The notes under the pieces: generated by a model | What the model saw: the letters and a program-made list of their open reading frames with translations, nothing else | Database searches by the model: none | Told to the model about the DNA's origin: nothing | NCBI GenBank assembly: GCA_016861185.1 | Contig: BOKW01000001.1 | Location: 124,001-188,000 of the forward strand | Direction: 5' to 3' | Length of the DNA stretch: 64,000 nt | Origin: Betaproteobacteria bacterium | GTDB taxonomy: Bacteria > Pseudomonadota > Gammaproteobacteria > Burkholderiales > Burkholderiaceae_F | Shown: positions 1-64,000 of the stretch, one piece after another | Layout: each line of letters opens with the position of its first letter | Position numbering within the stretch: the first letter of the stretch is position 1 | Translations under genes and position numbers: made by a program

Positions 1-149
1 GAGCGGGGTGGCCGCATAGCCGGGCCAGCTCGAGATCTCGGCGTACGCCGCGTCGAAGCCCGCCTGGTTCAGCGTCTGCGATCGCACCGCGCCGTAGGCC
101 TCGGTGGCCGGCGCGGCGGCGGGGTTGCGCAACGCACGCGCGCGTTCGT

Positions 150-153
<4 letters not shown>
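1..153 (-). CDS. Probable diaminopropionate ammonia-lyase, N-terminal fragment
   Basis: Only the first 51 codons are present; the rest lies beyond the left edge. The ATG overlaps the stop of the upstream ATPase gene by four bases (ATGA), so it is the last visible gene of the dipeptide-transporter operon. The visible N-terminus ends in a WPGYAATPL segment, which resembles the conserved start of PLP-dependent diaminopropionate ammonia-lyases (tryptophan-synthase-beta fold). That family converts 2,3-diaminopropionate to pyruvate and ammonia. The catalytic lysine motif is not in view, so another fold-type II PLP enzyme such as a threonine synthase or dehydratase relative remains possible. Confidence 0.5.
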
Positions 154-2265
<2,112 letters not shown>

Positions 2266-2269
<4 letters not shown>

Positions 2270-3144
2270 ATCCGCCGCGCCAGCCGCGGGTCGAGCGCGT
2301 CGCGCATGCCGTCGCCGAGCAGGTTCACCGACAGCACCGTCAGCGACAGGAACATGCCGGGGAACAGCAGGATCGTGCCGGCGATCTGGATCAGGCTTCT
2401 CGCCTCGGCCATGATGTTGCCCCAGCTCGGAATGTTCGGCGGCGTGCCGGCGCCGATGAAGGACAGGATCGCCTCGGTGATCATCGCCGAGGCGCAGATG
2501 TAGGTCGCCTGCACCAGCAGCGGCGCGAGCGTGTTCGGCAGGATGTGCCGCACCAGGATCGCCGGCAGCCGCGTGCCGGAGGCGACCGCCGCTTCGACGT
2601 ACGGCTGCTCGCGCAGCGTCAGCACCAGCGAGCGCACCAGCCGGACGACGCGCGGAATTTCGGTGATCGTGATGGCGACGATCACGTTGCGCAGGCTCGC
2701 GGTCGTCAGCGCGATCAGCGCGATCGCGAGCAGCACTGACGGGATCGACATCAGTCCGTCCATCACGCGCATCACGATCGCGTCGAGCCAGCGCAGATAG
2801 CCGGTGACGAGCCCGATCGCCAGCCCGATCACGGTGGCCAGCACCGCGACCGCGAGCCCCACCGACAGCGACACGCGCGCGCCGTAGATCACGCGGCTGT
2901 AGACGTCGCGGCCGAGCATGTCGGTGCCGAACCAGTACTCGGCCGACGGCGGCCTGAGCCTGCGGATCGGCGACACCGCGAGCGGATCGGTCGTGCCGAG
3001 CCAGGGTGCCAGCAGCGCGATCAGCACCATCGCGAGCAGCACGACCGCGCCGGCGATCGCGGTCGGATGCCGGCGGAACGCGTCGCGCACGAAGCGCCAG
3101 GTCGGCGACGCCGACTTCGGCGCGGGGATCGCGACCGCGGCCAT
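2266..3144 (-). CDS. dppC: Dipeptide/oligopeptide ABC transporter permease (DppC type)
   Basis: A 292-residue inner-membrane permease. It has the DppC-type N-terminal segment with one membrane helix (residues about 30-50), the periplasmic [12 protein letters not shown] motif diagnostic of DppC/OppC proteins, then a five-helix BPD_transp_1 core. The EAA loop is recognisable around [21 protein letters not shown]. It forms the membrane channel with the DppB-like protein whose gene ends one base upstream, and its stop overlaps the following ATPase start. Confidence 0.93.
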
Positions 3145-3145
3145 G

Positions 3146-4087
3146 TCAGTACCGGATGCGCGGGTCGAACAGCGAATAGCTGAGGTCGACCAGTAGGTTG
3201 ACGAGCACGTACACCGCCGAGAACAGCAGCGTGATGCCCTGGATGATCGGGTAGTCGCGGCGCAGGATCGCGTCGACCGTCAGCCGCCCGAGCCCGGGGA
3301 TCGCGAACACGGTCTCCGTCACGACCACGCCGCCGATCAGCAGCGCCACGCCGATGCCGATGATCGTGACGATCGGCACCGCGGCGTTCTTCAGCGCGTG
3401 GCGCGTCAGCACGGTGCCCGGCGCGAGCCCCTTCGCGTTGGCGGTGCGCACGTAGTCCTGCGCCAGAACGTCGAGCATCGTCGCGCGGGTGATGCGCGCG
3501 ATCAGCGCCATGTAGACGATGCCGAGCGCGACGCTCGGCAGGATCATGTGCTGGATGAACGGGCCGAAGCCGTCGGCGAGGCTGCGGTAGCCCTGCACCG
3601 GCAGCCAGTCGAGCTGCACCGCGAACAGCAGGATCAGCCCGTAGGCGATCACGAACACCGGCACCGAAAAACCCATCACCGAGACCGCCATCACGACGCG
3701 ATCGATCCAGCCGCCGGCGCGCGCCGCCGCGATCACGCCGAGCGGCACCGCGAGCGACACCGCGACGATCAGCGTGCAGACGGTGAGCGCCAGCGTCGGC
3801 TCGATCCGCTGCGCGATCAGCGTGGAGACGGGCAGCTTGGTGAAGATCGACGTGCCGAGGTCGCCGCGCGCGAGATCCGCGAGCCAGTGGCCGAAGCGAA
3901 CGAAGTAGGGCTGGTCGAGGCCGAGCTGCGCGCGGATGCGCGCGATGTCTTCTTCGGTCGCGATGTCGCCGGCGATCACCGCCGCCGGATCGCCGGGACT
4001 GATGTACAGCAGCGAAAAGACGAACAGCGCGACGACCCCCATCACGGGGATCGTCGCGAGCAGGCGTTTGAGGGTGTAGCGGAGCAT
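3146..4087 (-). CDS. dppB: Dipeptide/oligopeptide ABC transporter permease (DppB type)
   Basis: A 313-residue inner-membrane permease with the typical DppB N-terminus (MLRYTLKRLLATIPVMG, first helix), a periplasmic segment (GLDQPYFVRFGHWL), and five further helices. The conserved EAA-type loop reads DYVRTANAKGLAPGTVLTRHALKNA. It forms a heterodimeric channel with the DppC-like permease encoded one base downstream. The gene is separated from the receptor gene by a 114-base gap filled mostly by a palindromic repeat, a place where mRNA ends could be stabilised so that receptor is made in excess. Confidence 0.94.
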   Translation of the reverse strand: MLRYTLKRLLATIPVMGVVALFVFSLLYISPGDPAAVIAGDIATEEDIARIRAQLGLDQPYFVRFGHWLADLARGDLGTSIFTKLPVSTLIAQRIEPTLALTVCTLIVAVSLAVPLGVIAAARAGGWIDRVVMAVSVMGFSVPVFVIAYGLILLFAVQLDWLPVQGYRSLADGFGPFIQHMILPSVALGIVYMALIARITRATMLDVLAQDYVRTANAKGLAPGTVLTRHALKNAAVPIVTIIGIGVALLIGGVVVTETVFAIPGLGRLTVDAILRRDYPIIQGITLLFSAVYVLVNLLVDLSYSLFDPRIRY

Positions 4088-4112
4088 GCAGCCCGAGCGA
4101 CCGGAACGATGG

Positions 4113-4190
4113 CCCTCACCCCAACCCCTCTCCCGGAGGGAGAGGGGCTCTTCATCCCTCTCCCTCCGGGAGAGGGACCGAGGGTGAGGG
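4113..4190. repeat. Dispersed palindromic repeat, family A, copy 2
   Basis: A 78-base element between the dppB-like and dppA-like genes, bounded by CCCTCACC and GGTGAGGG, with internal CTCTCCCGGAGGGAGAGG and CTCTCCCTCCGGGAGAG hairpins. It matches copy 1 (1182-1260) in ends and length, so two copies bracket the two permease genes plus most of dppD. Confidence 0.85.
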
Positions 4191-4201
4191 AACGGCGCTG
4201 C

Positions 4202-5797
4202 CTACTTCTTCTCGACGTTCCAGAGGAAGGTCACCGGCGAAACGATCACGCCCGACAGGTTGGTGCGGTACGCGGTCGGCACGATGAACTGCGCGGTCGG
4301 GATGTAGGGCACGGTCTCGAACGCGCGCTTCTGCATCTCTTCGGCGATCTTTTTCTGCTCGGCCGGCGTCGGTGCGGCGAACCAGGCGTCGCGCAACTCT
4401 TCGAGCTTCGGATCGGTCGGCCAGCCGAACCACGACTTGTCGCCCGCGCCGCGCAGCGGCGAGTTCAGCGCCGGCGACGTGATGTCGGGCCCGACGAACC
4501 AGGTGTGGAACACGCTCCAGCCGCCCTTCTCGACCGGCTCCCTCGACGAGCGGCGCGTGATCAGCGTGCCCCAGTCGCTCGCCGCCAGCTCGACGTTCAG
4601 CCCGATCTTGCGCAGCAGCTCCTGCGTCACCAGCGCCTGCGCGTGCACGATCGGCTGGTCGGTCGCGGTCATCAGGATGATCTTCTCGCCCTTGTAGCCC
4701 GCTTCCTTGACGAGCTGCTTGGCGCGCTCGACGTCGCGTTTGCCGGTCAGCGCCTGCGAACCGGCCTCGTTGGCGAGCGGCGTGCCGCAGGTGAAAAACG
4801 ACGGACAGGGCTTGCCGTTTTTCGGGTCGCCGGCGATCGCGATCGCGTAGTCCTTCTGGTCGAGCACCGCGAGCACCGCCTGCCGCATCTTCACGTTGTT
4901 GAACGGCGGCTGCAGGTGGTTGAAGCGCAGCAGCCCGATCGAGCCGAGCGGGTCGGTGTTGTCGACCTTGACGTCCTTGTTCTTCGCGACGACCGGGATT
5001 AGGTCGGGCGGGATCTGCTGCCACCAGTCGACCTCGCCGTTGTTCAGCGCAGCCGCGGCGGTGGCCGAATCGGGGATGTAGATCCACTCGACGCGGTCGA
5101 CCTTGACGACCTTGGCGCCGGCACCCCACGACGGCGGCTCCTTGCGCGGCACGTAGTCGGCGTTCTTCACGTAGACGACCTTGCTGCCCGGGACCCACTG
5201 CTCCTTGACCATCTTGAACGGGCCGGAGCCGGTCGGGTCGGTGATCTGCGTGAACGCGTCGGTCTTGGCGATGCGTTCGGGCATGATGAAAGGCACGTTC
5301 GACGAGGGCTTGCCGAGCGCGTCGAGCACGTACGGGAACGGTTTCTTCAGCTTCAGCCGGAAGGTCTTGTCGTTGACCGCGGTCCAGCCTTCGGTCATCT
5401 CCGCGAGCTTCTGGCCGAAGACGTCGCGCTTGGCCCAGCGCTCGATCGACGCGATGCAGTCGGCCGAACGCACCGGCTGGCCGTCATGGAACTTCAGGCC
5501 GTCGCGCAGCGTGAAGGTCCACGTCAACTGGTCCTTGCTGACCTCCCACTTGTCGACCATCTGCGGCTGGATCCTGAAGTTCGCGTCGGTCGCGAACAGC
5601 ACGTCGTAGACCATGTAGCCGTGGTTGCGCGTGATGTACGCGGTGGTCCAGATCGGGTCGAGGCTGCGCAGGTCGGCCTCCGGGATGAACTTCAGGACCT
5701 TGCCCTGCGCGAAGGCGGCGCCCGTCGCGGCCACGCCGGCCGCGATCAGGACTCCGGCCGTCCAACGCCGGGCCGCGGGTACAAAGGTAGAGAACAC
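4202..5797 (-). CDS. dppA: Periplasmic peptide-binding protein of ABC transporter (SBP_bac_5 family)
   Basis: A 531-residue solute receptor, the usual length of DppA/OppA-type proteins. The start chosen is GTG at 5797, with GGAGGA five to ten bases upstream. It gives a clear Sec signal peptide (VPAARRWTAGVLIAAGVAATG, cleavage after AFAQ or nearby), whereas longer forms would bury the signal. The mature protein shows SBP_bac_5 landmarks: the LRSLDPIW N-terminus, TFTLRDGLKFHDGQPV and GSGPFKMV. It is first in the leftward transport operon and should deliver peptides to the DppBC-like channel. Specificity is unknown; the neighbouring D-aminoacylase and diaminopropionate lyase suggest unusual peptides. 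Confidence 0.93.
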   Translation of the reverse strand: MFSTFVPAARRWTAGVLIAAGVAATGAAFAQGKVLKFIPEADLRSLDPIWTTAYITRNHGYMVYDVLFATDANFRIQPQMVDKWEVSKDQLTWTFTLRDGLKFHDGQPVRSADCIASIERWAKRDVFGQKLAEMTEGWTAVNDKTFRLKLKKPFPYVLDALGKPSSNVPFIMPERIAKTDAFTQITDPTGSGPFKMVKEQWVPGSKVVYVKNADYVPRKEPPSWGAGAKVVKVDRVEWIYIPDSATAAAALNNGEVDWWQQIPPDLIPVVAKNKDVKVDNTDPLGSIGLLRFNHLQPPFNNVKMRQAVLAVLDQKDYAIAIAGDPKNGKPCPSFFTCGTPLANEAGSQALTGKRDVERAKQLVKEAGYKGEKIILMTATDQPIVHAQALVTQELLRKIGLNVELAASDWGTLITRRSSREPVEKGGWSVFHTWFVGPDITSPALNSPLRGAGDKSWFGWPTDPKLEELRDAWFAAPTPAEQKKIAEEMQKRAFETVPYIPTAQFIVPTAYRTNLSGVIVSPVTFLWNVEKK

Positions 5798-6092
5798 GTC
5801 TTCCTCCAGATGAAAGGGAACGTCCGCCCGCGTGCCGTAGGGCCGCCCGTTGCGGTCGAACCGGTGGACTTCGAGTTTCGCAAGTTCCGTTCCTGCGGCG
5901 CAGGTGCGGGCTTTGCTGTCGGCTTGTCTCCTGCGCGCTCGAGTTGGATCATTTTGGTGCGCGCGAAGGCGGACTGTAGTGCGCCCGTGCGCGAACGTAA
6001 AGCCGGGGCCATCCTTGATTTGGGCGCCTTCCGATTTGCGCCCGCGCTGCCGGCGGACGCACACTATGCGGCCCCGCACGAACCGCTTCCGC

Positions 6093-7532
6093 ATGAGTAC
6101 CTACGACCTGCGCATCCGCAACGCGACGATCTACGACGGCAGCGGCGCGCCGCCCGTACGCGGCGATCTCGCGCTCAGCGATGGCCGCATCGCCGCGATC
6201 GGCGAGTGTCATGGCACCGCGGCCGACGAGCTCGACGCGACCGGGCTCGCGGTCGCACCCGGCTTCATCGACGCACACACGCACGACGACCGGCTGCTGC
6301 TCGCCGATCCCGCGCTGACGCCGAAGCTGAGCCAGGGCGTCACGACGGTGATCGTCGGCAACTGCGGCATCAGCCTGGCGCCGCTCGGCGCGCGTTCCGC
6401 GGTGCCGCCGCTGAACCTGGTCGCCGATGAAGCCGCATCGCAACGCTTCGCTTCGTTCGCCGCGTATTTCGCCGCGCTCGAAGCGCATCCGCCGGCGCTC
6501 AACTGCGCCGCGCTCGTGGGTCACACGACGCTGCGGGTGGCGACGATGTCCGCGCTCGACCGTCCGGCGAACGACGGCGAGATCGAAGCGATGCAGTCGC
6601 TCGTGCGCGAAGCGCTCGACAGCGGCGCGATCGGCGCTTCGACCGGCACCTACTACGCGCCGGCCAACGCCGCGACCGCCGGCGAGATCGCGCGCGTGCT
6701 CGAACCCCTGCGCGGCACGGGCGCGCTGATCGCCTCGCACATCCGCGACGAAGGCGAACGCGTGCTCGAATCGATGACCGAAGCGATGGACATCGCCGCG
6801 AAGCTCGGCGTGCGGCAGGTGATCTCGCATCACAAGGTGATCGGCCGCGCGAACTTCGGCCGCTCGCGCGAGACGCTCGCGCTGCTCGAGGAAGTGCGCG
6901 CCAAGGCGGACGTGTGCCTCGACTGCTATCCGTACACGGCCTCGTCGACGGTTCTCAGGGCCGACGCGGCGAAGCAGGCGCAACGCGTACTGATCGCCTG
7001 GTCGAAGGCGCGGCCGGACGCGGCGGGGCGTTATCTGGACGAGCTGGCCGCCGAAACGAAGCTCGACCCCGACGCGCTGATCGACGCGCTGCAGCCGGCC
7101 GGGGCGATCTACTTCTCGATGGACGAAGCCGACGTCGAGCGCATCCTCGCGTACCCGGAGACGATGATCGGCTCCGACGGGCTGCCGCACGACGCGTTTC
7201 CCCATCCGCGGCTGTGGGGCGCCTTTCCGCGCGTGCTCGGCCGCTACGCGCGCGAGCGCAAGCTCTTTCCGCTCGAGGTCGCGATTCACAAGATGACCGG
7301 GCTGACGGCCGATCGCTTCGGGCTGCGCAACCGCGGGTTGTTGCGTCCGGGCTTTCACGCGGACCTGGTCGTCTTCGATCCGCAGACCGTCGAAGACGCC
7401 GCCACCTTCGCGCAGCCGATGCGGCCCGCGCGCGGCATCGCGACCGTCTATGTCAACGGCGCGCTCGCGTGGCGCGAAGGGAAGCCGACGGGTGCGCGCA
7501 CCGGCCGCGTGCTCCGGCGAGGTGACTCATGA
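6093..7532 (+). CDS. N-acyl-D-amino-acid deacylase (D-aminoacylase family amidohydrolase)
   Basis: A 479-residue zinc amidohydrolase that removes acyl groups from N-acyl-D-amino acids. Visible metal-site motifs of the family are DAHTHDD (HxH), VGNCGISLAP (bridging cysteine), SHHKVIG (histidines) and GSDGLPHDAFPHPR (aspartate). The N-terminal RIRNATIYDGSG and C-terminal VVFDPQTVEDAATF segments form the usual beta-sandwich domain. The start MSTYDL at 6093 is preferred; an in-frame ATG at 6066 would add nine residues. The gene diverges from the peptide-transporter operon and its end overlaps the next gene by four bases, so transport and deacylation are probably one pathway. Confidence 0.9.
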   Translation: MSTYDLRIRNATIYDGSGAPPVRGDLALSDGRIAAIGECHGTAADELDATGLAVAPGFIDAHTHDDRLLLADPALTPKLSQGVTTVIVGNCGISLAPLGARSAVPPLNLVADEAASQRFASFAAYFAALEAHPPALNCAALVGHTTLRVATMSALDRPANDGEIEAMQSLVREALDSGAIGASTGTYYAPANAATAGEIARVLEPLRGTGALIASHIRDEGERVLESMTEAMDIAAKLGVRQVISHHKVIGRANFGRSRETLALLEEVRAKADVCLDCYPYTASSTVLRADAAKQAQRVLIAWSKARPDAAGRYLDELAAETKLDPDALIDALQPAGAIYFSMDEADVERILAYPETMIGSDGLPHDAFPHPRLWGAFPRVLGRYARERKLFPLEVAIHKMTGLTADRFGLRNRGLLRPGFHADLVVFDPQTVEDAATFAQPMRPARGIATVYVNGALAWREGKPTGARTGRVLRRGDS

Positions 7533-9028
7533 GAATCGTTGCCGCGCGGCTCAATCACGAGACCAACACCTTTTCGCCGGTGGCCACACCGCTCGCGGCC
7601 TTCGGCCCGGATGGCCCGACCTTCGGCCGCGCGGCCTACGAGAGCGCGAAAGGCACGCGCACCGGGCTCGGCGCCTACGTCGACGCGTGCGAAGCGCGCG
7701 GCGCGCAGCTCGACGTGGTGCTGAACGCGACCGCGAATCCGAGCGGGCGCGTCGATGCGGCCGCGTTCGAAACCTTCGCCGAGGCGATCGTCGGCGCGGT
7801 GCGCGCGGGCTGCGACGCGATTCTGCTCGACCTGCACGGCGCGATGGTGACGACCGCGCACGAGGACGGCGAGGGCGAACTGCTGCGCCGGATCCGCGCG
7901 GTCGCGCCGGAAACGCCGCTCGCGGTCGCGCTCGACCTGCACGGCAACCTCACGCAGGCGATGGTCGATGCCGCCGACGCGATCGTCGGCTTCAAGACCT
8001 ATCCGCATGTCGACATGCACGAGACGGGCGCCCACGCGGCGCGGCTGCTCTTCGACTGGCTCGACGGCGGGCCGCGCCCCTTCGTCGCCTGGGCGCAGCC
8101 GCCGCTGCTGTCGCACACGCTGCGCAGCGCGACCGGCGAAGGCGCGATGCAGCGCGCGGTCGAACGCGCGCGCGCGATGGAAGCCCAGGGGCTGCCCGCG
8201 GCGACCGTGTTCGCCGGCTTTTCGCTCGCCGACATCCGCGATGCGGGCATGAGCGCGGTCGCCGTCGGCCGGTCGCGGCAGGAGGCGCAGCGCGCGGCGA
8301 ACGCGCTCGCCGCGCAGCTCTGGGCCGAACGCGAAGGCTTCGTCTACGCGAGCGAACCGCTGGTGACGAGCGTGGCGCGCGCGAAAGCGGCGCGTTCTGC
8401 GAGCGGCCCCGTGCTGCTGCTCGACCACGGCGACAACGTGATGAGCGGCGGCACCTGCGACACGACCGACGTGCTCGAAGAATGCCTGCGGCAGGGCATG
8501 ACGAAGATCGGCGTCGGTCCCACCTGCGATCCGCGGGCGGTGGCCGCGGCGATCGAAGCGGGCGCCGGCGCGCGCGTTTCGCTCGAAGTCGGCAACCGGT
8601 TCGCCTTCGGTCCGGATCACGCTGCTGGCGGTCCGCGCAAGCCGATGCGGATCGAGGCGCGCGTGCGCGCGATCACCGATGGGCGCTTCCGCATCACCGG
8701 GCCGATCTATACAGGCGAGACGTGGGCGATGGGGCGCACCGCCGTGCTCGAGCACGAGGCCTTCACGCTCGTCGTCACCGAGCGGCCGATGGAGCCGCTC
8801 GACCTCGGCGTGTTCACGAGCGCGGGCGTCGATCCGCGCGCGTTCGACTACCTGATCCTGAAATCGCGGATGTACTGCCGGCCGAGCTTCGTCCCGCTGG
8901 CGTCCGCGGTCGTCGAATGCGACAGCCGCGGCGTGACCAGCTCCGACTACGCGCTGTTCCGCTTCCGCAACGTGCGAAGACCCATTTACCCGCTCGACCC
9001 GCAGACGCGCTGGGAGGCGCCGCGATGA
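7529..9028 (+). CDS. M81 family metallopeptidase (MlrC-like)
   Basis: A 499-residue protein with both parts of the MlrC/DUF1485 family. The N-terminal metallopeptidase-like part has the LNHETNTFSP start, LDLHGAM, LDLHGNL and YPHVDMHETG motifs; the C-terminal part has LLLDHGDNVMSGGTCDTT. The histidines and aspartates in these motifs are the likely zinc ligands. The family is named after MlrC, which cleaves linearised microcystin, a peptide rich in D-residues, but most members have unknown substrates. ATG overlaps the deacylase stop (ATGA), so the two are translationally coupled, supporting a role in breaking down D-amino-acid-containing or acylated compounds. Confidence 0.88.
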   Translation: MRIVAARLNHETNTFSPVATPLAAFGPDGPTFGRAAYESAKGTRTGLGAYVDACEARGAQLDVVLNATANPSGRVDAAAFETFAEAIVGAVRAGCDAILLDLHGAMVTTAHEDGEGELLRRIRAVAPETPLAVALDLHGNLTQAMVDAADAIVGFKTYPHVDMHETGAHAARLLFDWLDGGPRPFVAWAQPPLLSHTLRSATGEGAMQRAVERARAMEAQGLPAATVFAGFSLADIRDAGMSAVAVGRSRQEAQRAANALAAQLWAEREGFVYASEPLVTSVARAKAARSASGPVLLLDHGDNVMSGGTCDTTDVLEECLRQGMTKIGVGPTCDPRAVAAAIEAGAGARVSLEVGNRFAFGPDHAAGGPRKPMRIEARVRAITDGRFRITGPIYTGETWAMGRTAVLEHEAFTLVVTERPMEPLDLGVFTSAGVDPRAFDYLILKSRMYCRPSFVPLASAVVECDSRGVTSSDYALFRFRNVRRPIYPLDPQTRWEAPR

Positions 9029-10440
9029 CGATCGATCCCTTTTCGACGCTGGCCGAGCTGGCAGCCGCACTCGATCGAAGGCAGATCTCCGCGGTCGAAC
9101 TGGCCGGGCTCTATCTGGCGCGGATCGAGCGCGCCAACCCGAAGCTCAATGCCTTCGTCGCGGCCGACGCGGAGCTTGCGCTCGCCTGCGCGCGCGCTGC
9201 GGATGCGCGGCGCGCGGCGGGCCTGACGCTCGGACCGCTCGACGGGCTGCCGATCGCGTTGAAGGACCTGCTCGAGATCGAAGGGCGGATCACCGGCGTG
9301 GGCTCGGCCGCGTGGAAGGACAGGCGCAGCACGAAGACCGCAACGGTCGTCGAGCGGCTGCTCGCAGCGGGCATGGTGCCCCTCGGCAAGACGCAGATGG
9401 TCGAGTTCGCGTTCGGCACCTGGGGTACCAACCCGAAGCTCGGCATGCCGTGGAATCCGTGGGACTTGGCAACGCAACGCGTTCCGGGCGGCTCGTCGAG
9501 CGGTTCGGGCGTGGCGGTCGCCGCGGGGCTCGCACCGGCTGCGATCGGCTCGGACACCGGCGGCTCGGTGCGCATCCCGGCCGCGATCAACGGCATCACG
9601 GGACTGAAGACGACCGGCGGGCTGGTGAGCCTCTACGGCGCGTTTCCGCTGTCGTTCTCGCTCGACACGATCGGGCCGATGACGCGCAGCGCCGACGACG
9701 CGGCGCTGCTGCTGGCCGCGATCGCGGGCGCCGATCCGCGCGATCCGGCTACGCTGCGCGCGCCGGGTTTCGATGTTGCTGCTGCGCGCGCGGATGCATC
9801 CTCGCTCGCCGGATTGCGGATCGCCGTGTTGCCCGAAGACCAGTATCCGATCGAAGTCCACGCGAGCGAGCGCGCGGCGGTCGGCGAAGCGCAGCGCGTG
9901 TTGCGCGAGCTGGGTGCCGCGGTCGCCGAGCGCAGGCTGCCGCTGGATTTCGGCGAGCTGATGCGGCGTAACGGCCAACTGATCGCGGCCGAGGCGTATT
10001 CGATCCATCGCGACTACATCGAGGACGAGCCGTTGCCGCTGGGACCGGCGGTGCGCAAGCGCGTGCTCGGCGGCAAGCAGGTGAGCGCGGCCGACTACAT
10101 CGCCGCGCTCGAACACCGCCGCGCCGCGCGCGCCGCGTGGATCGAATGGATGCGCGAGACCGACGCGCTGCTGTCGCCGGCCGTTCCGTTCCCCGCCTGC
10201 GCGGCGGGCGAGGTCGACGAGTCGGTGACGCCGCTGGCGAGCTTCACGCGCGCCGGCAACTACCTCGACGCCTGCGGGCTGGCGCTGCCCGCCGGTTTCA
10301 GCGACAACGGCTTGCCGCTCGGGGTGCAGTTGCTCGGCAAACCGTTCGACGAAGCGACGCTGCTGCGGATCGGACGAGCGTTCCAGCAGGCGACCGACTG
10401 GCATCGGCGAAGGCCCGACCTCGGCGCGATCGGCCCCTGA
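9025..10440 (+). CDS. Amidase (amidase-signature family)
   Basis: A 471-residue cytoplasmic amidase using a Ser-cisSer-Lys triad. The lysine is in PIALKDLLEIEG, the first serine in the glycine/serine-rich PGGSSSGSGVAVAAG, and the nucleophile region is GSDTGGSVRIPAAINGITGLK. Length is typical for AtzF/GatA-like amidases. It cannot be the tRNA amidotransferase subunit on context, since no gatB or gatC lies nearby. The ATG overlaps the M81 peptidase stop by four bases. It would hydrolyse an amide in the same catabolic route as the deacylase and M81 protein; the exact substrate is unknown. Confidence 0.88.
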   Translation: MTIDPFSTLAELAAALDRRQISAVELAGLYLARIERANPKLNAFVAADAELALACARAADARRAAGLTLGPLDGLPIALKDLLEIEGRITGVGSAAWKDRRSTKTATVVERLLAAGMVPLGKTQMVEFAFGTWGTNPKLGMPWNPWDLATQRVPGGSSSGSGVAVAAGLAPAAIGSDTGGSVRIPAAINGITGLKTTGGLVSLYGAFPLSFSLDTIGPMTRSADDAALLLAAIAGADPRDPATLRAPGFDVAAARADASSLAGLRIAVLPEDQYPIEVHASERAAVGEAQRVLRELGAAVAERRLPLDFGELMRRNGQLIAAEAYSIHRDYIEDEPLPLGPAVRKRVLGGKQVSAADYIAALEHRRAARAAWIEWMRETDALLSPAVPFPACAAGEVDESVTPLASFTRAGNYLDACGLALPAGFSDNGLPLGVQLLGKPFDEATLLRIGRAFQQATDWHRRRPDLGAIGP

Positions 10441-10529
10441 GCATCGCCGGGCGGCGCGGCTACGCCGAAAGGGGTAGCCCGCAAAGAAGTCCGCGGCGTA
10501 TTGCTTTTCCGGCCGGACCGGGGTAAGTT

Positions 10530-10552
10530 AACGTGCATCGCTGATGCATCTT
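10530..10552. promoter_or_regulatory. NsrR-like operator overlapping a predicted promoter
   Basis: A 23-base imperfect palindrome with 11-1-11 geometry: AACGTGCATCG, one base, then TGATGCATCTT. Read on the other strand the left arm is AAGATGCATCA, close to the proteobacterial NsrR half-site (AAGATGCATTT). It starts directly after a weak sigma70-like promoter (TTGCTT at 10501, 17 bases, TAAGTT at 10524), so a bound repressor would sit on the start of transcription. NsrR is a nitric-oxide-sensing repressor. The assignment is by pattern only. Confidence 0.5.
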
Positions 10553-10574
10553 TAACCACCTGCTGGGCCGAACC

Positions 10575-10847
10575 ATGACCATCGCCACGACCATCGACGT
10601 GCGCACGATCGTGCCGCGCGAACGCCATCCGCTGATCTTCCGCACCTTCGAGACGCTCGGCGCCGGGGAGAGCTTCCAGCTCGTCAACGACCACGATCCG
10701 AAGCCGCTCTATTACCAGTTCCAGGCCGAGCTGCAGGGCAGGTTCACCTGGGACTACCTCGAGCAGGGTCCCGAGGTCTGGCGCGTTCGCATCGGCAAGA
10801 CCGGCGTCAAGGGCGCGCTGCCCGGCGACGAGTGCTGCGCCGGCTGA
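10575..10847 (+). CDS. DUF2249 domain protein (first copy)
   Basis: A 90-residue cytoplasmic protein of the DUF2249 family, a small TusA-like alpha/beta fold of unknown role often encoded near denitrification and NO-response genes. The family core is visible: [36 protein letters not shown]. It ends in an unusual ECCAG with two adjacent cysteines that could act as a redox or metal site. It is first of four genes (DUF2249, ferredoxin, DUF2249, FmdE-like) behind an NsrR-like site. No enzymatic activity can be stated. Confidence 0.85.
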
Positions 10848-10872
10848 TCGGCGCGGGCGACGCGAGCGTGCG

Positions 10873-11253
10873 ATGACCTTCGTCGTCACCGAGCCCTGCA
10901 TCAGCTGCAAGTACACGGATTGCGTCGCCGTCTGTCCGGTCGACGCGTTCCGCGAAGGGCCGAACGCGCTGGTGATCGATCCGGTCGAATGCATCGACTG
11001 CGCACTGTGCGTGCCCGAGTGCCCGGTCGAGGCGATTTACGCCGAAGAGGACGTCCCCGCCGACCAGCGCGACTTCATCCCGCTGAACGCCGAGCTGGCG
11101 CGCGTGTGGAAGCCGATCACGCGCGTCAAGCCCGCGCTGCCCGACGCGGACGAATGGGCCAAAGTGCGCGACAAGCGCGACCGGCTCGACCGCGGCGACG
11201 GCCGCCGCGCGAGCGCAACCGCCGATTTACCCACCGCCGAGACCACCCGATGA
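10873..11253 (+). CDS. 7Fe-type ferredoxin (FdxA-like)
   Basis: A 126-residue ferredoxin carrying one 3Fe-4S and one 4Fe-4S cluster. The first motif [14 protein letters not shown] and second [12 protein letters not shown] match the FdxA family. The fifth cysteine often present in FdxA (PVDC) is alanine here (PVDAF), but that position is not a ligand in the characterised 7Fe proteins. A charged C-terminal tail of about 25 residues ([13 protein letters not shown] and onward) exceeds the usual length of about 107. The stop overlaps the start of the next DUF2249 gene. It probably transfers electrons within the small redox cluster. Confidence 0.92.
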
Positions 11254-11519
11254 GCGAAACCCTGACCCGTCCGCACCTGCACCTTTCGCCCGACGCGATC
11301 TATCCGTTCGACGCGCGCAGCATCGCCAAGCGCTTCCGCCACGCGGCGATCTTCGGCGCGCTCGACGCGCTGACGAAGGGCGAAACGATGCGCTTCATCA
11401 ACGACCACGACCCGCTGCCGCTGCTCGCGCAGCTGCAGGCGCGCTACGGCGCCGGCATCGAGATCACCTACCGCCAGCGCGAACCCGGCGCGATCGTGAT
11501 CGACTTCGTGAAGCAGTAG
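11250..11519 (+). CDS. DUF2249 domain protein (second copy)
   Basis: An 89-residue DUF2249 protein, paralogous to the copy at 10575. Both share the FxxLxxGExxxxxNDHDPxPL core. This copy lacks the C-terminal double cysteine and ends IVIDFVKQ. The ATG overlaps the ferredoxin stop by four bases, so it is coupled to that gene. A pair of DUF2249 proteins flanking a ferredoxin suggests a fixed functional unit, possibly in nitrosative or redox stress, but the biochemical role is unknown. Confidence 0.85.
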
Positions 11520-11530
11520 GCCGGCGCGCG

Positions 11531-12142
11531 ATGCGTTACCCGGCGTTTTTCGACGAGGTGCCGCGCATCGCGCTGCACGATCCGCTCGCCGAATTCCTCG
11601 GCGCCCTCGAAGGCGGGCTCGTCGAGTTCTCGTATCTGGACGCGGTGCGGCTGGCGGGCCATTCGTGCCCGACGGTCGCCTCGGCCTACGGCATCACGCG
11701 GCGTGCGCTCGCCGCTCTGTACGGCGACGCGCTGCCCGAGCGCGGCGCGCTGCGCGTGAGCTTCCGCGAGCCGATCGGCGAAGGCGTCACGGGCGTGATC
11801 GCCAACGTGGTCTCGATGCTGACCGGCGCCGCGCACGACGGCGGCTTCAAGGGCATCGCCGGCCGCTTCTTCCGGCGCGATCTGCTGGCTTTCGGCGCCG
11901 AGCAGCCGCTCGCGCTGCGCTTCGCGCGCATCGACACCGGAGCGTCCGTCGACGCCGAAGCGGACATCAAGCGCGTACCCTCGGACCCGCGGTTGCCGGC
12001 CCTGCTCGCGCGCGCCGCCGCCGGCGAGGCGGGCGCCGACGAGCTGCGCCGTTTCGGCGAGCTGTGGCAGGACCGCGTGCGGCGCCTGCTGCTCGAGCAC
12101 GGCGACGACCCCGCGGTTTTTCGGATCGAGTCGCGCGCATAA
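11531..12142 (+). CDS. FmdE-like domain protein
   Basis: A 203-residue protein with a GHSCP motif at residues 43-47, the histidine and cysteine that mark FmdE domains (proteins first seen in a molybdenum formylmethanofuran dehydrogenase operon, probably metal binding). The following segment GVTGVIANVVSMLTGAAHDGGFKGIAGRFFRR also fits the family pattern. It lies 11 bases after the second DUF2249 gene and is likely the last gene of the NsrR-like-controlled unit. The assignment rests on motif resemblance; the function of stand-alone FmdE-like proteins in proteobacteria is not established. Confidence 0.55.
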   Translation: MRYPAFFDEVPRIALHDPLAEFLGALEGGLVEFSYLDAVRLAGHSCPTVASAYGITRRALAALYGDALPERGALRVSFREPIGEGVTGVIANVVSMLTGAAHDGGFKGIAGRFFRRDLLAFGAEQPLALRFARIDTGASVDAEADIKRVPSDPRLPALLARAAAGEAGADELRRFGELWQDRVRRLLLEHGDDPAVFRIESRA

Positions 12143-12151
12143 TCGGCGGGC

Positions 12152-12811
12152 ATGACCCGCCAAACGCTGCCGCTCGACGACTCGCTGTACGAGTACCTGC
12201 TCGCCAACTCGCTGCGCGAGCACCCCGAACTCGCCGCGCTGCGCGAGGCCACCCGCACGCACCCGCGCGCGAGCATGCAGATCGCCCCCGAACAGGGACA
12301 GCTGATGGCGCTGCTCGTCAAGCTCCTCGGCGCGCGGCGGACGATCGAAATCGGCGTCTTCACCGGCTACAGCGCGCTCGCGGTCGCGCTCGCGCTGCCC
12401 GACGACGGCCGCATCCTCGCCTGCGACATCAGCGACGAATACACGCGTGTGGCGCGCGAGTACTGGCAACGCGCGGGGGTGGCGCACAAGATCGAACTGG
12501 TGCTCGCGCCCGCCGCGCAGACGCTCGCCGCGCGGATCGCCGCCGGCGAGGCAGGGACCTACGACTTCGCCTTCATCGACGCCGACAAGACCGGCTACGA
12601 CGGCTATTACGAGCAGTGCCTGCAACTGCTGCGCGCCGGCGGGCTGATCGCGATCGACAACGTGCTGCGGGGCGGCGCGGTCGCGCGGCCGGCCGACTCC
12701 GACGACACGCGCGCGTTGCAGGCGCTCAACGCCAAGCTGCACCGCGACGAACGCATCGATCTGGCGCTCGTGCCGATCGCCGACGGCCTGACGCTCGCGC
12801 GCAAGCGCTGA
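12152..12811 (+). CDS. Class I SAM-dependent O-methyltransferase (caffeoyl-CoA OMT family)
   Basis: A 219-residue methyltransferase of the Methyltransf_3 family. The SAM-binding motif is EIGVFTGYSALAVA (about residues 66-79), and the metal/substrate region FIDADKTGYDGYYEQ and IDNVLRGGAV are typical of the cation-dependent catechol/caffeoyl-CoA group. The substrate cannot be deduced. A CATAAT box lies only nine bases before the ATG, so the transcript may have a very short leader. It is not obviously coupled to the cluster upstream. Confidence 0.9.
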   Translation: MTRQTLPLDDSLYEYLLANSLREHPELAALREATRTHPRASMQIAPEQGQLMALLVKLLGARRTIEIGVFTGYSALAVALALPDDGRILACDISDEYTRVAREYWQRAGVAHKIELVLAPAAQTLAARIAAGEAGTYDFAFIDADKTGYDGYYEQCLQLLRAGGLIAIDNVLRGGAVARPADSDDTRALQALNAKLHRDERIDLALVPIADGLTLARKR

Positions 12812-12889
12812 GCGGTCGAGCCCGGCACCCCGTTTCCCGGGAGCGGGAGAGGGCGCCACTTCGCAACGCGCCGGCATAATCGCCGGCGA

Positions 12890-14245
12890 ATGCCCATGCC
12901 GCGGCTGCTGCGCCATACGATCCTTTCGATCCGCGACCTCGTGGTCAGCGCGGGGCCGTTCGTCGTGCTCGCACTCGTGCTGCTGTGGGGCGCGTACCTG
13001 CTGCTCGACCCGGCACCGCCCAAACGCGTCGTGCTCGCCACCGGACCCGAGCAGGGTGCGTACGCGGAGTTCGGCAAACGCTACGCGGAGCGGCTCAAAG
13101 GCCTCGGCATAGAGGTCGTGCTGAAGGGCACGCAGGGTTCGGCGGAGAACCTCGCGCTGCTGCGCGACCCGGCGCAGAACGTCGATCTCGCCTTCGTGCA
13201 GGGCGGCTCGGGCGCCGCGGTGCTCGCGGTCGACGAGGACAAGGGCGGCGAGCCGCTCGTTTCGCTCGGCAGCCTGTTCTACGAACCGGTATGGCTGTTC
13301 TATCGCGAAGACGCGGCGAAGCGGCTGAACAGGAACGCAGCGCTGTCGCACCTGTCGCAAGTCGCCGGCTGGCGCGTCAACATCGGCGCGCCGGGCAGCG
13401 GCGCGCCGCCGCTGTGGGCCAAGCTGCTGCACGCCAACCGCATCGACGCGGCGTCGATCCGCCAGGGCCAGCTTGCGCCCACGCCCGCGGTCGTCGCGTT
13501 TCTCGCGGGCGAGCTGGACGCGCTGCTGTTCGTCTCGGCGCCCGAGTCGCCGCTCGTACAGATGCTGCTGCAGACGCCCGGCGTGAAGCTGTTCGACTTC
13601 GCGCAGGCGGAGGCGTATTCGCGCCGGCTGCCCTTCCTCAGCGCGCTCGCGCTGCCGCGCGGCGTCGTCGATCTGGCGAAGGACATCCCGCCGGCGGACG
13701 TGCAGTTGATCGCGCCGACCTCGTCGCTGGTCGCGCGCGCCGGCACGCACCCGGCGCTGATCCAGCTCTTCGTGCAGACCGCGCAGGCGGTGCACGGCGA
13801 CACCGGCTGGTTCGCGCGCGCCGGCACCTTTCCCTCGGCGCAGAACGTCGAGTTGCCGCTCGCGAACGAGGCGGCGCGCTATTACCGCAGCGGGCCGCCG
13901 CTGCTGCAGCGTTACCTGCCGTTCTGGCTCGCCAACCTGATCGACCGCATGTGGGTCGCGCTGGTGTCGATCGTCGCGGTGCTGATTCCGCTGTCGCGGA
14001 TCGTTCCGCCGCTGTACGAGTTCCGCATCCGCTCGCGCATCTTCCGCTGGTACGGCCAGCTGCGCGAGATCGAGGACGAGCTGGGCCGCCGCACGACGCC
14101 GCCCGACGAGCTTGCGAAGGAGCTCGACGCGCTCGACGCGAAAGTCGAGCGCATCAACGTCCCGCTGTCGCATGCCGACGAGCTGTACGCGCTGCGCTCG
14201 CATATCGGCATGGTGCGCGCGCGGCTGCGACAGGCGGCTGCGTGA
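12890..14245 (+). CDS. TAXI-family TRAP-type solute-binding protein, membrane anchored, orphan
   Basis: A 451-residue TAXI-family receptor. An uncleaved N-terminal helix (about residues 20-42) is followed by the LATGPEQGAYAEFGKRYAE ligand-binding start and the KGTQGSAENLALLRDP repeat segment of the family. Unlike classical TRAP receptors it has a second membrane helix near WVALVSIVAVLIPLS and a cytoplasmic tail of about 90 charged residues. No TRAP permease (DctQ/DctM type) is encoded nearby. The architecture suggests a membrane-tethered sensor or a receptor serving a permease elsewhere. Confidence 0.85.
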   Translation: MPMPRLLRHTILSIRDLVVSAGPFVVLALVLLWGAYLLLDPAPPKRVVLATGPEQGAYAEFGKRYAERLKGLGIEVVLKGTQGSAENLALLRDPAQNVDLAFVQGGSGAAVLAVDEDKGGEPLVSLGSLFYEPVWLFYREDAAKRLNRNAALSHLSQVAGWRVNIGAPGSGAPPLWAKLLHANRIDAASIRQGQLAPTPAVVAFLAGELDALLFVSAPESPLVQMLLQTPGVKLFDFAQAEAYSRRLPFLSALALPRGVVDLAKDIPPADVQLIAPTSSLVARAGTHPALIQLFVQTAQAVHGDTGWFARAGTFPSAQNVELPLANEAARYYRSGPPLLQRYLPFWLANLIDRMWVALVSIVAVLIPLSRIVPPLYEFRIRSRIFRWYGQLREIEDELGRRTTPPDELAKELDALDAKVERINVPLSHADELYALRSHIGMVRARLRQAAA

Positions 14246-14291
14246 TCGGCTTCCCCCGCCATCTGCAGCGGACTTGACGTACCGCAACGGG

Positions 14292-14340
14292 TTCGCCGGA
14301 CACCGGCGAATGATGGCCCGGCGCGCCGCTCACGGCGCGC
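14292..14340. other. Two adjacent GC-rich hairpins before the repeat protein
   Basis: TTCGCCGG/CCGGCGAA with a three-base loop (14292-14310), then GCGCGCCG/CGGCGCGC with a four-base loop (14321-14340). They lie between the TAXI gene and the repeat-protein ribosome site. No T run follows, so they are not a classical terminator. They may be a processed or Rho-linked 3' end for the TAXI gene or a leader structure for the repeat protein. Confidence 0.5.
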
Positions 14341-14356
14341 TCCAGGGAGGCCAACA

Positions 14357-14710
14357 ATGGCTCGAAACCGCCATGCGCTGACGGGCGTCGTCGCCGCGTT
14401 CGCGCTGCTCGCGGCGCCTTCGCTCGCGCTGTCGCAAGGGCAGGCGCCACAGATCAAACAGCCGCCGTCGAAGGAGGCGACGCCGATCGAGATCCCCGGC
14501 AAGGCCGCGCCGCAGATGAAGAAGCCGCCGTCGAAGGAAGCCACCCCGATCGAGATTCCGGGCAAGGCGCAACCGAAGGCCAAGCTGCCTCCGCCCAGGG
14601 AGGCCACGCCGATCGAAATCCCCGGCAAGACCAAACCGCAGGTGAAGAAGCCGCCTCCGAAAGAGGCCACGCCGATCGAGATCCCGGGCAAGCCCGGGCC
14701 GGCCAAGTAG
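14357..14710 (+). CDS. Secreted protein of four 21-residue EATPIEIPGK repeats
   Basis: A 117-residue protein of unknown function. Residues 1-26 form a signal peptide (VVAAFALLAAPSLALS, cleavage likely before QGQA). Residues 34-117 are exactly four tandem 21-residue units, each containing PP(S/P)(K/R)EATPIEIPGK, basic and proline rich, running to the C-terminus. Such a sequence should be extended and unstructured in the periplasm or outside the cell. AGGGAGG eight bases before the ATG is a good ribosome site. It precedes the lipase-CHAT operon by 134 bases on the same strand; a predicted promoter lies between, so linkage is suggestive only. Confidence 0.8.
   Translation: MARNRHALTGVVAAFALLAAPSLALSQGQAPQIKQPPSKEATPIEIPGKAAPQMKKPPSKEATPIEIPGKAQPKAKLPPPREATPIEIPGKTKPQVKKPPPKEATPIEIPGKPGPAK
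14456..14707 (+). repeat. Tandem repeat, 4 x 63 bases, coding
   Basis: Four exact-length 63-base units in frame, checked by the spacing of the GATCGA motif at 14485, 14548, 14611 and 14674. Third-position changes between units show that the protein repeat is conserved while codons drift, which indicates an old, maintained array and not a recent slippage product. Confidence 0.9.
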
Positions 14711-14775
14711 CCGCAAGGCGATCGTCGCACCGGCGCCCGCGCGAAGTCGCGCGTGAATATTCATGCGCGGCTTCG

Positions 14776-14804
14776 TTGCGCCGCGCCTGATCGCCGCCTA
14801 TACA
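14776..14804 (+). promoter_or_regulatory. Predicted sigma70 promoter of the lipase-CHAT operon
   Basis: TTGCGC (14776-14781), a 17-base spacer, and TATACA (14799-14804). Transcription would begin near 14811. That is downstream of the in-frame ATG at 14809, which supports ATG 14845 (with GGGGGGAG ahead of it) as the true lipase start. Confidence 0.5.
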
Positions 14805-14844
14805 GGGAGTGGCATCAGCGCTCAGCGGCGCTGAAGGGGGGAGC

Positions 14845-16221
14845 ATGAGCGCGTTCGGTGACGTGGTGATCCTGCTGCCGGGCATCACCGGCAGCGTGCT
14901 GGCCAATGCGGCGGGCAAGGAGGTGTGGAGCACCTCGGCCGGCGCGATCTGGCGGGCGATCAAGTCCTTCGGCGGTTCGATCGAAGACCTCGAACTGGCG
15001 ACCGACGGCGATCCGCGCGGCGTGCAGGCAACCCGCCTGATGCCGGATCTGACGATCGTTCCGGGGCTGATCAAGATCGACGGCTACACGCGGATCGAGG
15101 AGTATCTGATCGCGCAACTCGGCCTCGAGCGCGGCAAGAACTACTTCCCGTTTCCGTACGACTGGCGGCTCGACAACCGGATCAACGCGAAGCGGCTCGC
15201 CGACCAGGCGCTCGACCGGCTGAAGAAGTGGCGGGCGTCTTCGGGCAACGCGCAAGCGAAGCTCGTGCTGATCGGCCATTCGATGGGCGGGCTGGTGTCG
15301 CGCTACTTCCTCGAATGCCTGGGCGGTTGGCGCGACGCGCGCGCGCTGTTCACGCTCGGTACGCCGCACCAGGGATCGCTGAACGCGGTCGACTTTCTCG
15401 TGCACGGCATGAAGAAGGGCATCGGTCCGCTCGGACTCGACCTGTCCCCGCTGCTGCGCTCCTACCCGTCGGTCTATCAACTGCTGCCGATCTATCGCTG
15501 CATCGACACGGGCGACGGCGCGCCGTCGCTCGTGAAGGACGCGGCCGCGGCGGGCAGGTTGCCGAACGTGCACGCCGACCGGGCGCAGCAGGCGCGCGAC
15601 TTCCACCGGGAGATCGAGGACGCGCAGAAGCGCAACGCGCGCGAATCCGCGTACGCCGAAAACGGCTACCGGCTCGTGCCGCTGGTCGGCATCGAACAGC
15701 CGACGCTGCAGTCGGCGCGCGTATCCGGGACCGAGGTCGAATTGCTGCGCAGCCTGGAAGGCCACGACGATGCCGGCGACGGCACCGTGCCGCGCGTCTC
15801 CGCCACGCCGATCGAGCTCGAGGGCCAGGAACGCGAGATCTTCGCGGCCGAAATGCACGGCTCGCTGCAGAACGGCGACGGCACGCTGGCGAACCTGAAG
15901 GGGATGCTGCTCGCGCCGAAGACCGACTTGCGCAAGCTGCGCGCCGAGCTGCCGACCGCGCTGTCGCTCGATCTGGACGACGTCGTGCTGCCCGGGCAGC
16001 CGCTGACCGTGCGCGTGCGCGCCGGCGAAGGCAACCCGCGCGTCGAGGCCACGCTGACCCACGTACCGACCGGCAAGACGCTCGCCGAGCCGCTCGTGCG
16101 GGCGCGCGAACCCGGCTGGCAGCACGCCGAGTTCGATCTCGAACCCGGCACCTGGCGCGTGCGCGTGCAGGCGCCGGGCACCGCAGCGGTGACCGATCTG
16201 GCGATGGTCGTCGCGCCATGA
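14845..16221 (+). CDS. LCAT/PGAP1-like alpha/beta-hydrolase (predicted cytoplasmic lipase) with C-terminal Ig-like domain
   Basis: A 458-residue lipase-like protein related to lecithin:cholesterol acyltransferases. The N-terminus VVILLPGITGSVL is the family oxyanion region. The nucleophile motif GHSMGGLVSRYF places Ser at 146; FTLGTPHQGS follows; GDGTVP gives Asp312 and EMHGSL gives His338, so a full catalytic triad is visible. Residues about 370-458 look like a beta-sandwich. There is no signal peptide or membrane helix, so it should act in the cytoplasm, on the inner membrane or on a small ester. Its stop overlaps the first CHAT gene by four bases. Likely role: an effector phospholipase controlled by the CHAT proteases (inference). 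Confidence 0.82.
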   Translation: MSAFGDVVILLPGITGSVLANAAGKEVWSTSAGAIWRAIKSFGGSIEDLELATDGDPRGVQATRLMPDLTIVPGLIKIDGYTRIEEYLIAQLGLERGKNYFPFPYDWRLDNRINAKRLADQALDRLKKWRASSGNAQAKLVLIGHSMGGLVSRYFLECLGGWRDARALFTLGTPHQGSLNAVDFLVHGMKKGIGPLGLDLSPLLRSYPSVYQLLPIYRCIDTGDGAPSLVKDAAAAGRLPNVHADRAQQARDFHREIEDAQKRNARESAYAENGYRLVPLVGIEQPTLQSARVSGTEVELLRSLEGHDDAGDGTVPRVSATPIELEGQEREIFAAEMHGSLQNGDGTLANLKGMLLAPKTDLRKLRAELPTALSLDLDDVVLPGQPLTVRVRAGEGNPRVEATLTHVPTGKTLAEPLVRAREPGWQHAEFDLEPGTWRVRVQAPGTAAVTDLAMVVAP

Positions 16222-18266
16222 GCACGCCGACCGCCACGCTCACCTGGACGCGCGACTTCATCGTCGTCGACGGCGGGCTCCTCGCGGCGCAGGCGCTGCA
16301 GTCGATCGAGGAATCGACCGCGCGCTGGGTCGTGATCCGGCGTAGCGACACGCCCGCCCATCTGTACGCGTTCACCGTCGACGAGCTGCTGCAGCACCCC
16401 GCGCTCGTCGCGGCGCGCGAGCGCGGCGCTCCGCTCGATGTCCCGCTGCAACGGTTGCTCGACCTGCACGAGGAGGATTCGAGCACGCCGGCCGCGAATC
16501 CCGACGATCCGCCGCCGATCGACCGCTCGTGGCGCCCGGTCGCGGATGCGCCGAGCGTCGATCGTTATGTCGCAGTGGCGGCCGACGGCGGGCCGATCGC
16601 CGTCGGCGGCGCCGATGTCGAGCGCGAGCGGCGCCCGCGCAGCGCCCGCGCGCGTCCGCCGGCGCTGCCCGCCGCCGTCGGCGCGGCCGCGCCGCTGGAC
16701 GATGCACGCCCGCAGGCCGACGGCGACGACGAGCCGGCGGAGGACGAAGGCACCGCTCCCGTCCGCTATCCGTCGATCGAAACCGACGCGCCGCCCGCGC
16801 CGGGCGCGAAGCTCGCGTTCACGGTCGATCTGCTGCGCAAGGAAACGACGCATACGCAGGGCGGGGCGCTCGCGATCGCGGGGCTGGCGCCGGACTGGAA
16901 GACGCTGGAGCTGACCGTCGTGCTCGCCTGCCCGCGCATCCGCTTCGACGGCGAAGGGCGCGGCAAGGTCACGATCCGGCGCAACGCGGCGTCGACGCCG
17001 GCGCAGATCAAGGGGCGTGTGGCGGCCGGCGCGCGGCCGGGCGAAACGATCACCGTCGCGGCGACCTTCTTCGACGGCACGCGCTTTTGCGGCGCGGCCG
17101 CGCGCAGCTTCACAGTGGCGGCGAAAGACGCGCTGCCCGCGGCGCCCGCCGCCGCGGTGGCCGCGGCGCCGCAGCCCGAGCGCACGCGCGGAACGATCGT
17201 CGCCGAGCCGGGCGTACGCGGCCCCGATCTGACCGTGCGCATCTCGACCGACGAGGACGCGAAGAACAAGCTCACCTGGCAGGTCGAAACCGTCCGCTTC
17301 GACGGCCTTCCGCCCAAGCTGCGCGCGACCGCCAAACTCGATAGCGACACGCGAAGCGAAGCAACGGAGCTTTTCGCCGAGTTCGCGCAGCTCGAACGAG
17401 GACAGCATCGCAACCGCATCGAAGGCTTCGGCGACCGGCTGTGGCAGCGCGCGCCGCAGATGTTCCGCGACGTCTACTGGGCGTTGTGGGATCACTACCG
17501 GCGGCGGCTGACGATCCAGTTCATCAGCGACGAGCCGTATCTGCCGTGGGAGCTGATGCGGCCCGCGCGCGCCGACGACAGCGAAGTGCATCCGCCGCTC
17601 GCGCTGAAGCACGCGGTCGCGCGCTGGATCGAGCGCTGGGACGGCTACATGCGCAACCAGCTGCCGGGCGGCGCGGTGTTCACGATCGCGCCCAAGTACG
17701 CGACCGCCAGCCGGCGGCTGCCGCGCGCGCAGACCGAAGCGCAAATGCTGATCGAGCGCTTCGGCGCGCAGCGCGTCGAGGGCACGCGCGGCGACGTGAC
17801 CGCGCTGCTGCAGTCGGCGCCGGCCGCGCCGGTGGCGGTGCTGCATTTCGCCGGGCACGGCGTATTCGCGCCCGGCGCAAGCACCGAGTCGATCATCAAG
17901 CTCGAGGACGGCGCGCTCGCCGCGAGCGAAGTCGGCCGTCCCGAGGTGCGGCTCGGCAAGGCCTGCCGCACGCTGGTGTTCTTCAACGCGTGCGAGGTCG
18001 GCGCCACCGGCAGCATCTTCGGCGAAGTCGGCGGCTGGGGCGATGCGTTTCTCGGCCGCCAGTTCGGCGGCTTCATCGCGCCGCTGTGGTCGGTCGACGA
18101 CGAGGACGCGAGCGTGGTCGCGACCGAGCTGCTCGAAGGCATCGTCGAGCGGCGCGAGCCGATCGGCGAAGTGTTGCGCGCGGTGCGCGAAAAGCACGGA
18201 GACGTGTCGCCGACCTTCTACTCGTACCTGTACTACGGCGACGTGACGGCGCATCTCGCGGCGTAA
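16218..18266 (+). CDS. CHAT-domain (caspase-like) protease, first
   Basis: A 682-residue protein with a C-terminal CHAT peptidase domain (about residues 440-682). The catalytic dyad is intact: His547 in HFAGHG and Cys592 in FFNACEVGA. Residues 1-100 form a small unrecognised N-terminal domain, 100-200 a low-complexity acidic/Pro/Ala linker, and about 200-300 a beta-rich segment (LAFTVDLLRKETTH, LELTVVLACPRI). A further conserved region (RLTIQFISDEPYLPWELMRP) leads into CHAT. ATG overlaps the lipase stop (ATGA). CHAT proteases are known in prokaryotes as regulated cysteine proteases, for example partners of gasdermins and of type III-E CRISPR; here the neighbour is a lipase. No signal peptide. 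Confidence 0.85.
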   Translation: MSTPTATLTWTRDFIVVDGGLLAAQALQSIEESTARWVVIRRSDTPAHLYAFTVDELLQHPALVAARERGAPLDVPLQRLLDLHEEDSSTPAANPDDPPPIDRSWRPVADAPSVDRYVAVAADGGPIAVGGADVERERRPRSARARPPALPAAVGAAAPLDDARPQADGDDEPAEDEGTAPVRYPSIETDAPPAPGAKLAFTVDLLRKETTHTQGGALAIAGLAPDWKTLELTVVLACPRIRFDGEGRGKVTIRRNAASTPAQIKGRVAAGARPGETITVAATFFDGTRFCGAAARSFTVAAKDALPAAPAAAVAAAPQPERTRGTIVAEPGVRGPDLTVRISTDEDAKNKLTWQVETVRFDGLPPKLRATAKLDSDTRSEATELFAEFAQLERGQHRNRIEGFGDRLWQRAPQMFRDVYWALWDHYRRRLTIQFISDEPYLPWELMRPARADDSEVHPPLALKHAVARWIERWDGYMRNQLPGGAVFTIAPKYATASRRLPRAQTEAQMLIERFGAQRVEGTRGDVTALLQSAPAAPVAVLHFAGHGVFAPGASTESIIKLEDGALAASEVGRPEVRLGKACRTLVFFNACEVGATGSIFGEVGGWGDAFLGRQFGGFIAPLWSVDDEDASVVATELLEGIVERREPIGEVLRAVREKHGDVSPTFYSYLYYGDVTAHLAA

Positions 18267-18280
18267 ACGACGCGCACTGA

Positions 18281-21200
18281 ATGGCGAACCCCGCGCCGCT
18301 CTATTCGCCGGTCACGCAGCCGGTCGAGCATCTCGCCGAACGCGTCGCGCGCGGCGAGCTGCGGCTCGACCAGGCGCGTGCGCTCGCCGCCGCGCCGGGC
18401 ATCACCGCGCGGCTCGACCTCGGCTACACGCAGTCGGTCGCGCAACTGATCCACCATCTCACGAAGATCGGCCGCGGCGAGCCGGCGCTCGTCGTCGCCG
18501 ACGTGCTGCTCGCCGCCGTGCAGTCGCTGCCCGACGACGCGGCGGGATCGAAGCTGCGCGCGCCCGGCGAGCTGGCTTACATCGAAAGCGTGCAGTCCGC
18601 CCTGCGCGAAAAACCCGACTGGCGCAACTATCGCGCGGCCGGCGCGGTCGGCGCGCGGCTGCTGCGCCGGGCGCATCGGCTCGGCGATGCGCAGCTTGCG
18701 CGCTGGGCGCACAACATCCTCGGCGAGCTGCACTTCCAGCCGCTCGTCGCGCCGTATGCCGGCGGCGGCAGTTGGCCGGCGGCGATCGGCGCGTGGTACC
18801 GCCGCGGCGGCGAGATCTCGGGCAAGGCGCGGCCGTTTCCGCCGCCTGCGGTTGCTTTCGCCAACGCGCTGCGCCACTTTCGCCGCGCCGCGCGCGGTGC
18901 GCCCGACGAGGACCGGTGCTGGGCGCTGAAGGGCCAGGTGCAGGCGCTCGAATGGCTGCAACGCGTGCGCGGCACGTCGCACGCGGAAGAGATCGCAGCG
19001 CTCGCCGCCGAAGCGCTGCCGCTGATCGACCCGCGCGAAGATCTGGCCGGCATCAGCTATCTGATGAACCTGCGGCAGCAGGCTGGCCATCCGATCGACG
19101 CGGAGGTCTTCAAGCGTGCGCTTGCGGTGCCGGTGCAGGAACTGATCGACCGCAGCGGCCCGGCGGCGACCGTCACCGCGCATCTGAACCTCGCGCACCT
19201 GATCGAGCCGCTCGACGCCAGGCTCGCGCTGGCGCTGATCGAACGCGCCGCGCCCGCGGTCGAGCAGGCGCAGGACGCGAACGTGCTGGCGCGCCACTGC
19301 AACGCGCTGATCGGCACGCTGGTCGCGACCTTGTCCACCGACGCGATCGACAACGGCGCCGGCACGCTCGCGGCGGCGCGCGGATTGCGCGCGCGCGCCG
19401 AGGCCGAGCAGTGGTCGGTGCCGCGCGTGGTCGGCGCGCTGCTCGCGCTCGTGCGCGACTGCCCGGCGCGCAACGAGGAGATCGAGGGGCTGAAGCTGCT
19501 GGAAACCGCGCAGCAGGTGTTCCCCGATCCGTTCAACGCGTATCCGGCGGCGATGAACTTCTGGCGCATGACGCTGTGGTCCGGTGAAGGGGTGAACAAC
19601 GCCAACGCCGGCAAGCTGCGCGAGGCGATGGCCAGTTACGCGAACGCGCTGCGGCTGGCGGTTCCGCTGGGCCTGCGCGAGTTCGCGCTGCAGCAGCTCA
19701 AGTACCTGGTCGACATCGGACTGCGCGACGAAGGCGCGCTGCTGCTCGAGTTCGTCGGCGTGCTGTTCGATCTGGGGCTCAAGCTCGAGATCGCGCTCGG
19801 CGCCGAAGGGGCCGAGCAGTTGCAGATGCTGGCGACCCATCTGACCGAACGCCAGGTCGCCACCGGCGAGATCAACACGAACGTGCTGCACTTCACCTGG
19901 CAGGTCGCGAAGGCGCGCCGCTTCAGCGCGGCCCTGCGCGTCGGCGCGGCGCGTGCGCTGCCGGGCGACGAAACGAGCGCCACGCTGCTCGCGCAGATCG
20001 CCGCGCTGCGCACCGAGGTTCCGCTCGCCGAAGAAGGCACCGGGCCGGGCAGCCGCATCGACCGCACGCGCCGGCTGCTCGCGTTCGCGCGCGACGGGAT
20101 CCCCGCGGCCGGCGCGACCGCGCTCGAGCGCATGACCAACCTGCAGGCGCGCTTCGACGCGCGGCTGGAGCGCCGGCTCGCCGCGCAAAGCGACGTCCGC
20201 GAATCGGAACTGTTCGGCCTCGAGGATCTGCGCGCGCGGCTGCCGGAGCGAACCGCGCTGCTGCAGATCTTCCTCGGCGAATACGCCGGAAAGAGCGCCG
20301 TGCACTCGCTGCTCGCCGCGCGCAAAGGCACCTGGGCCGCGGTCACGCCGGAAGATCGGCCGCTGCTCGTGGAGTTCCGCGAAGCCGAACGCAGCGAGCG
20401 CGCCTATGCGTACGAAGAAGACGTGTACCTCACGCGCAGCGCGCTGCTCGACGAGTCGCTGACCGAGGCGCAGCTCGGCGAATTCCTGCACGCGGCCGGC
20501 GGCGCCTTCCTGCACGGCAACGTCGGCGCCGCGCTCGACGAACTGAAGAAGACCGGCTGCGATCACCTGCTGGTCGTTCCGCACGGACCTTTCCACTTCG
20601 CGCCGCTGCAGCTCTTCGCGCGCGGCAAACGCCTGCTCGCCGACGAGTGGAACGTGACCGTGCTGCCGAGCATCGAGCTGCTGCGCCCGCGCGCCGACGA
20701 CGGTGCGGACAAGCCCGCGCGCGCGGGTGTGGCCGCGTTCGGGCTCGGCTTCGCGGGACCCGAGAACGTGTACGGGCTGGGCGCGCTGCCGGAAGCGGTC
20801 GACGAAGCGCGGCGCGTGGCCAAGGCCTTCGGCGCCGAGGCGCGCGTCGACGCGCAGGCGACCGAAAGCGCGGTGCTCGCCGCGCTCGCGCAGGCGCGCT
20901 ACCTGCACCTCGCCACGCACGGCGCGATGAATCTGGACGCACCGTCGTTCCAGTACGTCGTCGTCGCGCCGGCCGCGGGCGGCGACGGCCTGCTGTTCGC
21001 GCACGAACTGCTCGGCGCCGACCTGCGCGGCGTGCAACTGGTGAGCCTGAGCGCGTGCGAAACCGCGCTCGGCCGCATCGACCGCGCCGACAACCCGCGC
21101 GGGCTGCCGGCGGCGCTGCTGCTTGCGGGTGTGGAGACGATCGTCGGCACCTTATGGGAGGTCGCCGGCGACGTCGCGCGCGCGTTCTTCGTGGCGCTGT

Positions 21201-21325
21201 ATCGCGCGCTCGCCGCCGGCGGCGCGCGAGGCGCATCGTTCCGCGCCGCGCAGCTCGAAGTGCGGCGCAGATTCCCGCATCCGCGCGACTGGGGGGCGTT
21301 CTATCTGTTGGGCGGTTGGGATTGA
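18281..21325 (+). CDS. CHAT-domain protease with long helical (TPR-like) N-terminus, second
   Basis: A 1014-residue protein. About 600 residues of alpha-helical, Ala/Leu-rich repeats (for example AMASYANALRLAVPLGLREFALQQL) resemble TPR-type solenoids used for sensing or protein contact. The CHAT domain occupies roughly residues 640-1014, with His880 in HLATHGAMN and Cys926 in SLSACETALG, plus the family features LLVVPHGPFHFAPLQLF and GVETIVGTLWEV. It starts 14 bases after the first CHAT gene, so one transcript carries lipase and both proteases. TPR-CHAT proteins act as activated proteases in other systems. The target here is unknown; the lipase or the other CHAT protein is plausible. Confidence 0.87.
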   Translation: MANPAPLYSPVTQPVEHLAERVARGELRLDQARALAAAPGITARLDLGYTQSVAQLIHHLTKIGRGEPALVVADVLLAAVQSLPDDAAGSKLRAPGELAYIESVQSALREKPDWRNYRAAGAVGARLLRRAHRLGDAQLARWAHNILGELHFQPLVAPYAGGGSWPAAIGAWYRRGGEISGKARPFPPPAVAFANALRHFRRAARGAPDEDRCWALKGQVQALEWLQRVRGTSHAEEIAALAAEALPLIDPREDLAGISYLMNLRQQAGHPIDAEVFKRALAVPVQELIDRSGPAATVTAHLNLAHLIEPLDARLALALIERAAPAVEQAQDANVLARHCNALIGTLVATLSTDAIDNGAGTLAAARGLRARAEAEQWSVPRVVGALLALVRDCPARNEEIEGLKLLETAQQVFPDPFNAYPAAMNFWRMTLWSGEGVNNANAGKLREAMASYANALRLAVPLGLREFALQQLKYLVDIGLRDEGALLLEFVGVLFDLGLKLEIALGAEGAEQLQMLATHLTERQVATGEINTNVLHFTWQVAKARRFSAALRVGAARALPGDETSATLLAQIAALRTEVPLAEEGTGPGSRIDRTRRLLAFARDGIPAAGATALERMTNLQARFDARLERRLAAQSDVRESELFGLEDLRARLPERTALLQIFLGEYAGKSAVHSLLAARKGTWAAVTPEDRPLLVEFREAERSERAYAYEEDVYLTRSALLDESLTEAQLGEFLHAAGGAFLHGNVGAALDELKKTGCDHLLVVPHGPFHFAPLQLFARGKRLLADEWNVTVLPSIELLRPRADDGADKPARAGVAAFGLGFAGPENVYGLGALPEAVDEARRVAKAFGAEARVDAQATESAVLAALAQARYLHLATHGAMNLDAPSFQYVVVAPAAGGDGLLFAHELLGADLRGVQLVSLSACETALGRIDRADNPRGLPAALLLAGVETIVGTLWEVAGDVARAFFVALYRALAAGGARGASFRAAQLEVRRRFPHPRDWGAFYLLGGWD

Positions 21326-21723
21326 GGCTGCGTACCCAGCTTGCCGTAGGCGGTCGACTGCCTTGGCCTGGACCCTAAGCGTCCTCAGGTCGTCGGCGTT
21401 GCTGCAAGTGCCAGCGATTGGCGTCGCACGTTATCGCGCCGTAGCTGCAGACCCTCTGCGGCTCGATTGCGCTGCAGGATTGGCGAACGGCTGCGTTCGA
21501 CCCATTGCGGACTCTTGGATCTTCAGGAAACGGGCATTCGGAGCGCAGCGAAAAGTGGCGCGCAAGGCTTCGTGTTGAATCCTGAAGATCACAATCCACG
21601 ACCTTCACGCATGCACGGCAGAAAAGGGACGGGTCACTGCGACAACTGCCTCCGCAGCTACCGCGAACGCGAATGCGCCCCGCTCAGATGCAGCAGTAGC
21701 ACCCGCGGCATGGCGACCATCCC
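21326..21723. other. Gap without a recognisable gene
   Basis: About 400 bases between the second CHAT gene and the converging LysR gene. Codon use and base composition look less GC-biased than the flanking genes. Short open frames here show no recognisable protein. A 10-base inverted repeat, GATCTTCAGG at 21518 and CCTGAAGATC at 21581, is separated by 53 bases. No T-run terminator was seen. It may be a decayed insertion or the border of an acquired segment. Confidence 0.5.
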
Positions 21724-22626
21724 TTACCCGCGCAGCGCGGCGATACGGCTGCGCAGTCGCGGCACAACGAAGTCGACGAAACTGCGGACGTTTGCCGACA
21801 ACAGCCGGGTCTGCGGATAGACGACGTGGATGGGCGTCGGCGTGGGCCAGTACGGTTCGAGCACCGGCTTGAGCTTGCCGCCGCGCAGCGACTCCTGCAC
21901 CTGGTAGTCGAAGAACTGCGCGTAGCCCAGCCCGCGCTGGCACGCCGCGATCGCCGCGTCGATCTGGTTGGTGGCGAACACCGTGTTCACGGGCACCCGC
22001 ACCGCTTGGCCATCGGCGACCATCGGCCAGTCCTGCGGCGACACGAGCCCCATGAAGCTGACGCAGGGCGCGGTCTTCAGGCTCTGCACCTCGACCAGCC
22101 GGTGACGGCGGATCAGCGCTGCGCTGCCCACGACAATGCGGCGCGTCTCGCCCACGCGCACTGCCACGAGTGACGAGTCCGGCAAATGCGCGAGCCGCAC
22201 GCCGACATCGATGCCTTCCTCGATCAGATCGATCACGCGGTCGAGCAACACTGCTTCGACGCGCAGTTGCGGGTGCGCCGCCATGAAGTCGACCACCAGC
22301 GGCACCAGGAGCGCGCGGCCGAAGGTCACCGATGAGGTGATCCTTAGCCGGCCACGCGGCTCGGCGCGGCGTGCGCTCAGGCTCGCCTCGGCCTCGTCGA
22401 CCGCAGCCAGCACCAGTTTGCAGCGCTCGTAGTACTCGCGGCCTTCGTCGGTCAGCGCCATCCGGCGCGTCGTGCGGTTGATCAGCCGCACCCCGACCGC
22501 TGCTTCCAGTGCGGCAAGTAGCCGCACCATTGATGGCTGCGACACGTCCAGTGCGTCGGCGGCGGCAGTGAGGCTGCCGGCGTCGACGATGCGGACGAAC
22601 GCGGCCATCGCCTTGAACTTGTCCAT
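21724..22626 (-). CDS. LysR-family transcriptional regulator
   Basis: A 300-residue regulator. Residues 1-60 are the winged helix-turn-helix (MDKFKAMAAFVRIVDAGSLT, SQPSMVRLLAALEAAVGVRL, then the wing RTTRRMALTDEG). Residues 90-295 form the periplasmic-binding-like effector domain (RLRITSSVTFGRALLVP). The start is ATG 22626; longer in-frame versions lack family similarity. It diverges from the AhpD-like gene with a 145-base gap, the usual arrangement for a LysR protein that controls the adjacent operon. The inducer is unknown. Confidence 0.92.
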   Translation of the reverse strand: MDKFKAMAAFVRIVDAGSLTAAADALDVSQPSMVRLLAALEAAVGVRLINRTTRRMALTDEGREYYERCKLVLAAVDEAEASLSARRAEPRGRLRITSSVTFGRALLVPLVVDFMAAHPQLRVEAVLLDRVIDLIEEGIDVGVRLAHLPDSSLVAVRVGETRRIVVGSAALIRRHRLVEVQSLKTAPCVSFMGLVSPQDWPMVADGQAVRVPVNTVFATNQIDAAIAACQRGLGYAQFFDYQVQESLRGGKLKPVLEPYWPTPTPIHVVYPQTRLLSANVRSFVDFVVPRLRSRIAALRG

Positions 22627-22771
22627 CCGCGCATTATCGACTGCTGCATTTTCTGCAGCAATGAACTGAGCGCGGCCCCATCGACCCCGGCGCGGCCCGC
22701 GCGCACGATGCGTCCTGTTCGCGGCGCATCCGCCGCCGGCGAGTCCACCCGAACCCCGAAGGAGATCCACC

Positions 22772-23332
22772 ATGGCCCGCGTATCCGTCATCGATCCGAA
22801 CACCGCCACCGGCGAGGCCGCCGCGCTGCTCAACGCGGTGCAAGCCCAGCTCGGCATCACCCCCAACTTCATCCGCGTGCTGGCCAACTCGCCGAAGGCG
22901 CTCGAAGGCTTCCTCGGCCTGTACGGCGCGGCCGGCAGCTTCGCCGTCGACAAGGCCACGCAGGAGCGCATCGCACTCGCCGTGGCCGAAGGCAACGGCT
23001 GCCAGTACTGCGTCTCCGCGCATACCGCGATGGGACGTCATGCCGGCCTGTCGAACGACGAGATGCAGCTGAACCGCCGCGGCACCTCGGCGGACGCAAA
23101 GGCGGCCGCCGCGGTTGCCTTTGCCAAGGCGCTGAACGACAACCTCGGCGAAGTAACCACCGCGGAGTTCGAGGCCGCGCGCAGTGCCAAGCTGACGGAC
23201 AGCGAGATCGTCGAGATCATCGCGGTGGTGGCGCTGAACATCTTCACCAACGTGCTGGGCAAGGCCACCCGCGTCGAGATCGACTTCCCGAAGGTCGACC
23301 TGATGGACGCGCGACGGAAGGCGGCCGCGTAA
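22772..23332 (+). CDS. Carboxymuconolactone decarboxylase/AhpD-family protein
   Basis: A 186-residue all-helical protein of the peroxidase-related AhpD-like group. The redox motif CQYCVSAHT (CxxC followed by His) is intact, as in AhpD-type alkylhydroperoxidases and unlike true carboxymuconolactone decarboxylases, which lack the cysteines. The N-terminus ITPNFIRVLANSPKALEGFLGLYG is typical. AAGGAG lies 10 bases before the ATG. It is divergent from the LysR gene and followed after 75 bases by the flavin/Fe-S fusion gene. A role in peroxide or reactive-carbonyl detoxification is likely. Confidence 0.88.
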   Translation: MARVSVIDPNTATGEAAALLNAVQAQLGITPNFIRVLANSPKALEGFLGLYGAAGSFAVDKATQERIALAVAEGNGCQYCVSAHTAMGRHAGLSNDEMQLNRRGTSADAKAAAAVAFAKALNDNLGEVTTAEFEAARSAKLTDSEIVEIIAVVALNIFTNVLGKATRVEIDFPKVDLMDARRKAAA

Positions 23333-23407
23333 GCGCAGCGAGGGAGCAGCACCGGCCCGGCCGACCCCGCACGGCCGGCCAACTGAACTCAGGTTGACGA
23401 GACGACG

Positions 23408-24994
23408 ATGGCCCGCAACTTCGCCGAGATCGCCTTCACGCCCAGCGTGCGCGAGTTCCAGACGCGCATGGGCAGCCTGGACCGCTACGCTGCACTCGAC
23501 GGCATGGAAGGCCGCGGCACGGTCCTGACCGACCGCGAGACCGAATTCATCTCCGAGCGCGACGGCTTCTACCAGGCCACTGTCGGCGAAACCGGGTGGC
23601 CATACGTGCAGTTCCGCGGCGGGCCGGCGGGCTTCCTGAAGGTTCTCGATCCGAACACGATCGGCTACGCGGACTTCCGCGGCAACGTGCAGTACATCAG
23701 CGCCGGCAACTTGGCGCACGACGGCCGGATCGCGCTGATCCTGATGGACTATGCGCAGCGGCGGCGACTGAAGCTCTGGGGGCGCGCACGGCTGGTCGAC
23801 ACGCGCGACGACGCCGCGCTGACCGAGCAACTGGAGGTGCCGTCATACCGCGCGCGGGTCGAGCGCGCGGTCATTATCACCGTCGAGGCCTTCGACTGGA
23901 ACTGCCCGCAGCACATCACGCCGCGCTACACCGAGGCCGAGGTCGAGGCGGCCACCGCCAACCTGCGGGGCGAGGTGGCGCGCCTGCGCGCGGAGCTCGA
24001 GCGGCTGCGCGAACAAGGCGCGACCTCGAACACACTGGGCGACGGACCGCTGGCGCTGGTGATCGATGGCGTGCGCCAACTGACCCCGCGCATACGCGCA
24101 TACACGTTGCGTACGGCCGACGGGAGTGAGCTGCCGGCAATCGCCGCCGGCGCGCACCTCGACGTGCCGGTGCAGTTCGTCGACGGGCGTGTCGCCCAGC
24201 GACGCTATTCGATCGCGTCGGACCCGACGCAGCGCGATGCGTGGGAGATCGCGGTGCTGCGCGAAGACAACGGCAGCGGCGGTTCGGCGGCGGTGCACGC
24301 GCGGTTCGGCGTCAGCCTGCGGCTGAACACCGCCTTGCCTGGCAACGACTTCGCGCTGCATGACGACGCCCGCCCGACGGTGCTGATTGCCGGCGGCATC
24401 GGCATCACGCCGATCCGGGCAATGGCCTATGCGCTGCGGTCGTTGGGCCGCGACTTCAGGCTGCACTACGCCGCGCGCAGCCTCCGCGAGATGGCCTGGG
24501 CCGACGATCTGGCGCGCGAGTTCGGCCCGCGTATGCGGCAGTACCTCTCCGACACCGGGCCTCGGCTCCACGTTGATGCGCTGTTGCGAGACGCACCGGC
24601 CGACGCGCTGTTCTATGTCTGCGGCCCGGCGCGGTTGATCGACGCGGTACGCGCCGCGGCGGAACGACATGGCGCCGCAGATCGTGTGCGGAGCGAGCGC
24701 TTTGTGCCCCAGCGTCGCGGCAGCGATGCGCCGATCACGGTCAAGCTGCGCCGCTCCGGCAAGCGGGTCACGGTGCGACCCGAGCAGACGATCCTCGAAG
24801 CGGTCGAAGCCGCAGGCGTCAATGCGTCGTTCTCCTGTCGGAACGGTACGTGCGGCACCTGTGCAACCAAGGTGCTCGATGGCACGCCCGAACACCGCGA
24901 CGCCGCGCTGTCCGATGCCGAGCGCAACGTCGCCGGGCAAATGTGCATCTGCGTGTCGCGCGCCAGCACCCCGGATCTGACTCTCGACCTTTGA
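23408..24994 (+). CDS. Pyridoxamine-phosphate-oxidase-like / ferredoxin reductase / 2Fe-2S ferredoxin fusion
   Basis: A 528-residue three-part oxidoreductase. Residues 1-200 are a split-barrel PNPOx-like FMN domain (ETGWPYVQFRGGPAGF, GNVQYISAGNL). About 205-430 form an FAD/NAD(P) reductase module (RRYSIASDP for FAD; TVLIAGGIGITPIRAMAYAL for the nucleotide). About 445-528 are a plant-type 2Fe-2S ferredoxin with Cys477, Cys482, Cys485 and Cys513 (CRNGTCGTC and MCIC). A single chain can thus move electrons from NAD(P)H through FAD and Fe-S to the FMN domain. It follows the AhpD-like gene and is probably LysR-regulated. Substrate is unknown. Confidence 0.9.
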   Translation: MARNFAEIAFTPSVREFQTRMGSLDRYAALDGMEGRGTVLTDRETEFISERDGFYQATVGETGWPYVQFRGGPAGFLKVLDPNTIGYADFRGNVQYISAGNLAHDGRIALILMDYAQRRRLKLWGRARLVDTRDDAALTEQLEVPSYRARVERAVIITVEAFDWNCPQHITPRYTEAEVEAATANLRGEVARLRAELERLREQGATSNTLGDGPLALVIDGVRQLTPRIRAYTLRTADGSELPAIAAGAHLDVPVQFVDGRVAQRRYSIASDPTQRDAWEIAVLREDNGSGGSAAVHARFGVSLRLNTALPGNDFALHDDARPTVLIAGGIGITPIRAMAYALRSLGRDFRLHYAARSLREMAWADDLAREFGPRMRQYLSDTGPRLHVDALLRDAPADALFYVCGPARLIDAVRAAAERHGAADRVRSERFVPQRRGSDAPITVKLRRSGKRVTVRPEQTILEAVEAAGVNASFSCRNGTCGTCATKVLDGTPEHRDAALSDAERNVAGQMCICVSRASTPDLTLDL

Positions 24995-25227
24995 GCCCGC
25001 TGTCGCAGCGTCGTGTCATGAGTGTGCAGCGGGGCCAGGGAGCGCCCGACCGGTGACTCGCCGATCCGCGAAAGATCGCAACTGGCCGACTGGGGCCCCC
25101 CCGGAATCGCAGAAAGCGGGCCCTCCCAAGCAAGTGGGCTGATCGCGCGGAACGTGACCGGCCGCCTTAACGCGCATCAATCGACGCGCGCCGAGTGGCC
25201 CGGGAGACATCCCCAAACTCCACGGTC

Positions 25228-29199
<3,972 letters not shown>

Positions 29200-30552
29200 T
29201 CAGCCCTTCAAGGTCTGTTCGAGCACGTGCAGCGCGTGGTTCAGCTCGGCGTCCTTGGCGCGGCTCGATGCGATCTTGCGCACCGCGTGCAGAACGGTCG
29301 TATGGTCGCGCCCGCCGAACAGCTCGCCGATCTCGGGCAGGCTCTTCTGCGTCATCTCCTTGGCGAGATACATCGCGACCTGGCGCGGCATCGCGATCGC
29401 GCTCGGCCGCCGCTTGCTGTACATGTCGGCGACCTTGATCTTGTAGTAGTCGGCCACCGTCTTCTGGATCAGCTCGACCGTCACCTGGCCGGTCGACGCC
29501 GACAGCAGATCCTTCAGCGCCTCGCGCGCCAGGTCGACCGTGATCGGCCGCGCGTGGAACGAGGCGAACGCGAGCACCTTGCGCAGCGCGCCTTCCAGCT
29601 CGCGCACGTTGCTACGCAGGTTCTTGGCGATGAAAAACGCCACGTCCTCCTGCAGTTCGGCGCGCTCGAGTTCGGCCTTCTTCAGCAGGATCGCCACGCG
29701 CATCTCCAGCTCGGGCGGCTCGATCGCGACGGTCAGCCCGGAGGCGAAGCGCGACACCAGTCGGTCCTCGATGTCCTTCAGCTCCTTCGGGTAGGTGTCG
29801 CTCGTGATGATGATCTGCTTGCGCCCGGCGACCAGCGCCTCGAACGCGTAGAAGAACTCCTCCTGCGTGCGGCTCTTGCCGGCGAAAAACTGGATGTCGT
29901 CGATCAGCAGCAGGTCGAGCGAGTGGTAGTAGCGCTTGAAGTCGTCGAAGGCCTTGCGCTGATACGCGCGCACGACGTCGCTGACGTACTGCTCGGCGTG
30001 GATGTAGCGCACCTTGGCGTCGGGCTTGCGCGCGAGGATGCCGTTGCCGACCGCGTGGATCAGATGCGTCTTGCCGAGTCCCACGCCGCCGTACAGGAAG
30101 AGCGGGTTGTAGGAGCCGCCCGGGTTTTCGGCGACCTGCATCGCCGCCGCCCGCGCGAGCTGGTTTGCCTTGCCGGTGACGAAGTTGTCGAAGGTCAGCA
30201 GCGGGTTCAGCCGCGCGCGTTCGATCTGATCGGTCGTCTGCGCGACCGCATCGGCGCGCGGTGCGGTCTCTTCCGCGGCCGGCGCGGTGCCCGCGATCGC
30301 CTCGGGTGGCGCGTCGAGCTCGAACACGACGCTGACGGGCCGCCGCAGCACGCTGGTGGCCGCCGCCTGGATGCGCGTGGAGAACTGCGAGCGGATCGCG
30401 TCGAGCTTCAGCCGGTTGGGCGCGCCGATCTTCAGCCGGCCGGTCGCGGCGTCGTAGTCGATCGCCTTCAGCGGCTTGATCCAGGCGGAGTATTGCTGCG
30501 GAGTCAGTTCACGCTCGAGCAGTCGCGAGCAGTCTTGCCAGAAGTGGAGCAT
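29200..30552 (-). CDS. dnaA: Chromosomal replication initiator protein DnaA
   Basis: A 450-residue initiator. Domain I is [20 protein letters not shown] (residues 1-80), followed by a short Ala/Glu-rich linker (80-115). The AAA+ ATPase has Walker A GGVGLGKT at 155-162 and Walker [11 protein letters not shown], and domain IV has the DnaA-box-recognition signature [15 protein letters not shown] near the C-terminus. ATG 30552 is chosen because homologues start with Met-x-x-FWQ; an upstream TTG at 30570 would add six residues. It reads leftward away from the predicted origin. Confidence 0.98.
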
Positions 30553-31010
30553 CGATCCGTGTTCCGCCAACGGCCGATGGCGCTGCCGGCATTCGCCTGC
30601 GTTGCCTCGACCTCATCGTTGTTATGCGCCGGTCGTACCGGGCCGCTTCGTCCTGGCCGGCGATCGGGGCAGGCCCGGCCGCCGTGTTCGATCGGTGCGT
30701 CTCCCCGGATGCTGATGACCGAACGACGAAGCGGCGCATTGTACCGGCGCGCAGGGCAGTTATCCACAGCGCGCCAAGCCGCTGCCCAGCTTGCGAGCAG
30801 CGCGGATCCCGCATCGGCACGCGCGTTTCGTGGAAGCGCATGCTTACACGCGAACCCGTGGCACAACCGATGACCAGACAAAATTTTGCGGCTTGCGAAT
30901 TGCCTGTGGAAACCCTGTGCACAAGCCGGTCCGCGCTGTGAACAACGCGTGGAAAAGGCCTGCCGCGCCAACAAGAGCGGCGACGCGTCCCTCGATGCGC
31001 TCGGACGCGT
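30553..31010. other. Predicted chromosomal replication origin (oriC)
   Basis: The intergenic region between dnaA and rpmH, the usual origin site in betaproteobacteria. It holds a perfect DnaA box TTATCCACA at 30760-30768 and four near-consensus boxes in the opposite orientation, closely packed at 30905 (TGTGGAAAC), 30916 (TGTGCACAA), 30937 (TGTGAACAA) and 30947 (CGTGGAAAA). An AT-rich stretch, ACAAAATTTTGCGG near 30878, precedes this array and could be the unwinding element. Genes diverge on either side. No protein gene is supported here. Confidence 0.7.
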
Positions 31011-31039
31011 TTGACGCCTCTCGCTGCATCGCGTCTAAT
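31011..31039 (+). promoter_or_regulatory. Predicted sigma70 promoter of the rpmH-rnpA operon
   Basis: TTGACG (31011-31016), 17-base spacer, TCTAAT (31034-31039). The start of transcription would be near 31046, leaving a leader of about 140 bases before rpmH. The in-frame upstream rnpA start candidate at 31159 would be inside this transcript. Confidence 0.6.
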
Positions 31040-31186
31040 ACCGCGCTTTTCGCCGCGCGCGTTCGAAAGCGGCGAAAAATCCGCGACTTAGCTGCCGCTG
31101 TTCGACCGGTCCGGCAGCGGACCGGCGGACGCGCACGAGCATCCGTTCGCCCGCCGGGATGCGCGGCGATCGATTGAGGATCTGTC

Positions 31187-31327
31187 ATGGCAACCAAACG
31201 CACCTTCCAGCCGTCCATCGTCAAACGCAAGCGCACGCACGGTTTTCTCGTCCGGATGAAGACGCGCGGCGGGCGCGCCGTGATCAACGCGCGGCGCGCC
31301 AAGGGCCGCAAGCGTCTCGGCGTCTGA
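31187..31327 (+). CDS. rpmH: 50S ribosomal protein L34
   Basis: A 46-residue basic ribosomal protein. The sequence starts [20 protein letters not shown] and ends in the conserved [13 protein letters not shown]. It is two residues longer than most L34 proteins because of an Ala-Thr insertion after the Met. AGGA lies six bases before the ATG. First gene of the rpmH-rnpA-yidD-yidC operon on the right side of the origin; its end overlaps the probable rnpA coding region. Confidence 0.97.
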
Positions 31328-31764
31328 ACGCGACGGCGCGCCTGCGCTGGCCGGCGGCGAGCCGGCTGAAGGCGCCCGCCCAGTTCGAGGCGGTGGCGGC
31401 GGCCGGGCGCGACGAAGGTTTCCGCGCCGCGCGCCGCTGGCTGGCGCTTTCGAGCCGGTGGCAGGCGGCGGCTTCGGGCGGCGTTCGATTCGGGTTTACG
31501 GTGGGCAAACGCAATGCGCGACGAGCGGTCGACCGTGCGACGGTCAAGCGGATCCTGCGCGAAGCGTGCCGCCATGCGCGCGGCGAACTCGAAGAAGCCT
31601 CGGCCGGGCGCGCAGTCGACGTCGTGCTGCGCCTGAAGTCGCCGCTGCCGGAACGCGACGCGCTGCCGCGCGCTGAACTGAAGCGCGCGCTGCGCGCCGA
31701 AGCCGATGCGCTGCTCGCGGTGCTGAGGCTTCGCATCGCGCAGTTGCCGCCGCTTTCCGCATGA
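31324..31764 (+). CDS. rnpA: Ribonuclease P protein component
   Basis: About 146 residues from the point where homology is expected. The RNase P protein core is clear: [15 protein letters not shown], then [31 protein letters not shown], the RNR-type RNA-binding motif. It assists the RNA subunit in tRNA 5' maturation. The start is uncertain. In this frame no ATG, GTG or TTG occurs between 31162 and the GTG inside FEAV, which would cut off conserved residues. The coordinates use a CTG at 31324 that overlaps the rpmH stop. ATG 31159 is the only upstream canonical start and would make rnpA overlap all of rpmH, as described for Thermus. The stop overlaps yidD by four bases. Confidence 0.88.
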
Positions 31765-32051
31765 AAACGATCCTGCTCGCGCTGATCCGCGCCTACCAGT
31801 ACCTGCTGTCGCCGTGGATCGGCGGAAGCTGCCGCTTCTGGCCGACCTGTTCCGAGTACGCGCGCGAGGCGATCGAAACGCACGGCGCGGCGAGGGGCGG
31901 GTGGATGACGATCGCGCGCATCGCACGCTGCCATCCATACGGCGCGGGCGGCGTCGACCCGGTGCCGCACCAGTTCCGCTGGCGCTGCTGGTGTCATCCG
32001 CGCGCGAGCGACGAGGCGCAACTCGCGCCGACGAATTCGAGAATCGACTGA
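31761..32051 (+). CDS. yidD: Membrane protein insertion efficiency factor YidD
   Basis: A 96-residue member of the YidD (haemolytic) family, which assists YidC-dependent insertion of inner-membrane proteins. An amphipathic N-terminus ([21 protein letters not shown]) precedes the conserved cysteine pattern [16 protein letters not shown] and [18 protein letters not shown] overlaps the rnpA stop. Located in the conserved rnpA-yidD-yidC order. Confidence 0.96.
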
Positions 32052-32062
32052 AGAAAGCTTCC

Positions 32063-33826
32063 ATGGCCATGGACTTCCAGCGCACGATCCTGTGGGTCAT
32101 CTTCGCGATGTCCCTGCTGTTCCTCTGGGACAGGTGGCAGATCCATCAAGGCAGGCCGTCGATGCTCGGCGCCGCGCCGACGCCGACCGCCGAAAAGAAG
32201 GCGGATGGGCCGTCGGCGCCACCGCCGTCGGCTGCGCCGGCCGATGCATCGGTGCCGACCGCGACCACGAAGGCCGAGCCCGCCGCGGTGCCGGGCGCTG
32301 CGCCCGCCGCACCGTCGGCGGTTCCGGCGGCCTCGCCCGCGGCCGAGCGCGTGCGCATCGAAACCGACATGGTGCGCGCCGACATCGATCCGAACGGCGC
32401 GGTGCTCGCGCGGCTCGAGATGCTGCAGCAGGACGTCGCGCCCGACTGGACGCAGACCGGACTGCTCGCGCTGTTCACCGGCAAGAAGCAGGACAAGGAC
32501 CAGAACGTCGTGCTGCTCGACGTCAACCCGAACCGCGTCTACCTGGCGCAGACGGGATTGATCGGCGCGCCGCAGGGCGCGAGCTTCCCCAACCACCGCA
32601 CGCCGTTCACCTTCGCCGGCGGCGCGACCAGGCTCGGCGCCGGCCAGGACGCGCTCGAGGTGAAGTTCGTCGCCGAAGCAGGCGGCGTCAAGCTCGCCAA
32701 GACCTACGTCTTCAAGCGCGGCCGCTACGACATCGAGGTCAGGCACGAGGTGCAGAACGTCGGCGCCGAACCGCTCGCGCCTTCGCTGTACCTGCAGCTT
32801 CTGCGCGACGGCAACAAGCCCGAAGGCGAAAGCCGCTTGTACTACACGTTCACCGGACCGGCGGTGTACACGGAAGAAGGCAAGTTCCAGAAGATCGACT
32901 TCTCCGACATCGAGAAGGGCAAGCAGTCGCACGTGACCGGTGCCGACAACGGCTGGATCTCGATCATCCAGCACTACTTCGTGTCGGCCTGGGTGCCGCC
33001 GCAGGGTGTCAAGCGCGAGGTCTACACGCGCCAGATCGACAAGAACCTGTACGCGGTCGGATCGATCCTGCCGCTGCAGCCGATCGCGCCGGGCGCCTCG
33101 GTGTCGACGCAGGCGACGCTGTTCGTCGGCCCGCAGGACCAGAACGCGCTGGAGGCGATCGCGCCGGGGCTCGACCTCGTCGTCGACTACGGCTGGCTCA
33201 CGTTCATCGCCAAGCCGCTGTACTGGCTGCTCGAGTTCCTGCACAAGCTGGTCGGCAACTGGGGCTGGGCGATCGTGCTGCTGACGGTGCTGGTCAAGGC
33301 GGCCTTTTATCCGCTGTCGGCGGCGAGCTACAAGTCGATGGCGAAGATGAAGGAGGTCACGCCGCGGATGATGAAGATCCGCGAGCAGTACGCCGACGAC
33401 AAGCAGAAGATGAACGTGGCGATGATGGAGCTGTACAAGAACGAGAAGATCAACCCGCTCGGCGGCTGCCTGCCGATCGTCGTGCAGATCCCCGTGTTCA
33501 TCGCGCTGTACTGGGTGCTGCTGTCCAGCGTCGAGATGCGCAACGCGCCGTGGATCCTGTGGGTCAAGGACCTGGCCACGCCCGATCCGTGGTTCATCCT
33601 GCCGCTGCTGATGATGGCGACCATGTGGATCCAGTACAAGCTGAACCCGACGCCGCCCGACCCGGTTCAGGCGAAGGTGATGATGCTGATGCCTTTCATC
33701 TTCGGCGTGATGTTCTTCTTCTTCCCGGCGGGTCTCGTGCTGTACTGGCTGGTCAACAACATCCTGTCGATCGCACAGCAGTGGTACGTGACCAGGCAGA
33801 TCGCGAAAGCCAAGCAGGTCGGGTAG
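32063..33826 (+). CDS. yidC: Membrane protein insertase YidC
   Basis: A 587-residue inner-membrane insertase of the Gram-negative type. An N-terminal helix (TILWVIFAMSLLFLW) is followed by a low-complexity Ala/Pro linker (residues about 35-100), a large periplasmic beta-supersandwich domain (about 105-360), and the conserved five-helix core beginning WLLEFLHKLVGNWGWAIVLLTVLVKAAFYPL. The core contains the cytoplasmic KMKEVTPRMMKIREQY hairpin and FPAGLVLYWLVNNILSIAQQW. Start ATG 32063; ATG 32069 is equally possible. Acts alone or with SecYEG. Confidence 0.97.
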   Translation: MAMDFQRTILWVIFAMSLLFLWDRWQIHQGRPSMLGAAPTPTAEKKADGPSAPPPSAAPADASVPTATTKAEPAAVPGAAPAAPSAVPAASPAAERVRIETDMVRADIDPNGAVLARLEMLQQDVAPDWTQTGLLALFTGKKQDKDQNVVLLDVNPNRVYLAQTGLIGAPQGASFPNHRTPFTFAGGATRLGAGQDALEVKFVAEAGGVKLAKTYVFKRGRYDIEVRHEVQNVGAEPLAPSLYLQLLRDGNKPEGESRLYYTFTGPAVYTEEGKFQKIDFSDIEKGKQSHVTGADNGWISIIQHYFVSAWVPPQGVKREVYTRQIDKNLYAVGSILPLQPIAPGASVSTQATLFVGPQDQNALEAIAPGLDLVVDYGWLTFIAKPLYWLLEFLHKLVGNWGWAIVLLTVLVKAAFYPLSAASYKSMAKMKEVTPRMMKIREQYADDKQKMNVAMMELYKNEKINPLGGCLPIVVQIPVFIALYWVLLSSVEMRNAPWILWVKDLATPDPWFILPLLMMATMWIQYKLNPTPPDPVQAKVMMLMPFIFGVMFFFFPAGLVLYWLVNNILSIAQQWYVTRQIAKAKQVG

Positions 33827-33843
33827 CGGGACCCAAGCGGTTC

Positions 33844-33872
33844 GTTCGCCCTGAGCTTGTCGAAGGGCGAAC
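33844..33872. repeat. Hairpin repeat (CCCTGAGCTTGTCGAAGGG type)
   Basis: GTTCGCCCT and AGGGCGAAC form a nine-base-pair stem with an 11-base loop containing GAGCTTGTCGA. This is a widespread short dispersed repeat in GC-rich proteobacteria. It lies between the convergent yidC and the small membrane-protein gene and may serve as a bidirectional 3' end structure. Confidence 0.75.
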
Positions 33873-33901
33873 GGGCCGGCGAGCGTTGCCCCGGCGCCGC
33901 C

Positions 33902-34195
33902 TCAGCGCTTGCGCAGCAGGAACACCGGCCAGATCCACAGCGAAACGACCCAGCGCACGAAGCGGGCGACGCTCAGCGGCTGCTTTTCGCCTTCGGCAGT
34001 GAGGCGGAACACGACGAACGCGCCGGCCAGGATCCAGCACACCAGGCCCGCGTAGGTCCACGCGCGGCCCGCGTATTCGAACGGCAGCGCGCCGCCGATC
34101 AGCGCGGCGATCAGCACCGAGGCGACGACCGCCAGCAGCGTGGCGACCAGCGCGTGCCGGTACTTCATCAGCGGATCGTTGTCGTTCCAGGCCAT
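33902..34195 (-). CDS. Small hypothetical membrane protein
   Basis: A 97-residue protein of unknown function with three predicted membrane segments: HALVATLLAVVASVLIAALIG, TYAGLVCWILAGAFVVF and WVVSLWIWPVFLL, ending in RKR. It lies on the strand opposite to its neighbours, between yidC and mnmE. Its start at 34195 faces the mnmE start 42 bases away, so the two share a divergent promoter region. No family was recognised. Confidence 0.7.
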   Translation of the reverse strand: MAWNDNDPLMKYRHALVATLLAVVASVLIAALIGGALPFEYAGRAWTYAGLVCWILAGAFVVFRLTAEGEKQPLSVARFVRWVVSLWIWPVFLLRKR

Positions 34196-34236
34196 GCGTA
34201 CCAGTCTAGCCAGGTCGCTGTGCTAGCTTCGATCGC

Positions 34237-35625
34237 ATGGTTTCGGACAAGGACCCCATCGTCGCGGTCGCGACCGCGCCCGGGCGCGGCGGCATCGGTA
34301 TCGTGCGGTTGTCGGGCGCCGACCTCGCGCCGGTGATCGACGCGGTGCTCGGTCCGCGCGCGGGGGCGCTTGCGCCGCGGTACGCGACCTTCGCCAAGTT
34401 CCTCGATGCGGCGGGCGAAGAGATCGACGAAGGCATCGCGCTGCTGTTCCCGGCACCGCACTCGTACACCGGCGAAACGGTGCTCGAGCTGCAGGCGCAC
34501 GGCGGTCCGGTCGTGTTGCGGCTGCTGGTCGCCCGCTGCCTCGAAGCGGGGCGCGCGATCGGGCTGCGGTTGGCGGAGCCGGGCGAGTTCACGCGGCGCG
34601 CGTTCCTGAACGATCGGCTCGATCTGGCGCAAGCCGAAGCCGTCGCCGATCTGATCGACGCTTCGACCGCGGCGGCGGCGCGCAGCGCGACGCGCTCGCT
34701 GGCCGGCGCGTTCTCGCGCGAGGTGCACGCTTTGACCGAGGCGCTGATCGAGCTGCGCACGCTGGTCGAGGCGACGCTCGACTTCCCCGAAGAGGAGATC
34801 GACTTCCTCGAAGCGTCGGATGCGCGCGGGCGGCTGGCGTCGATCCGCGCGCAGCTTGCGCACCTCGTCAGGCGCGCGCGCCAAGGCGCGGTGCTGCGCG
34901 AAGGGCTCGCGGTCGTGCTGATCGGCCAGCCGAACGTCGGCAAGTCGAGCCTGCTGAACGCGCTCGCCGGCGAGGAGCTGGCGATCGTCACCCCGGTGGC
35001 CGGCACGACGCGCGACAAGATCGCGCAGCAGGTCGAGGTCGACGGCATTCCGCTGAACGTCATCGACACGGCCGGGCTGCGCGAGACGACCGATCTCGTC
35101 GAACGCATCGGCATCGAGCGCACCTGGGCCGAGGTCGAACGCGCCGACGTCGTGCTGCACCTGGTCGACGCCTCCGCGCGCGACGCCGCCGCCGAGGCGG
35201 CCGACGCCGCGATCGAAGCGCGCGTGCGCGAACGCGCGCCGCGCGCGCCCGTGCTGACCGTGTTCAACAAGGTCGACCTGACGAGCCTGCCCGCGCGCGC
35301 CGAAGGCGATTCGATCTGGCTGTCGGCGCTGACCGGCGCGGGGCTCGACGCGTTGCGTACGCGCCTGCTCGCGATCGCCGGCTGGGACTCGGCCGCGAGC
35401 GGCGAGCATGCTTTCCTCGCGCGCGCGCGCCATCTCGAAGCGCTGCACGCGGCGCAGCGCCATCTCGACGCCGCGGTCGGGCACGCCGAGCAGGGCAACC
35501 GCCAGCTCGAGCTGTTGGCCGAAGAGCTGCGGCTCGCCGGCAACCGCCTCGCCGAGATCACCGGCGAGTTCACCGCCGACGATCTGCTCGGGCGGATCTT
35601 TTCGCGCTTCTGCATCGGCAAGTGA
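34237..35625 (+). CDS. mnmE: tRNA uridine-5-carboxymethylaminomethyl modification GTPase MnmE
   Basis: A 462-residue GTPase that with MnmG modifies the wobble uridine of several tRNAs. The N-terminal folate-binding domain starts [22 protein letters not shown]. The inserted G domain has G1 [10 protein letters not shown] (about 230-239), G2 [12 protein letters not shown]3 [10 protein letters not shown] and G4 FNKVD. The C-terminus ends CIGK with the conserved active-site cysteine. Length is normal. It keeps the conserved yidC-mnmE neighbourhood. Confidence 0.98.
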
Positions 35626-35681
35626 CGCATCCGTCCGCGAGCAAGAGGCGCAGCCCCGCGGCGATCGCCAGCTGATGCGTC

Positions 35682-35723
35682 ATCCCCGCCCCTGCCTTCG
35701 CGGGGGCAGGCTGCAGCGGGGAT
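35682..35723. repeat. Dispersed palindromic repeat (ATCCCCGC type)
   Basis: ATCCCCGC (35682-35689) and GCGGGGAT (35716-35723) enclose an inner CCTGCC/GGCAGG hairpin with loop TTCGCGGG. Repeats of this design are frequent between genes of GC-rich proteobacteria. It lies between mnmE and the hydrolase gene. Confidence 0.65.
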
Positions 35724-35873
35724 CCGGTTTGCGCGCCCCATCGCGGTGCAACGCGCGGCGGGCCGACACGCGGTCGCCGGGAACGCCACGTCGGGTCTTG
35801 CTGCGGACACAGCGCCGGTGCAAGCTTGCCGTCCCGCGCGGACGGACCTGCGCGGAACGAGGAGGAGAACCGG

Positions 35874-37979
35874 ATGAAACGCGCCGTACTCGCGCTGCCT
35901 GCAGCGCTGCTGTCGAGCCTCGCCCTTTCCGCGCTCGCTCATGAAGGCGGGCCGCTCGTCGCAGGCACGCCGAACATCGCACCGTCTTGGCTCGGTCAGG
36001 TGATCGCCGCCGACTACGACGGGGTGACCGACGATCTGCTGACGGCCGGGCTCGGCAAGACCGGCCTCGGCGGCGCCGCACCCGCCGTCGCCGATCCGAC
36101 CGACCCGAAACAGCTGCGGCGGCTCGCGATCTACAACAACTACCGCGCGCTGGTCGACGTGAGCCCGCTCGGCGGCTACGGCACGCTGTACGGGCCAAAC
36201 GTGAAAGCCGACGGCACTGTCACGACCGACGAGGGCCGTATCGCGGGCACCGAATACCTTGCGTTCGCCGACCGCGGGCGCGGCCGGCAGAACGTCACGC
36301 TGATGGTGCAGGTGCCGGCGAGTTTCGATCCGGCCAACGCCTGCATCGTCACCGGCACGTCGAGCGGATCGCGCGGCGTCTACGGCGCGATCGGCACCTC
36401 GGGCGAATGGGGGCTGAAGCGCAGCTGCGCGGTCGCGTACGCGGACAAGGGCACCGGCAACGGCGTGCACGACCTGCAGAACAACACGATCAACCTGATC
36501 GACGGCGTGCGCGCGGACGCCGCGACTGCCGGCGACGACTCGAACTTCACCGCGCGGCTGTCGGATCTCGCGCGCCAGCAGTTCAACGCGGACACGCCGA
36601 ACCGCTTCGCGGTCAAGCACGCGCATTCGCAACAGAACCCGGAGAAGGACTGGGGGCGCGACACGCTGCGCGCGATCGAGTTCGCCTTTTACGTGCTCAA
36701 CGAGAAGTTCGGCACGCCGGGGCCGGACGGCAAGAAGCGCCGCACGATCGTCCCGGCCAACACGATCGTCATCGCGTCGAGCGTCTCCAACGGCGCGGGT
36801 GCCGCGCTCGCCGCCGCCGAGGAGGATCGCTACGGCCTGATCGACGGTGTGGCGGTTTCCGAGCCGAACATCCAGATCAACCCGCGCCGCGACCCGGTGA
36901 TCAAACGCGGCGCGCTGACCTACACCGGCGGGTCGAAGCCGCTGTACGACTACTTCACTTTCGCCAACCTGTATCAGCCGTGCGCAGCGCTTTCGGCGCG
37001 CGCGGCGGGTTCGCCCGGCGCGGCTTTCCTGATCGTTCCGTTTGCGCAGAACCGCTGCGCTTCGCTGGCGGCCAAGGGGCTGCTCGCGTCGACCACGCTC
37101 GCCGCGCAGGCCGAAGAAGCGCTCGACAAGCTGCTCGCCTACGGCTGGGAGCCCGACACGATCCTGCTGCACCTGTCGCACTACGCGCTCGCCACGCCGG
37201 CGATCGCGATGACCTACAGCAACTCGTACGGACGCTTTTCGGTCGCCGACAACCTGTGCGGCTTCAGCTTCGGTGCGGTCGACGCGGCCGGTACGCCGAT
37301 CCCGGCGCCGGCGGCGGCGATCGCGACGATCTTCGGCACCAGCAACGGCGTTCCGCCGACCGGTGCGATCCAGATCATCAACAACGACTCGGTCGGCGGG
37401 CCGCGCCGCGACGCGCTGTCGATTTCGCCTTCGACCAATCTGCAGGACTACAACGTCGACGGCGCGCTGTGCCAGCGCGAGCTGTGGACCGGCGCGAACC
37501 GCGACCGTCTGCGCGAGGCGCTGCGCGTTCGCTTCGGCATCGCCGAGGTGCAGAAAAGCGCGGATCTGAACCGCAAGCCGGCGCTGATCGTGCATGGCCG
37601 CAACGACACGCTGGTGCCGGTGAACTTCTCGTCGCGGCCGTACTACGCGCGCAACCAGCAGGTCGAAGGGCGCCACAGCCGGCTGTCGTACATCGAGGTG
37701 ACCAACGCGCAGCACTTCGATGCCTTCCTTCCGATCCCCGGCTTCGACACGCGTTATGTTCCGCTGCACGTGTACTTCAACCGCGCGCTCGACGCGATGT
37801 ACGCGCATCTGGCGAACGGCGCACTGCTGCCGCCTTCGCAGGTCGTTCGCACCACGCCGCGCGGCGGCACTTCGCCCGCGCCCGCGCTCACGTCGGCCAA
37901 CGTGCCCGCGTGGTCGGCGAATCCGCCGGCGGCCGATCGCATCACCTTCGACGGCACCACGCTGACGATTCCCGACTGA
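35874..37979 (+). CDS. D-(-)-3-hydroxybutyrate oligomer hydrolase
   Basis: A 701-residue hydrolase that splits 3-hydroxybutyrate oligomers released from poly-3-hydroxybutyrate. The signal peptide is MKRAVLALPAALLSSLALSALA, so it is exported. Family features are NYRALVDVSPLGGYGTLYGPN, GTSSGSRGVYGAIG, ASSVSNGAG (candidate nucleophile Ser305) and GRNDTLVPVNFSSRPY followed by NAQHFDAF (likely Asp and His of the triad). Length matches the family (about 690-710). The GGAGGAG ribosome site is strong. It suggests that the organism makes or scavenges polyhydroxybutyrate. Confidence 0.92.
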   Translation: MKRAVLALPAALLSSLALSALAHEGGPLVAGTPNIAPSWLGQVIAADYDGVTDDLLTAGLGKTGLGGAAPAVADPTDPKQLRRLAIYNNYRALVDVSPLGGYGTLYGPNVKADGTVTTDEGRIAGTEYLAFADRGRGRQNVTLMVQVPASFDPANACIVTGTSSGSRGVYGAIGTSGEWGLKRSCAVAYADKGTGNGVHDLQNNTINLIDGVRADAATAGDDSNFTARLSDLARQQFNADTPNRFAVKHAHSQQNPEKDWGRDTLRAIEFAFYVLNEKFGTPGPDGKKRRTIVPANTIVIASSVSNGAGAALAAAEEDRYGLIDGVAVSEPNIQINPRRDPVIKRGALTYTGGSKPLYDYFTFANLYQPCAALSARAAGSPGAAFLIVPFAQNRCASLAAKGLLASTTLAAQAEEALDKLLAYGWEPDTILLHLSHYALATPAIAMTYSNSYGRFSVADNLCGFSFGAVDAAGTPIPAPAAAIATIFGTSNGVPPTGAIQIINNDSVGGPRRDALSISPSTNLQDYNVDGALCQRELWTGANRDRLREALRVRFGIAEVQKSADLNRKPALIVHGRNDTLVPVNFSSRPYYARNQQVEGRHSRLSYIEVTNAQHFDAFLPIPGFDTRYVPLHVYFNRALDAMYAHLANGALLPPSQVVRTTPRGGTSPAPALTSANVPAWSANPPAADRITFDGTTLTIPD

Positions 37980-38107
37980 TTCCCGCTTGACCTTCTTGCG
38001 CCGCGCCGCCGACCGCGGCGCGGCGCGAAAGCGCGTCTGCGCGGCGCCAATCGCCACGGGGGCTTCGCAGTCGTCCGGTAGCATCGCCGGCACAACCGGT
38101 GCGGACG

Positions 38108-39382
38108 ATGGCAACCCAGACCGAAACGGCGTCACTGAACAAGCTCGCGATCGACCGCGCCGCGCCGCTGCGCCGGCGCCGGCCGTGGTGGAAGCGCTGG
38201 TGGGTCTGGCTGGCCGCGCTGATCGCCGTCGCCGGCGCGACGATGGGCGCGCTGCAGCGCGGCCGCCCGCTCGCGGTCGAGATCGGCACGGTAGTCGCCG
38301 CGTATCCGTCGCAGTCGGTCGCGGTGCTGAACGCGACCGGGCGCGTGGTCGCGGCGCGCCGCGCGTCGGTGTCGAGCAAGGCGACCGGGCGGCTCGACTG
38401 GCTCGGCGTGCAGGAAGGCCAGCGCGTCAAGGAAGGCGAGCTGATCGCACGGCTCGAGAATCGCGACGTCGCCGCCAGCCGCGAGCAGGCCGCCGCGAGC
38501 GTCGAAGCGGCGCGCGCGAACCTCGTGCAGGGCCAGGCCGAACTCGCCGACGCCGAAGCGGCGCTCAAGCGCGCGCAGGAACTGGCGCAGAAGAACTTCG
38601 TTTCGGCCTCGGCGGTCGATGCCGCGGAGGCGCGCTACAACAAGGCGCGCGCGGCGATCGAGTCGTTGCGCGCCAATATCCGCGTGGCCGAGGCGAACCT
38701 GCGCGCCGCCACTGTCGCGTTCGAGCAGACGCTGATCCGCGCGCCGTTCACCGGCATCGTGCTGACCAAGAGTGCGAACGTCGGCGACATCGTCACGCCG
38801 TTCTCGTCGGCGGCGGGAACGACCGGCGCGGTCGTCACGATGGCCGACATGAGCACGCTCGAGGTCGAGGCCGACGTCTCCGAATCGAGCATCGCGAAGA
38901 TCAAGCTCGACCAGCCGGCCGAGATCCAGCTCGACGCCTTCCCCGACCTGCGGCTCGCGGGCTCGGTGTCGCGCATCGTGCCGACCGTCGACCGCAGCAA
39001 GGCCACGCTGCTGGTCAAGGTGCGCTTCGACGAGACCGACCCGCGCGTGCTGCCCGACATGAGCGCGAAGATCGCGTTCCTGTCGCGCAAGCTCGCGCCG
39101 GCCGAGCGCAAGCCGGTGCCGGCGGTGCGACCCGAGGCGATCGTCAGGCGCGACGGCAAGGATTTCGTCTACGTCGTCGCGGGCGAGGCCGACCCCGCGA
39201 AGGGCGGCGATGCGCGCAAGACGACGGACAAAGGCGCCGCGGTCAAGCTGACGCCGGTCGAGGTCGGCGGCAAGGTCGGCGACCTGGTGCGCGTCGATGC
39301 GCTCGCGCCGGGGACGCGCGTGGTGATCGCACCGCCCGAGCGGCTCGCCGACGGCCAGGCGGTCACCGCGCTGAAGAAGTGA
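38108..39382 (+). CDS. HlyD/MacA-type membrane fusion protein of an ABC exporter
   Basis: A 424-residue periplasmic adaptor. One N-terminal membrane helix (WWVWLAALIAVAGATMGAL) precedes the lipoyl half-motif ATGRVVAARRASVSSKATGRL, a coiled-coil hairpin (about residues 110-215, EQAAASVEAARANLVQGQAELADAEAAL in part), the second lipoyl half (TLIRAPFTGIVLTK) and a beta-barrel region. It is encoded two bases before the ATPase gene, with two FtsX-like permease genes beyond, making a MacAB-like export system. The cargo is unknown. The start is ATG 38108; GTG 38099 would add three residues. Confidence 0.9.
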   Translation: MATQTETASLNKLAIDRAAPLRRRRPWWKRWWVWLAALIAVAGATMGALQRGRPLAVEIGTVVAAYPSQSVAVLNATGRVVAARRASVSSKATGRLDWLGVQEGQRVKEGELIARLENRDVAASREQAAASVEAARANLVQGQAELADAEAALKRAQELAQKNFVSASAVDAAEARYNKARAAIESLRANIRVAEANLRAATVAFEQTLIRAPFTGIVLTKSANVGDIVTPFSSAAGTTGAVVTMADMSTLEVEADVSESSIAKIKLDQPAEIQLDAFPDLRLAGSVSRIVPTVDRSKATLLVKVRFDETDPRVLPDMSAKIAFLSRKLAPAERKPVPAVRPEAIVRRDGKDFVYVVAGEADPAKGGDARKTTDKGAAVKLTPVEVGGKVGDLVRVDALAPGTRVVIAPPERLADGQAVTALKK

Positions 39383-39384
39383 CA

Positions 39385-40125
39385 ATGGATCAACGCGTGC
39401 GGGACGGCGCGGCCTTGGCGACCGCGCCGGCGCGCGAGCCGCTGGTCGAGATCCGCGGCGTGGCCAAGTCGTACCTGCGCGGCGAGCAGATCGTCCCGGT
39501 GCTCAACGGCATCGACCTCGTGATCCGCCGCGGCGATTTCGTCGCGCTGATGGGGCCTTCGGGTTCGGGCAAGAGCACGCTGCTCAACCTGATCGCCGGC
39601 ATCGACAAGCCCGACGAGGGCGCGATCGTCGTCGCCGGCGAGGACATCACGCAGTTGGACGAGACGGCACTGGCCGCGTGGCGCGCGGCGAGCGTGGGTT
39701 TCGTGTTCCAGTTCTACAACCTGATGCCGGTGCTGACCGCGTACGAAAACGTCGAGCTGCCGCTGCTGTTGACGAATCTGTCGCGGCGCGAGCGACGCAA
39801 CCGCGTCGAGATGACGCTCGACCTCGTGGGGCTCGCGGATCGCATGGACCACCGGCCAAACGAGCTGTCGGGCGGCCAGCAGCAGAGGGTGGCGATCGCG
39901 CGCGCGATCGTCACCGACCCGCTGCTGATCATTGCCGACGAGCCGACCGGCGATCTGGATCGCGGCTCGGCGGCCGAGATCCTGAAGCTGCTCGACCGGC
40001 TGAACGTCGAGCTGGGCAAGACGATCGTGATGGTCACGCACGACCCGCGCGCGGCGGGCGCGGCGCATCACCTGATCTACCTCGACAAGGGACAACTCAC
40101 CGACACCTCGCCGTTTGCGCATTGA
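39385..40125 (+). CDS. ABC transporter ATPase (MacB/LolD type)
   Basis: A 246-residue stand-alone ATPase. Walker [10 protein letters not shown], the Q-loop [20 protein letters not shown] typical of the LolD/MacB group, signature [15 protein letters not shown], Walker [14 protein letters not shown] and H-loop VTHDP are all intact. It should drive the two FtsX-like permeases encoded downstream, coupled to the fusion protein upstream by mechanotransmission and not by a transmembrane channel. Confidence 0.94.
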
Positions 40126-40140
40126 AGGCAAGAGGAATTC

Positions 40141-40209
40141 ACCACAGAGACGCGGAGGACACCGAGAAAGCCCTTTAGCAGTTCTCGGTGTTCTCGGTGT
40201 CTCGGTGGT
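40141..40209. repeat. Dispersed palindromic repeat, family B, copy 1
   Basis: Starts ACCACAGAGACGCGGAGGAC and ends in direct copies of TTCTCGGTG and TCTCGGTGGT, which pair with the ACACCGAGAA of the left arm. It fills the gap between the ATPase and first permease gene. A second copy lies at 41413-41480. Confidence 0.8.
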
Positions 40210-40215
40210 TCAACC

Positions 40216-41376
40216 ATGTTCTTCCTGAAGCTCGTTCTCCGTAACGCTCTCCGCGCCAAGCTGCGCACGGTGCTGACCGTGCTCGGACTGGTGATCGCGC
40301 TGGTCGCGTTCGGGCTGCTGCAGACGGTCGTGAAGTCGTGGTACGCCGGCGCGGAGGCGGCCTCGGGCACGCGGCTGGTCACGCGCAACGCGATCTCGCT
40401 GGTGTTTCCGCTGCCGATCTACTACCGCGAGCGGATCCGTTCGCTCGAAGGCGTGCACGGCGTGGCGGTGTCGAACTGGTTCGGCGGCATCTGGCGCGAC
40501 GAACGCAGCTTCTTCGCGCAGTTCGCGGTCGACTCGGCGAACTTCTTCGCGATGTATCCGGAGTTCCGCTTCAAAGCCGGGGAGTGGCAGGCCTACCTGC
40601 AGGACCGCCGCGGGGCGGCGATCGGACGCCAGCTCGCCGATCTGTACGGCTTCAAGGTCGGCGACCGGCTGCCGATCCGCGGCACGATCTACCCGGGCAA
40701 CTGGGAGTTCACGGTGCGGGCGATCTACGAAGGGCGCGACGAAACGACGATCACGCGCCAGATGTACTTCCACTACGACTACCTGAACGAGTTCGTCAAG
40801 CAGCGCTTCCCGCGCGGGGCCGACCGCGTCGGCGTTTTCGTCGTCGAGATCGACGACGCGGGCCGCGCGGCCGAGGTCGCGCGCGCGATCGACGCCGAGT
40901 TCGCCAACTCGCTCGCCGAGACGCTGACCGAAACCGAAAAGGCGTTCCAGCTTTCGTTCGTCGCGATGGTCGAGACGATCATCCAGGTGATCTCGGGCGT
41001 GAGCTTCGTCGTGATCCTGATCATCCTCGCGGTCGCCGCCAACACGATGGCGATGACGGCGCGCGAGCGGCTCGCCGAGTACGCGACGCTGAAGGCGCTC
41101 GGCTTCGGCCCGGCTTTCGTCGCGCGGCTGATCCTCGCCGAAAGCGTGGCCATCGCGCTGGCCGGCGGGCTGATCGCGCTCGTCGCCACGCCGGTCGTCG
41201 CCGCCGGCTTCTTCGAGTCGGTCGGCAAGAGCGTGTTCGCGCGCTTCGAGGTGCAGCCGGTCACCTTCGCCTGGCAGATGGCGGCCGCGCTCGCGGTTGG
41301 CGCGCTCGCCGCGCTGGTGCCGATGCTGCGCGCGGCGAACGTCAAGATCGTCGACGGGCTGCGGCATGTGGGTTGA
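40216..41376 (+). CDS. FtsX-like ABC permease, first
   Basis: A 386-residue permease of the MacB/FtsX family. Helix 1 (LRTVLTVLGLVIALVAFGLL) is followed by a MacB-type periplasmic domain (about residues 40-250) and three helices near the C-terminus (SGVSFVVILIILAVAANTMAM, the AIALAGGLIALVATPVVAAGF region, and WQMAAALAVGALAALVPML). The cytoplasmic REKL-like stretch ARERLAEYATLKALGF is the coupling helix. Both flanks carry family B repeats. It probably pairs with the second permease as a heterodimer. Confidence 0.9.
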   Translation: MFFLKLVLRNALRAKLRTVLTVLGLVIALVAFGLLQTVVKSWYAGAEAASGTRLVTRNAISLVFPLPIYYRERIRSLEGVHGVAVSNWFGGIWRDERSFFAQFAVDSANFFAMYPEFRFKAGEWQAYLQDRRGAAIGRQLADLYGFKVGDRLPIRGTIYPGNWEFTVRAIYEGRDETTITRQMYFHYDYLNEFVKQRFPRGADRVGVFVVEIDDAGRAAEVARAIDAEFANSLAETLTETEKAFQLSFVAMVETIIQVISGVSFVVILIILAVAANTMAMTARERLAEYATLKALGFGPAFVARLILAESVAIALAGGLIALVATPVVAAGFFESVGKSVFARFEVQPVTFAWQMAAALAVGALAALVPMLRAANVKIVDGLRHVG

Positions 41377-41412
41377 AGTCGTGACGTCTTCGCGAGCGGC
41401 ACGGATGATTTC

Positions 41413-41480
41413 AACACCGAGACACCGAGAACACGGAGACATGCCGTTGTCTTTCTCGGTGCTCTCGGTGTCTCGGGGGT
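41413..41480. repeat. Dispersed palindromic repeat, family B, copy 2
   Basis: AACACCGAGACACCGAGAACAC forms the left arm (22 bases), with TTTCTCGGTGCTCTCGGTG and TCTCGGGGG as the right arm. It is closely similar to 40141-40209, so the first permease gene is bracketed by two copies. Recombination between them would delete that gene. Confidence 0.8.
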
Positions 41481-41491
41481 GAGAACGGACC

Positions 41492-42661
41492 ATGCGATTG
41501 CCGCTCAGCTACGTCGCGCGCAACCTGTGGGTGCGGCGGTTGACGACCGTGCTGACCGCCGGCGGCATGGCGCTCGTCGTGTTCGTGTTCGCCGCAGTGC
41601 TGATGCTCGACGCGGGTCTGAAGGCGACGCTGGTCGCGACCGGTTCGGACGCCAACGTGCTGCTCATCCGCAAGGGTGCGGAGACGGAGATCCAGAGCGG
41701 CATCGCGCGCGACCAGGCGGCGCTGATCGAAAGCCTGCCGCAGATCGCGCGCGACGCCGAAGGCCGGCCGCTCGTGTCGAAGGAAGTCGTCGTGCTGAAC
41801 TCGCTGACCAAGGTCGACACGGGGCTGCGCAGCAACGTGCCGATCCGCGGCGTGCCGCCGGTCGGGCTCGCGCTGCGCCCGCAGGTGAAGATCGTCGCCG
41901 GCCGGATGTTCCGGCCCGGGTCGAACGAGATCGTCGTCGGCGCCGCGGTCGCGCGCCAGTTCGCCGGCGTGGAAATCGGCCGTTCGCTCGCATTCGCGCA
42001 GCGGCAATGGACGGTGGTCGGCGTGTTCGACGCCGGCCGCACGGCATTCGATTCGGAGATCTGGGGCGACGCCGAGCAGCTTCTGCAGGCGTTCCGCCGC
42101 TTCGGCGGCTTCTCTTCGGTGATCGCGCGGCTCGCCTCGCCCGACGCGTTCGATGCGCTGCGCGCGGCGATCGACGCCGACCCGCGGCTCACGGTCGAGG
42201 TCAAGCGCGAGCGGAAGTTCTACGAGGACCAGTCGCGCGCGCTGTCGAACTTCATCAGCTATCTCGGCATCACGCTGTCGGTGATCTTTTCGCTTGGCGC
42301 GATCATCGGCGCGGCGATCACGATGTATGCGGCGGTCGCCACCCGCACCGGCGAGATCGGCACGCTGCGCGCGCTCGGCTTCCGCCGCCGCTCGATCCTC
42401 GCGGCGTTCCTGCTCGAGTCGCTGCTGCTGGCGGCGGCCGGCGGCGTCGTGGGGCTGGCCGGCGCAACCTTCCTGCAGGCGATCACGATCTCGACGACCA
42501 ACTTCCAGTCGTTCTCCGAGCTGGCTTTCTCCTTCGCGCTGACGCCGCGCATCGTCGTCGACAGCCTGGTCTTCGCGCTCGTGATGGGGCTCGTCGGCGG
42601 CGTGCTGCCCGCGGTCAAGGCGAGCCGGATGAAGATCGTCGACGCGCTGCGCGCCGACTGA
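41492..42661 (+). CDS. FtsX-like ABC permease, second
   Basis: A 389-residue permease with the same four-helix plan as the preceding one. Helix 1 is LTAGGMALVVFVFAAVLML; a MacB-type periplasmic domain follows (LLIRKGAETEIQSG, GVPPVGLALRPQVKIVAGR). Three C-terminal helices follow, including LGITLSVIFSLGAIIGAAITMY and AAGGVVGLAGATFLQA. The coupling segment reads TRTGEIGTLRALGFRRRSI. The paralogues are clearly diverged, consistent with a heterodimeric transporter. Confidence 0.9.
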   Translation: MRLPLSYVARNLWVRRLTTVLTAGGMALVVFVFAAVLMLDAGLKATLVATGSDANVLLIRKGAETEIQSGIARDQAALIESLPQIARDAEGRPLVSKEVVVLNSLTKVDTGLRSNVPIRGVPPVGLALRPQVKIVAGRMFRPGSNEIVVGAAVARQFAGVEIGRSLAFAQRQWTVVGVFDAGRTAFDSEIWGDAEQLLQAFRRFGGFSSVIARLASPDAFDALRAAIDADPRLTVEVKRERKFYEDQSRALSNFISYLGITLSVIFSLGAIIGAAITMYAAVATRTGEIGTLRALGFRRRSILAAFLLESLLLAAAGGVVGLAGATFLQAITISTTNFQSFSELAFSFALTPRIVVDSLVFALVMGLVGGVLPAVKASRMKIVDALRAD

Positions 42662-42662
42662 T

Positions 42663-44954
42663 TCAGCCGCTCGCCGGTTCGCGTTCGTCGCGCGGCGGGA
42701 AAGGCGCCAGCCATGCGACGCAGAGGAAGACGAGCCCCGCGGCGATCAGCGCGACGATGTTGCCGAGTTCGCCGAGCGAACCGAAGTCGAAGAGCACCAG
42801 CTTGACCGCGGCGGCGACGAGCAGCGACGCGCCGGCAAGCCAGGTCGCGCGCGAGCGCACGTGCGCGCTCCAAGCGGCGAGCCCGCCGCCCGCCACCGCC
42901 CAGGTCAGCGAGACGACGGCCGGCAGCTTCATCCGCACGAGGTCGAGCACGGTCAGCACCGCGCGTTCGGGGCCGAACAGCCGCAGCAGCGTGGCCTGCG
43001 TTACGAGCGCGATGCCGGCGACCAGCAACGCGCCGAGCGCGCGCGCATGCGGGCGTTCGCGCGCCAACGCGCTCGCGGTGGCCGCGCCGAGGACGGCGAG
43101 CCCGCCGCCCTCGACCAGCACGGCCCACAAGGTCCGCTCGATCCGCACGAGTGTCGATGCGGCGATCGCCAGCGCGGCGAGCGCCGCGGCGACCGGTACC
43201 ACCGTTTCGTCCCAGCTCGCGCTGCGTGCGTTTGCCAGCCGTGCCAGCACCTGCGCGGCGAAGGTCGCGGCGATCAGACCCGCGGCGACGAAATACGCGC
43301 TGCGCGGCGCGAGCGCGGCCTCGAGCGCGATCAGCCAGGGCGCGGCAAGCAACGGCAGCGCCGCGAGCGCGAGCGCGGTCGTTGCGTCGAGCGGCTCCGC
43401 GCGGCGTGCCGTGGCCCAGGCGAGCGCGGCGGCCGTGAGCGGCGCAGCGACGACGCCGACGCGCAGCCAGTTCAATTCGGCGCTCCACGCGGCCCAGGTG
43501 GCGGTCGCCAGCAGCAGCGCGAGCAGCACGGCGACGACGCCGGCGCGCACGCCGGCCCTGGCGTACAGCAGCGCGTAAGCGAGCGCGGCGCCGCAGACCG
43601 CGGCGAAGACGTACTGCGGCAACGCTTCGAGGTTCAGCCGCAGCAGCTCGGCGACCAGCGCGAGCAGCGCCCACGCGATCGCGGCGACCGAAAAGACGTT
43701 CGCGTAGTCGAGCGCGCGGCGCCGGGCGATCGATCCCGCCGCGCCGAGCAGCGCCGCGGCCGCGAGCCGTTCGGCAAAGTTGCGGTTGGCGAAGACCGCG
43801 CCCGCCGTGCCGTCGAGCACCGAGCCGAACACGTGCAGCGTCGCGAGCGCGCCGATTGCGAAGCAGACGAATTCCTGCGCTTCGCGGCCGAAGCCGAGCT
43901 GCGGCGCGGCGGCAAGCAACACGACCGCCGCGCCGAGTGCGACCAGCGTCCATGGCACGTCGCGCAGCGCGAGCAGCAGGGCGGCCGCAAGCAGCAGTGC
44001 GCCGATCGCGCCGTGCGCGGCTGCGCCCGGACGCCGCAGCGCGCGCAGCACGAACGCGGCGACGACCCATATCGCCGCCAGCGCGGCGAGTCCGAGTGAG
44101 CCTTCGATGTCGATGCGCGGCGCGATCGCCAGCGTCAGCGCGGCGGCGACGAGCGGCAGCAGCGCGCGGTGGGCGAGGTCGGCGTGCACCTGCCAGCGCG
44201 CGGCGAGCGCGCGCGACTCGGCGAGCGGCATCGCCACGTGCAGCGCGACGAGTACCAGCAGCAGCGGCTGCATCGTCGCGTAGTACGCGGGCTGGTAGTA
44301 CGCGCGTGTCCAGCCGAAGAACAGTCCGCCCGCGAGCGTGAACAGGAAGCTCAGGTGGATCAGCGCGCGCCAGCCGCGCGCGCGCACCAGCAGCAGCGCG
44401 AACGCCGACGCGGCGACGTAGTAGCCGTAGACGGCGGCCGGCGACGGCGCGCCGAACGCGAACGCCGGCGCGACAAAGGCACCGGCCAGCGCGAGCACCG
44501 CGACCGACAGCGCATGGGCCTGCGTCGCGAACACGCCGGCGGCGATCGAAACCATCGCCATCGCCGCGAGCGCCTGCATGCTCTCGACGTAGCCGAACAG
44601 CGCGTAGGCGCTGTACGCGGTCAGGTACAGCGTGGCGAACGCCGCACCGGCCAGCGCGAGATGCAGCGCGCGCTGCACCGACGCGCGCAACGCGAACGAC
44701 GCGCCGCCGAGCACGAACGCGGCGACGAGCCCGCTCGCGAGCTTCGCCGCCGGTGCGACCTGCAGGTTCAGCAGCGCGTAACGCAGCAGCGCGCCGACCC
44801 CGAGGATCAGCAGTCCCGCACCGACCTTGGCCGGCCAGTTGCCGTGCGTGAGCCAGCGCCACAGGCCGAGCGGCTGCGCGCCGCGCGGCGTTTCGTAGGC
44901 GAGCAGTGCGGCGAACAGCAGCGCGATCGAAGCGAAGAAGGCCAGCGCAATCAT
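42663..44954 (-). CDS. DUF2339 polytopic membrane protein
   Basis: A 763-residue, very hydrophobic protein with more than twenty predicted helices. The DUF2339 landmark is GNWPAKVGAGLLILGVGALLRY near the N-terminus. The C-terminus ends in a short charged tail. Start ATG 44954 is chosen because the extra codons of the longer frame are not membrane-like. Its end lies one base from the end of the second permease gene (convergent). Family function is unknown. Confidence 0.85.
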   Translation of the reverse strand: MIALAFFASIALLFAALLAYETPRGAQPLGLWRWLTHGNWPAKVGAGLLILGVGALLRYALLNLQVAPAAKLASGLVAAFVLGGASFALRASVQRALHLALAGAAFATLYLTAYSAYALFGYVESMQALAAMAMVSIAAGVFATQAHALSVAVLALAGAFVAPAFAFGAPSPAAVYGYYVAASAFALLLVRARGWRALIHLSFLFTLAGGLFFGWTRAYYQPAYYATMQPLLLVLVALHVAMPLAESRALAARWQVHADLAHRALLPLVAAALTLAIAPRIDIEGSLGLAALAAIWVVAAFVLRALRRPGAAAHGAIGALLLAAALLLALRDVPWTLVALGAAVVLLAAAPQLGFGREAQEFVCFAIGALATLHVFGSVLDGTAGAVFANRNFAERLAAAALLGAAGSIARRRALDYANVFSVAAIAWALLALVAELLRLNLEALPQYVFAAVCGAALAYALLYARAGVRAGVVAVLLALLLATATWAAWSAELNWLRVGVVAAPLTAAALAWATARRAEPLDATTALALAALPLLAAPWLIALEAALAPRSAYFVAAGLIAATFAAQVLARLANARSASWDETVVPVAAALAALAIAASTLVRIERTLWAVLVEGGGLAVLGAATASALARERPHARALGALLVAGIALVTQATLLRLFGPERAVLTVLDLVRMKLPAVVSLTWAVAGGGLAAWSAHVRSRATWLAGASLLVAAAVKLVLFDFGSLGELGNIVALIAAGLVFLCVAWLAPFPPRDEREPASG

Positions 44955-45164
44955 CGTCGTTTGCACCCGCAGCGGGTGTCCGGAGTCGAGGTGCGGCGAT
45001 TGTTCGCCGCGAAACGAAGCCGGCTCCAGCGCGCAGACAGCAGGTATCGACACGCGCTACCGCGCGTCGCGGCCTGCGCCACGGCGTGTTCGTCGATTGA
45101 AGCGCCACGCAGCCGCGCGGAGCATCCGTCGCACGGGCATGTGCCCGGGCCTCAGGAGGAAACG

Positions 45165-45629
45165 ATGGAATCGCGAATCGCTTCGACCGCACTGCGCGCA
45201 GGGGTTGCGTTGGTCGCGGCGGCAACCGCCGGCTGCGTCGTCGTACCGGTCAATCCCGACGGCAGCATCTATCAAGGGCCGGTCGCCGCGTATCCGGCGG
45301 TAGCGGTGCCGGCAGCGCCGACGAGCCTCACGCTGCCGGTCCGCCTTTATCCGACCAACGAGCCGGCCGCGGCGACCGGCATGGTGAGCGGCACCGTCGT
45401 CAACAACCTGAACGGCAAGGGCACGTTCACGCTGAACGTCGGCGGCGAAACGATGTCGGGCGAGGCCACGCGCAGCGGCGGCGCGACGAGCCGGCAGGGG
45501 GTCGCCAATGCGTTCGGCGCGCGCGGCAGCTACGCGAACTGCCAGTACACGATGAACACGAACGCGCAAGGCACCGGCCGCTGCACCTTCTCCAACGGCG
45601 CGACTTACCAGCTGCACATCGGCGGCTAG
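45165..45629 (+). CDS. Hypothetical lipoprotein
   Basis: A 154-residue protein with a lipoprotein signal: positive start, hydrophobic stretch VALVAAATAGC and lipidated Cys24. The mature part is Pro/Ala rich, then a small beta-rich domain (GMVSGTVVNNLNGKGTFTLNVGGETMSGEATR) with two cysteines (NCQYT and GRCTF) that could form a disulfide. GGAGGA lies four bases before the ATG. No family assignment. It diverges from the DUF2339 gene across a gap of about 210 bases. Confidence 0.8.
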   Translation: MESRIASTALRAGVALVAAATAGCVVVPVNPDGSIYQGPVAAYPAVAVPAAPTSLTLPVRLYPTNEPAAATGMVSGTVVNNLNGKGTFTLNVGGETMSGEATRSGGATSRQGVANAFGARGSYANCQYTMNTNAQGTGRCTFSNGATYQLHIGG

Positions 45630-45716
45630 GCGCCGCCCGTGCGCGCGGCGCGCAGCCGCGGGTATGCTTGTCGCCCGGGTCGAATGCCAAACACAACGCC
45701 TCCCGTGGAGATGAGC

Positions 45717-46685
45717 ATGAAACGCCGTGAGTTTTCGCTCGCCGCGCTCGGCGCGGCGAGCGCGCTGCAGTTCCCGCTGATCCGCGCCGTGCACGCGCAG
45801 TCGCTCGGCACGCTGAAGATGATGATTCCGGCCAACCCGGGCGGCGGCTGGGATCAGACCGGTCGCGCGTTGGCGGCCGCGATGCAGGCGGCGAAGGTCG
45901 TGCAGTCGGTCCAGTTCGACAACAAGGGCGGCGCGGCCGGAACGATCGGACTGGCGCAGTTCGTCAATGCGGCGAAAGGCGATCCGCACGCGGTGCTGAT
46001 CGGCGGCATGGTGATGGTCGGCGGCATCATCCTGAACAAGTCGCCGGTCGATCTTTCGATGGTCACGCCGATCGCCCGTCTGACCAGCGAATACGAGGTG
46101 ATCGTCGTCCCGGCCAACTCGCCGCACAAGACGATGGGCGACCTGGTCAAGGCGTTCAAGGCGGATCCGGGCAAGGTCGCGTGGGGAGGCGGCTCGGCCG
46201 GCGGCACCGACCATATCCTGATCGGGCTGATCGCGAAGGCGGTCGGCGCCGATCCGGCGAAGATCAACTACGTGCCCTTCAAGGGCGGCGGCGAGGCGAT
46301 CGCGGCGATCGTCGGCGGCCACGTCGCGGCCGGCGTGTCCGGGCTCGGAGAGTTCGCCGAGCACATCGAGGCCGGCCGCATGCGCGCGCTCGCGGTGTCT
46401 TCGCCCGAACGGCTCGAGGGGATCCCGACGCTGAAGGAGCAAGGCATCGACGTCGTGCTCGGCAACTGGCGCGGTATCTTCGCCGCGCCGGGCATCACGG
46501 CCGCGCAGCGCGATGCGCTGATCGCGGCGGTCCGGACGGCGACCGAGTCGGCAGCGTGGAAGGACACGCTCGCGCGACTCGGCTGGGACGCGTGGTTCCT
46601 GGCCGGCGACGACTTCAAGAAGTTCCTCGACGACGACGTCAAGCGCATCGGCGCGATCATCGATTCGCTCGGGCTGAAGAAGTAG
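45717..46685 (+). CDS. Tripartite tricarboxylate transporter receptor (TctC/Bug family)
   Basis: A 322-residue periplasmic solute receptor. The signal MKRREFSLAALGAASAL has a twin-arginine look. The mature start MMIPANPGGGWDQTGRALAAAM and segment NKGGAAGTIGLAQF are Bug/TctC hallmarks. ATG 45717 has GTGGAG at a proper distance; ATG 45711 is in frame but too close to it. Followed by TctB and TctA genes, so all three subunits of one carboxylate uptake system are present. The ligand is unknown. Confidence 0.93.
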   Translation: MKRREFSLAALGAASALQFPLIRAVHAQSLGTLKMMIPANPGGGWDQTGRALAAAMQAAKVVQSVQFDNKGGAAGTIGLAQFVNAAKGDPHAVLIGGMVMVGGIILNKSPVDLSMVTPIARLTSEYEVIVVPANSPHKTMGDLVKAFKADPGKVAWGGGSAGGTDHILIGLIAKAVGADPAKINYVPFKGGGEAIAAIVGGHVAAGVSGLGEFAEHIEAGRMRALAVSSPERLEGIPTLKEQGIDVVLGNWRGIFAAPGITAAQRDALIAAVRTATESAAWKDTLARLGWDAWFLAGDDFKKFLDDDVKRIGAIIDSLGLKK

Positions 46686-46689
46686 CGCG

Positions 46690-47202
46690 ATGCCGCCCGT
46701 GCGTCGTGGGGCGCGCGCCGAGCTCGTGCTTTCGCTCGGCGTGCTGGCGCTCGGCATCGCCGCGGCGGTCGTCGCGTGGCGGCTGCCGGAGGCAGGCGGG
46801 TATGCGCGCATCGGCCCGAACTTCGTTCCGAAGCTCGTCGCCGGCGGGCTGATCCTGCTCGGGATCTGGCTGCTGGTGGAACGCTTCACCGGCGGCTGGC
46901 GTTCGCCCGTCGCCGACGATGCGGCCGAGCGCGGCGAACATCCCTTCGTGCCGCAAGCGTTCGGCTGGATCAGCGCGGGGCTGTTCGCGCAGATGGCGCT
47001 GATCAACACGGCGGGCTTCGTGCTCGCGGCGGGGGTGCTTTTCGTCTGCGTGGCGCGCGGCTTCGGCAGCCGGCGCTGGTTGCGGGATCTCGCCGTCGGT
47101 GTGGCGTTCGGGTTCGCGATCTTCGCGTTCTTCGTGTACCTGCTGAACGTTAATCTGCCGGCGGGCTGGCTGAAGCCGCTGCTCGGCGCCGCGGGCACAT
47201 GA
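46690..47202 (+). CDS. Tripartite tricarboxylate transporter small subunit (TctB family)
   Basis: A 170-residue membrane protein with four predicted helices, starting with [22 protein letters not shown] and the family motif [22 protein letters not shown]. It lies four bases after the receptor gene, and its stop overlaps the TctA start by four bases. It is the small, poorly conserved membrane subunit needed with TctA for transport. Confidence 0.9.
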
Positions 47203-48719
47203 GCGAGACCTTCAGCGCGCTGGTTGCGGGATTCGGCGTCGCGCTGGCGCCGATCAACCTGCTGTGGGGATTCGTCGGCGTCACGCTCGGCACCGCGGTC
47301 GGGGTATTGCCCGGCGTGGGCCCGGCGTTGACGGTGGCGATGCTGCTGCCGCTGACGGTCAAACTCGACCCGACCGGCGCCTTGATCATGTTCGCGGGCA
47401 TCTACTACGGCGCGATGTACGGCGGATCGACGACGACGATCCTGCTGAACACGCCGGGCGAGTCCGGCTCGATCGCGACCGCGCTCGAGGGCAACCGGAT
47501 GGCCAGGCGCGGCCGCGCGGGGCCGGCGCTGGCGACGGCGGCGATCGGCTCGTTCGTCGCGGGAACGATCGCGACCGTGCTGCTGACGCTGCTCGCGCCG
47601 TTGATCGTCGAGGTGGCGCTGAAGTTCGGACCGACCGAGTACTTCGCGTTGATGGTGTTCGCTTTCGTCACCGTCGCCGCCGTGCTCGGCGCATCGACGG
47701 TACGCGGGCTGACGGCGCTTTTCGTTGGGCTGCTGCTCGGGCTGGTCGGCATCGACGAGCAGACCGGACAGATGCGCTTCGCTTTCGGCGTGCCCGAGCT
47801 GCTCGACGGCATCGACGTCGTCGTGCTCGCGGTCGGTTTGTTCGCGGTCGGAGAGGCGCTGTACGTCGCCGCTTACCAGAGCCGGGTCCGCGAAGAGATG
47901 GAGAAGATGTCGGGCTCGCTGTGGATGTCGCGCGACGACTGGCGCCGTTCGTGGCCGGCGTGGCTGCGCGCGACTGCGATCGGCTTTCCGTTCGGCACGA
48001 TCCCGGCCGGCGGCGCGGAGATCCCGACGTTCCTGTCGTACGCGACCGAAAAGAAGCTCAGCAAGCACCCGGACGAATTCGGCCACGGCGCGATCGAAGG
48101 CGTGGCCGGACCCGAGGCGGCCAACAACGCGGCCGCCACCGGCGTGCTTGTGCCGCTGCTGACGCTCGGCATTCCGACCTCGGCGACCGCGGCGATCCTG
48201 CTCGCGGCCTTCCAGAACTACGGATTGCAGCCGGGCCCGCTGCTGTTCCAGACGCAGGGCGCGCTCGTCTGGGGCCTGATCGCGAGCCTGTACGTCGGCA
48301 ACGTGTTGCTGCTGGTGCTGAACCTGCCGCTGATCGGCCTGTGGGTCAGGGTTCTGACGATCCCCAAGCCGCTGCTGTACGGCGGCATTCTGGTGTTCGC
48401 GACACTCGGCGCCTACAGCCTGCACCAGTCGGTGGTCGATCTGGTCACGCTTTACGTGTTCGGGTTGCTCGGTTTCCTGATGCGGCGCTGGGGCTTTCCC
48501 GTCGCACCGGCGGTCATCGGGCTGATCCTCGGGCCGCTGGCGGAATCGCAGTTCCGGCGGGCGCTCGCGATCAGCCAGGGTGATCCTTCGGTGTTCTTGA
48601 CGCATCCGATCTCGGCGGCGCTGCTGGCGCTGACCGCGCTGCTGGTGCTCGTGCCCTGGGTCGTCAAGGTGCGGCGCGAGTGGCGCGCGCGCCGTTCGTC
48701 CGCGCCGACGCACGGTTGA
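47199..48719 (+). CDS. Tripartite tricarboxylate transporter large subunit (TctA family)
   Basis: A 506-residue polytopic permease of about twelve helices. The TctA signatures are [40 protein letters not shown] near the N-terminus, and [22 protein letters not shown] in the middle. ATG overlaps the TctB stop. It forms the sodium- or proton-coupled channel that takes solute from the TctC-like receptor. Confidence 0.95.
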
Positions 48720-48834
48720 GTCGCTTGGTCGGCGCGCGCGCCGCGGATTCTTCGGCTTCGCGCGCAGAATCCCGCCGTTAGAATCCGCTCCAACGTCATC
48801 CGCAAGCCCGCCGGCGGCGTTGTCGCAGTTCCCC

Positions 48835-49725
48835 ATGAAGTTCGTTGCGCGCCTGGTCATCGTCACGACGCTCGTCGCCGTCGGCGCGACCGGCTGCGCG
48901 TCGCTCGACGGCTGGCAGCGCAAGGCGATCTTCCAGCACACCTCGTCCGATCGCTTCGTGCACATCGCGGCGCCGGACGCGGCCGAAACCTACGATCTGC
49001 CGCTCGCCAACGGCGACAAGGTACACGCGTGGTACTTGCGCGCCGACGCCGCCGAAGCGCCGACCGTGCTGTTCCTGCACGGCGCGCGCCGCAACCTGAA
49101 CGGCAGCGCGTCGCGCATCACGCACTGGCAGTCGCTCGGCTTCAACGTGCTGGCGATCGACTACCGCGGCTTCGGCCGCTCCACGCCGATCCTGCCGAGC
49201 GAGGCGAGCGCGATCGAGGACACGCGGCGTGCGTTCGAAGAGCTGAAACGGCGCGAGCCCGATCCGGCCAGGCGCTTCGTCTACGGCTACAGCCTGGGCG
49301 GCGCGCTCGCGATCGAGCTGGCCGCGCACGAGGACGAGATCGCCGGCGTCGTGATCGAGTCGTCATTCACCAGCATCCCCGACCTGGTGCGCACGACCAA
49401 ATGGGGCTGGCTGCCCTTCGTCCGCCTGCTGGTGACGCAGGATTTCGATTCCCTCGGGCGGATCGCGCGCGTCAACGAACCCTTGCTGTTCCTGCACGGC
49501 ACCTCCGACGGCGTGGTGCCGCACGCGATGGCCGACCGCCTGTACGCCGCCGCGGTCGGCGTTCCGGCCGAATACAAGCGCGTCGTCAAGATCGAAGGCG
49601 CCAGCCATCGCGGCGTGATCGGCGTCGGCGGCGCGCACTACGACCGCGCGGTCCGTGACTTCGCCGCGCAGGCGAGCCGCGCGGCCGCCGCGACCCTGTC
49701 CGCATCGGCGGCCGTCGTTCGTTGA
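48835..49725 (+). CDS. Alpha/beta-hydrolase lipoprotein
   Basis: A 296-residue hydrolase of the BAAT/DUF-like serine aminopeptidase group. The signal ends with lipobox VGATGC, so it is lipid anchored. FLHGARRNLNGSASR provides the oxyanion site, YGYSLGGALAIEL the nucleophile serine, HGTSDGVVPHAMA the aspartate and EGASHRGV the histidine. The substrate is unknown. A TAGAAT-like box occurs about 55 bases upstream. It overlaps the next gene by four bases through a TTGA junction. Confidence 0.87.
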   Translation: MKFVARLVIVTTLVAVGATGCASLDGWQRKAIFQHTSSDRFVHIAAPDAAETYDLPLANGDKVHAWYLRADAAEAPTVLFLHGARRNLNGSASRITHWQSLGFNVLAIDYRGFGRSTPILPSEASAIEDTRRAFEELKRREPDPARRFVYGYSLGGALAIELAAHEDEIAGVVIESSFTSIPDLVRTTKWGWLPFVRLLVTQDFDSLGRIARVNEPLLFLHGTSDGVVPHAMADRLYAAAVGVPAEYKRVVKIEGASHRGVIGVGGAHYDRAVRDFAAQASRAAAATLSASAAVVR

Positions 49726-50780
49726 ACGCGGCGCCTCGCTCCCTCTCGCTCGATTACGCGAAGACGCTCGCCGCGGCGCTCGTCGGTGCTGCCGCGGCGG
49801 TGTGGCTGCGGCTTCCGCTGCCATGGTTCACCGGCCCGCTGATCGCGGTCGCCGCGGCCAACATGCTCGGCGCGCGGCTTCCGAGCTTTCCGTACGCGCG
49901 CGACGGCGGGCAGTGGATCATCGGCACTGCGCTGGGCCTTTACTTCACGCCGGAGGTCGTGCGCGCGCTCGCGCAGCTCGCGCCGTGGGTCGGGCTGACG
50001 ACGCTCGCGATGATCGCGCTCGGCCTTGCCGCTGCGTGGGTGCTGAAGCGCGCCACCGGCGAAAGCGGGACGACCAGCTTCTTCGCGATGGCGATCGGCG
50101 GCGCGAGCGAAATGGCTGCGCAGGCCGAGCGCTACGGCGGGCGCGTCGACCGCGTGGCCGCCGCGCACAGCCTGCGCATCATGCTGGTCGCGCTGATCGT
50201 TCCGTTCGGGCTGCAATGGGCGGGGGTGCAGGGGACCGATCCGTACCGGCCGGCGGCGCAGGACTTCGACCCGATCGGCTTCGTCGTGCTCGCGGCGGTC
50301 ACCGGCGGCGGCGCCATTGCGCTGACTCGGTTGCACATGCCCAACGTATGGATGATCGGCCCACTGCTGGTCGCCGGTGCGCTGACCGCCGGCGGCTACG
50401 CGTTCTCCTCGCTGCCGCGCGCGGTGGTCGACGGCGGGCAGCTTCTGATCGGCATCGCGCTTGGAGCGCGCTTTTCACCCGAGTTCTTCCGCGCGGCGCC
50501 GCGCTATCTGACGGCGGTCGCGCTGATTACGCTCGGACTGCTCGGCGTGGCAGCGCTGTACGGGTGGTGGCTTGCGGGATACGCCGGGCTGCCGGTCGCC
50601 ACTGCGATCCTGGCGACCACGCCGGGCGGCATCGGCGAGATGGCGATCACCGCGAAGGTGCTCGCGCTCGGTGCGCCGATCGTCGCGGCCTTTCACAGCG
50701 TGCGCCTGGCGGCGCTCGTGCTGCTGATCGGCGGCATGTTCCGCCTCGTTCGTATCGCCCATCGGATGCGCACGCGGTGA
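49722..50780 (+). CDS. AbrB-family membrane protein (putative regulator/transporter)
   Basis: A 352-residue membrane protein of the AbrB duplication family (formerly called ammonia monooxygenase-like). Two similar halves can be seen: LPWFTGPLIAVAAANMLGARLPSFPYARDGGQWIIGTALGLYFTPEVV in the first corresponds to NVWMIGPLLVAGALTAGGYAFSSL, VVDGGQLLIGIALGARFSPEFF in the second. About ten helices. TTG at 49722 is the start, overlapping the upstream stop. Function of the family is unproven; some members are adjacent to transporters. Confidence 0.85.
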   Translation: MNAAPRSLSLDYAKTLAAALVGAAAAVWLRLPLPWFTGPLIAVAAANMLGARLPSFPYARDGGQWIIGTALGLYFTPEVVRALAQLAPWVGLTTLAMIALGLAAAWVLKRATGESGTTSFFAMAIGGASEMAAQAERYGGRVDRVAAAHSLRIMLVALIVPFGLQWAGVQGTDPYRPAAQDFDPIGFVVLAAVTGGGAIALTRLHMPNVWMIGPLLVAGALTAGGYAFSSLPRAVVDGGQLLIGIALGARFSPEFFRAAPRYLTAVALITLGLLGVAALYGWWLAGYAGLPVATAILATTPGGIGEMAITAKVLALGAPIVAAFHSVRLAALVLLIGGMFRLVRIAHRMRTR

Positions 50781-51144
50781 ATGTGCCTGTCCCGGCGAGG
50801 CTCGGCTGTCTCGCCCGGCGCCGCAGGATCCACGGCCCGCCCCGCCCCGGCGCACCCGTCGCGCCGCGCCGGATACCGTTTGCGCACGGCGGATCGGCCG
50901 CAATCGGCACTGGCTTTTTTGCAGTCCCTGGTGTACGTTGGCAGCGCAGTCGATTCTGCGCTGTGGTTTTACTTCGTAATCAGTGCTCGCCCGGTCCGTC
51001 CCAAGCGCGGTTCGCCGTCTCCGGCGCCGCCTCCAGCCATTTCCCCTCGGTTCCGTCTGGCAGTCCCTGTCGCAGCAATGCCCACATACGACGAGTCGCT
51101 TGCGCGCCGCGGGCGCATCCCGCGTTTTTTCGAGTGAGTAAGAC
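50781..51144. other. Gap and probable cold-shock mRNA leader with a hairpin
   Basis: 364 bases without a supported gene. At 50942-50963 CAGCGCAG and CTGCGCTG form an eight-base-pair hairpin with loop TCGATT followed by TGGTTTTA, which may end the AbrB transcript or belong to the cold-shock leader. The rest precedes the cold-shock gene; long leaders that change fold with temperature are known for cspA-type genes. No clear promoter was identified. Confidence 0.45.
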
Positions 51145-51351
51145 ATGCCGACAGGCACCGTGAAGTGGTTCAACGAAACCAAGGGCTTCGGGTTCATCAA
51201 ACCGGACGACGGCGGCGCGGATCTGTTCGCGCACTACAGCGGCATCAAGGCCAAGGGCTTCCGCACGCTGAAGGAGAACCAGCGGGTCGAGTACCAGGTG
51301 CAGCAAGGCCAGAAAGGCCCGCAGGCCGTCGAGATCGTGCCGATCGGCTGA
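51145..51351 (+). CDS. Cold-shock domain protein (CspA family)
   Basis: A 68-residue single cold-shock domain. RNP1 is [11 protein letters not shown]2 is DLFAHYS (normally FVHFS), and [10 protein letters not shown] starts the fold. It binds single-stranded RNA or DNA as a chaperone. The His and aromatic residues needed for nucleic-acid stacking are present. A strong Rho-independent terminator follows 22 bases after the stop. Confidence 0.96.
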
Positions 51352-51373
51352 GAGCGCTGCCAGGCTTCCTCGA

Positions 51374-51399
51374 GCCGGTCCGCGGACCGGCTTTTTTTC
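51374..51399 (+). terminator. Rho-independent terminator of the cold-shock gene
   Basis: GCCGGTCC and GGACCGGC form a perfect eight-base-pair stem with a two-base centre (51374-51391), followed directly by seven T residues. It is the clearest terminator in the window. Confidence 0.93.
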
Positions 51400-51407
51400 G
51401 TCCTCGT

Positions 51408-52391
51408 TCAGGCCGCGACGAGATTGACCGGCTGGCCGGCGGCAAACGCGACGACGTTGTCGAAGGCGCCACCGAGCAGGGTTTCGTACGACTGCCTTTC
51501 GGTGAAGCCGAGGTGCGGCGTGCACACCGCGTTCGGCAACGCGAGCAGCGGTTCGTCGGCCCCGACCGGTTCGCGCTCGAACACGTCGACCGCCGCCAGT
51601 CCCGGGTGGCCGGCGCGCAGCGCATCGGCGAGCGCCCCGGGCTCGATCAACTCGGCACGGCTCGTGTTCACCAGCAGCGCGGTCGGCTTCATGCGCGCGA
51701 GATCCGCGCGCGTGACGCATCCTCGCGTGGCGTCGACGAGCCGCAGATGCAGGCTCAGCACGTCGACGCCGGCGAAAAAGGCGTCCTTCGCGGCGATCGC
51801 TTCGAAGCCGTCGGCGCGCGCTTGTGCTAGCGATGACTCGCGGCCGTGCACGGCGACCCGCATCCCGAACGCGCGCCCGTAGCCCGCGACGAGCCTGCCG
51901 ATCCGACCGTAGCCCCAGACGCCGAGCGTCTTGCCGCGCAACGACTCGCCGAGGCCGGCGAGCCGATTCGCCGCGGTTGCCGGCACGCTCTGCTGCCAGC
52001 GCCCGGCGTACAGGTTGGCCATGTAGGCGGGGAGCCGGCGCAGCGCCGCGAGCACGAGCAGCCAGGTGAACTCGGCCGTCGCCGGCGGATAGCCGCTCGA
52101 CTCGGCCACGGCAATCCCGCGCCGCGCGCAGGCGGCGACGTCCACGTGCGCACCGACCTTGCCGGTCTGGCTGATCAGCTTCAGATCAGGCAGTTGCGCC
52201 AGCAGCGCGTCGTTGATTCGCGTGCGCTCGCGGATCAGGACGATCGCGTCGAATCCGGTCAGCCGCGCGGCAAACTGTCCCGTCCCGCGGGCGGGGTGAT
52301 TGAAGACCTTGACCTCGTGGCCGCGCAGCTTTCCAAAGCAGTCGAGGTGCCGGACCACGTCCTGATAATCGTCGAGGATGGCGATGCGCAT
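51408..52391 (-). CDS. D-2-hydroxyacid dehydrogenase (phosphoglycerate-dehydrogenase-like)
   Basis: A 327-residue NAD-dependent dehydrogenase. The substrate domain starts [13 protein letters not shown]; the Rossmann motif is [19 protein letters not shown]. Catalytic residues are Arg in NTSRAELI, Glu in FEREPV and His in TPHLGF. Two-domain length is normal and no C-terminal ACT domain is present, so serine-pathway SerA is less likely than a general 2-hydroxyacid reductase. Start ATG 52391; the longer frame upstream is not similar to the family. It converges on the cold-shock gene and diverges from pckG. Confidence 0.92.
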
Positions 52392-52647
52392 CGGCGGACT
52401 TTGCCTTCTGCTGGTGCAGCGCGCAACACACCCCGCTGCGGTCGGCGACGGCGCACCGTCTGTCCGCGCGCAATGCCGTCGCCGGGCGGCGCTGCGCTCG
52501 CGCGGTAAACTGCGCGCCTTTCCGCGCGGTCCCAAGGCCCGATCGGGGCCCCTCCGAGAACACGGCCGCGTGCCGGCCACAAGCCGAGTCGCACCTGACC
52601 TTAGCTCCTGCGGCAACCGCTGCGGTTCCGCGGAGGGAGACCGATCG

Positions 52648-54483
52648 ATGAGCGCAGTTCCGTCCAGTCCGAGCATCAACGCCCCCGCCTACGTCAAGCA
52701 CCGCAAACTGATCGCGTGGGTCGCCGACATCGCGCGGCTCACTCAGCCGGAGCGCATCGTCTGGGCCGACGGTTCGCAGGCCGAATACGACCGGCTGTGC
52801 GACGAGATGGTGCGCGCCGGGACGCTGCGCCGGCTGAATCCCGAGAAGCGGCCGAACTCATATCTGGCGTGGTCCGACCCGAGCGACGTCGCCCGCGTCG
52901 AAGACCGTACGTTCATCTGCACCGCGGACCGGGCCGATGCCGGGCCGACCAACAACTGGATCGCGCCGGCGGAGATGCGCAGGACGCTGAACGGGCTGTT
53001 CGCCGGCTGCATGCGCGGCCGCACGATGTACGTGATCCCGTTCTCGATGGGGCCGCTCGGCTCGCACATCGCGCAGATCGGCGTCGAGGTCTCCGATAGC
53101 CCGTACGTCGTCGTCAACATGCGGATGATGACGCGCATGGGCCGCGCGGTGCTCGACGCGCTCGGCGAGGACGGCGCCTTCGTTCCCTGCGTGCATTCGG
53201 TGGGCAAGCCGCTCGCGCCCGGCGAAAAGGACGTGCCGTGGCCGTGCAACGCGACCAAGTACATCGTCCACTTCCCCGAGACCCGTGAAATCTGGAGCTA
53301 CGGCTCGGGCTACGGCGGCAACGCGCTGCTGGGCAAGAAGTGCTTCGCGCTGCGCATCGCTTCGACGATGGGCCGCGACGAAGGTTGGCTCGCCGAACAC
53401 ATGCTGATCCTCGCGGTGACGTCGCCGGAGGGCCGCAAGTACCACGTCGCCGCGGCGTTCCCGTCCGCGTGCGGCAAGACCAACTTCGCGATGCTGATCC
53501 CGCCGGCCGGTTTCGACGGCTGGAAGGTGACGACGATCGGCGAGGACATCGCGTGGATCAAGCCGCATGCCGACGGGCGGCTGTACGCGATCAATCCGGA
53601 GTACGGCTGCTTCGGCGTGGCGCCCGGCACCAGCGAGAAGACCAACCGCAACGCGATGGCGATGCTGCATTCCAACGTCATCTTCACCAACGTCGCGCTA
53701 ACCGACGACGGCGACGTGTGGTGGGAGGGCATGGGTCCGGCGCCGGCGCATCTCACGGACTGGCAGGGAAACGATTGGACCCCCGAGTGCGGGCGCAAGG
53801 CGGCGCACCCGAACGCCCGCTTCACGGTGATGGCGAATCAGTGCCCGTCGATCGACGAGGACTGGGAAAACCCGGACGGCGTGCCGATCGACGCCTTCGT
53901 CTTCGGCGGACGGCGTTCGACGACGGTTCCGCTGGTGACCGAGGCGCGCGAGTGGCAGGAGGGCGTGTACATGGCCGCGACGATGGGTTCGGAGACCACT
54001 GCCGCGGCCGCTGGGGCGCAGGGCGTTCTGCGCCGCGATCCGTTCGCGATGCTGCCGTTCTGCGGCTACAACATGGGCGATTACTTCCGGCACTGGCTCG
54101 AGCTTGGCGCAAAACTGCAGGCGGGCGGCGCGAGGCTGCCGAAGATCTTCTGCGTCAACTGGTTCCGCACCGACGAGCAAGGCAGGTTCGTCTGGCCGGG
54201 GTTCGGCGAGAACATGCGCGTGCTCGAATGGATGGTCCGCCGCATCGAAGGCCGCGCGCAGGGCGCCGAGCACGTGTTCGGCATCTCGCCGCGCTACGAA
54301 GACCTGCACTGGGACGGGTTGGCGTTCCCGCCGGCCGCGTACGCGCGCATCACGTCGGTCGACGCGCAATCGTGGCGCGAAGAGCTGCATTCGCACACCG
54401 AGTTGTTCGACAAGCTGCGCGACCGGCTGCCCGAGCAGCTCGAAGCGACGCGGCAGCGGCTCGCGCGGCGGCTCGGTGCCTAG
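52648..54483 (+). CDS. pckG: Phosphoenolpyruvate carboxykinase (GTP)
   Basis: A 611-residue GTP-type PEP carboxykinase, converting oxaloacetate to PEP for gluconeogenesis. The active-site P-loop FPSACGKTN contains the reactive Cys275. Other landmarks are [50 protein letters not shown] and [10 protein letters not shown]. Length fits the family. Strong GGAGGGAGA ribosome site. Typical for a heterotroph growing on organic acids or amino acids. Its TAG stop overlaps the stop of the opposing methyltransferase gene. Confidence 0.97.
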
Positions 54484-55373
54484 TCGGGCCGGAGCGTGAA
54501 CAGCAGGTAGCGCTTCTCGCGCCGGAACACGTCGGGGTCGAGCGTGTCGAGCTTGACCGCGGCGAGCTTGGCGCGCACCGTCGGCTGGAACAGGTAGGCG
54601 GCGAGCGGCCGGCGCAGGAAAAACTTCTCGGACGCGAAGCGCGCCAGCGGCAGCGCGAACTTGGTCGCGAGCAGCTTGCCGTACGCGAGCGTGGGCAGCA
54701 CGTTCTCGGTGACGTCGACGCGCTCGGCGACCGCCAGCCCGTGCCGCGCAAGCGCGGCCTCGAAGTCGGCGAGCAGATGGCCGGATCTGTTCTTCGCATC
54801 CGCCTGCAGCCGGAAGTAGTCGCTGACGATCCAGCGCCCGCCGGGCGCGAGCAGGGCGCGGACGTTGCGCATGCCGGCATCCAGATCGATGTACTGGAAC
54901 GACTCGGCGTTGACGATCGCGTCGAACTTGGGCGCGATCGCCGTTGCGTCGATCCGCTCGAACACGCTTTCGATCAACGGGATGTGCGGCCAGCGCGCGC
55001 GAATGTGCGCCGCGTGCGCTGCGTTCGGCGTCACGCCGACCACCCGCGCGCCGGCGGCGTCGAGCCGCGCGAGCAGCCCGCCCATGCCGCAGCCCACGTC
55101 GAGCACGCATTCGCCCGGCCGTACGCGCCCGACCAGCAGCGTCGCGTAGTCGTCCATCGCTCGCTTCAGGTCCGCGAAGCTGATCGATTCGGCATCGGCG
55201 GGCGGCTGCGGGAAGTAGCCGTAGTGCAGGAAGTTGTTCCCGAAGATCGCGCCGTAGAGCGCGAGCTCGAGATCGTCGGCCGGATCGTGGACCGAGCGGT
55301 CGGCGCGGCGCGCGCCCAGGTGGCGCAGCAGGGCCGGCAGGTTCAGCAGGCGCGCGACCGGACCGGAACTCAC
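54480..55373 (-). CDS. SAM-dependent methyltransferase (cyclopropane-synthase/UbiE-like)
   Basis: A 297-residue methyltransferase. SAM motif I is [15 protein letters not shown] (residues 90-104). The N-terminal [32 protein letters not shown] resembles tocopherol/sarcosine or cyclopropane-fatty-acid synthase-like enzymes (HxGYF pattern). Post II region [18 protein letters not shown] follows. The C-terminal [38 protein letters not shown] is unassigned. The substrate is unknown. Tail-to-tail overlap with pckG by the palindromic CTAG. Confidence 0.87.
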
Positions 55374-55656
55374 GGCTCGTTTCGTGTTGTGAATCGGAGG
55401 CAGGCGCGCAACATACAGGGCCGACCCGGGCAGGACAAGTCGAACGGGCTGCGCTAAAGTCGCGCCGCCGAGCGCACAACAAACACAGGCTCGGCGCCGA
55501 CGGAATCGGCCATGCGCCTCCGCCGGTCACGAGGAGACAGTCCTTGGCGTCGATACACGAGATCACGCAAGCGCGGTTCGTCGGGCGTACGGGCGCACGC
55601 CATCGCGGCGCGCAGCCGCCGGAGGCGTTTCGTTCGAACCCGAAGGAGGGCGGCGC

Positions 55657-56436
55657 GTGAGCGCGCGCGACGTCATCATCGAGACGCAGTCGCTGACGAA
55701 GGAGTTCAAGGGCTTCGTCGCGGTCAACGACGTCAACCTGAAGGTCGTGCGCGGGACGATCCACGCGCTGATCGGGCCGAACGGGGCGGGCAAGACGACC
55801 TGCTTCAATCTGCTGACCAAGTTCCTGATCCCGACGCGCGGCAAGATCCTGTTCAACGGGCAGGACATCACGTTCGAGAAGCCGGCGCAGATCGCGCGGC
55901 GCGGCATCATCCGCTCGTTCCAGATCTCGGCGACCTTCCCCCATCTCACGGTGCTGGAGAACGTCCGGATCGCGCTGCTGAGCAAGACCGACAAGACGTT
56001 CCGGTTCTGGGAGTCGGAGCGCTCGCTCGAGGCGCTGAACGGCCGCGCGCTCGAGCTGCTCGACACCGTCGGGCTGCGCGAGTTCGCCGATTACGTGACC
56101 GTCGAGCTGCCGTACGGCCGCAAGCGCGCGCTGGAGATCGCGACGACGCTGGCGATGGATCCGGAGCTGATGCTGCTCGACGAGCCGACCCAGGGCATGG
56201 GGCACGAGGACGTCGAGCGCGTCACGCAACTGATCAAGAAGGTCGCCGCCAACCGCACGATCCTGATGGTCGAGCACAACATGAACGTCGTCGAGACGAT
56301 CGCCGACACGATCACCGTGCTATCGCGCGGCCAGGTCATCGCCGAGGGGCCGTACGCGACGGTTTCGAAGAACCCGCAGGTGCTCGAGGCGTACATGGGC
56401 AGCGCGGAAGTCGAGCTGCAGGGCGCGCATGGATAA
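55657..56436 (+). CDS. livG: Branched-chain-amino-acid-type ABC transporter ATPase (LivG)
   Basis: A 259-residue ATPase. Walker A GPNGAGKTT, Q-loop RSFQISATFPHLTVLENV, LivG-type divergent signature LPYGRKRALEIATTLA, Walker B LMLLDEPTQGMG and H-loop VEHNMNVV are present. The LivG-type C-terminal extension is short. GTG start with GAAGGAGGG six bases upstream. First gene of a livGFKHM-like set; the order with ATPases first is common in Burkholderiales. The substrate may be an amino acid, amide or aromatic acid and not necessarily a branched-chain amino acid. Confidence 0.93.
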   Translation: MSARDVIIETQSLTKEFKGFVAVNDVNLKVVRGTIHALIGPNGAGKTTCFNLLTKFLIPTRGKILFNGQDITFEKPAQIARRGIIRSFQISATFPHLTVLENVRIALLSKTDKTFRFWESERSLEALNGRALELLDTVGLREFADYVTVELPYGRKRALEIATTLAMDPELMLLDEPTQGMGHEDVERVTQLIKKVAANRTILMVEHNMNVVETIADTITVLSRGQVIAEGPYATVSKNPQVLEAYMGSAEVELQGAHG

Positions 56437-57139
56437 GAGCGTCGAATACCTGCGCCTGACGGACGTGCACGCCTTCTACGGCGAGTCGCACATCCTGCAC
56501 GGGGTCGACCTGACGGTGAACCGCGGCGAGGTGGTTACGCTGCTCGGCCGCAACGGCGCGGGCCGCACGACCACGCTGAAGGCGATTCTGGGTCTGGTCG
56601 GCAAGCGCTCCGGCTCGATCATGATCAACGGCCGCGAGGCGGTCGGCCTGCCGCCGCACCGGATCGCGCAACTCGGCATCGGCTACTGCCCGGAAGAGCG
56701 CGGCATCTTCGCCAGCCTGACCTGCGAAGAGAACCTGCTGCTGCCGCCGCCGGTGGCGAGCGGCGGCATGTCGCTCGACGAGATCTACGCGATGTTCCCG
56801 AACCTGAAGGAGCGCCGGACGAGCCCCGGCATGCGGCTGTCGGGCGGCGAGCAGCAGATGCTCGCGGTCGCGCGCATCCTGCGCACCGGCGCCAAGCTGC
56901 TGCTGCTCGACGAGATCTCCGAGGGCCTGGCGCCGGTCATTGTGCAGGCGCTTGCGCGCACGATCCGGACCCTGCGCGAGAAGGGCTTCACGATCGTGAT
57001 GGTCGAACAGAACTTCCGCTTCGCCGCGCCGCTCGCGGATCGCTTCTACGTGATGGAGCACGGCCGCATCGTCGAGAGCTTCGCCGCCGGCGAGCTGGAG
57101 AAGAAGAAGGACTTGTTGCACGAGTATCTGGGCGTCTGA
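56429..57139 (+). CDS. livF: Branched-chain-amino-acid-type ABC transporter ATPase (LivF), Walker A Arg
   Basis: A 236-residue ATPase partner of LivG. The Walker A reads GRNGAGRTTT: the invariant lysine is arginine at residue 46 (CGC at 56564). The signature LSGGEQQMLAVARIL, Walker B LLLLDEISEGLAP (with Ile-Ser in place of the common Pro-Thr) and H-loop VEQNFRFA are otherwise normal. It overlaps livG by eight bases. Some LivF-like proteins may tolerate Arg here; if not, the two ATP sites would be unequal. Confidence 0.92.
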   Translation: MDKSVEYLRLTDVHAFYGESHILHGVDLTVNRGEVVTLLGRNGAGRTTTLKAILGLVGKRSGSIMINGREAVGLPPHRIAQLGIGYCPEERGIFASLTCEENLLLPPPVASGGMSLDEIYAMFPNLKERRTSPGMRLSGGEQQMLAVARILRTGAKLLLLDEISEGLAPVIVQALARTIRTLREKGFTIVMVEQNFRFAAPLADRFYVMEHGRIVESFAAGELEKKKDLLHEYLGV

Positions 57140-57184
57140 GGGCGCGCAGTTTTTGGGCGAGAGCCGAACTACAAGGAGGTTGTG

Positions 57185-58396
57185 ATGAAACGCAAATTGA
57201 TCTCGATGCTGGTCGGCGCGGCGCTCGCGTTCGGCGCGGGCGCGGCCAGCGCACAGATCTCGGACGGGGTGATCAAGATCGGCGTGATGAGCGACATGTC
57301 GAGCCTGTACGCCGACATCGGCGGTCCGGGTTCGGTGGTCGCGGCGCGCATGGCCGTGGAGGACTTCGGCGCGGCGAAGAAGGGCATGAAGGTCGAGATC
57401 GTCTCGGCTGACCACCAGAACAAGGCCGACGTCGGCTCGAGCGTCGCGCGCCAGTGGTACGACGTCGACAAGGTCGACGCGATCTTCGACGTGCCGAACT
57501 CGGCGGTGGCACTGGCAATCAACCAGTTGACGCGCGAGAAGGGCAAGGCCTTCATCGACTCGGGCGCCGCTTCGTCGGATCTGACCGGCAAGGCCTGCTC
57601 GCCGAATACGGTGCACTGGACCTACGACACCTGGATGCTGGCCAACGGCACCGGCAGCGCGATCGTGAAGACCGGCGGCGACTCCTGGTTCTTCCTGACC
57701 TCCGACTATGCGTTCGGCCACGCGCTCGAGCGCGATACCGAAGCGGCGGTGCTGAAAAACGGCGGCAAGGTGCTCGGCAAGGTGCGGCACCCGCTGAACA
57801 CGCAGGACTTCTCCTCCTTCCTGCTGCAGGCGCAGGCGTCGAAGGCGAAGGTCATCGGTCTGGCGAACGCCGGCGGCGACACGATCAACTCGGTCAAGCA
57901 GGCGGCCGAGTTCGGCATCGTCAAGGCCGGCCAGAGCCTCGCCGGCATGCTCGTGTTCCTGTCCGACGTGCACGGCCTGGGGCTCGACAAGGCGCAGGGC
58001 CTGATCTTCACCGAGACGTTCTACTGGGATCTGAACGACGCCACGCGCGCCTGGGCGAAGCGGTTCGCAGCGGCGCACGGCGGCAAGTACCCGACGATGG
58101 TGCATGCGGGCGTGTACGCAGGCGTGCTGCACTACCTGAAGGCGATCGAGGCGATCAAGACCGACGACGGCACGAAGGTCATCGAACAGATGAAGAAGAT
58201 GCCGACCGACGATCCGCTGTTCGGCAAGGGTGTGATCCGGCCCGACGGGCGCAAGATTCACCCGGCGTACCTGGTGGAGGTCAAGAAGCCTTCCGAGTCG
58301 AAGGGACCGTACGACTACTACAAGATCCGCGCGACGATCCCGGCCGAGCAGGCGTTCCGCCCGTTGAACGAGGGCGGCTGCCCGTTGGTGAAGTGA
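57185..58396 (+). CDS. ABC transporter substrate-binding protein (LivK/Peripla_BP_6 family)
   Basis: A 403-residue periplasmic receptor. The signal peptide KRKLISMLVGAALAFGAGAASAQ is clear, followed by ISDGVIKIGVMSDMSSLYADIGGPGSVVAARMA, the Peripla_BP_6 start. AAGGAGG precedes ATG 57185 (an adjacent GTG is in frame). Differences from canonical LivK, such as FVLTSDYAFGH-like FLTSDYAFGHALERD and TIPAEQAFRPLNEGGCPLVK, point to amide, urea-like or aromatic substrates as well as amino acids. It delivers ligand to LivH and LivM. Confidence 0.92.
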   Translation: MKRKLISMLVGAALAFGAGAASAQISDGVIKIGVMSDMSSLYADIGGPGSVVAARMAVEDFGAAKKGMKVEIVSADHQNKADVGSSVARQWYDVDKVDAIFDVPNSAVALAINQLTREKGKAFIDSGAASSDLTGKACSPNTVHWTYDTWMLANGTGSAIVKTGGDSWFFLTSDYAFGHALERDTEAAVLKNGGKVLGKVRHPLNTQDFSSFLLQAQASKAKVIGLANAGGDTINSVKQAAEFGIVKAGQSLAGMLVFLSDVHGLGLDKAQGLIFTETFYWDLNDATRAWAKRFAAAHGGKYPTMVHAGVYAGVLHYLKAIEAIKTDDGTKVIEQMKKMPTDDPLFGKGVIRPDGRKIHPAYLVEVKKPSESKGPYDYYKIRATIPAEQAFRPLNEGGCPLVK

Positions 58397-58401
58397 CAGA
58401 G

Positions 58402-58486
58402 GGATTGCGGATCGCGGACTGCGGACTGCGCTCGGACCGAGCGTGGTTCGTAGTACGCGATCCGCATGACGCAATCGGCAGTCCGA
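58402..58486. repeat. Palindromic repeat between receptor and livH genes
   Basis: The left arm GATTGCGGATCGCGGACTGC and the right region GCGATCCGC, GACGCAATC and GGCAGTCCG contain matching complementary blocks (GATTGCG/CGCAATC, GCGGATCGC/GCGATCCGC, CGGACTGC/GGCAGTCCG) around a central CGGACCGAG. Such a structure behind a receptor gene can protect its mRNA and raise its level relative to the permeases. Confidence 0.7.
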
Positions 58487-58490
58487 GCCC

Positions 58491-59375
58491 ATGGAAATCT
58501 TCGGCGTTCCGACCCAGGCCCTGTTCGGCCAGCTGTTGATCGGCCTGATCAACGGCTCCTTCTACGCGCTGCTTTCGCTGGGCCTGGCGGTGATCTTCGG
58601 GCTGCTGAACATCATCAACTTCACGCATGGCGCGCAGTACATGCTGGGCGCCTTCTGCGCCTACCTGCTGCTGGAGAAGCTGGGCATCGGCTACTGGTGG
58701 TCGCTGCTGCTCGCGCCGATCATCGTCGGCGCGACCGGTGTGGTCATCGAGCGGCTGATGCTGTCGAAGCTGTACAAGCTCGACCACCTGTACGGACTGC
58801 TGCTGACCTTCGGTCTGGCACTGATCATCCAGGGGGTCTTCCGCAACGAGTACGGTTCGGCCGGGCTGCCGTATGCGATGCCGGAGCAGTTGACCGGCGG
58901 GCGCAATCTCGGATTCATGTTCCTGCCGAATTACCGGGCCTGGGTGATCGTCGCGTCGCTCGTGATTTGCCTCGGCACCTGGTACGTCATCGAAAGGACC
59001 AAGCTCGGCAGCTATCTGCGGGCGGCGACCGAGAATCCGGCGCTGGTGCAGGCCTTCGGCATCAATGTGCCGCGCATGATCACGCTGACCTACGGCTTCG
59101 GCGTGGCGCTCGCCGCGCTGGCCGGCGTGATGGCCGCTCCGATCTACCAGGTCAGTCCGCAGATGGGCGCCGACCTGATCATCGTCGTGTTCGCGGTCGT
59201 CGTGATCGGCGGCATGGGCTCGATCATGGGCTCGATCGTCACCGGGTTCGGCCTCGGGCTGATCGAGGGCCTGACGAAGGTGTTCTATCCCGAGGCGTCG
59301 AACACGGTGATCTTCATCATCATGGCGATCGTGCTGCTGATCCGGCCCGCGGGGCTGTTCGGCACGCAGAAGTAG
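58491..59375 (+). CDS. livH: Branched-chain-amino-acid-type ABC transporter permease (LivH)
   Basis: A 294-residue permease with eight or so helices. The LivH signature is visible: GLINGSFYALLSLGLAVIFGLLNIINFTHGAQYMLGAF at the N-terminus (residues 15-52), SYLRAATENPALVQAFGINVPRMITLTYGFG as the cytoplasmic coupling loop, and VVVIGGMGSIMGSIVTGFGLGLIEGL near the end. It forms the channel with LivM, encoded seven bases downstream. Confidence 0.95.
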   Translation: MEIFGVPTQALFGQLLIGLINGSFYALLSLGLAVIFGLLNIINFTHGAQYMLGAFCAYLLLEKLGIGYWWSLLLAPIIVGATGVVIERLMLSKLYKLDHLYGLLLTFGLALIIQGVFRNEYGSAGLPYAMPEQLTGGRNLGFMFLPNYRAWVIVASLVICLGTWYVIERTKLGSYLRAATENPALVQAFGINVPRMITLTYGFGVALAALAGVMAAPIYQVSPQMGADLIIVVFAVVVIGGMGSIMGSIVTGFGLGLIEGLTKVFYPEASNTVIFIIMAIVLLIRPAGLFGTQK

Positions 59376-59382
59376 GTGCCGC

Positions 59383-60351
59383 ATGACGAGCAACGCTCCC
59401 GGACTTCCGATCGCGCGCGGCGCAGGCGTGCTGCGGCATCAGCAGATCGCCTTCCTGGCGATGGCGGGCTTCTTCGTGCTTGCGCCGCTCGTCGTGTACC
59501 CGGTGTTCCTGATGAAGGTGATGTGCTTCGCGCTGTTCGCGTGCGCGTTCAACCTGCTGATCGGCTACGTCGGGCTGCTGTCGTTCGGGCATGCGATGTT
59601 CTTCGGCATGGCCGGCTATGCGACCGCGCATTCGGCGAAGGTGTGGGGCTTCACGCCGGAGCTGGCGATCCTGTTCGGCACCGCGAGCGCATGCGTGCTG
59701 GGCGTGCTCGCCGGGCTGCTGGCGATCCGGCGGCAAGGCATCTACTTCGCGATGATCACGCTCGCGCTGGCGCAGATGGTGTTCTTCTTCTGCCTGCAGG
59801 CGCCGTTCACCGGCGGCGAGGACGGCATCCAGGCGGTGCCGCGCGGCAAGCTGTTCGGTTTGATCGACCTGACGAACGTCTGGGCGATGTACGCGCTCGT
59901 GTTCGCGATCTTCATCGGCGGCTTCCTGCTGATCTACCGGATCGTGCATTCGCCGTTCGGGCAGGTGCTGAAGGCGATCCGCGAGAACGAAAGCCGCGCC
60001 GTTTCGCTCGGCTACCACGTCGACCGCTACAAGCTGCTCGCGTTCGTGCTGTCGGCCACGCTGGCGGGGCTGGCCGGCGGAACCAAGTCGCTCGTGTTCC
60101 AGCTCGCATCGCTGACCGACGTGCACTGGACGATGTCGGGCGAGGTCGTGCTGATGACGCTGGTCGGCGGGCTCGGGACGATCTTCGGCCCGGTCGTCGG
60201 CGCGGCGGTGATCATCACGATGCAGAACTACCTCGCGCAGCTCGGCGCGTGGGTGACCGTCGTGCAGGGCGTAATCTTCGTCGTGTGCGTGCTGGCCTTC
60301 CGCCGCGGCATCATCGGCGAGATCGGCCACGCGATTCGCAAGCCCTTGTAA
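59383..60351 (+). CDS. livM: Branched-chain-amino-acid-type ABC transporter permease (LivM)
   Basis: A 322-residue permease. LivM features are ALFACAFNLLIGYVGLLSFGHAMFFGMAGY, AIRRQGIYFAMITLALAQMVFFF, the coupling loop LKAIRENESRAVSLGYHVDRYKLLAFVLSATLAGLAGG and VLMTLVGGLGTIFGPVVGAAV. It completes the transporter. No terminator hairpin with T run was seen directly after it. Confidence 0.95.
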   Translation: MTSNAPGLPIARGAGVLRHQQIAFLAMAGFFVLAPLVVYPVFLMKVMCFALFACAFNLLIGYVGLLSFGHAMFFGMAGYATAHSAKVWGFTPELAILFGTASACVLGVLAGLLAIRRQGIYFAMITLALAQMVFFFCLQAPFTGGEDGIQAVPRGKLFGLIDLTNVWAMYALVFAIFIGGFLLIYRIVHSPFGQVLKAIRENESRAVSLGYHVDRYKLLAFVLSATLAGLAGGTKSLVFQLASLTDVHWTMSGEVVLMTLVGGLGTIFGPVVGAAVIITMQNYLAQLGAWVTVVQGVIFVVCVLAFRRGIIGEIGHAIRKPL

Positions 60352-60416
60352 CGGCGCCCGGCGGCGGTGCGGCGGGAAGAGCCGCTGCTCCGCGCGCTGT
60401 GCCGGCATCGCTGCGC

Positions 60417-60908
60417 ATGACCTCAGGAGTTTCGGCACCGCGCCGCAGCGCCGCGGAACAGCGCAAGCTCGACGCGGCGCTGACCGAGCTGTTCGAACAG
60501 CGCATCAGCTTCAACCGGACGCTGGGACTGAAGGTGCTCCGCCTCGGTCCCCGCGGGCCGCAACTGCGGTTCGCGATGCGCCCCGAACTGGTCGGCCACT
60601 TCCTGTACGGCCGACTGCACGGCGGCGTGATTTCGGCCACGCTTGATGCGATGGCAGGGCTCGCGATAATGGTCGCCCTCGGCGAGAAGCACGCCGACGA
60701 GACCAGCGATCAGGTGATGCAGCGGTTCGCGCGCCTGGGAACGATCGACCTGCGCATCGACTATCTGCGGCCCGGCATCGGTATGCACTTTACGGCCAGC
60801 GCCGAGGTGCTGCGCCTCGGCGGCCGCGTCGGCACGGCGCAGATGCGCCTGGTCGACGACGCCGACCGACTGATCGCCACCGGCGCCGCCGCCTACATGC
60901 TCAGCTGA
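60417..60908 (+). CDS. Hotdog-fold thioesterase (PaaI/YigI-like)
   Basis: A 163-residue acyl-CoA thioesterase-like protein. The hotdog helix region GRLHGGVISATLDAMAGLAIMVAL contains the HGG motif with the catalytic Asp/Glu region of the PaaI family, followed by TIDLRIDYLRPG, the usual beta-strand pattern. The N-terminal 30 residues are charged. It follows livM by 65 bases and could be cotranscribed. It would hydrolyse a CoA thioester made from the imported substrate. Confidence 0.85.
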   Translation: MTSGVSAPRRSAAEQRKLDAALTELFEQRISFNRTLGLKVLRLGPRGPQLRFAMRPELVGHFLYGRLHGGVISATLDAMAGLAIMVALGEKHADETSDQVMQRFARLGTIDLRIDYLRPGIGMHFTASAEVLRLGGRVGTAQMRLVDDADRLIATGAAAYMLS

Positions 60909-60928
60909 GTCGGCAGCGGGCGCGCAGC

Positions 60929-62506
60929 TCAGTCCACGATCGTCTGCGACTGTTCGCGCAGGTACTGCGGCAGATACCAGAACGAGCCGATCGCCTTGCC
61001 GGTCGTGCCGCTCGCCTTCCAGCCGCCGAAAGGCTGATAGCCCGGCCACGCGCCGGTGGTCGCGCCCTGCGGCCGATTGACGTAGGTGACGCCGGCTTCG
61101 ATGCGGTCGAGAAAGTGCGGGATCTCGTCGCGCGCGCCGTAGAAGCCCGCGGTCAATCCGTAGTCCGACGCGTTCGCGAGATCGATCGCCTGATCGATCG
61201 AATCGACTTCTCCGACGAGCACGAGCGGGAGGAACTTCTCCTCCCGCCACAGGCGGTAGTCAAATGGCGCCGTCGCCACCGTCGGCGCGACGAAATAGCC
61301 CTGCGCAAGCGCGCCTTCCTTCAGCTGCGCGCCGCCGATGAAGATGCTGCCGTGCTCGCGCAGGTTGGCGACGCATCTTTCGTAGCGCTCGTATGCCGCC
61401 GCGTTGATCACCGGCCCGAGCCAGTTGGCCTGCTCGGTCGGGTCGCCGATCGCGATCTTGCGCGTCAGTTCAACGACCCGCTCGCGCAGCGCTGCTGCTA
61501 CCGGCTTCTCGACATAGACGCGCGAACACGCCGAGCACTTCTGTCCCTGCAATCCGAAAGCTGAACGCACGATGCCGGTGGCCGCGCGCTCGAGGTCGGC
61601 ATGGCGGCTGACGATCGCGGCGTTCTTGCCGCCCATTTCGGCGATGCACGGGCGCGGCCAGCGGCCGTTGGCGAACTTGCGCAGGATCGCCATGCCGACG
61701 TCGTAGGAGCCGGTGAACGTGATGCCGGCGATGCCGGGGTGATCGACGAGCGCCGCACCTGCCTCGCCGCCGCTGCCGCTCACGTAGTTCACCACACCGG
61801 CCGGCAGGCCCGCGTCGCGCAACACTTCGAGCAGCAGCCACCCGCTCCACGCGGTGTCGCTGGCGGTCTTGAACATGACCGTGTTGCCGGTCGCGAGCGC
61901 CGCGGCGACCGGACCGCCGGCGAGCGCGTACGGGAAATTGAACGGCGCGATGACCGCCCAAACGCCGTACGGCTTGAGTACGGTCCGGTTGCGGCTGACC
62001 CAGCCGGCGAGCGGATCGTTCGGCAGTTCGCGCGCGAAACCGTCATTCGCCTCCATCTGGTCGCAGTACCACGTGAACAGATCGGCGGTTTCCTGCACTT
62101 CGCCGAGCGCTTCCATCCGGTTCTTGCCGACTTCGAGCGCCACCGCCGCGGCGATGTCGTAGACGCGTTTCTCGATCAACGCCGCGACGCGCCGAAGCTG
62201 CGCGACGCGCTCACGCCAGGGCGTCGCGGCCCACGCGGGGAAGGCCTTCTGCGCGGCGCGCACGGCGGCGTCGACATCGGCCTGCGCGGCCGCCGCGAAG
62301 CGACCGAGCAGCCAGTCGCGCGCGATCGGCGAGCGCACTTCGAAGCTGCGTTCGGTTGCGCGCGCGCGACCGTCGATCCACAGCGGGTAGTCGCGTCCGA
62401 GCGCCTGCTTCGCGCGCGCCAGCGCCGCATCGAATCGCTCGTGCAGGGCCGCGGGAGGATTGAACATCGTCGAATACGTGAGCTTGAAGTGGTCGGCTTC
62501 CGCCAT
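60929..62506 (-). CDS. Aldehyde dehydrogenase (glutamate-semialdehyde/P5C dehydrogenase-like)
   Basis: A 525-residue NAD(P)-dependent aldehyde dehydrogenase. APFNFPYALAGGPVAAAL binds the cofactor; catalytic Glu290 is in CIAEMGGKNAAIV and Cys324 in GLQGQKCSACSRVYV. FTGSYDVGMAI and QPFGGWKASGTTGKAIGS resemble the 1-pyrroline-5-carboxylate dehydrogenase branch (PruA/RocA), which oxidises glutamate semialdehyde. No proline dehydrogenase domain is fused. Start ATG 62506 is chosen since the longer frame upstream is not family-like. Converges on the thioesterase gene. Confidence 0.88.
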   Translation of the reverse strand: MAEADHFKLTYSTMFNPPAALHERFDAALARAKQALGRDYPLWIDGRARATERSFEVRSPIARDWLLGRFAAAAQADVDAAVRAAQKAFPAWAATPWRERVAQLRRVAALIEKRVYDIAAAVALEVGKNRMEALGEVQETADLFTWYCDQMEANDGFARELPNDPLAGWVSRNRTVLKPYGVWAVIAPFNFPYALAGGPVAAALATGNTVMFKTASDTAWSGWLLLEVLRDAGLPAGVVNYVSGSGGEAGAALVDHPGIAGITFTGSYDVGMAILRKFANGRWPRPCIAEMGGKNAAIVSRHADLERAATGIVRSAFGLQGQKCSACSRVYVEKPVAAALRERVVELTRKIAIGDPTEQANWLGPVINAAAYERYERCVANLREHGSIFIGGAQLKEGALAQGYFVAPTVATAPFDYRLWREEKFLPLVLVGEVDSIDQAIDLANASDYGLTAGFYGARDEIPHFLDRIEAGVTYVNRPQGATTGAWPGYQPFGGWKASGTTGKAIGSFWYLPQYLREQSQTIVD

Positions 62507-62916
62507 CGTTGTCTCCGTCTCGTGATTGCCGGTGGATGCTAGCGCGCGGGAAACGTCCGAATAGCGCTGCCTGGCCAGGAGCTTTGCGAGCGCATGCTGC
62601 CGGGATGTCGTCGATAGAATGGGCCGGATCATTGACGGGGCGACCCTCGTGGCCGGCAAGGCGACGAGCGCATCGCGTGAATGCGCAGCGCGGCGCGCAT
62701 TGACGAACATGTTGGGCTGCCGCGATGATGCCCGCCGCTGCGCGACGACCTCGAAGATGTTCGACCTTGAGCGGGCCTTGCGACGCCGGGCTGCCGAGTC
62801 GGAGCACGCCATCGCGCGTTCCGCATTCTGCGGCGGCCGCGCTAGACCGGCCCGTCTTCGAAGAGGCGATGCGCGTGGCCGATGGCAGTGAGCAAGCGCG
62901 CGGCAGGAGCTAAGGA
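62507..62916. other. Gap upstream of two diverging genes
   Basis: About 410 bases between the diverging aldehyde dehydrogenase and AsmA-like genes. It should contain both promoters, but no convincing -35/-10 pair was found. Several short open frames occur; none shows recognisable protein features. Nothing else was seen. Confidence 0.4.
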
Positions 62917-64000
62917 ATGGGAGCCAGTGTGCGCTCACAGTCAAACAAGCGATCGGGCGACACCGCGCAACAGTGGGAGCCGACGCGCGCGACCGATTTC
63001 GCGATCACGACCGTCAACGTTCCCGATCGCCTGGACCTGCAGGAAGTCCGTGCACGCGCCGACGAGGACGACGATGCGCCGCGCCGGCGCCTAGTGTTGT
63101 TCGACACGTACTGGCTCAGGGTCTGGTTCAAGCGACTCCTCGTCGTCGGCAGCCTGGGTGCGGCTGCTTACTACGGCTATCTCGCGCTTCTGCCGCTGCG
63201 CGATGATGTCTCGGCCGCAGGAATCGCCGCGCGCCTGACCCGAGGTCTCGGGCAGCCGGTACAAATCGCAGGGACGGAGTTTCGCTTCGCGCCGACGCCC
63301 CGCTTGGTTGTGAAAGGCCTCGACGTTGCCGGGACCTATCAGCTCGGTGAAGTCTCGCTGCATTTCAATTGGGAGGACGCGCTGCGCGCATTGCGCGGCG
63401 GAAGCTGGACTTGGGGCGAGGCCGCGGTTGCGCCGCTGAAGCTCGAAGGTGTGCAAGGGCTCGCGTTGCTGAGGTCGCTCGGCGCAGCTGGAGCCGCGAT
63501 TCCGCCGACGATTTCGACGATCCGCTTCGAGTTGATCGAGTTCGCCGAGATGCCCTTGCTGCCGGGCCGGTACGAGGTCGTGGCAAGGCGCGGATCCGAC
63601 GGGCGTTTCGCGCCGGTCGCTCTGACCGAGATCGGCAGCGAGGGGCGGATGAAGTTCACGGTTGCCGCCAGAACCGACAACGACTGGGGTGAGACGGTCG
63701 ATTTCCAGCTCGACGCGGCGAACTGGGCTTTGCCCGTGGGACCGGGGGCGCGTTGGACCGAGGTCGTCGCGACCGGCCGCGTTCGCCCGAATCTGATCGA
63801 GGTCGACAGCTTCAGCCTCGGCGGTGCGTTCGGCGTCGTCCAGGGCTTGATGGTTGCGGCGCGCGATGTCGAATGGGCCGTCGCTGGAACGGCGCGCGCG
63901 CCGAACCTGGACCTCGAGTCCGTGCTGCTGCACTTCAAGGGCAAGCCGGCGGAGGAGCGACCGAAGGGGCAAGCCGCGGTCCCGATGCATGGAACTGCCG
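62917..64000 (+). CDS. Membrane-anchored AsmA/YhdP-like protein, N-terminal part
   Basis: An open frame of 361 codons with no stop before the right edge. Residues 1-70 are hydrophilic with an acidic stretch (ADEDDDAPRRR), then one membrane helix (FKRLLVVGSLGAAAYYGYLALLP). The large extracytoplasmic part starts GIAARLTRGLGQPVQIAGTEFRFAPTPRLVVKGLDV, which resembles the start of AsmA-type outer-membrane-assembly and lipid-transfer proteins. A weak AAGGA precedes the ATG. The cytoplasmic N-terminus is longer than in standard AsmA proteins. Function is inferred only from this pattern. Confidence 0.6.
   Translation, partial: MGASVRSQSNKRSGDTAQQWEPTRATDFAITTVNVPDRLDLQEVRARADEDDDAPRRRLVLFDTYWLRVWFKRLLVVGSLGAAAYYGYLALLPLRDDVSAAGIAARLTRGLGQPVQIAGTEFRFAPTPRLVVKGLDVAGTYQLGEVSLHFNWEDALRALRGGSWTWGEAAVAPLKLEGVQGLALLRSLGAAGAAIPPTISTIRFELIEFAEMPLLPGRYEVVARRGSDGRFAPVALTEIGSEGRMKFTVAARTDNDWGETVDFQLDAANWALPVGPGARWTEVVATGRVRPNLIEVDSFSLGGAFGVVQGLMVAARDVEWAVAGTARAPNLDLESVLLHFKGKPAEERPKGQAAVPMHGTA

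Follow-up and report, generated by a model that had tools for sequence, protein, structure and literature searches.

A lipase and CHAT protease gene pair with an optional second CHAT protease as a candidate cell-death or defence module

Three adjoining genes, for an LCAT-type lipase and two CHAT proteases (CHAT1 and CHAT2), lie within a 64,000-nucleotide stretch of DNA (the window, by which we mean the whole stretch that was analysed). Why would a cell encode a lipase beside two proteases, and do all three proteins belong to one cell-death or defence system, as a sequence-only reading of this DNA had proposed?

The locus and its three proteins

The genes had been described as either overlapping or no more than 14 nt apart, and the ORF list bore out these coordinates, with all three frames on the plus strand (Table 1): the lipase and CHAT1 genes overlap by 4 nt and a gap of 14 nt separates CHAT1 from CHAT2. 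Arranged head to tail on the same strand, the three genes probably form one operon. The lipase frame in the ORF list runs from a GTG at 14809 to 16221; we used the ATG at 14845 as the start, and this codon is preceded by GGGGGGAGC, which resembles a ribosome-binding site. For CHAT1, the open frame extends from 14925 to 18266, and the ATG at 16218 was chosen as its start because homologues begin at the equivalent position. The promoter previously placed at 14776-14804 found no support, as a scan of 13500-23000 returned 0 sigma-70-like sites, with the proviso that such scans are weak at the ~70% GC of this genome; the elements of the claimed promoter (TTGCGC/TATACA) match 7 of 12 consensus positions by manual count. 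The GC content of the operon was 0.685-0.748 versus 0.668-0.718 for flanking windows. The operon is not AT-rich, and its composition therefore shows no sign of recent gain. Immediately upstream of the lipase gene lies a small ORF with a hydrophobic, signal-like start followed by four 63-nt repeats, which had no Pfam match over the cut-off.

Table 1. Genes, protein parts and selected neighbouring genes at the loci described
Feature	Position	Strand	Description
Lipase gene	14845..16221	+	458 aa; LCAT family by Pfam
CHAT1 gene	16218..18266	+	682 aa; TCAD7-CHAT
CHAT2 gene	18281-21325	+	1014 aa; helical repeats + CHAT
Repeat ORF	14357-14710		117 aa
Lipase protein parts			alpha/beta-hydrolase core with GHSMG (S146) and D312/H338; linker with Arg366; short C-terminal region
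CHAT1 protein parts			TCAD7 ~12-94; low-confidence linker; beta-rich domain ~184-300; separase-fold CHAT region ~325-682
L012 neighbours			IetS, AbiEi, AbiEii (PADLOC); one caspase gene without match
L013 neighbours			IetS, IetA (PADLOC)
L014 neighbours			caspase model, weak ThsB (PADLOC)
L015 neighbours			ThsB, one strong and one weak (PADLOC)

The lipase matches the Pfam family LCAT (PF02450) over the cut-off at 64.8 bits. Its S146/D312/H338 triad is invariant in 22/22 aligned lipases, and the HSMG motif is present in all of the best 120 of at least 4947 homologues. A sequence search of the PDB gave weak relatives only, among them triacylglycerol lipases and group XV phospholipase A2; action on membrane phospholipids is thus far putative. 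All three proteins had been said to lack export signals, and a simple hydropathy scan agreed, finding no transmembrane-like stretch in any of them: the best 19-residue means were 1.63 for the lipase, 1.38 for CHAT1 and 1.67 for CHAT2, and the first 45 residues of the lipase peaked at 1.83 over 15 residues. The LCAT-type lipase is predicted to stay intracellular. An arginine in the linker, Arg366, is kept in 21/22 aligned lipases. Separase-fold proteases frequently cleave after arginine, which makes R366 a candidate cut site.

Pfam recognised a CHAT domain (PF12770, cut-off 24) in CHAT1 at 49.6 bits and in CHAT2 at 164.6 bits. At the N-terminus of CHAT1 it also found TCAD7 (PF19973, 41.6 bits, cut-off 24), a domain absent from the sequence-only reading. 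A literature search, with most subscription papers outside its coverage, retrieved no paper naming TCAD7 and found no role for it; TCAD9 is tied to vWA-MoxR-VMAP systems in the available text of one report (PMC10910872). The catalytic residues that had been named as intact (Ser146/Asp312/His338, His547/Cys592 and His880/Cys926) are all in place and invariant in our alignments, the CHAT1 dyad in 37/37 homologues and the CHAT2 dyad in 11/11 relatives. Among the best 120 of at least 155 CHAT1 homologues, the pattern around the histidine occurs in 117 and that around the cysteine in 119, and the four proteins missing a pattern keep the HG and AC motifs on reading by eye. By family and conserved dyad, CHAT1 and CHAT2 are CHAT peptidases whose proteolytic activity is predicted. 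The first ~640 residues of CHAT2 were modelled as helices, with the CHAT region carrying H880/C926 after them, in a structure model built from 11 sequences. Fold matches were drawn from Foldseek's top 1000 chains only, and a PDB sequence search with the CHAT1 profile gave no match. In the host genome (85.6% complete) there are two CHAT matches, both in this operon.

A conserved pair and a variable third gene

To place the locus among its relatives, we drew on eight genome loci from a scan of genome contigs with a CHAT1 profile (A1; a single-protein scan found none) and on one genome of the same order (G520). At five loci of this pool (L003, L004, L005, L006 and L021) the best segment of CHAT1 reaches 41% identity or more. 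In these five and in the window, 6/6 in all, the lipase and CHAT1 genes share the 4-nt overlap, gene starts at unannotated loci having been assigned mechanically. The overlapping letters are ATGA in five of the six and GTGA in L006. The lipases of the five other loci are LCAT-type and 53-67% identical to that of the window; one of these loci, L005, lies on a 1.38 Mb contig of a Gemmatimonadetes MAG.

Protein searches gave at least 155 homologues of CHAT1 at E 1e-3, at least 4947 of the lipase and at least 32 matches to CHAT2, lower bounds from scoring the ~8000 candidates that shared most words. When the best 120 of the CHAT1 homologues were compared with the best 120 of the lipases, 25/120 CHAT1 homologues matched a lipase homologue in longest-contig size and source, an indirect measure that gave 0-2 matches under 12 shifted sizes. 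Protein distances of the 25 pairs correlate with r 0.80, a value that 0/5000 shuffles attained (highest 0.50). This correlation fits joint inheritance, as any two co-inherited genes would show it whether or not they function jointly. By these comparisons the LCAT lipase and CHAT1 form a conserved module, the conserved unit of the locus, which recurs in bacteria that are only remotely related. The overlap of their genes, together with joint inheritance, suggests that the two proteins work together.

The co-occurrence of all three genes had been expected, and it held strongly for the lipase and CHAT1 and only in part for CHAT2. A tblastn search with CHAT2 did not detect it in L004, L005 or L006, and for this reason we do not regard it as a fixed part of the locus. 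It may be that the module consists of the lipase and the TCAD7-CHAT protease alone, CHAT2 being an independent protease gene that lies downstream by chance. Its absence from these three loci despite the pair being there would fit, as would the scarcity of the CHAT2 family, with at least 6 near-full-length members (P0121-P0126, own included) against at least 155 CHAT1 homologues. However, for three of the six members, counting the window's own, there is a CHAT1 homologue with the same contig size, and one of them, on an 8074-bp contig labelled Chthoniobacterales (MAG-derived, so that the taxon may be misassigned), matches both a CHAT1 homologue and a lipase. In L003 and L021, moreover, the pair adjoins canonical TPR-CHAT genes (1041 and 1051 aa) on the opposite strand, their starts beside the lipase, and the contig size of a further TPR-CHAT, P0127, equals that of the CHAT1 homologue P0025. 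We therefore consider an accidental third gene rather unlikely and describe CHAT2 as an optional third component, or companion, of the lipase-CHAT1 pair.

The companion differs from locus to locus. The TPR-CHATs of L003 and L021 share 39% identity, and their BLAST alignment with CHAT2 is confined to its last ~110 residues. Downstream of the pair in L006 is a gene for a 1355-aa protein whose AAA/STAND scores are weak and below threshold. The pair's neighbour, a large repeat or NTPase protein, may therefore be an exchangeable sensor. A plasmid search with CHAT2 gave 52 records, none covering 80% of the protein, and the 12 matches listed align chiefly to the CHAT part. CHAT genes of other architectures at L007, L008, L009 (CHAT + CBM9), L015 and L016 were excluded from the CHAT2 count; at the actinobacterial loci L007, L008 and L009, the CHAT1-like genes adjoin a second CHAT gene that includes a fused CBM9-like domain.

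Distribution and genomic surroundings

The lipase-CHAT1 module was found in 2/399 genomes of the order, own included, and CHAT1 in 0/36 other genomes of the same family and in 1/4 of the family of G520; in the searches of the 399 genomes, at most two CHAT1 or four lipase candidates per genome were considered among the matches listed. A lipase profile (A3) matched four of the 399 genomes (own, G520, G415 and G679), and its two best matches fall in the two CHAT1-bearing genomes, own and G520. The weak lipase relative of G679 (L027) stands beside ABC1-kinase and radical-SAM genes on a 9.2 kb contig that ends near the lipase and contains no CHAT match. Among 398 genomes of the phylum, TCAD7 was found in the own genome, with one sub-threshold match besides. 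The module is thus rare and patchy in its spread. The phage records searched held no CHAT1 relative, an IMG/VR search gave one remote relative (L011), and a plasmid search with CHAT1 gave 12 records, five of which we examined.

The nine genes that flank the operon (~10.5-25 kb) include Pfam matches to ferredoxin, O-methyltransferase, NMT1-like, DUF2249, LysR, CMD and Fer2-oxidoreductase families; of the remaining two, one has a sub-threshold FmdE match and one is an ORF without a match over the cut-off. The immediate neighbours of the operon are the 117-aa repeat ORF and the LysR gene. Farther along, at 25-31 kb, are genes that we take to be gyrB, dnaN and dnaA from their translations, without a family search. 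By the nine flanking genes tested, the window is not a defence island.

Remote relatives of CHAT1 have other surroundings. At the plasmid loci, where identity to CHAT1 is 28-34%, the gene before CHAT encodes an LCAT lipase in L012 and L013. In L015 it encodes a metallophosphoesterase, and the neighbours tested in L014 and L016 gave sub-threshold hydrolase candidates only. A DUF7379 alpha/beta-hydrolase gene follows CHAT in L008 and L009 (Acidimicrobiia), and a metallophosphoesterase gene stands before it in L011; among the neighbours tested in L007 and L010 there was no lipase or hydrolase of this kind. The presence of a lipase, a DUF7379 alpha/beta-hydrolase or a metallophosphoesterase beside CHAT is as expected for a swappable effector. 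Ten neighbours at four alphaproteobacterial plasmid loci were run on PADLOC (Table 1), with single-gene matches rather than whole systems and without a background control. The neighbours in L011 include an IetA-like gene and another that scores on the PADLOC chat model. In L015 (5680-11774, plasmid pTiCFBP5877) the metallophosphoesterase gene overlaps the CHAT start, two further CHAT genes are convergent to the first, and TIR and caspase genes are nearby. In L013 (1-13094, a Rhizobium plasmid) the LCAT and CHAT pair has TniQ/TniB/DDE-transposase genes on one side and an IetA/IetS-like pair on the other, and is perhaps carried near a Tn7-like element.

The lipase relative of G415 (L026), third in rank among the four matches of the order and 42% identical, lies ~37 nt downstream of a gene for a GAF-nucleotide cyclase-caspase protein, whose caspase domain keeps the HG and SC motifs and which scores on Pycsar and caspase models in PADLOC. 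A GajA-like ATPase fragment and a methyltransferase-like gene are nearby, and the region (L026:8797-12271) is a possible cyclase-caspase-lipase defence system. The association of these genes with defence islands is indirect: the remote relatives on plasmids and the lipase relative of L026 sit among defence-type genes, while the nine genes flanking the operon in the window are of housekeeping type or unmatched.

These surroundings bear on two further explanations. One is a housekeeping or stress role unrelated to phages, in which proteolysis would control, for instance, how membrane or storage lipids are turned over. The flanking genes of the window agree with such a role, and close loci also lie beside ordinary metabolic genes, with PutA, a peroxidase with a LysR regulator and a P-type ATPase among the neighbours tested at L004, L005 and L006. 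However, the distribution is very patchy and remote relatives adjoin plasmid defence-type genes, and we consider this role improbable. The other is that the lipase restrains or serves the proteases, making or removing a lipid signal sensed by CHAT1, while the proteases cut other cell proteins. The conserved pairing is silent on direction, and a varying neighbour (lipase, other hydrolases, phosphoesterase) would suit signal-making enzymes equally. However, the lipase relative that follows the cyclase-caspase gene in L026 points to the lipase as the output, and Pfam recognised no lipid-binding domain in CHAT1; this arrangement, too, strikes us as distinctly unlikely.

A possible mechanism and its known counterparts

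Among the explanations considered, the likeliest is a death or defence module, on indirect evidence, with a protease-gated lipase as part of a conflict or abortive-infection system. The sequence-only reading of the locus as such a system is supported in part: a hydropathy scan gave no sign of export for the lipase and the proteases keep their dyads, but the third gene co-occurs only in part. We give a probability of about 45% to a protease-gated defence module in which CHAT2 senses, CHAT1 is switched on and the lipase is released or activated against the cell's own membrane lipids. The helical-repeat protein CHAT2 would stand upstream as sensor and initiator of the response to a trigger, presumably a phage. 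The TCAD7-CHAT protease would then be switched on and act on the lipase, either by cleavage, for example in the linker at Arg366, or by forming a complex with it. Once freed or activated, the lipase would damage the lipids of the cell's own membrane, and the infected cell would stop growing. We infer the action of CHAT1 on the lipase, the sensor role of CHAT2, the attack on membrane phospholipids and the phage trigger. A stricter version, a bacterial equivalent of the initiator-executioner caspase cascade with a lipase in place of the gasdermin pore, in which CHAT2 activates CHAT1, CHAT1 cuts its translationally coupled lipase specifically at Arg366, the lipase digests the membrane and the hydrolase is swappable between relatives, is doubtful in all its parts together. 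The near-invariance of Arg366 makes the cleavage idea directly testable.

The defence-gene models that we searched did not recognise the three operon proteins. PADLOC returned no significant match, gasdermin systems included; a LmuA match (11.7 bits, E 0.041) was judged to be chance. The accessible part of one paper (PMC10952713) lists a CHAT protease for the defence system Borvo, which shares with this locus a CHAT domain in a phage-defence gene, but neither CHAT1 nor CHAT2 has a PADLOC match at E 0.1. The operon also differs from the type III-E CRISPR Craspase (Csx29 TPR-CHAT and Csx30), in that the Csx29 model, the only one in NCBIfam to give a score, reached 19.1 bits against a cut-off of 300. 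A search of 9000-27000 for repeats (copies of at least 20 nt, spaced by at most 200 nt) found no CRISPR array, only the repeats within the upstream ORF at 14357-14710 and two 2-copy families. SAVED-CHAT proteins of type III CRISPR and CBASS are a precedent for an order of two proteases: there a CHAT protease sets off a proteolytic cascade, which according to the available text confers immunity (PMC11229360). However, Pfam found TCAD7 and CHAT alone in CHAT1 and CHAT alone in CHAT2, with no SAVED domain in either, and the operon has no nucleotide-cyclase gene.

Gasdermins are membrane-acting effectors released by proteolysis. In bacteria and fungi they are paired with CHAT proteases, sometimes with repeats, so that here, too, a membrane-acting effector would lie beside a CHAT protease; in the window, however, the partner is an LCAT lipase-family protein and not a pore-former. 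Similar clustering of gasdermin and protease genes is reported for bacteria in the accessible portions of two papers (PMC12881547, PMC10197012), and alpha/beta-hydrolases are listed as membrane-lipid hydrolases among the domains fused to the bacterial Death-like domain in the part available of a third (PMC8195603).

The sequence-only reading knew of no named system with this gene set, and that novelty shrinks in the light of the ternary systems. A literature search retrieved no paper containing both 'CHAT domain' and 'LCAT', and with most subscription papers outside its coverage absence in print is unproven. As far as the available text goes, Kaur et al. 2020 (PMC7159879) already describe the pairing of caspase and alpha/beta-hydrolase: wherever VMAP ternary systems have a caspase-superfamily domain, an alpha/beta-hydrolase is encoded next to it. 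The VMAP and MoxR-vWA ternary systems and the window thus share a caspase-clan peptidase adjoining an alpha/beta-hydrolase gene, and CHAT1 carries the Pfam 'Ternary complex associated domain 7'. They differ in that the peptidase of the window is of CHAT type and comes with a second CHAT protease. No MoxR ATPase, vWA protein or VMAP was found by Pfam among the nine flanking genes, and VMAP-C had no match in the own genome, nor in the control genomes. We therefore regard the lipase-CHAT set as a variant of the previously noted pairing. If the pair works as proposed, lipases can take the place of gasdermin as membrane-acting effectors, a protease cascade outside CRISPR would be added to those known, and the rule of Kaur et al. 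would gain a minimal example open to testing in E. coli.
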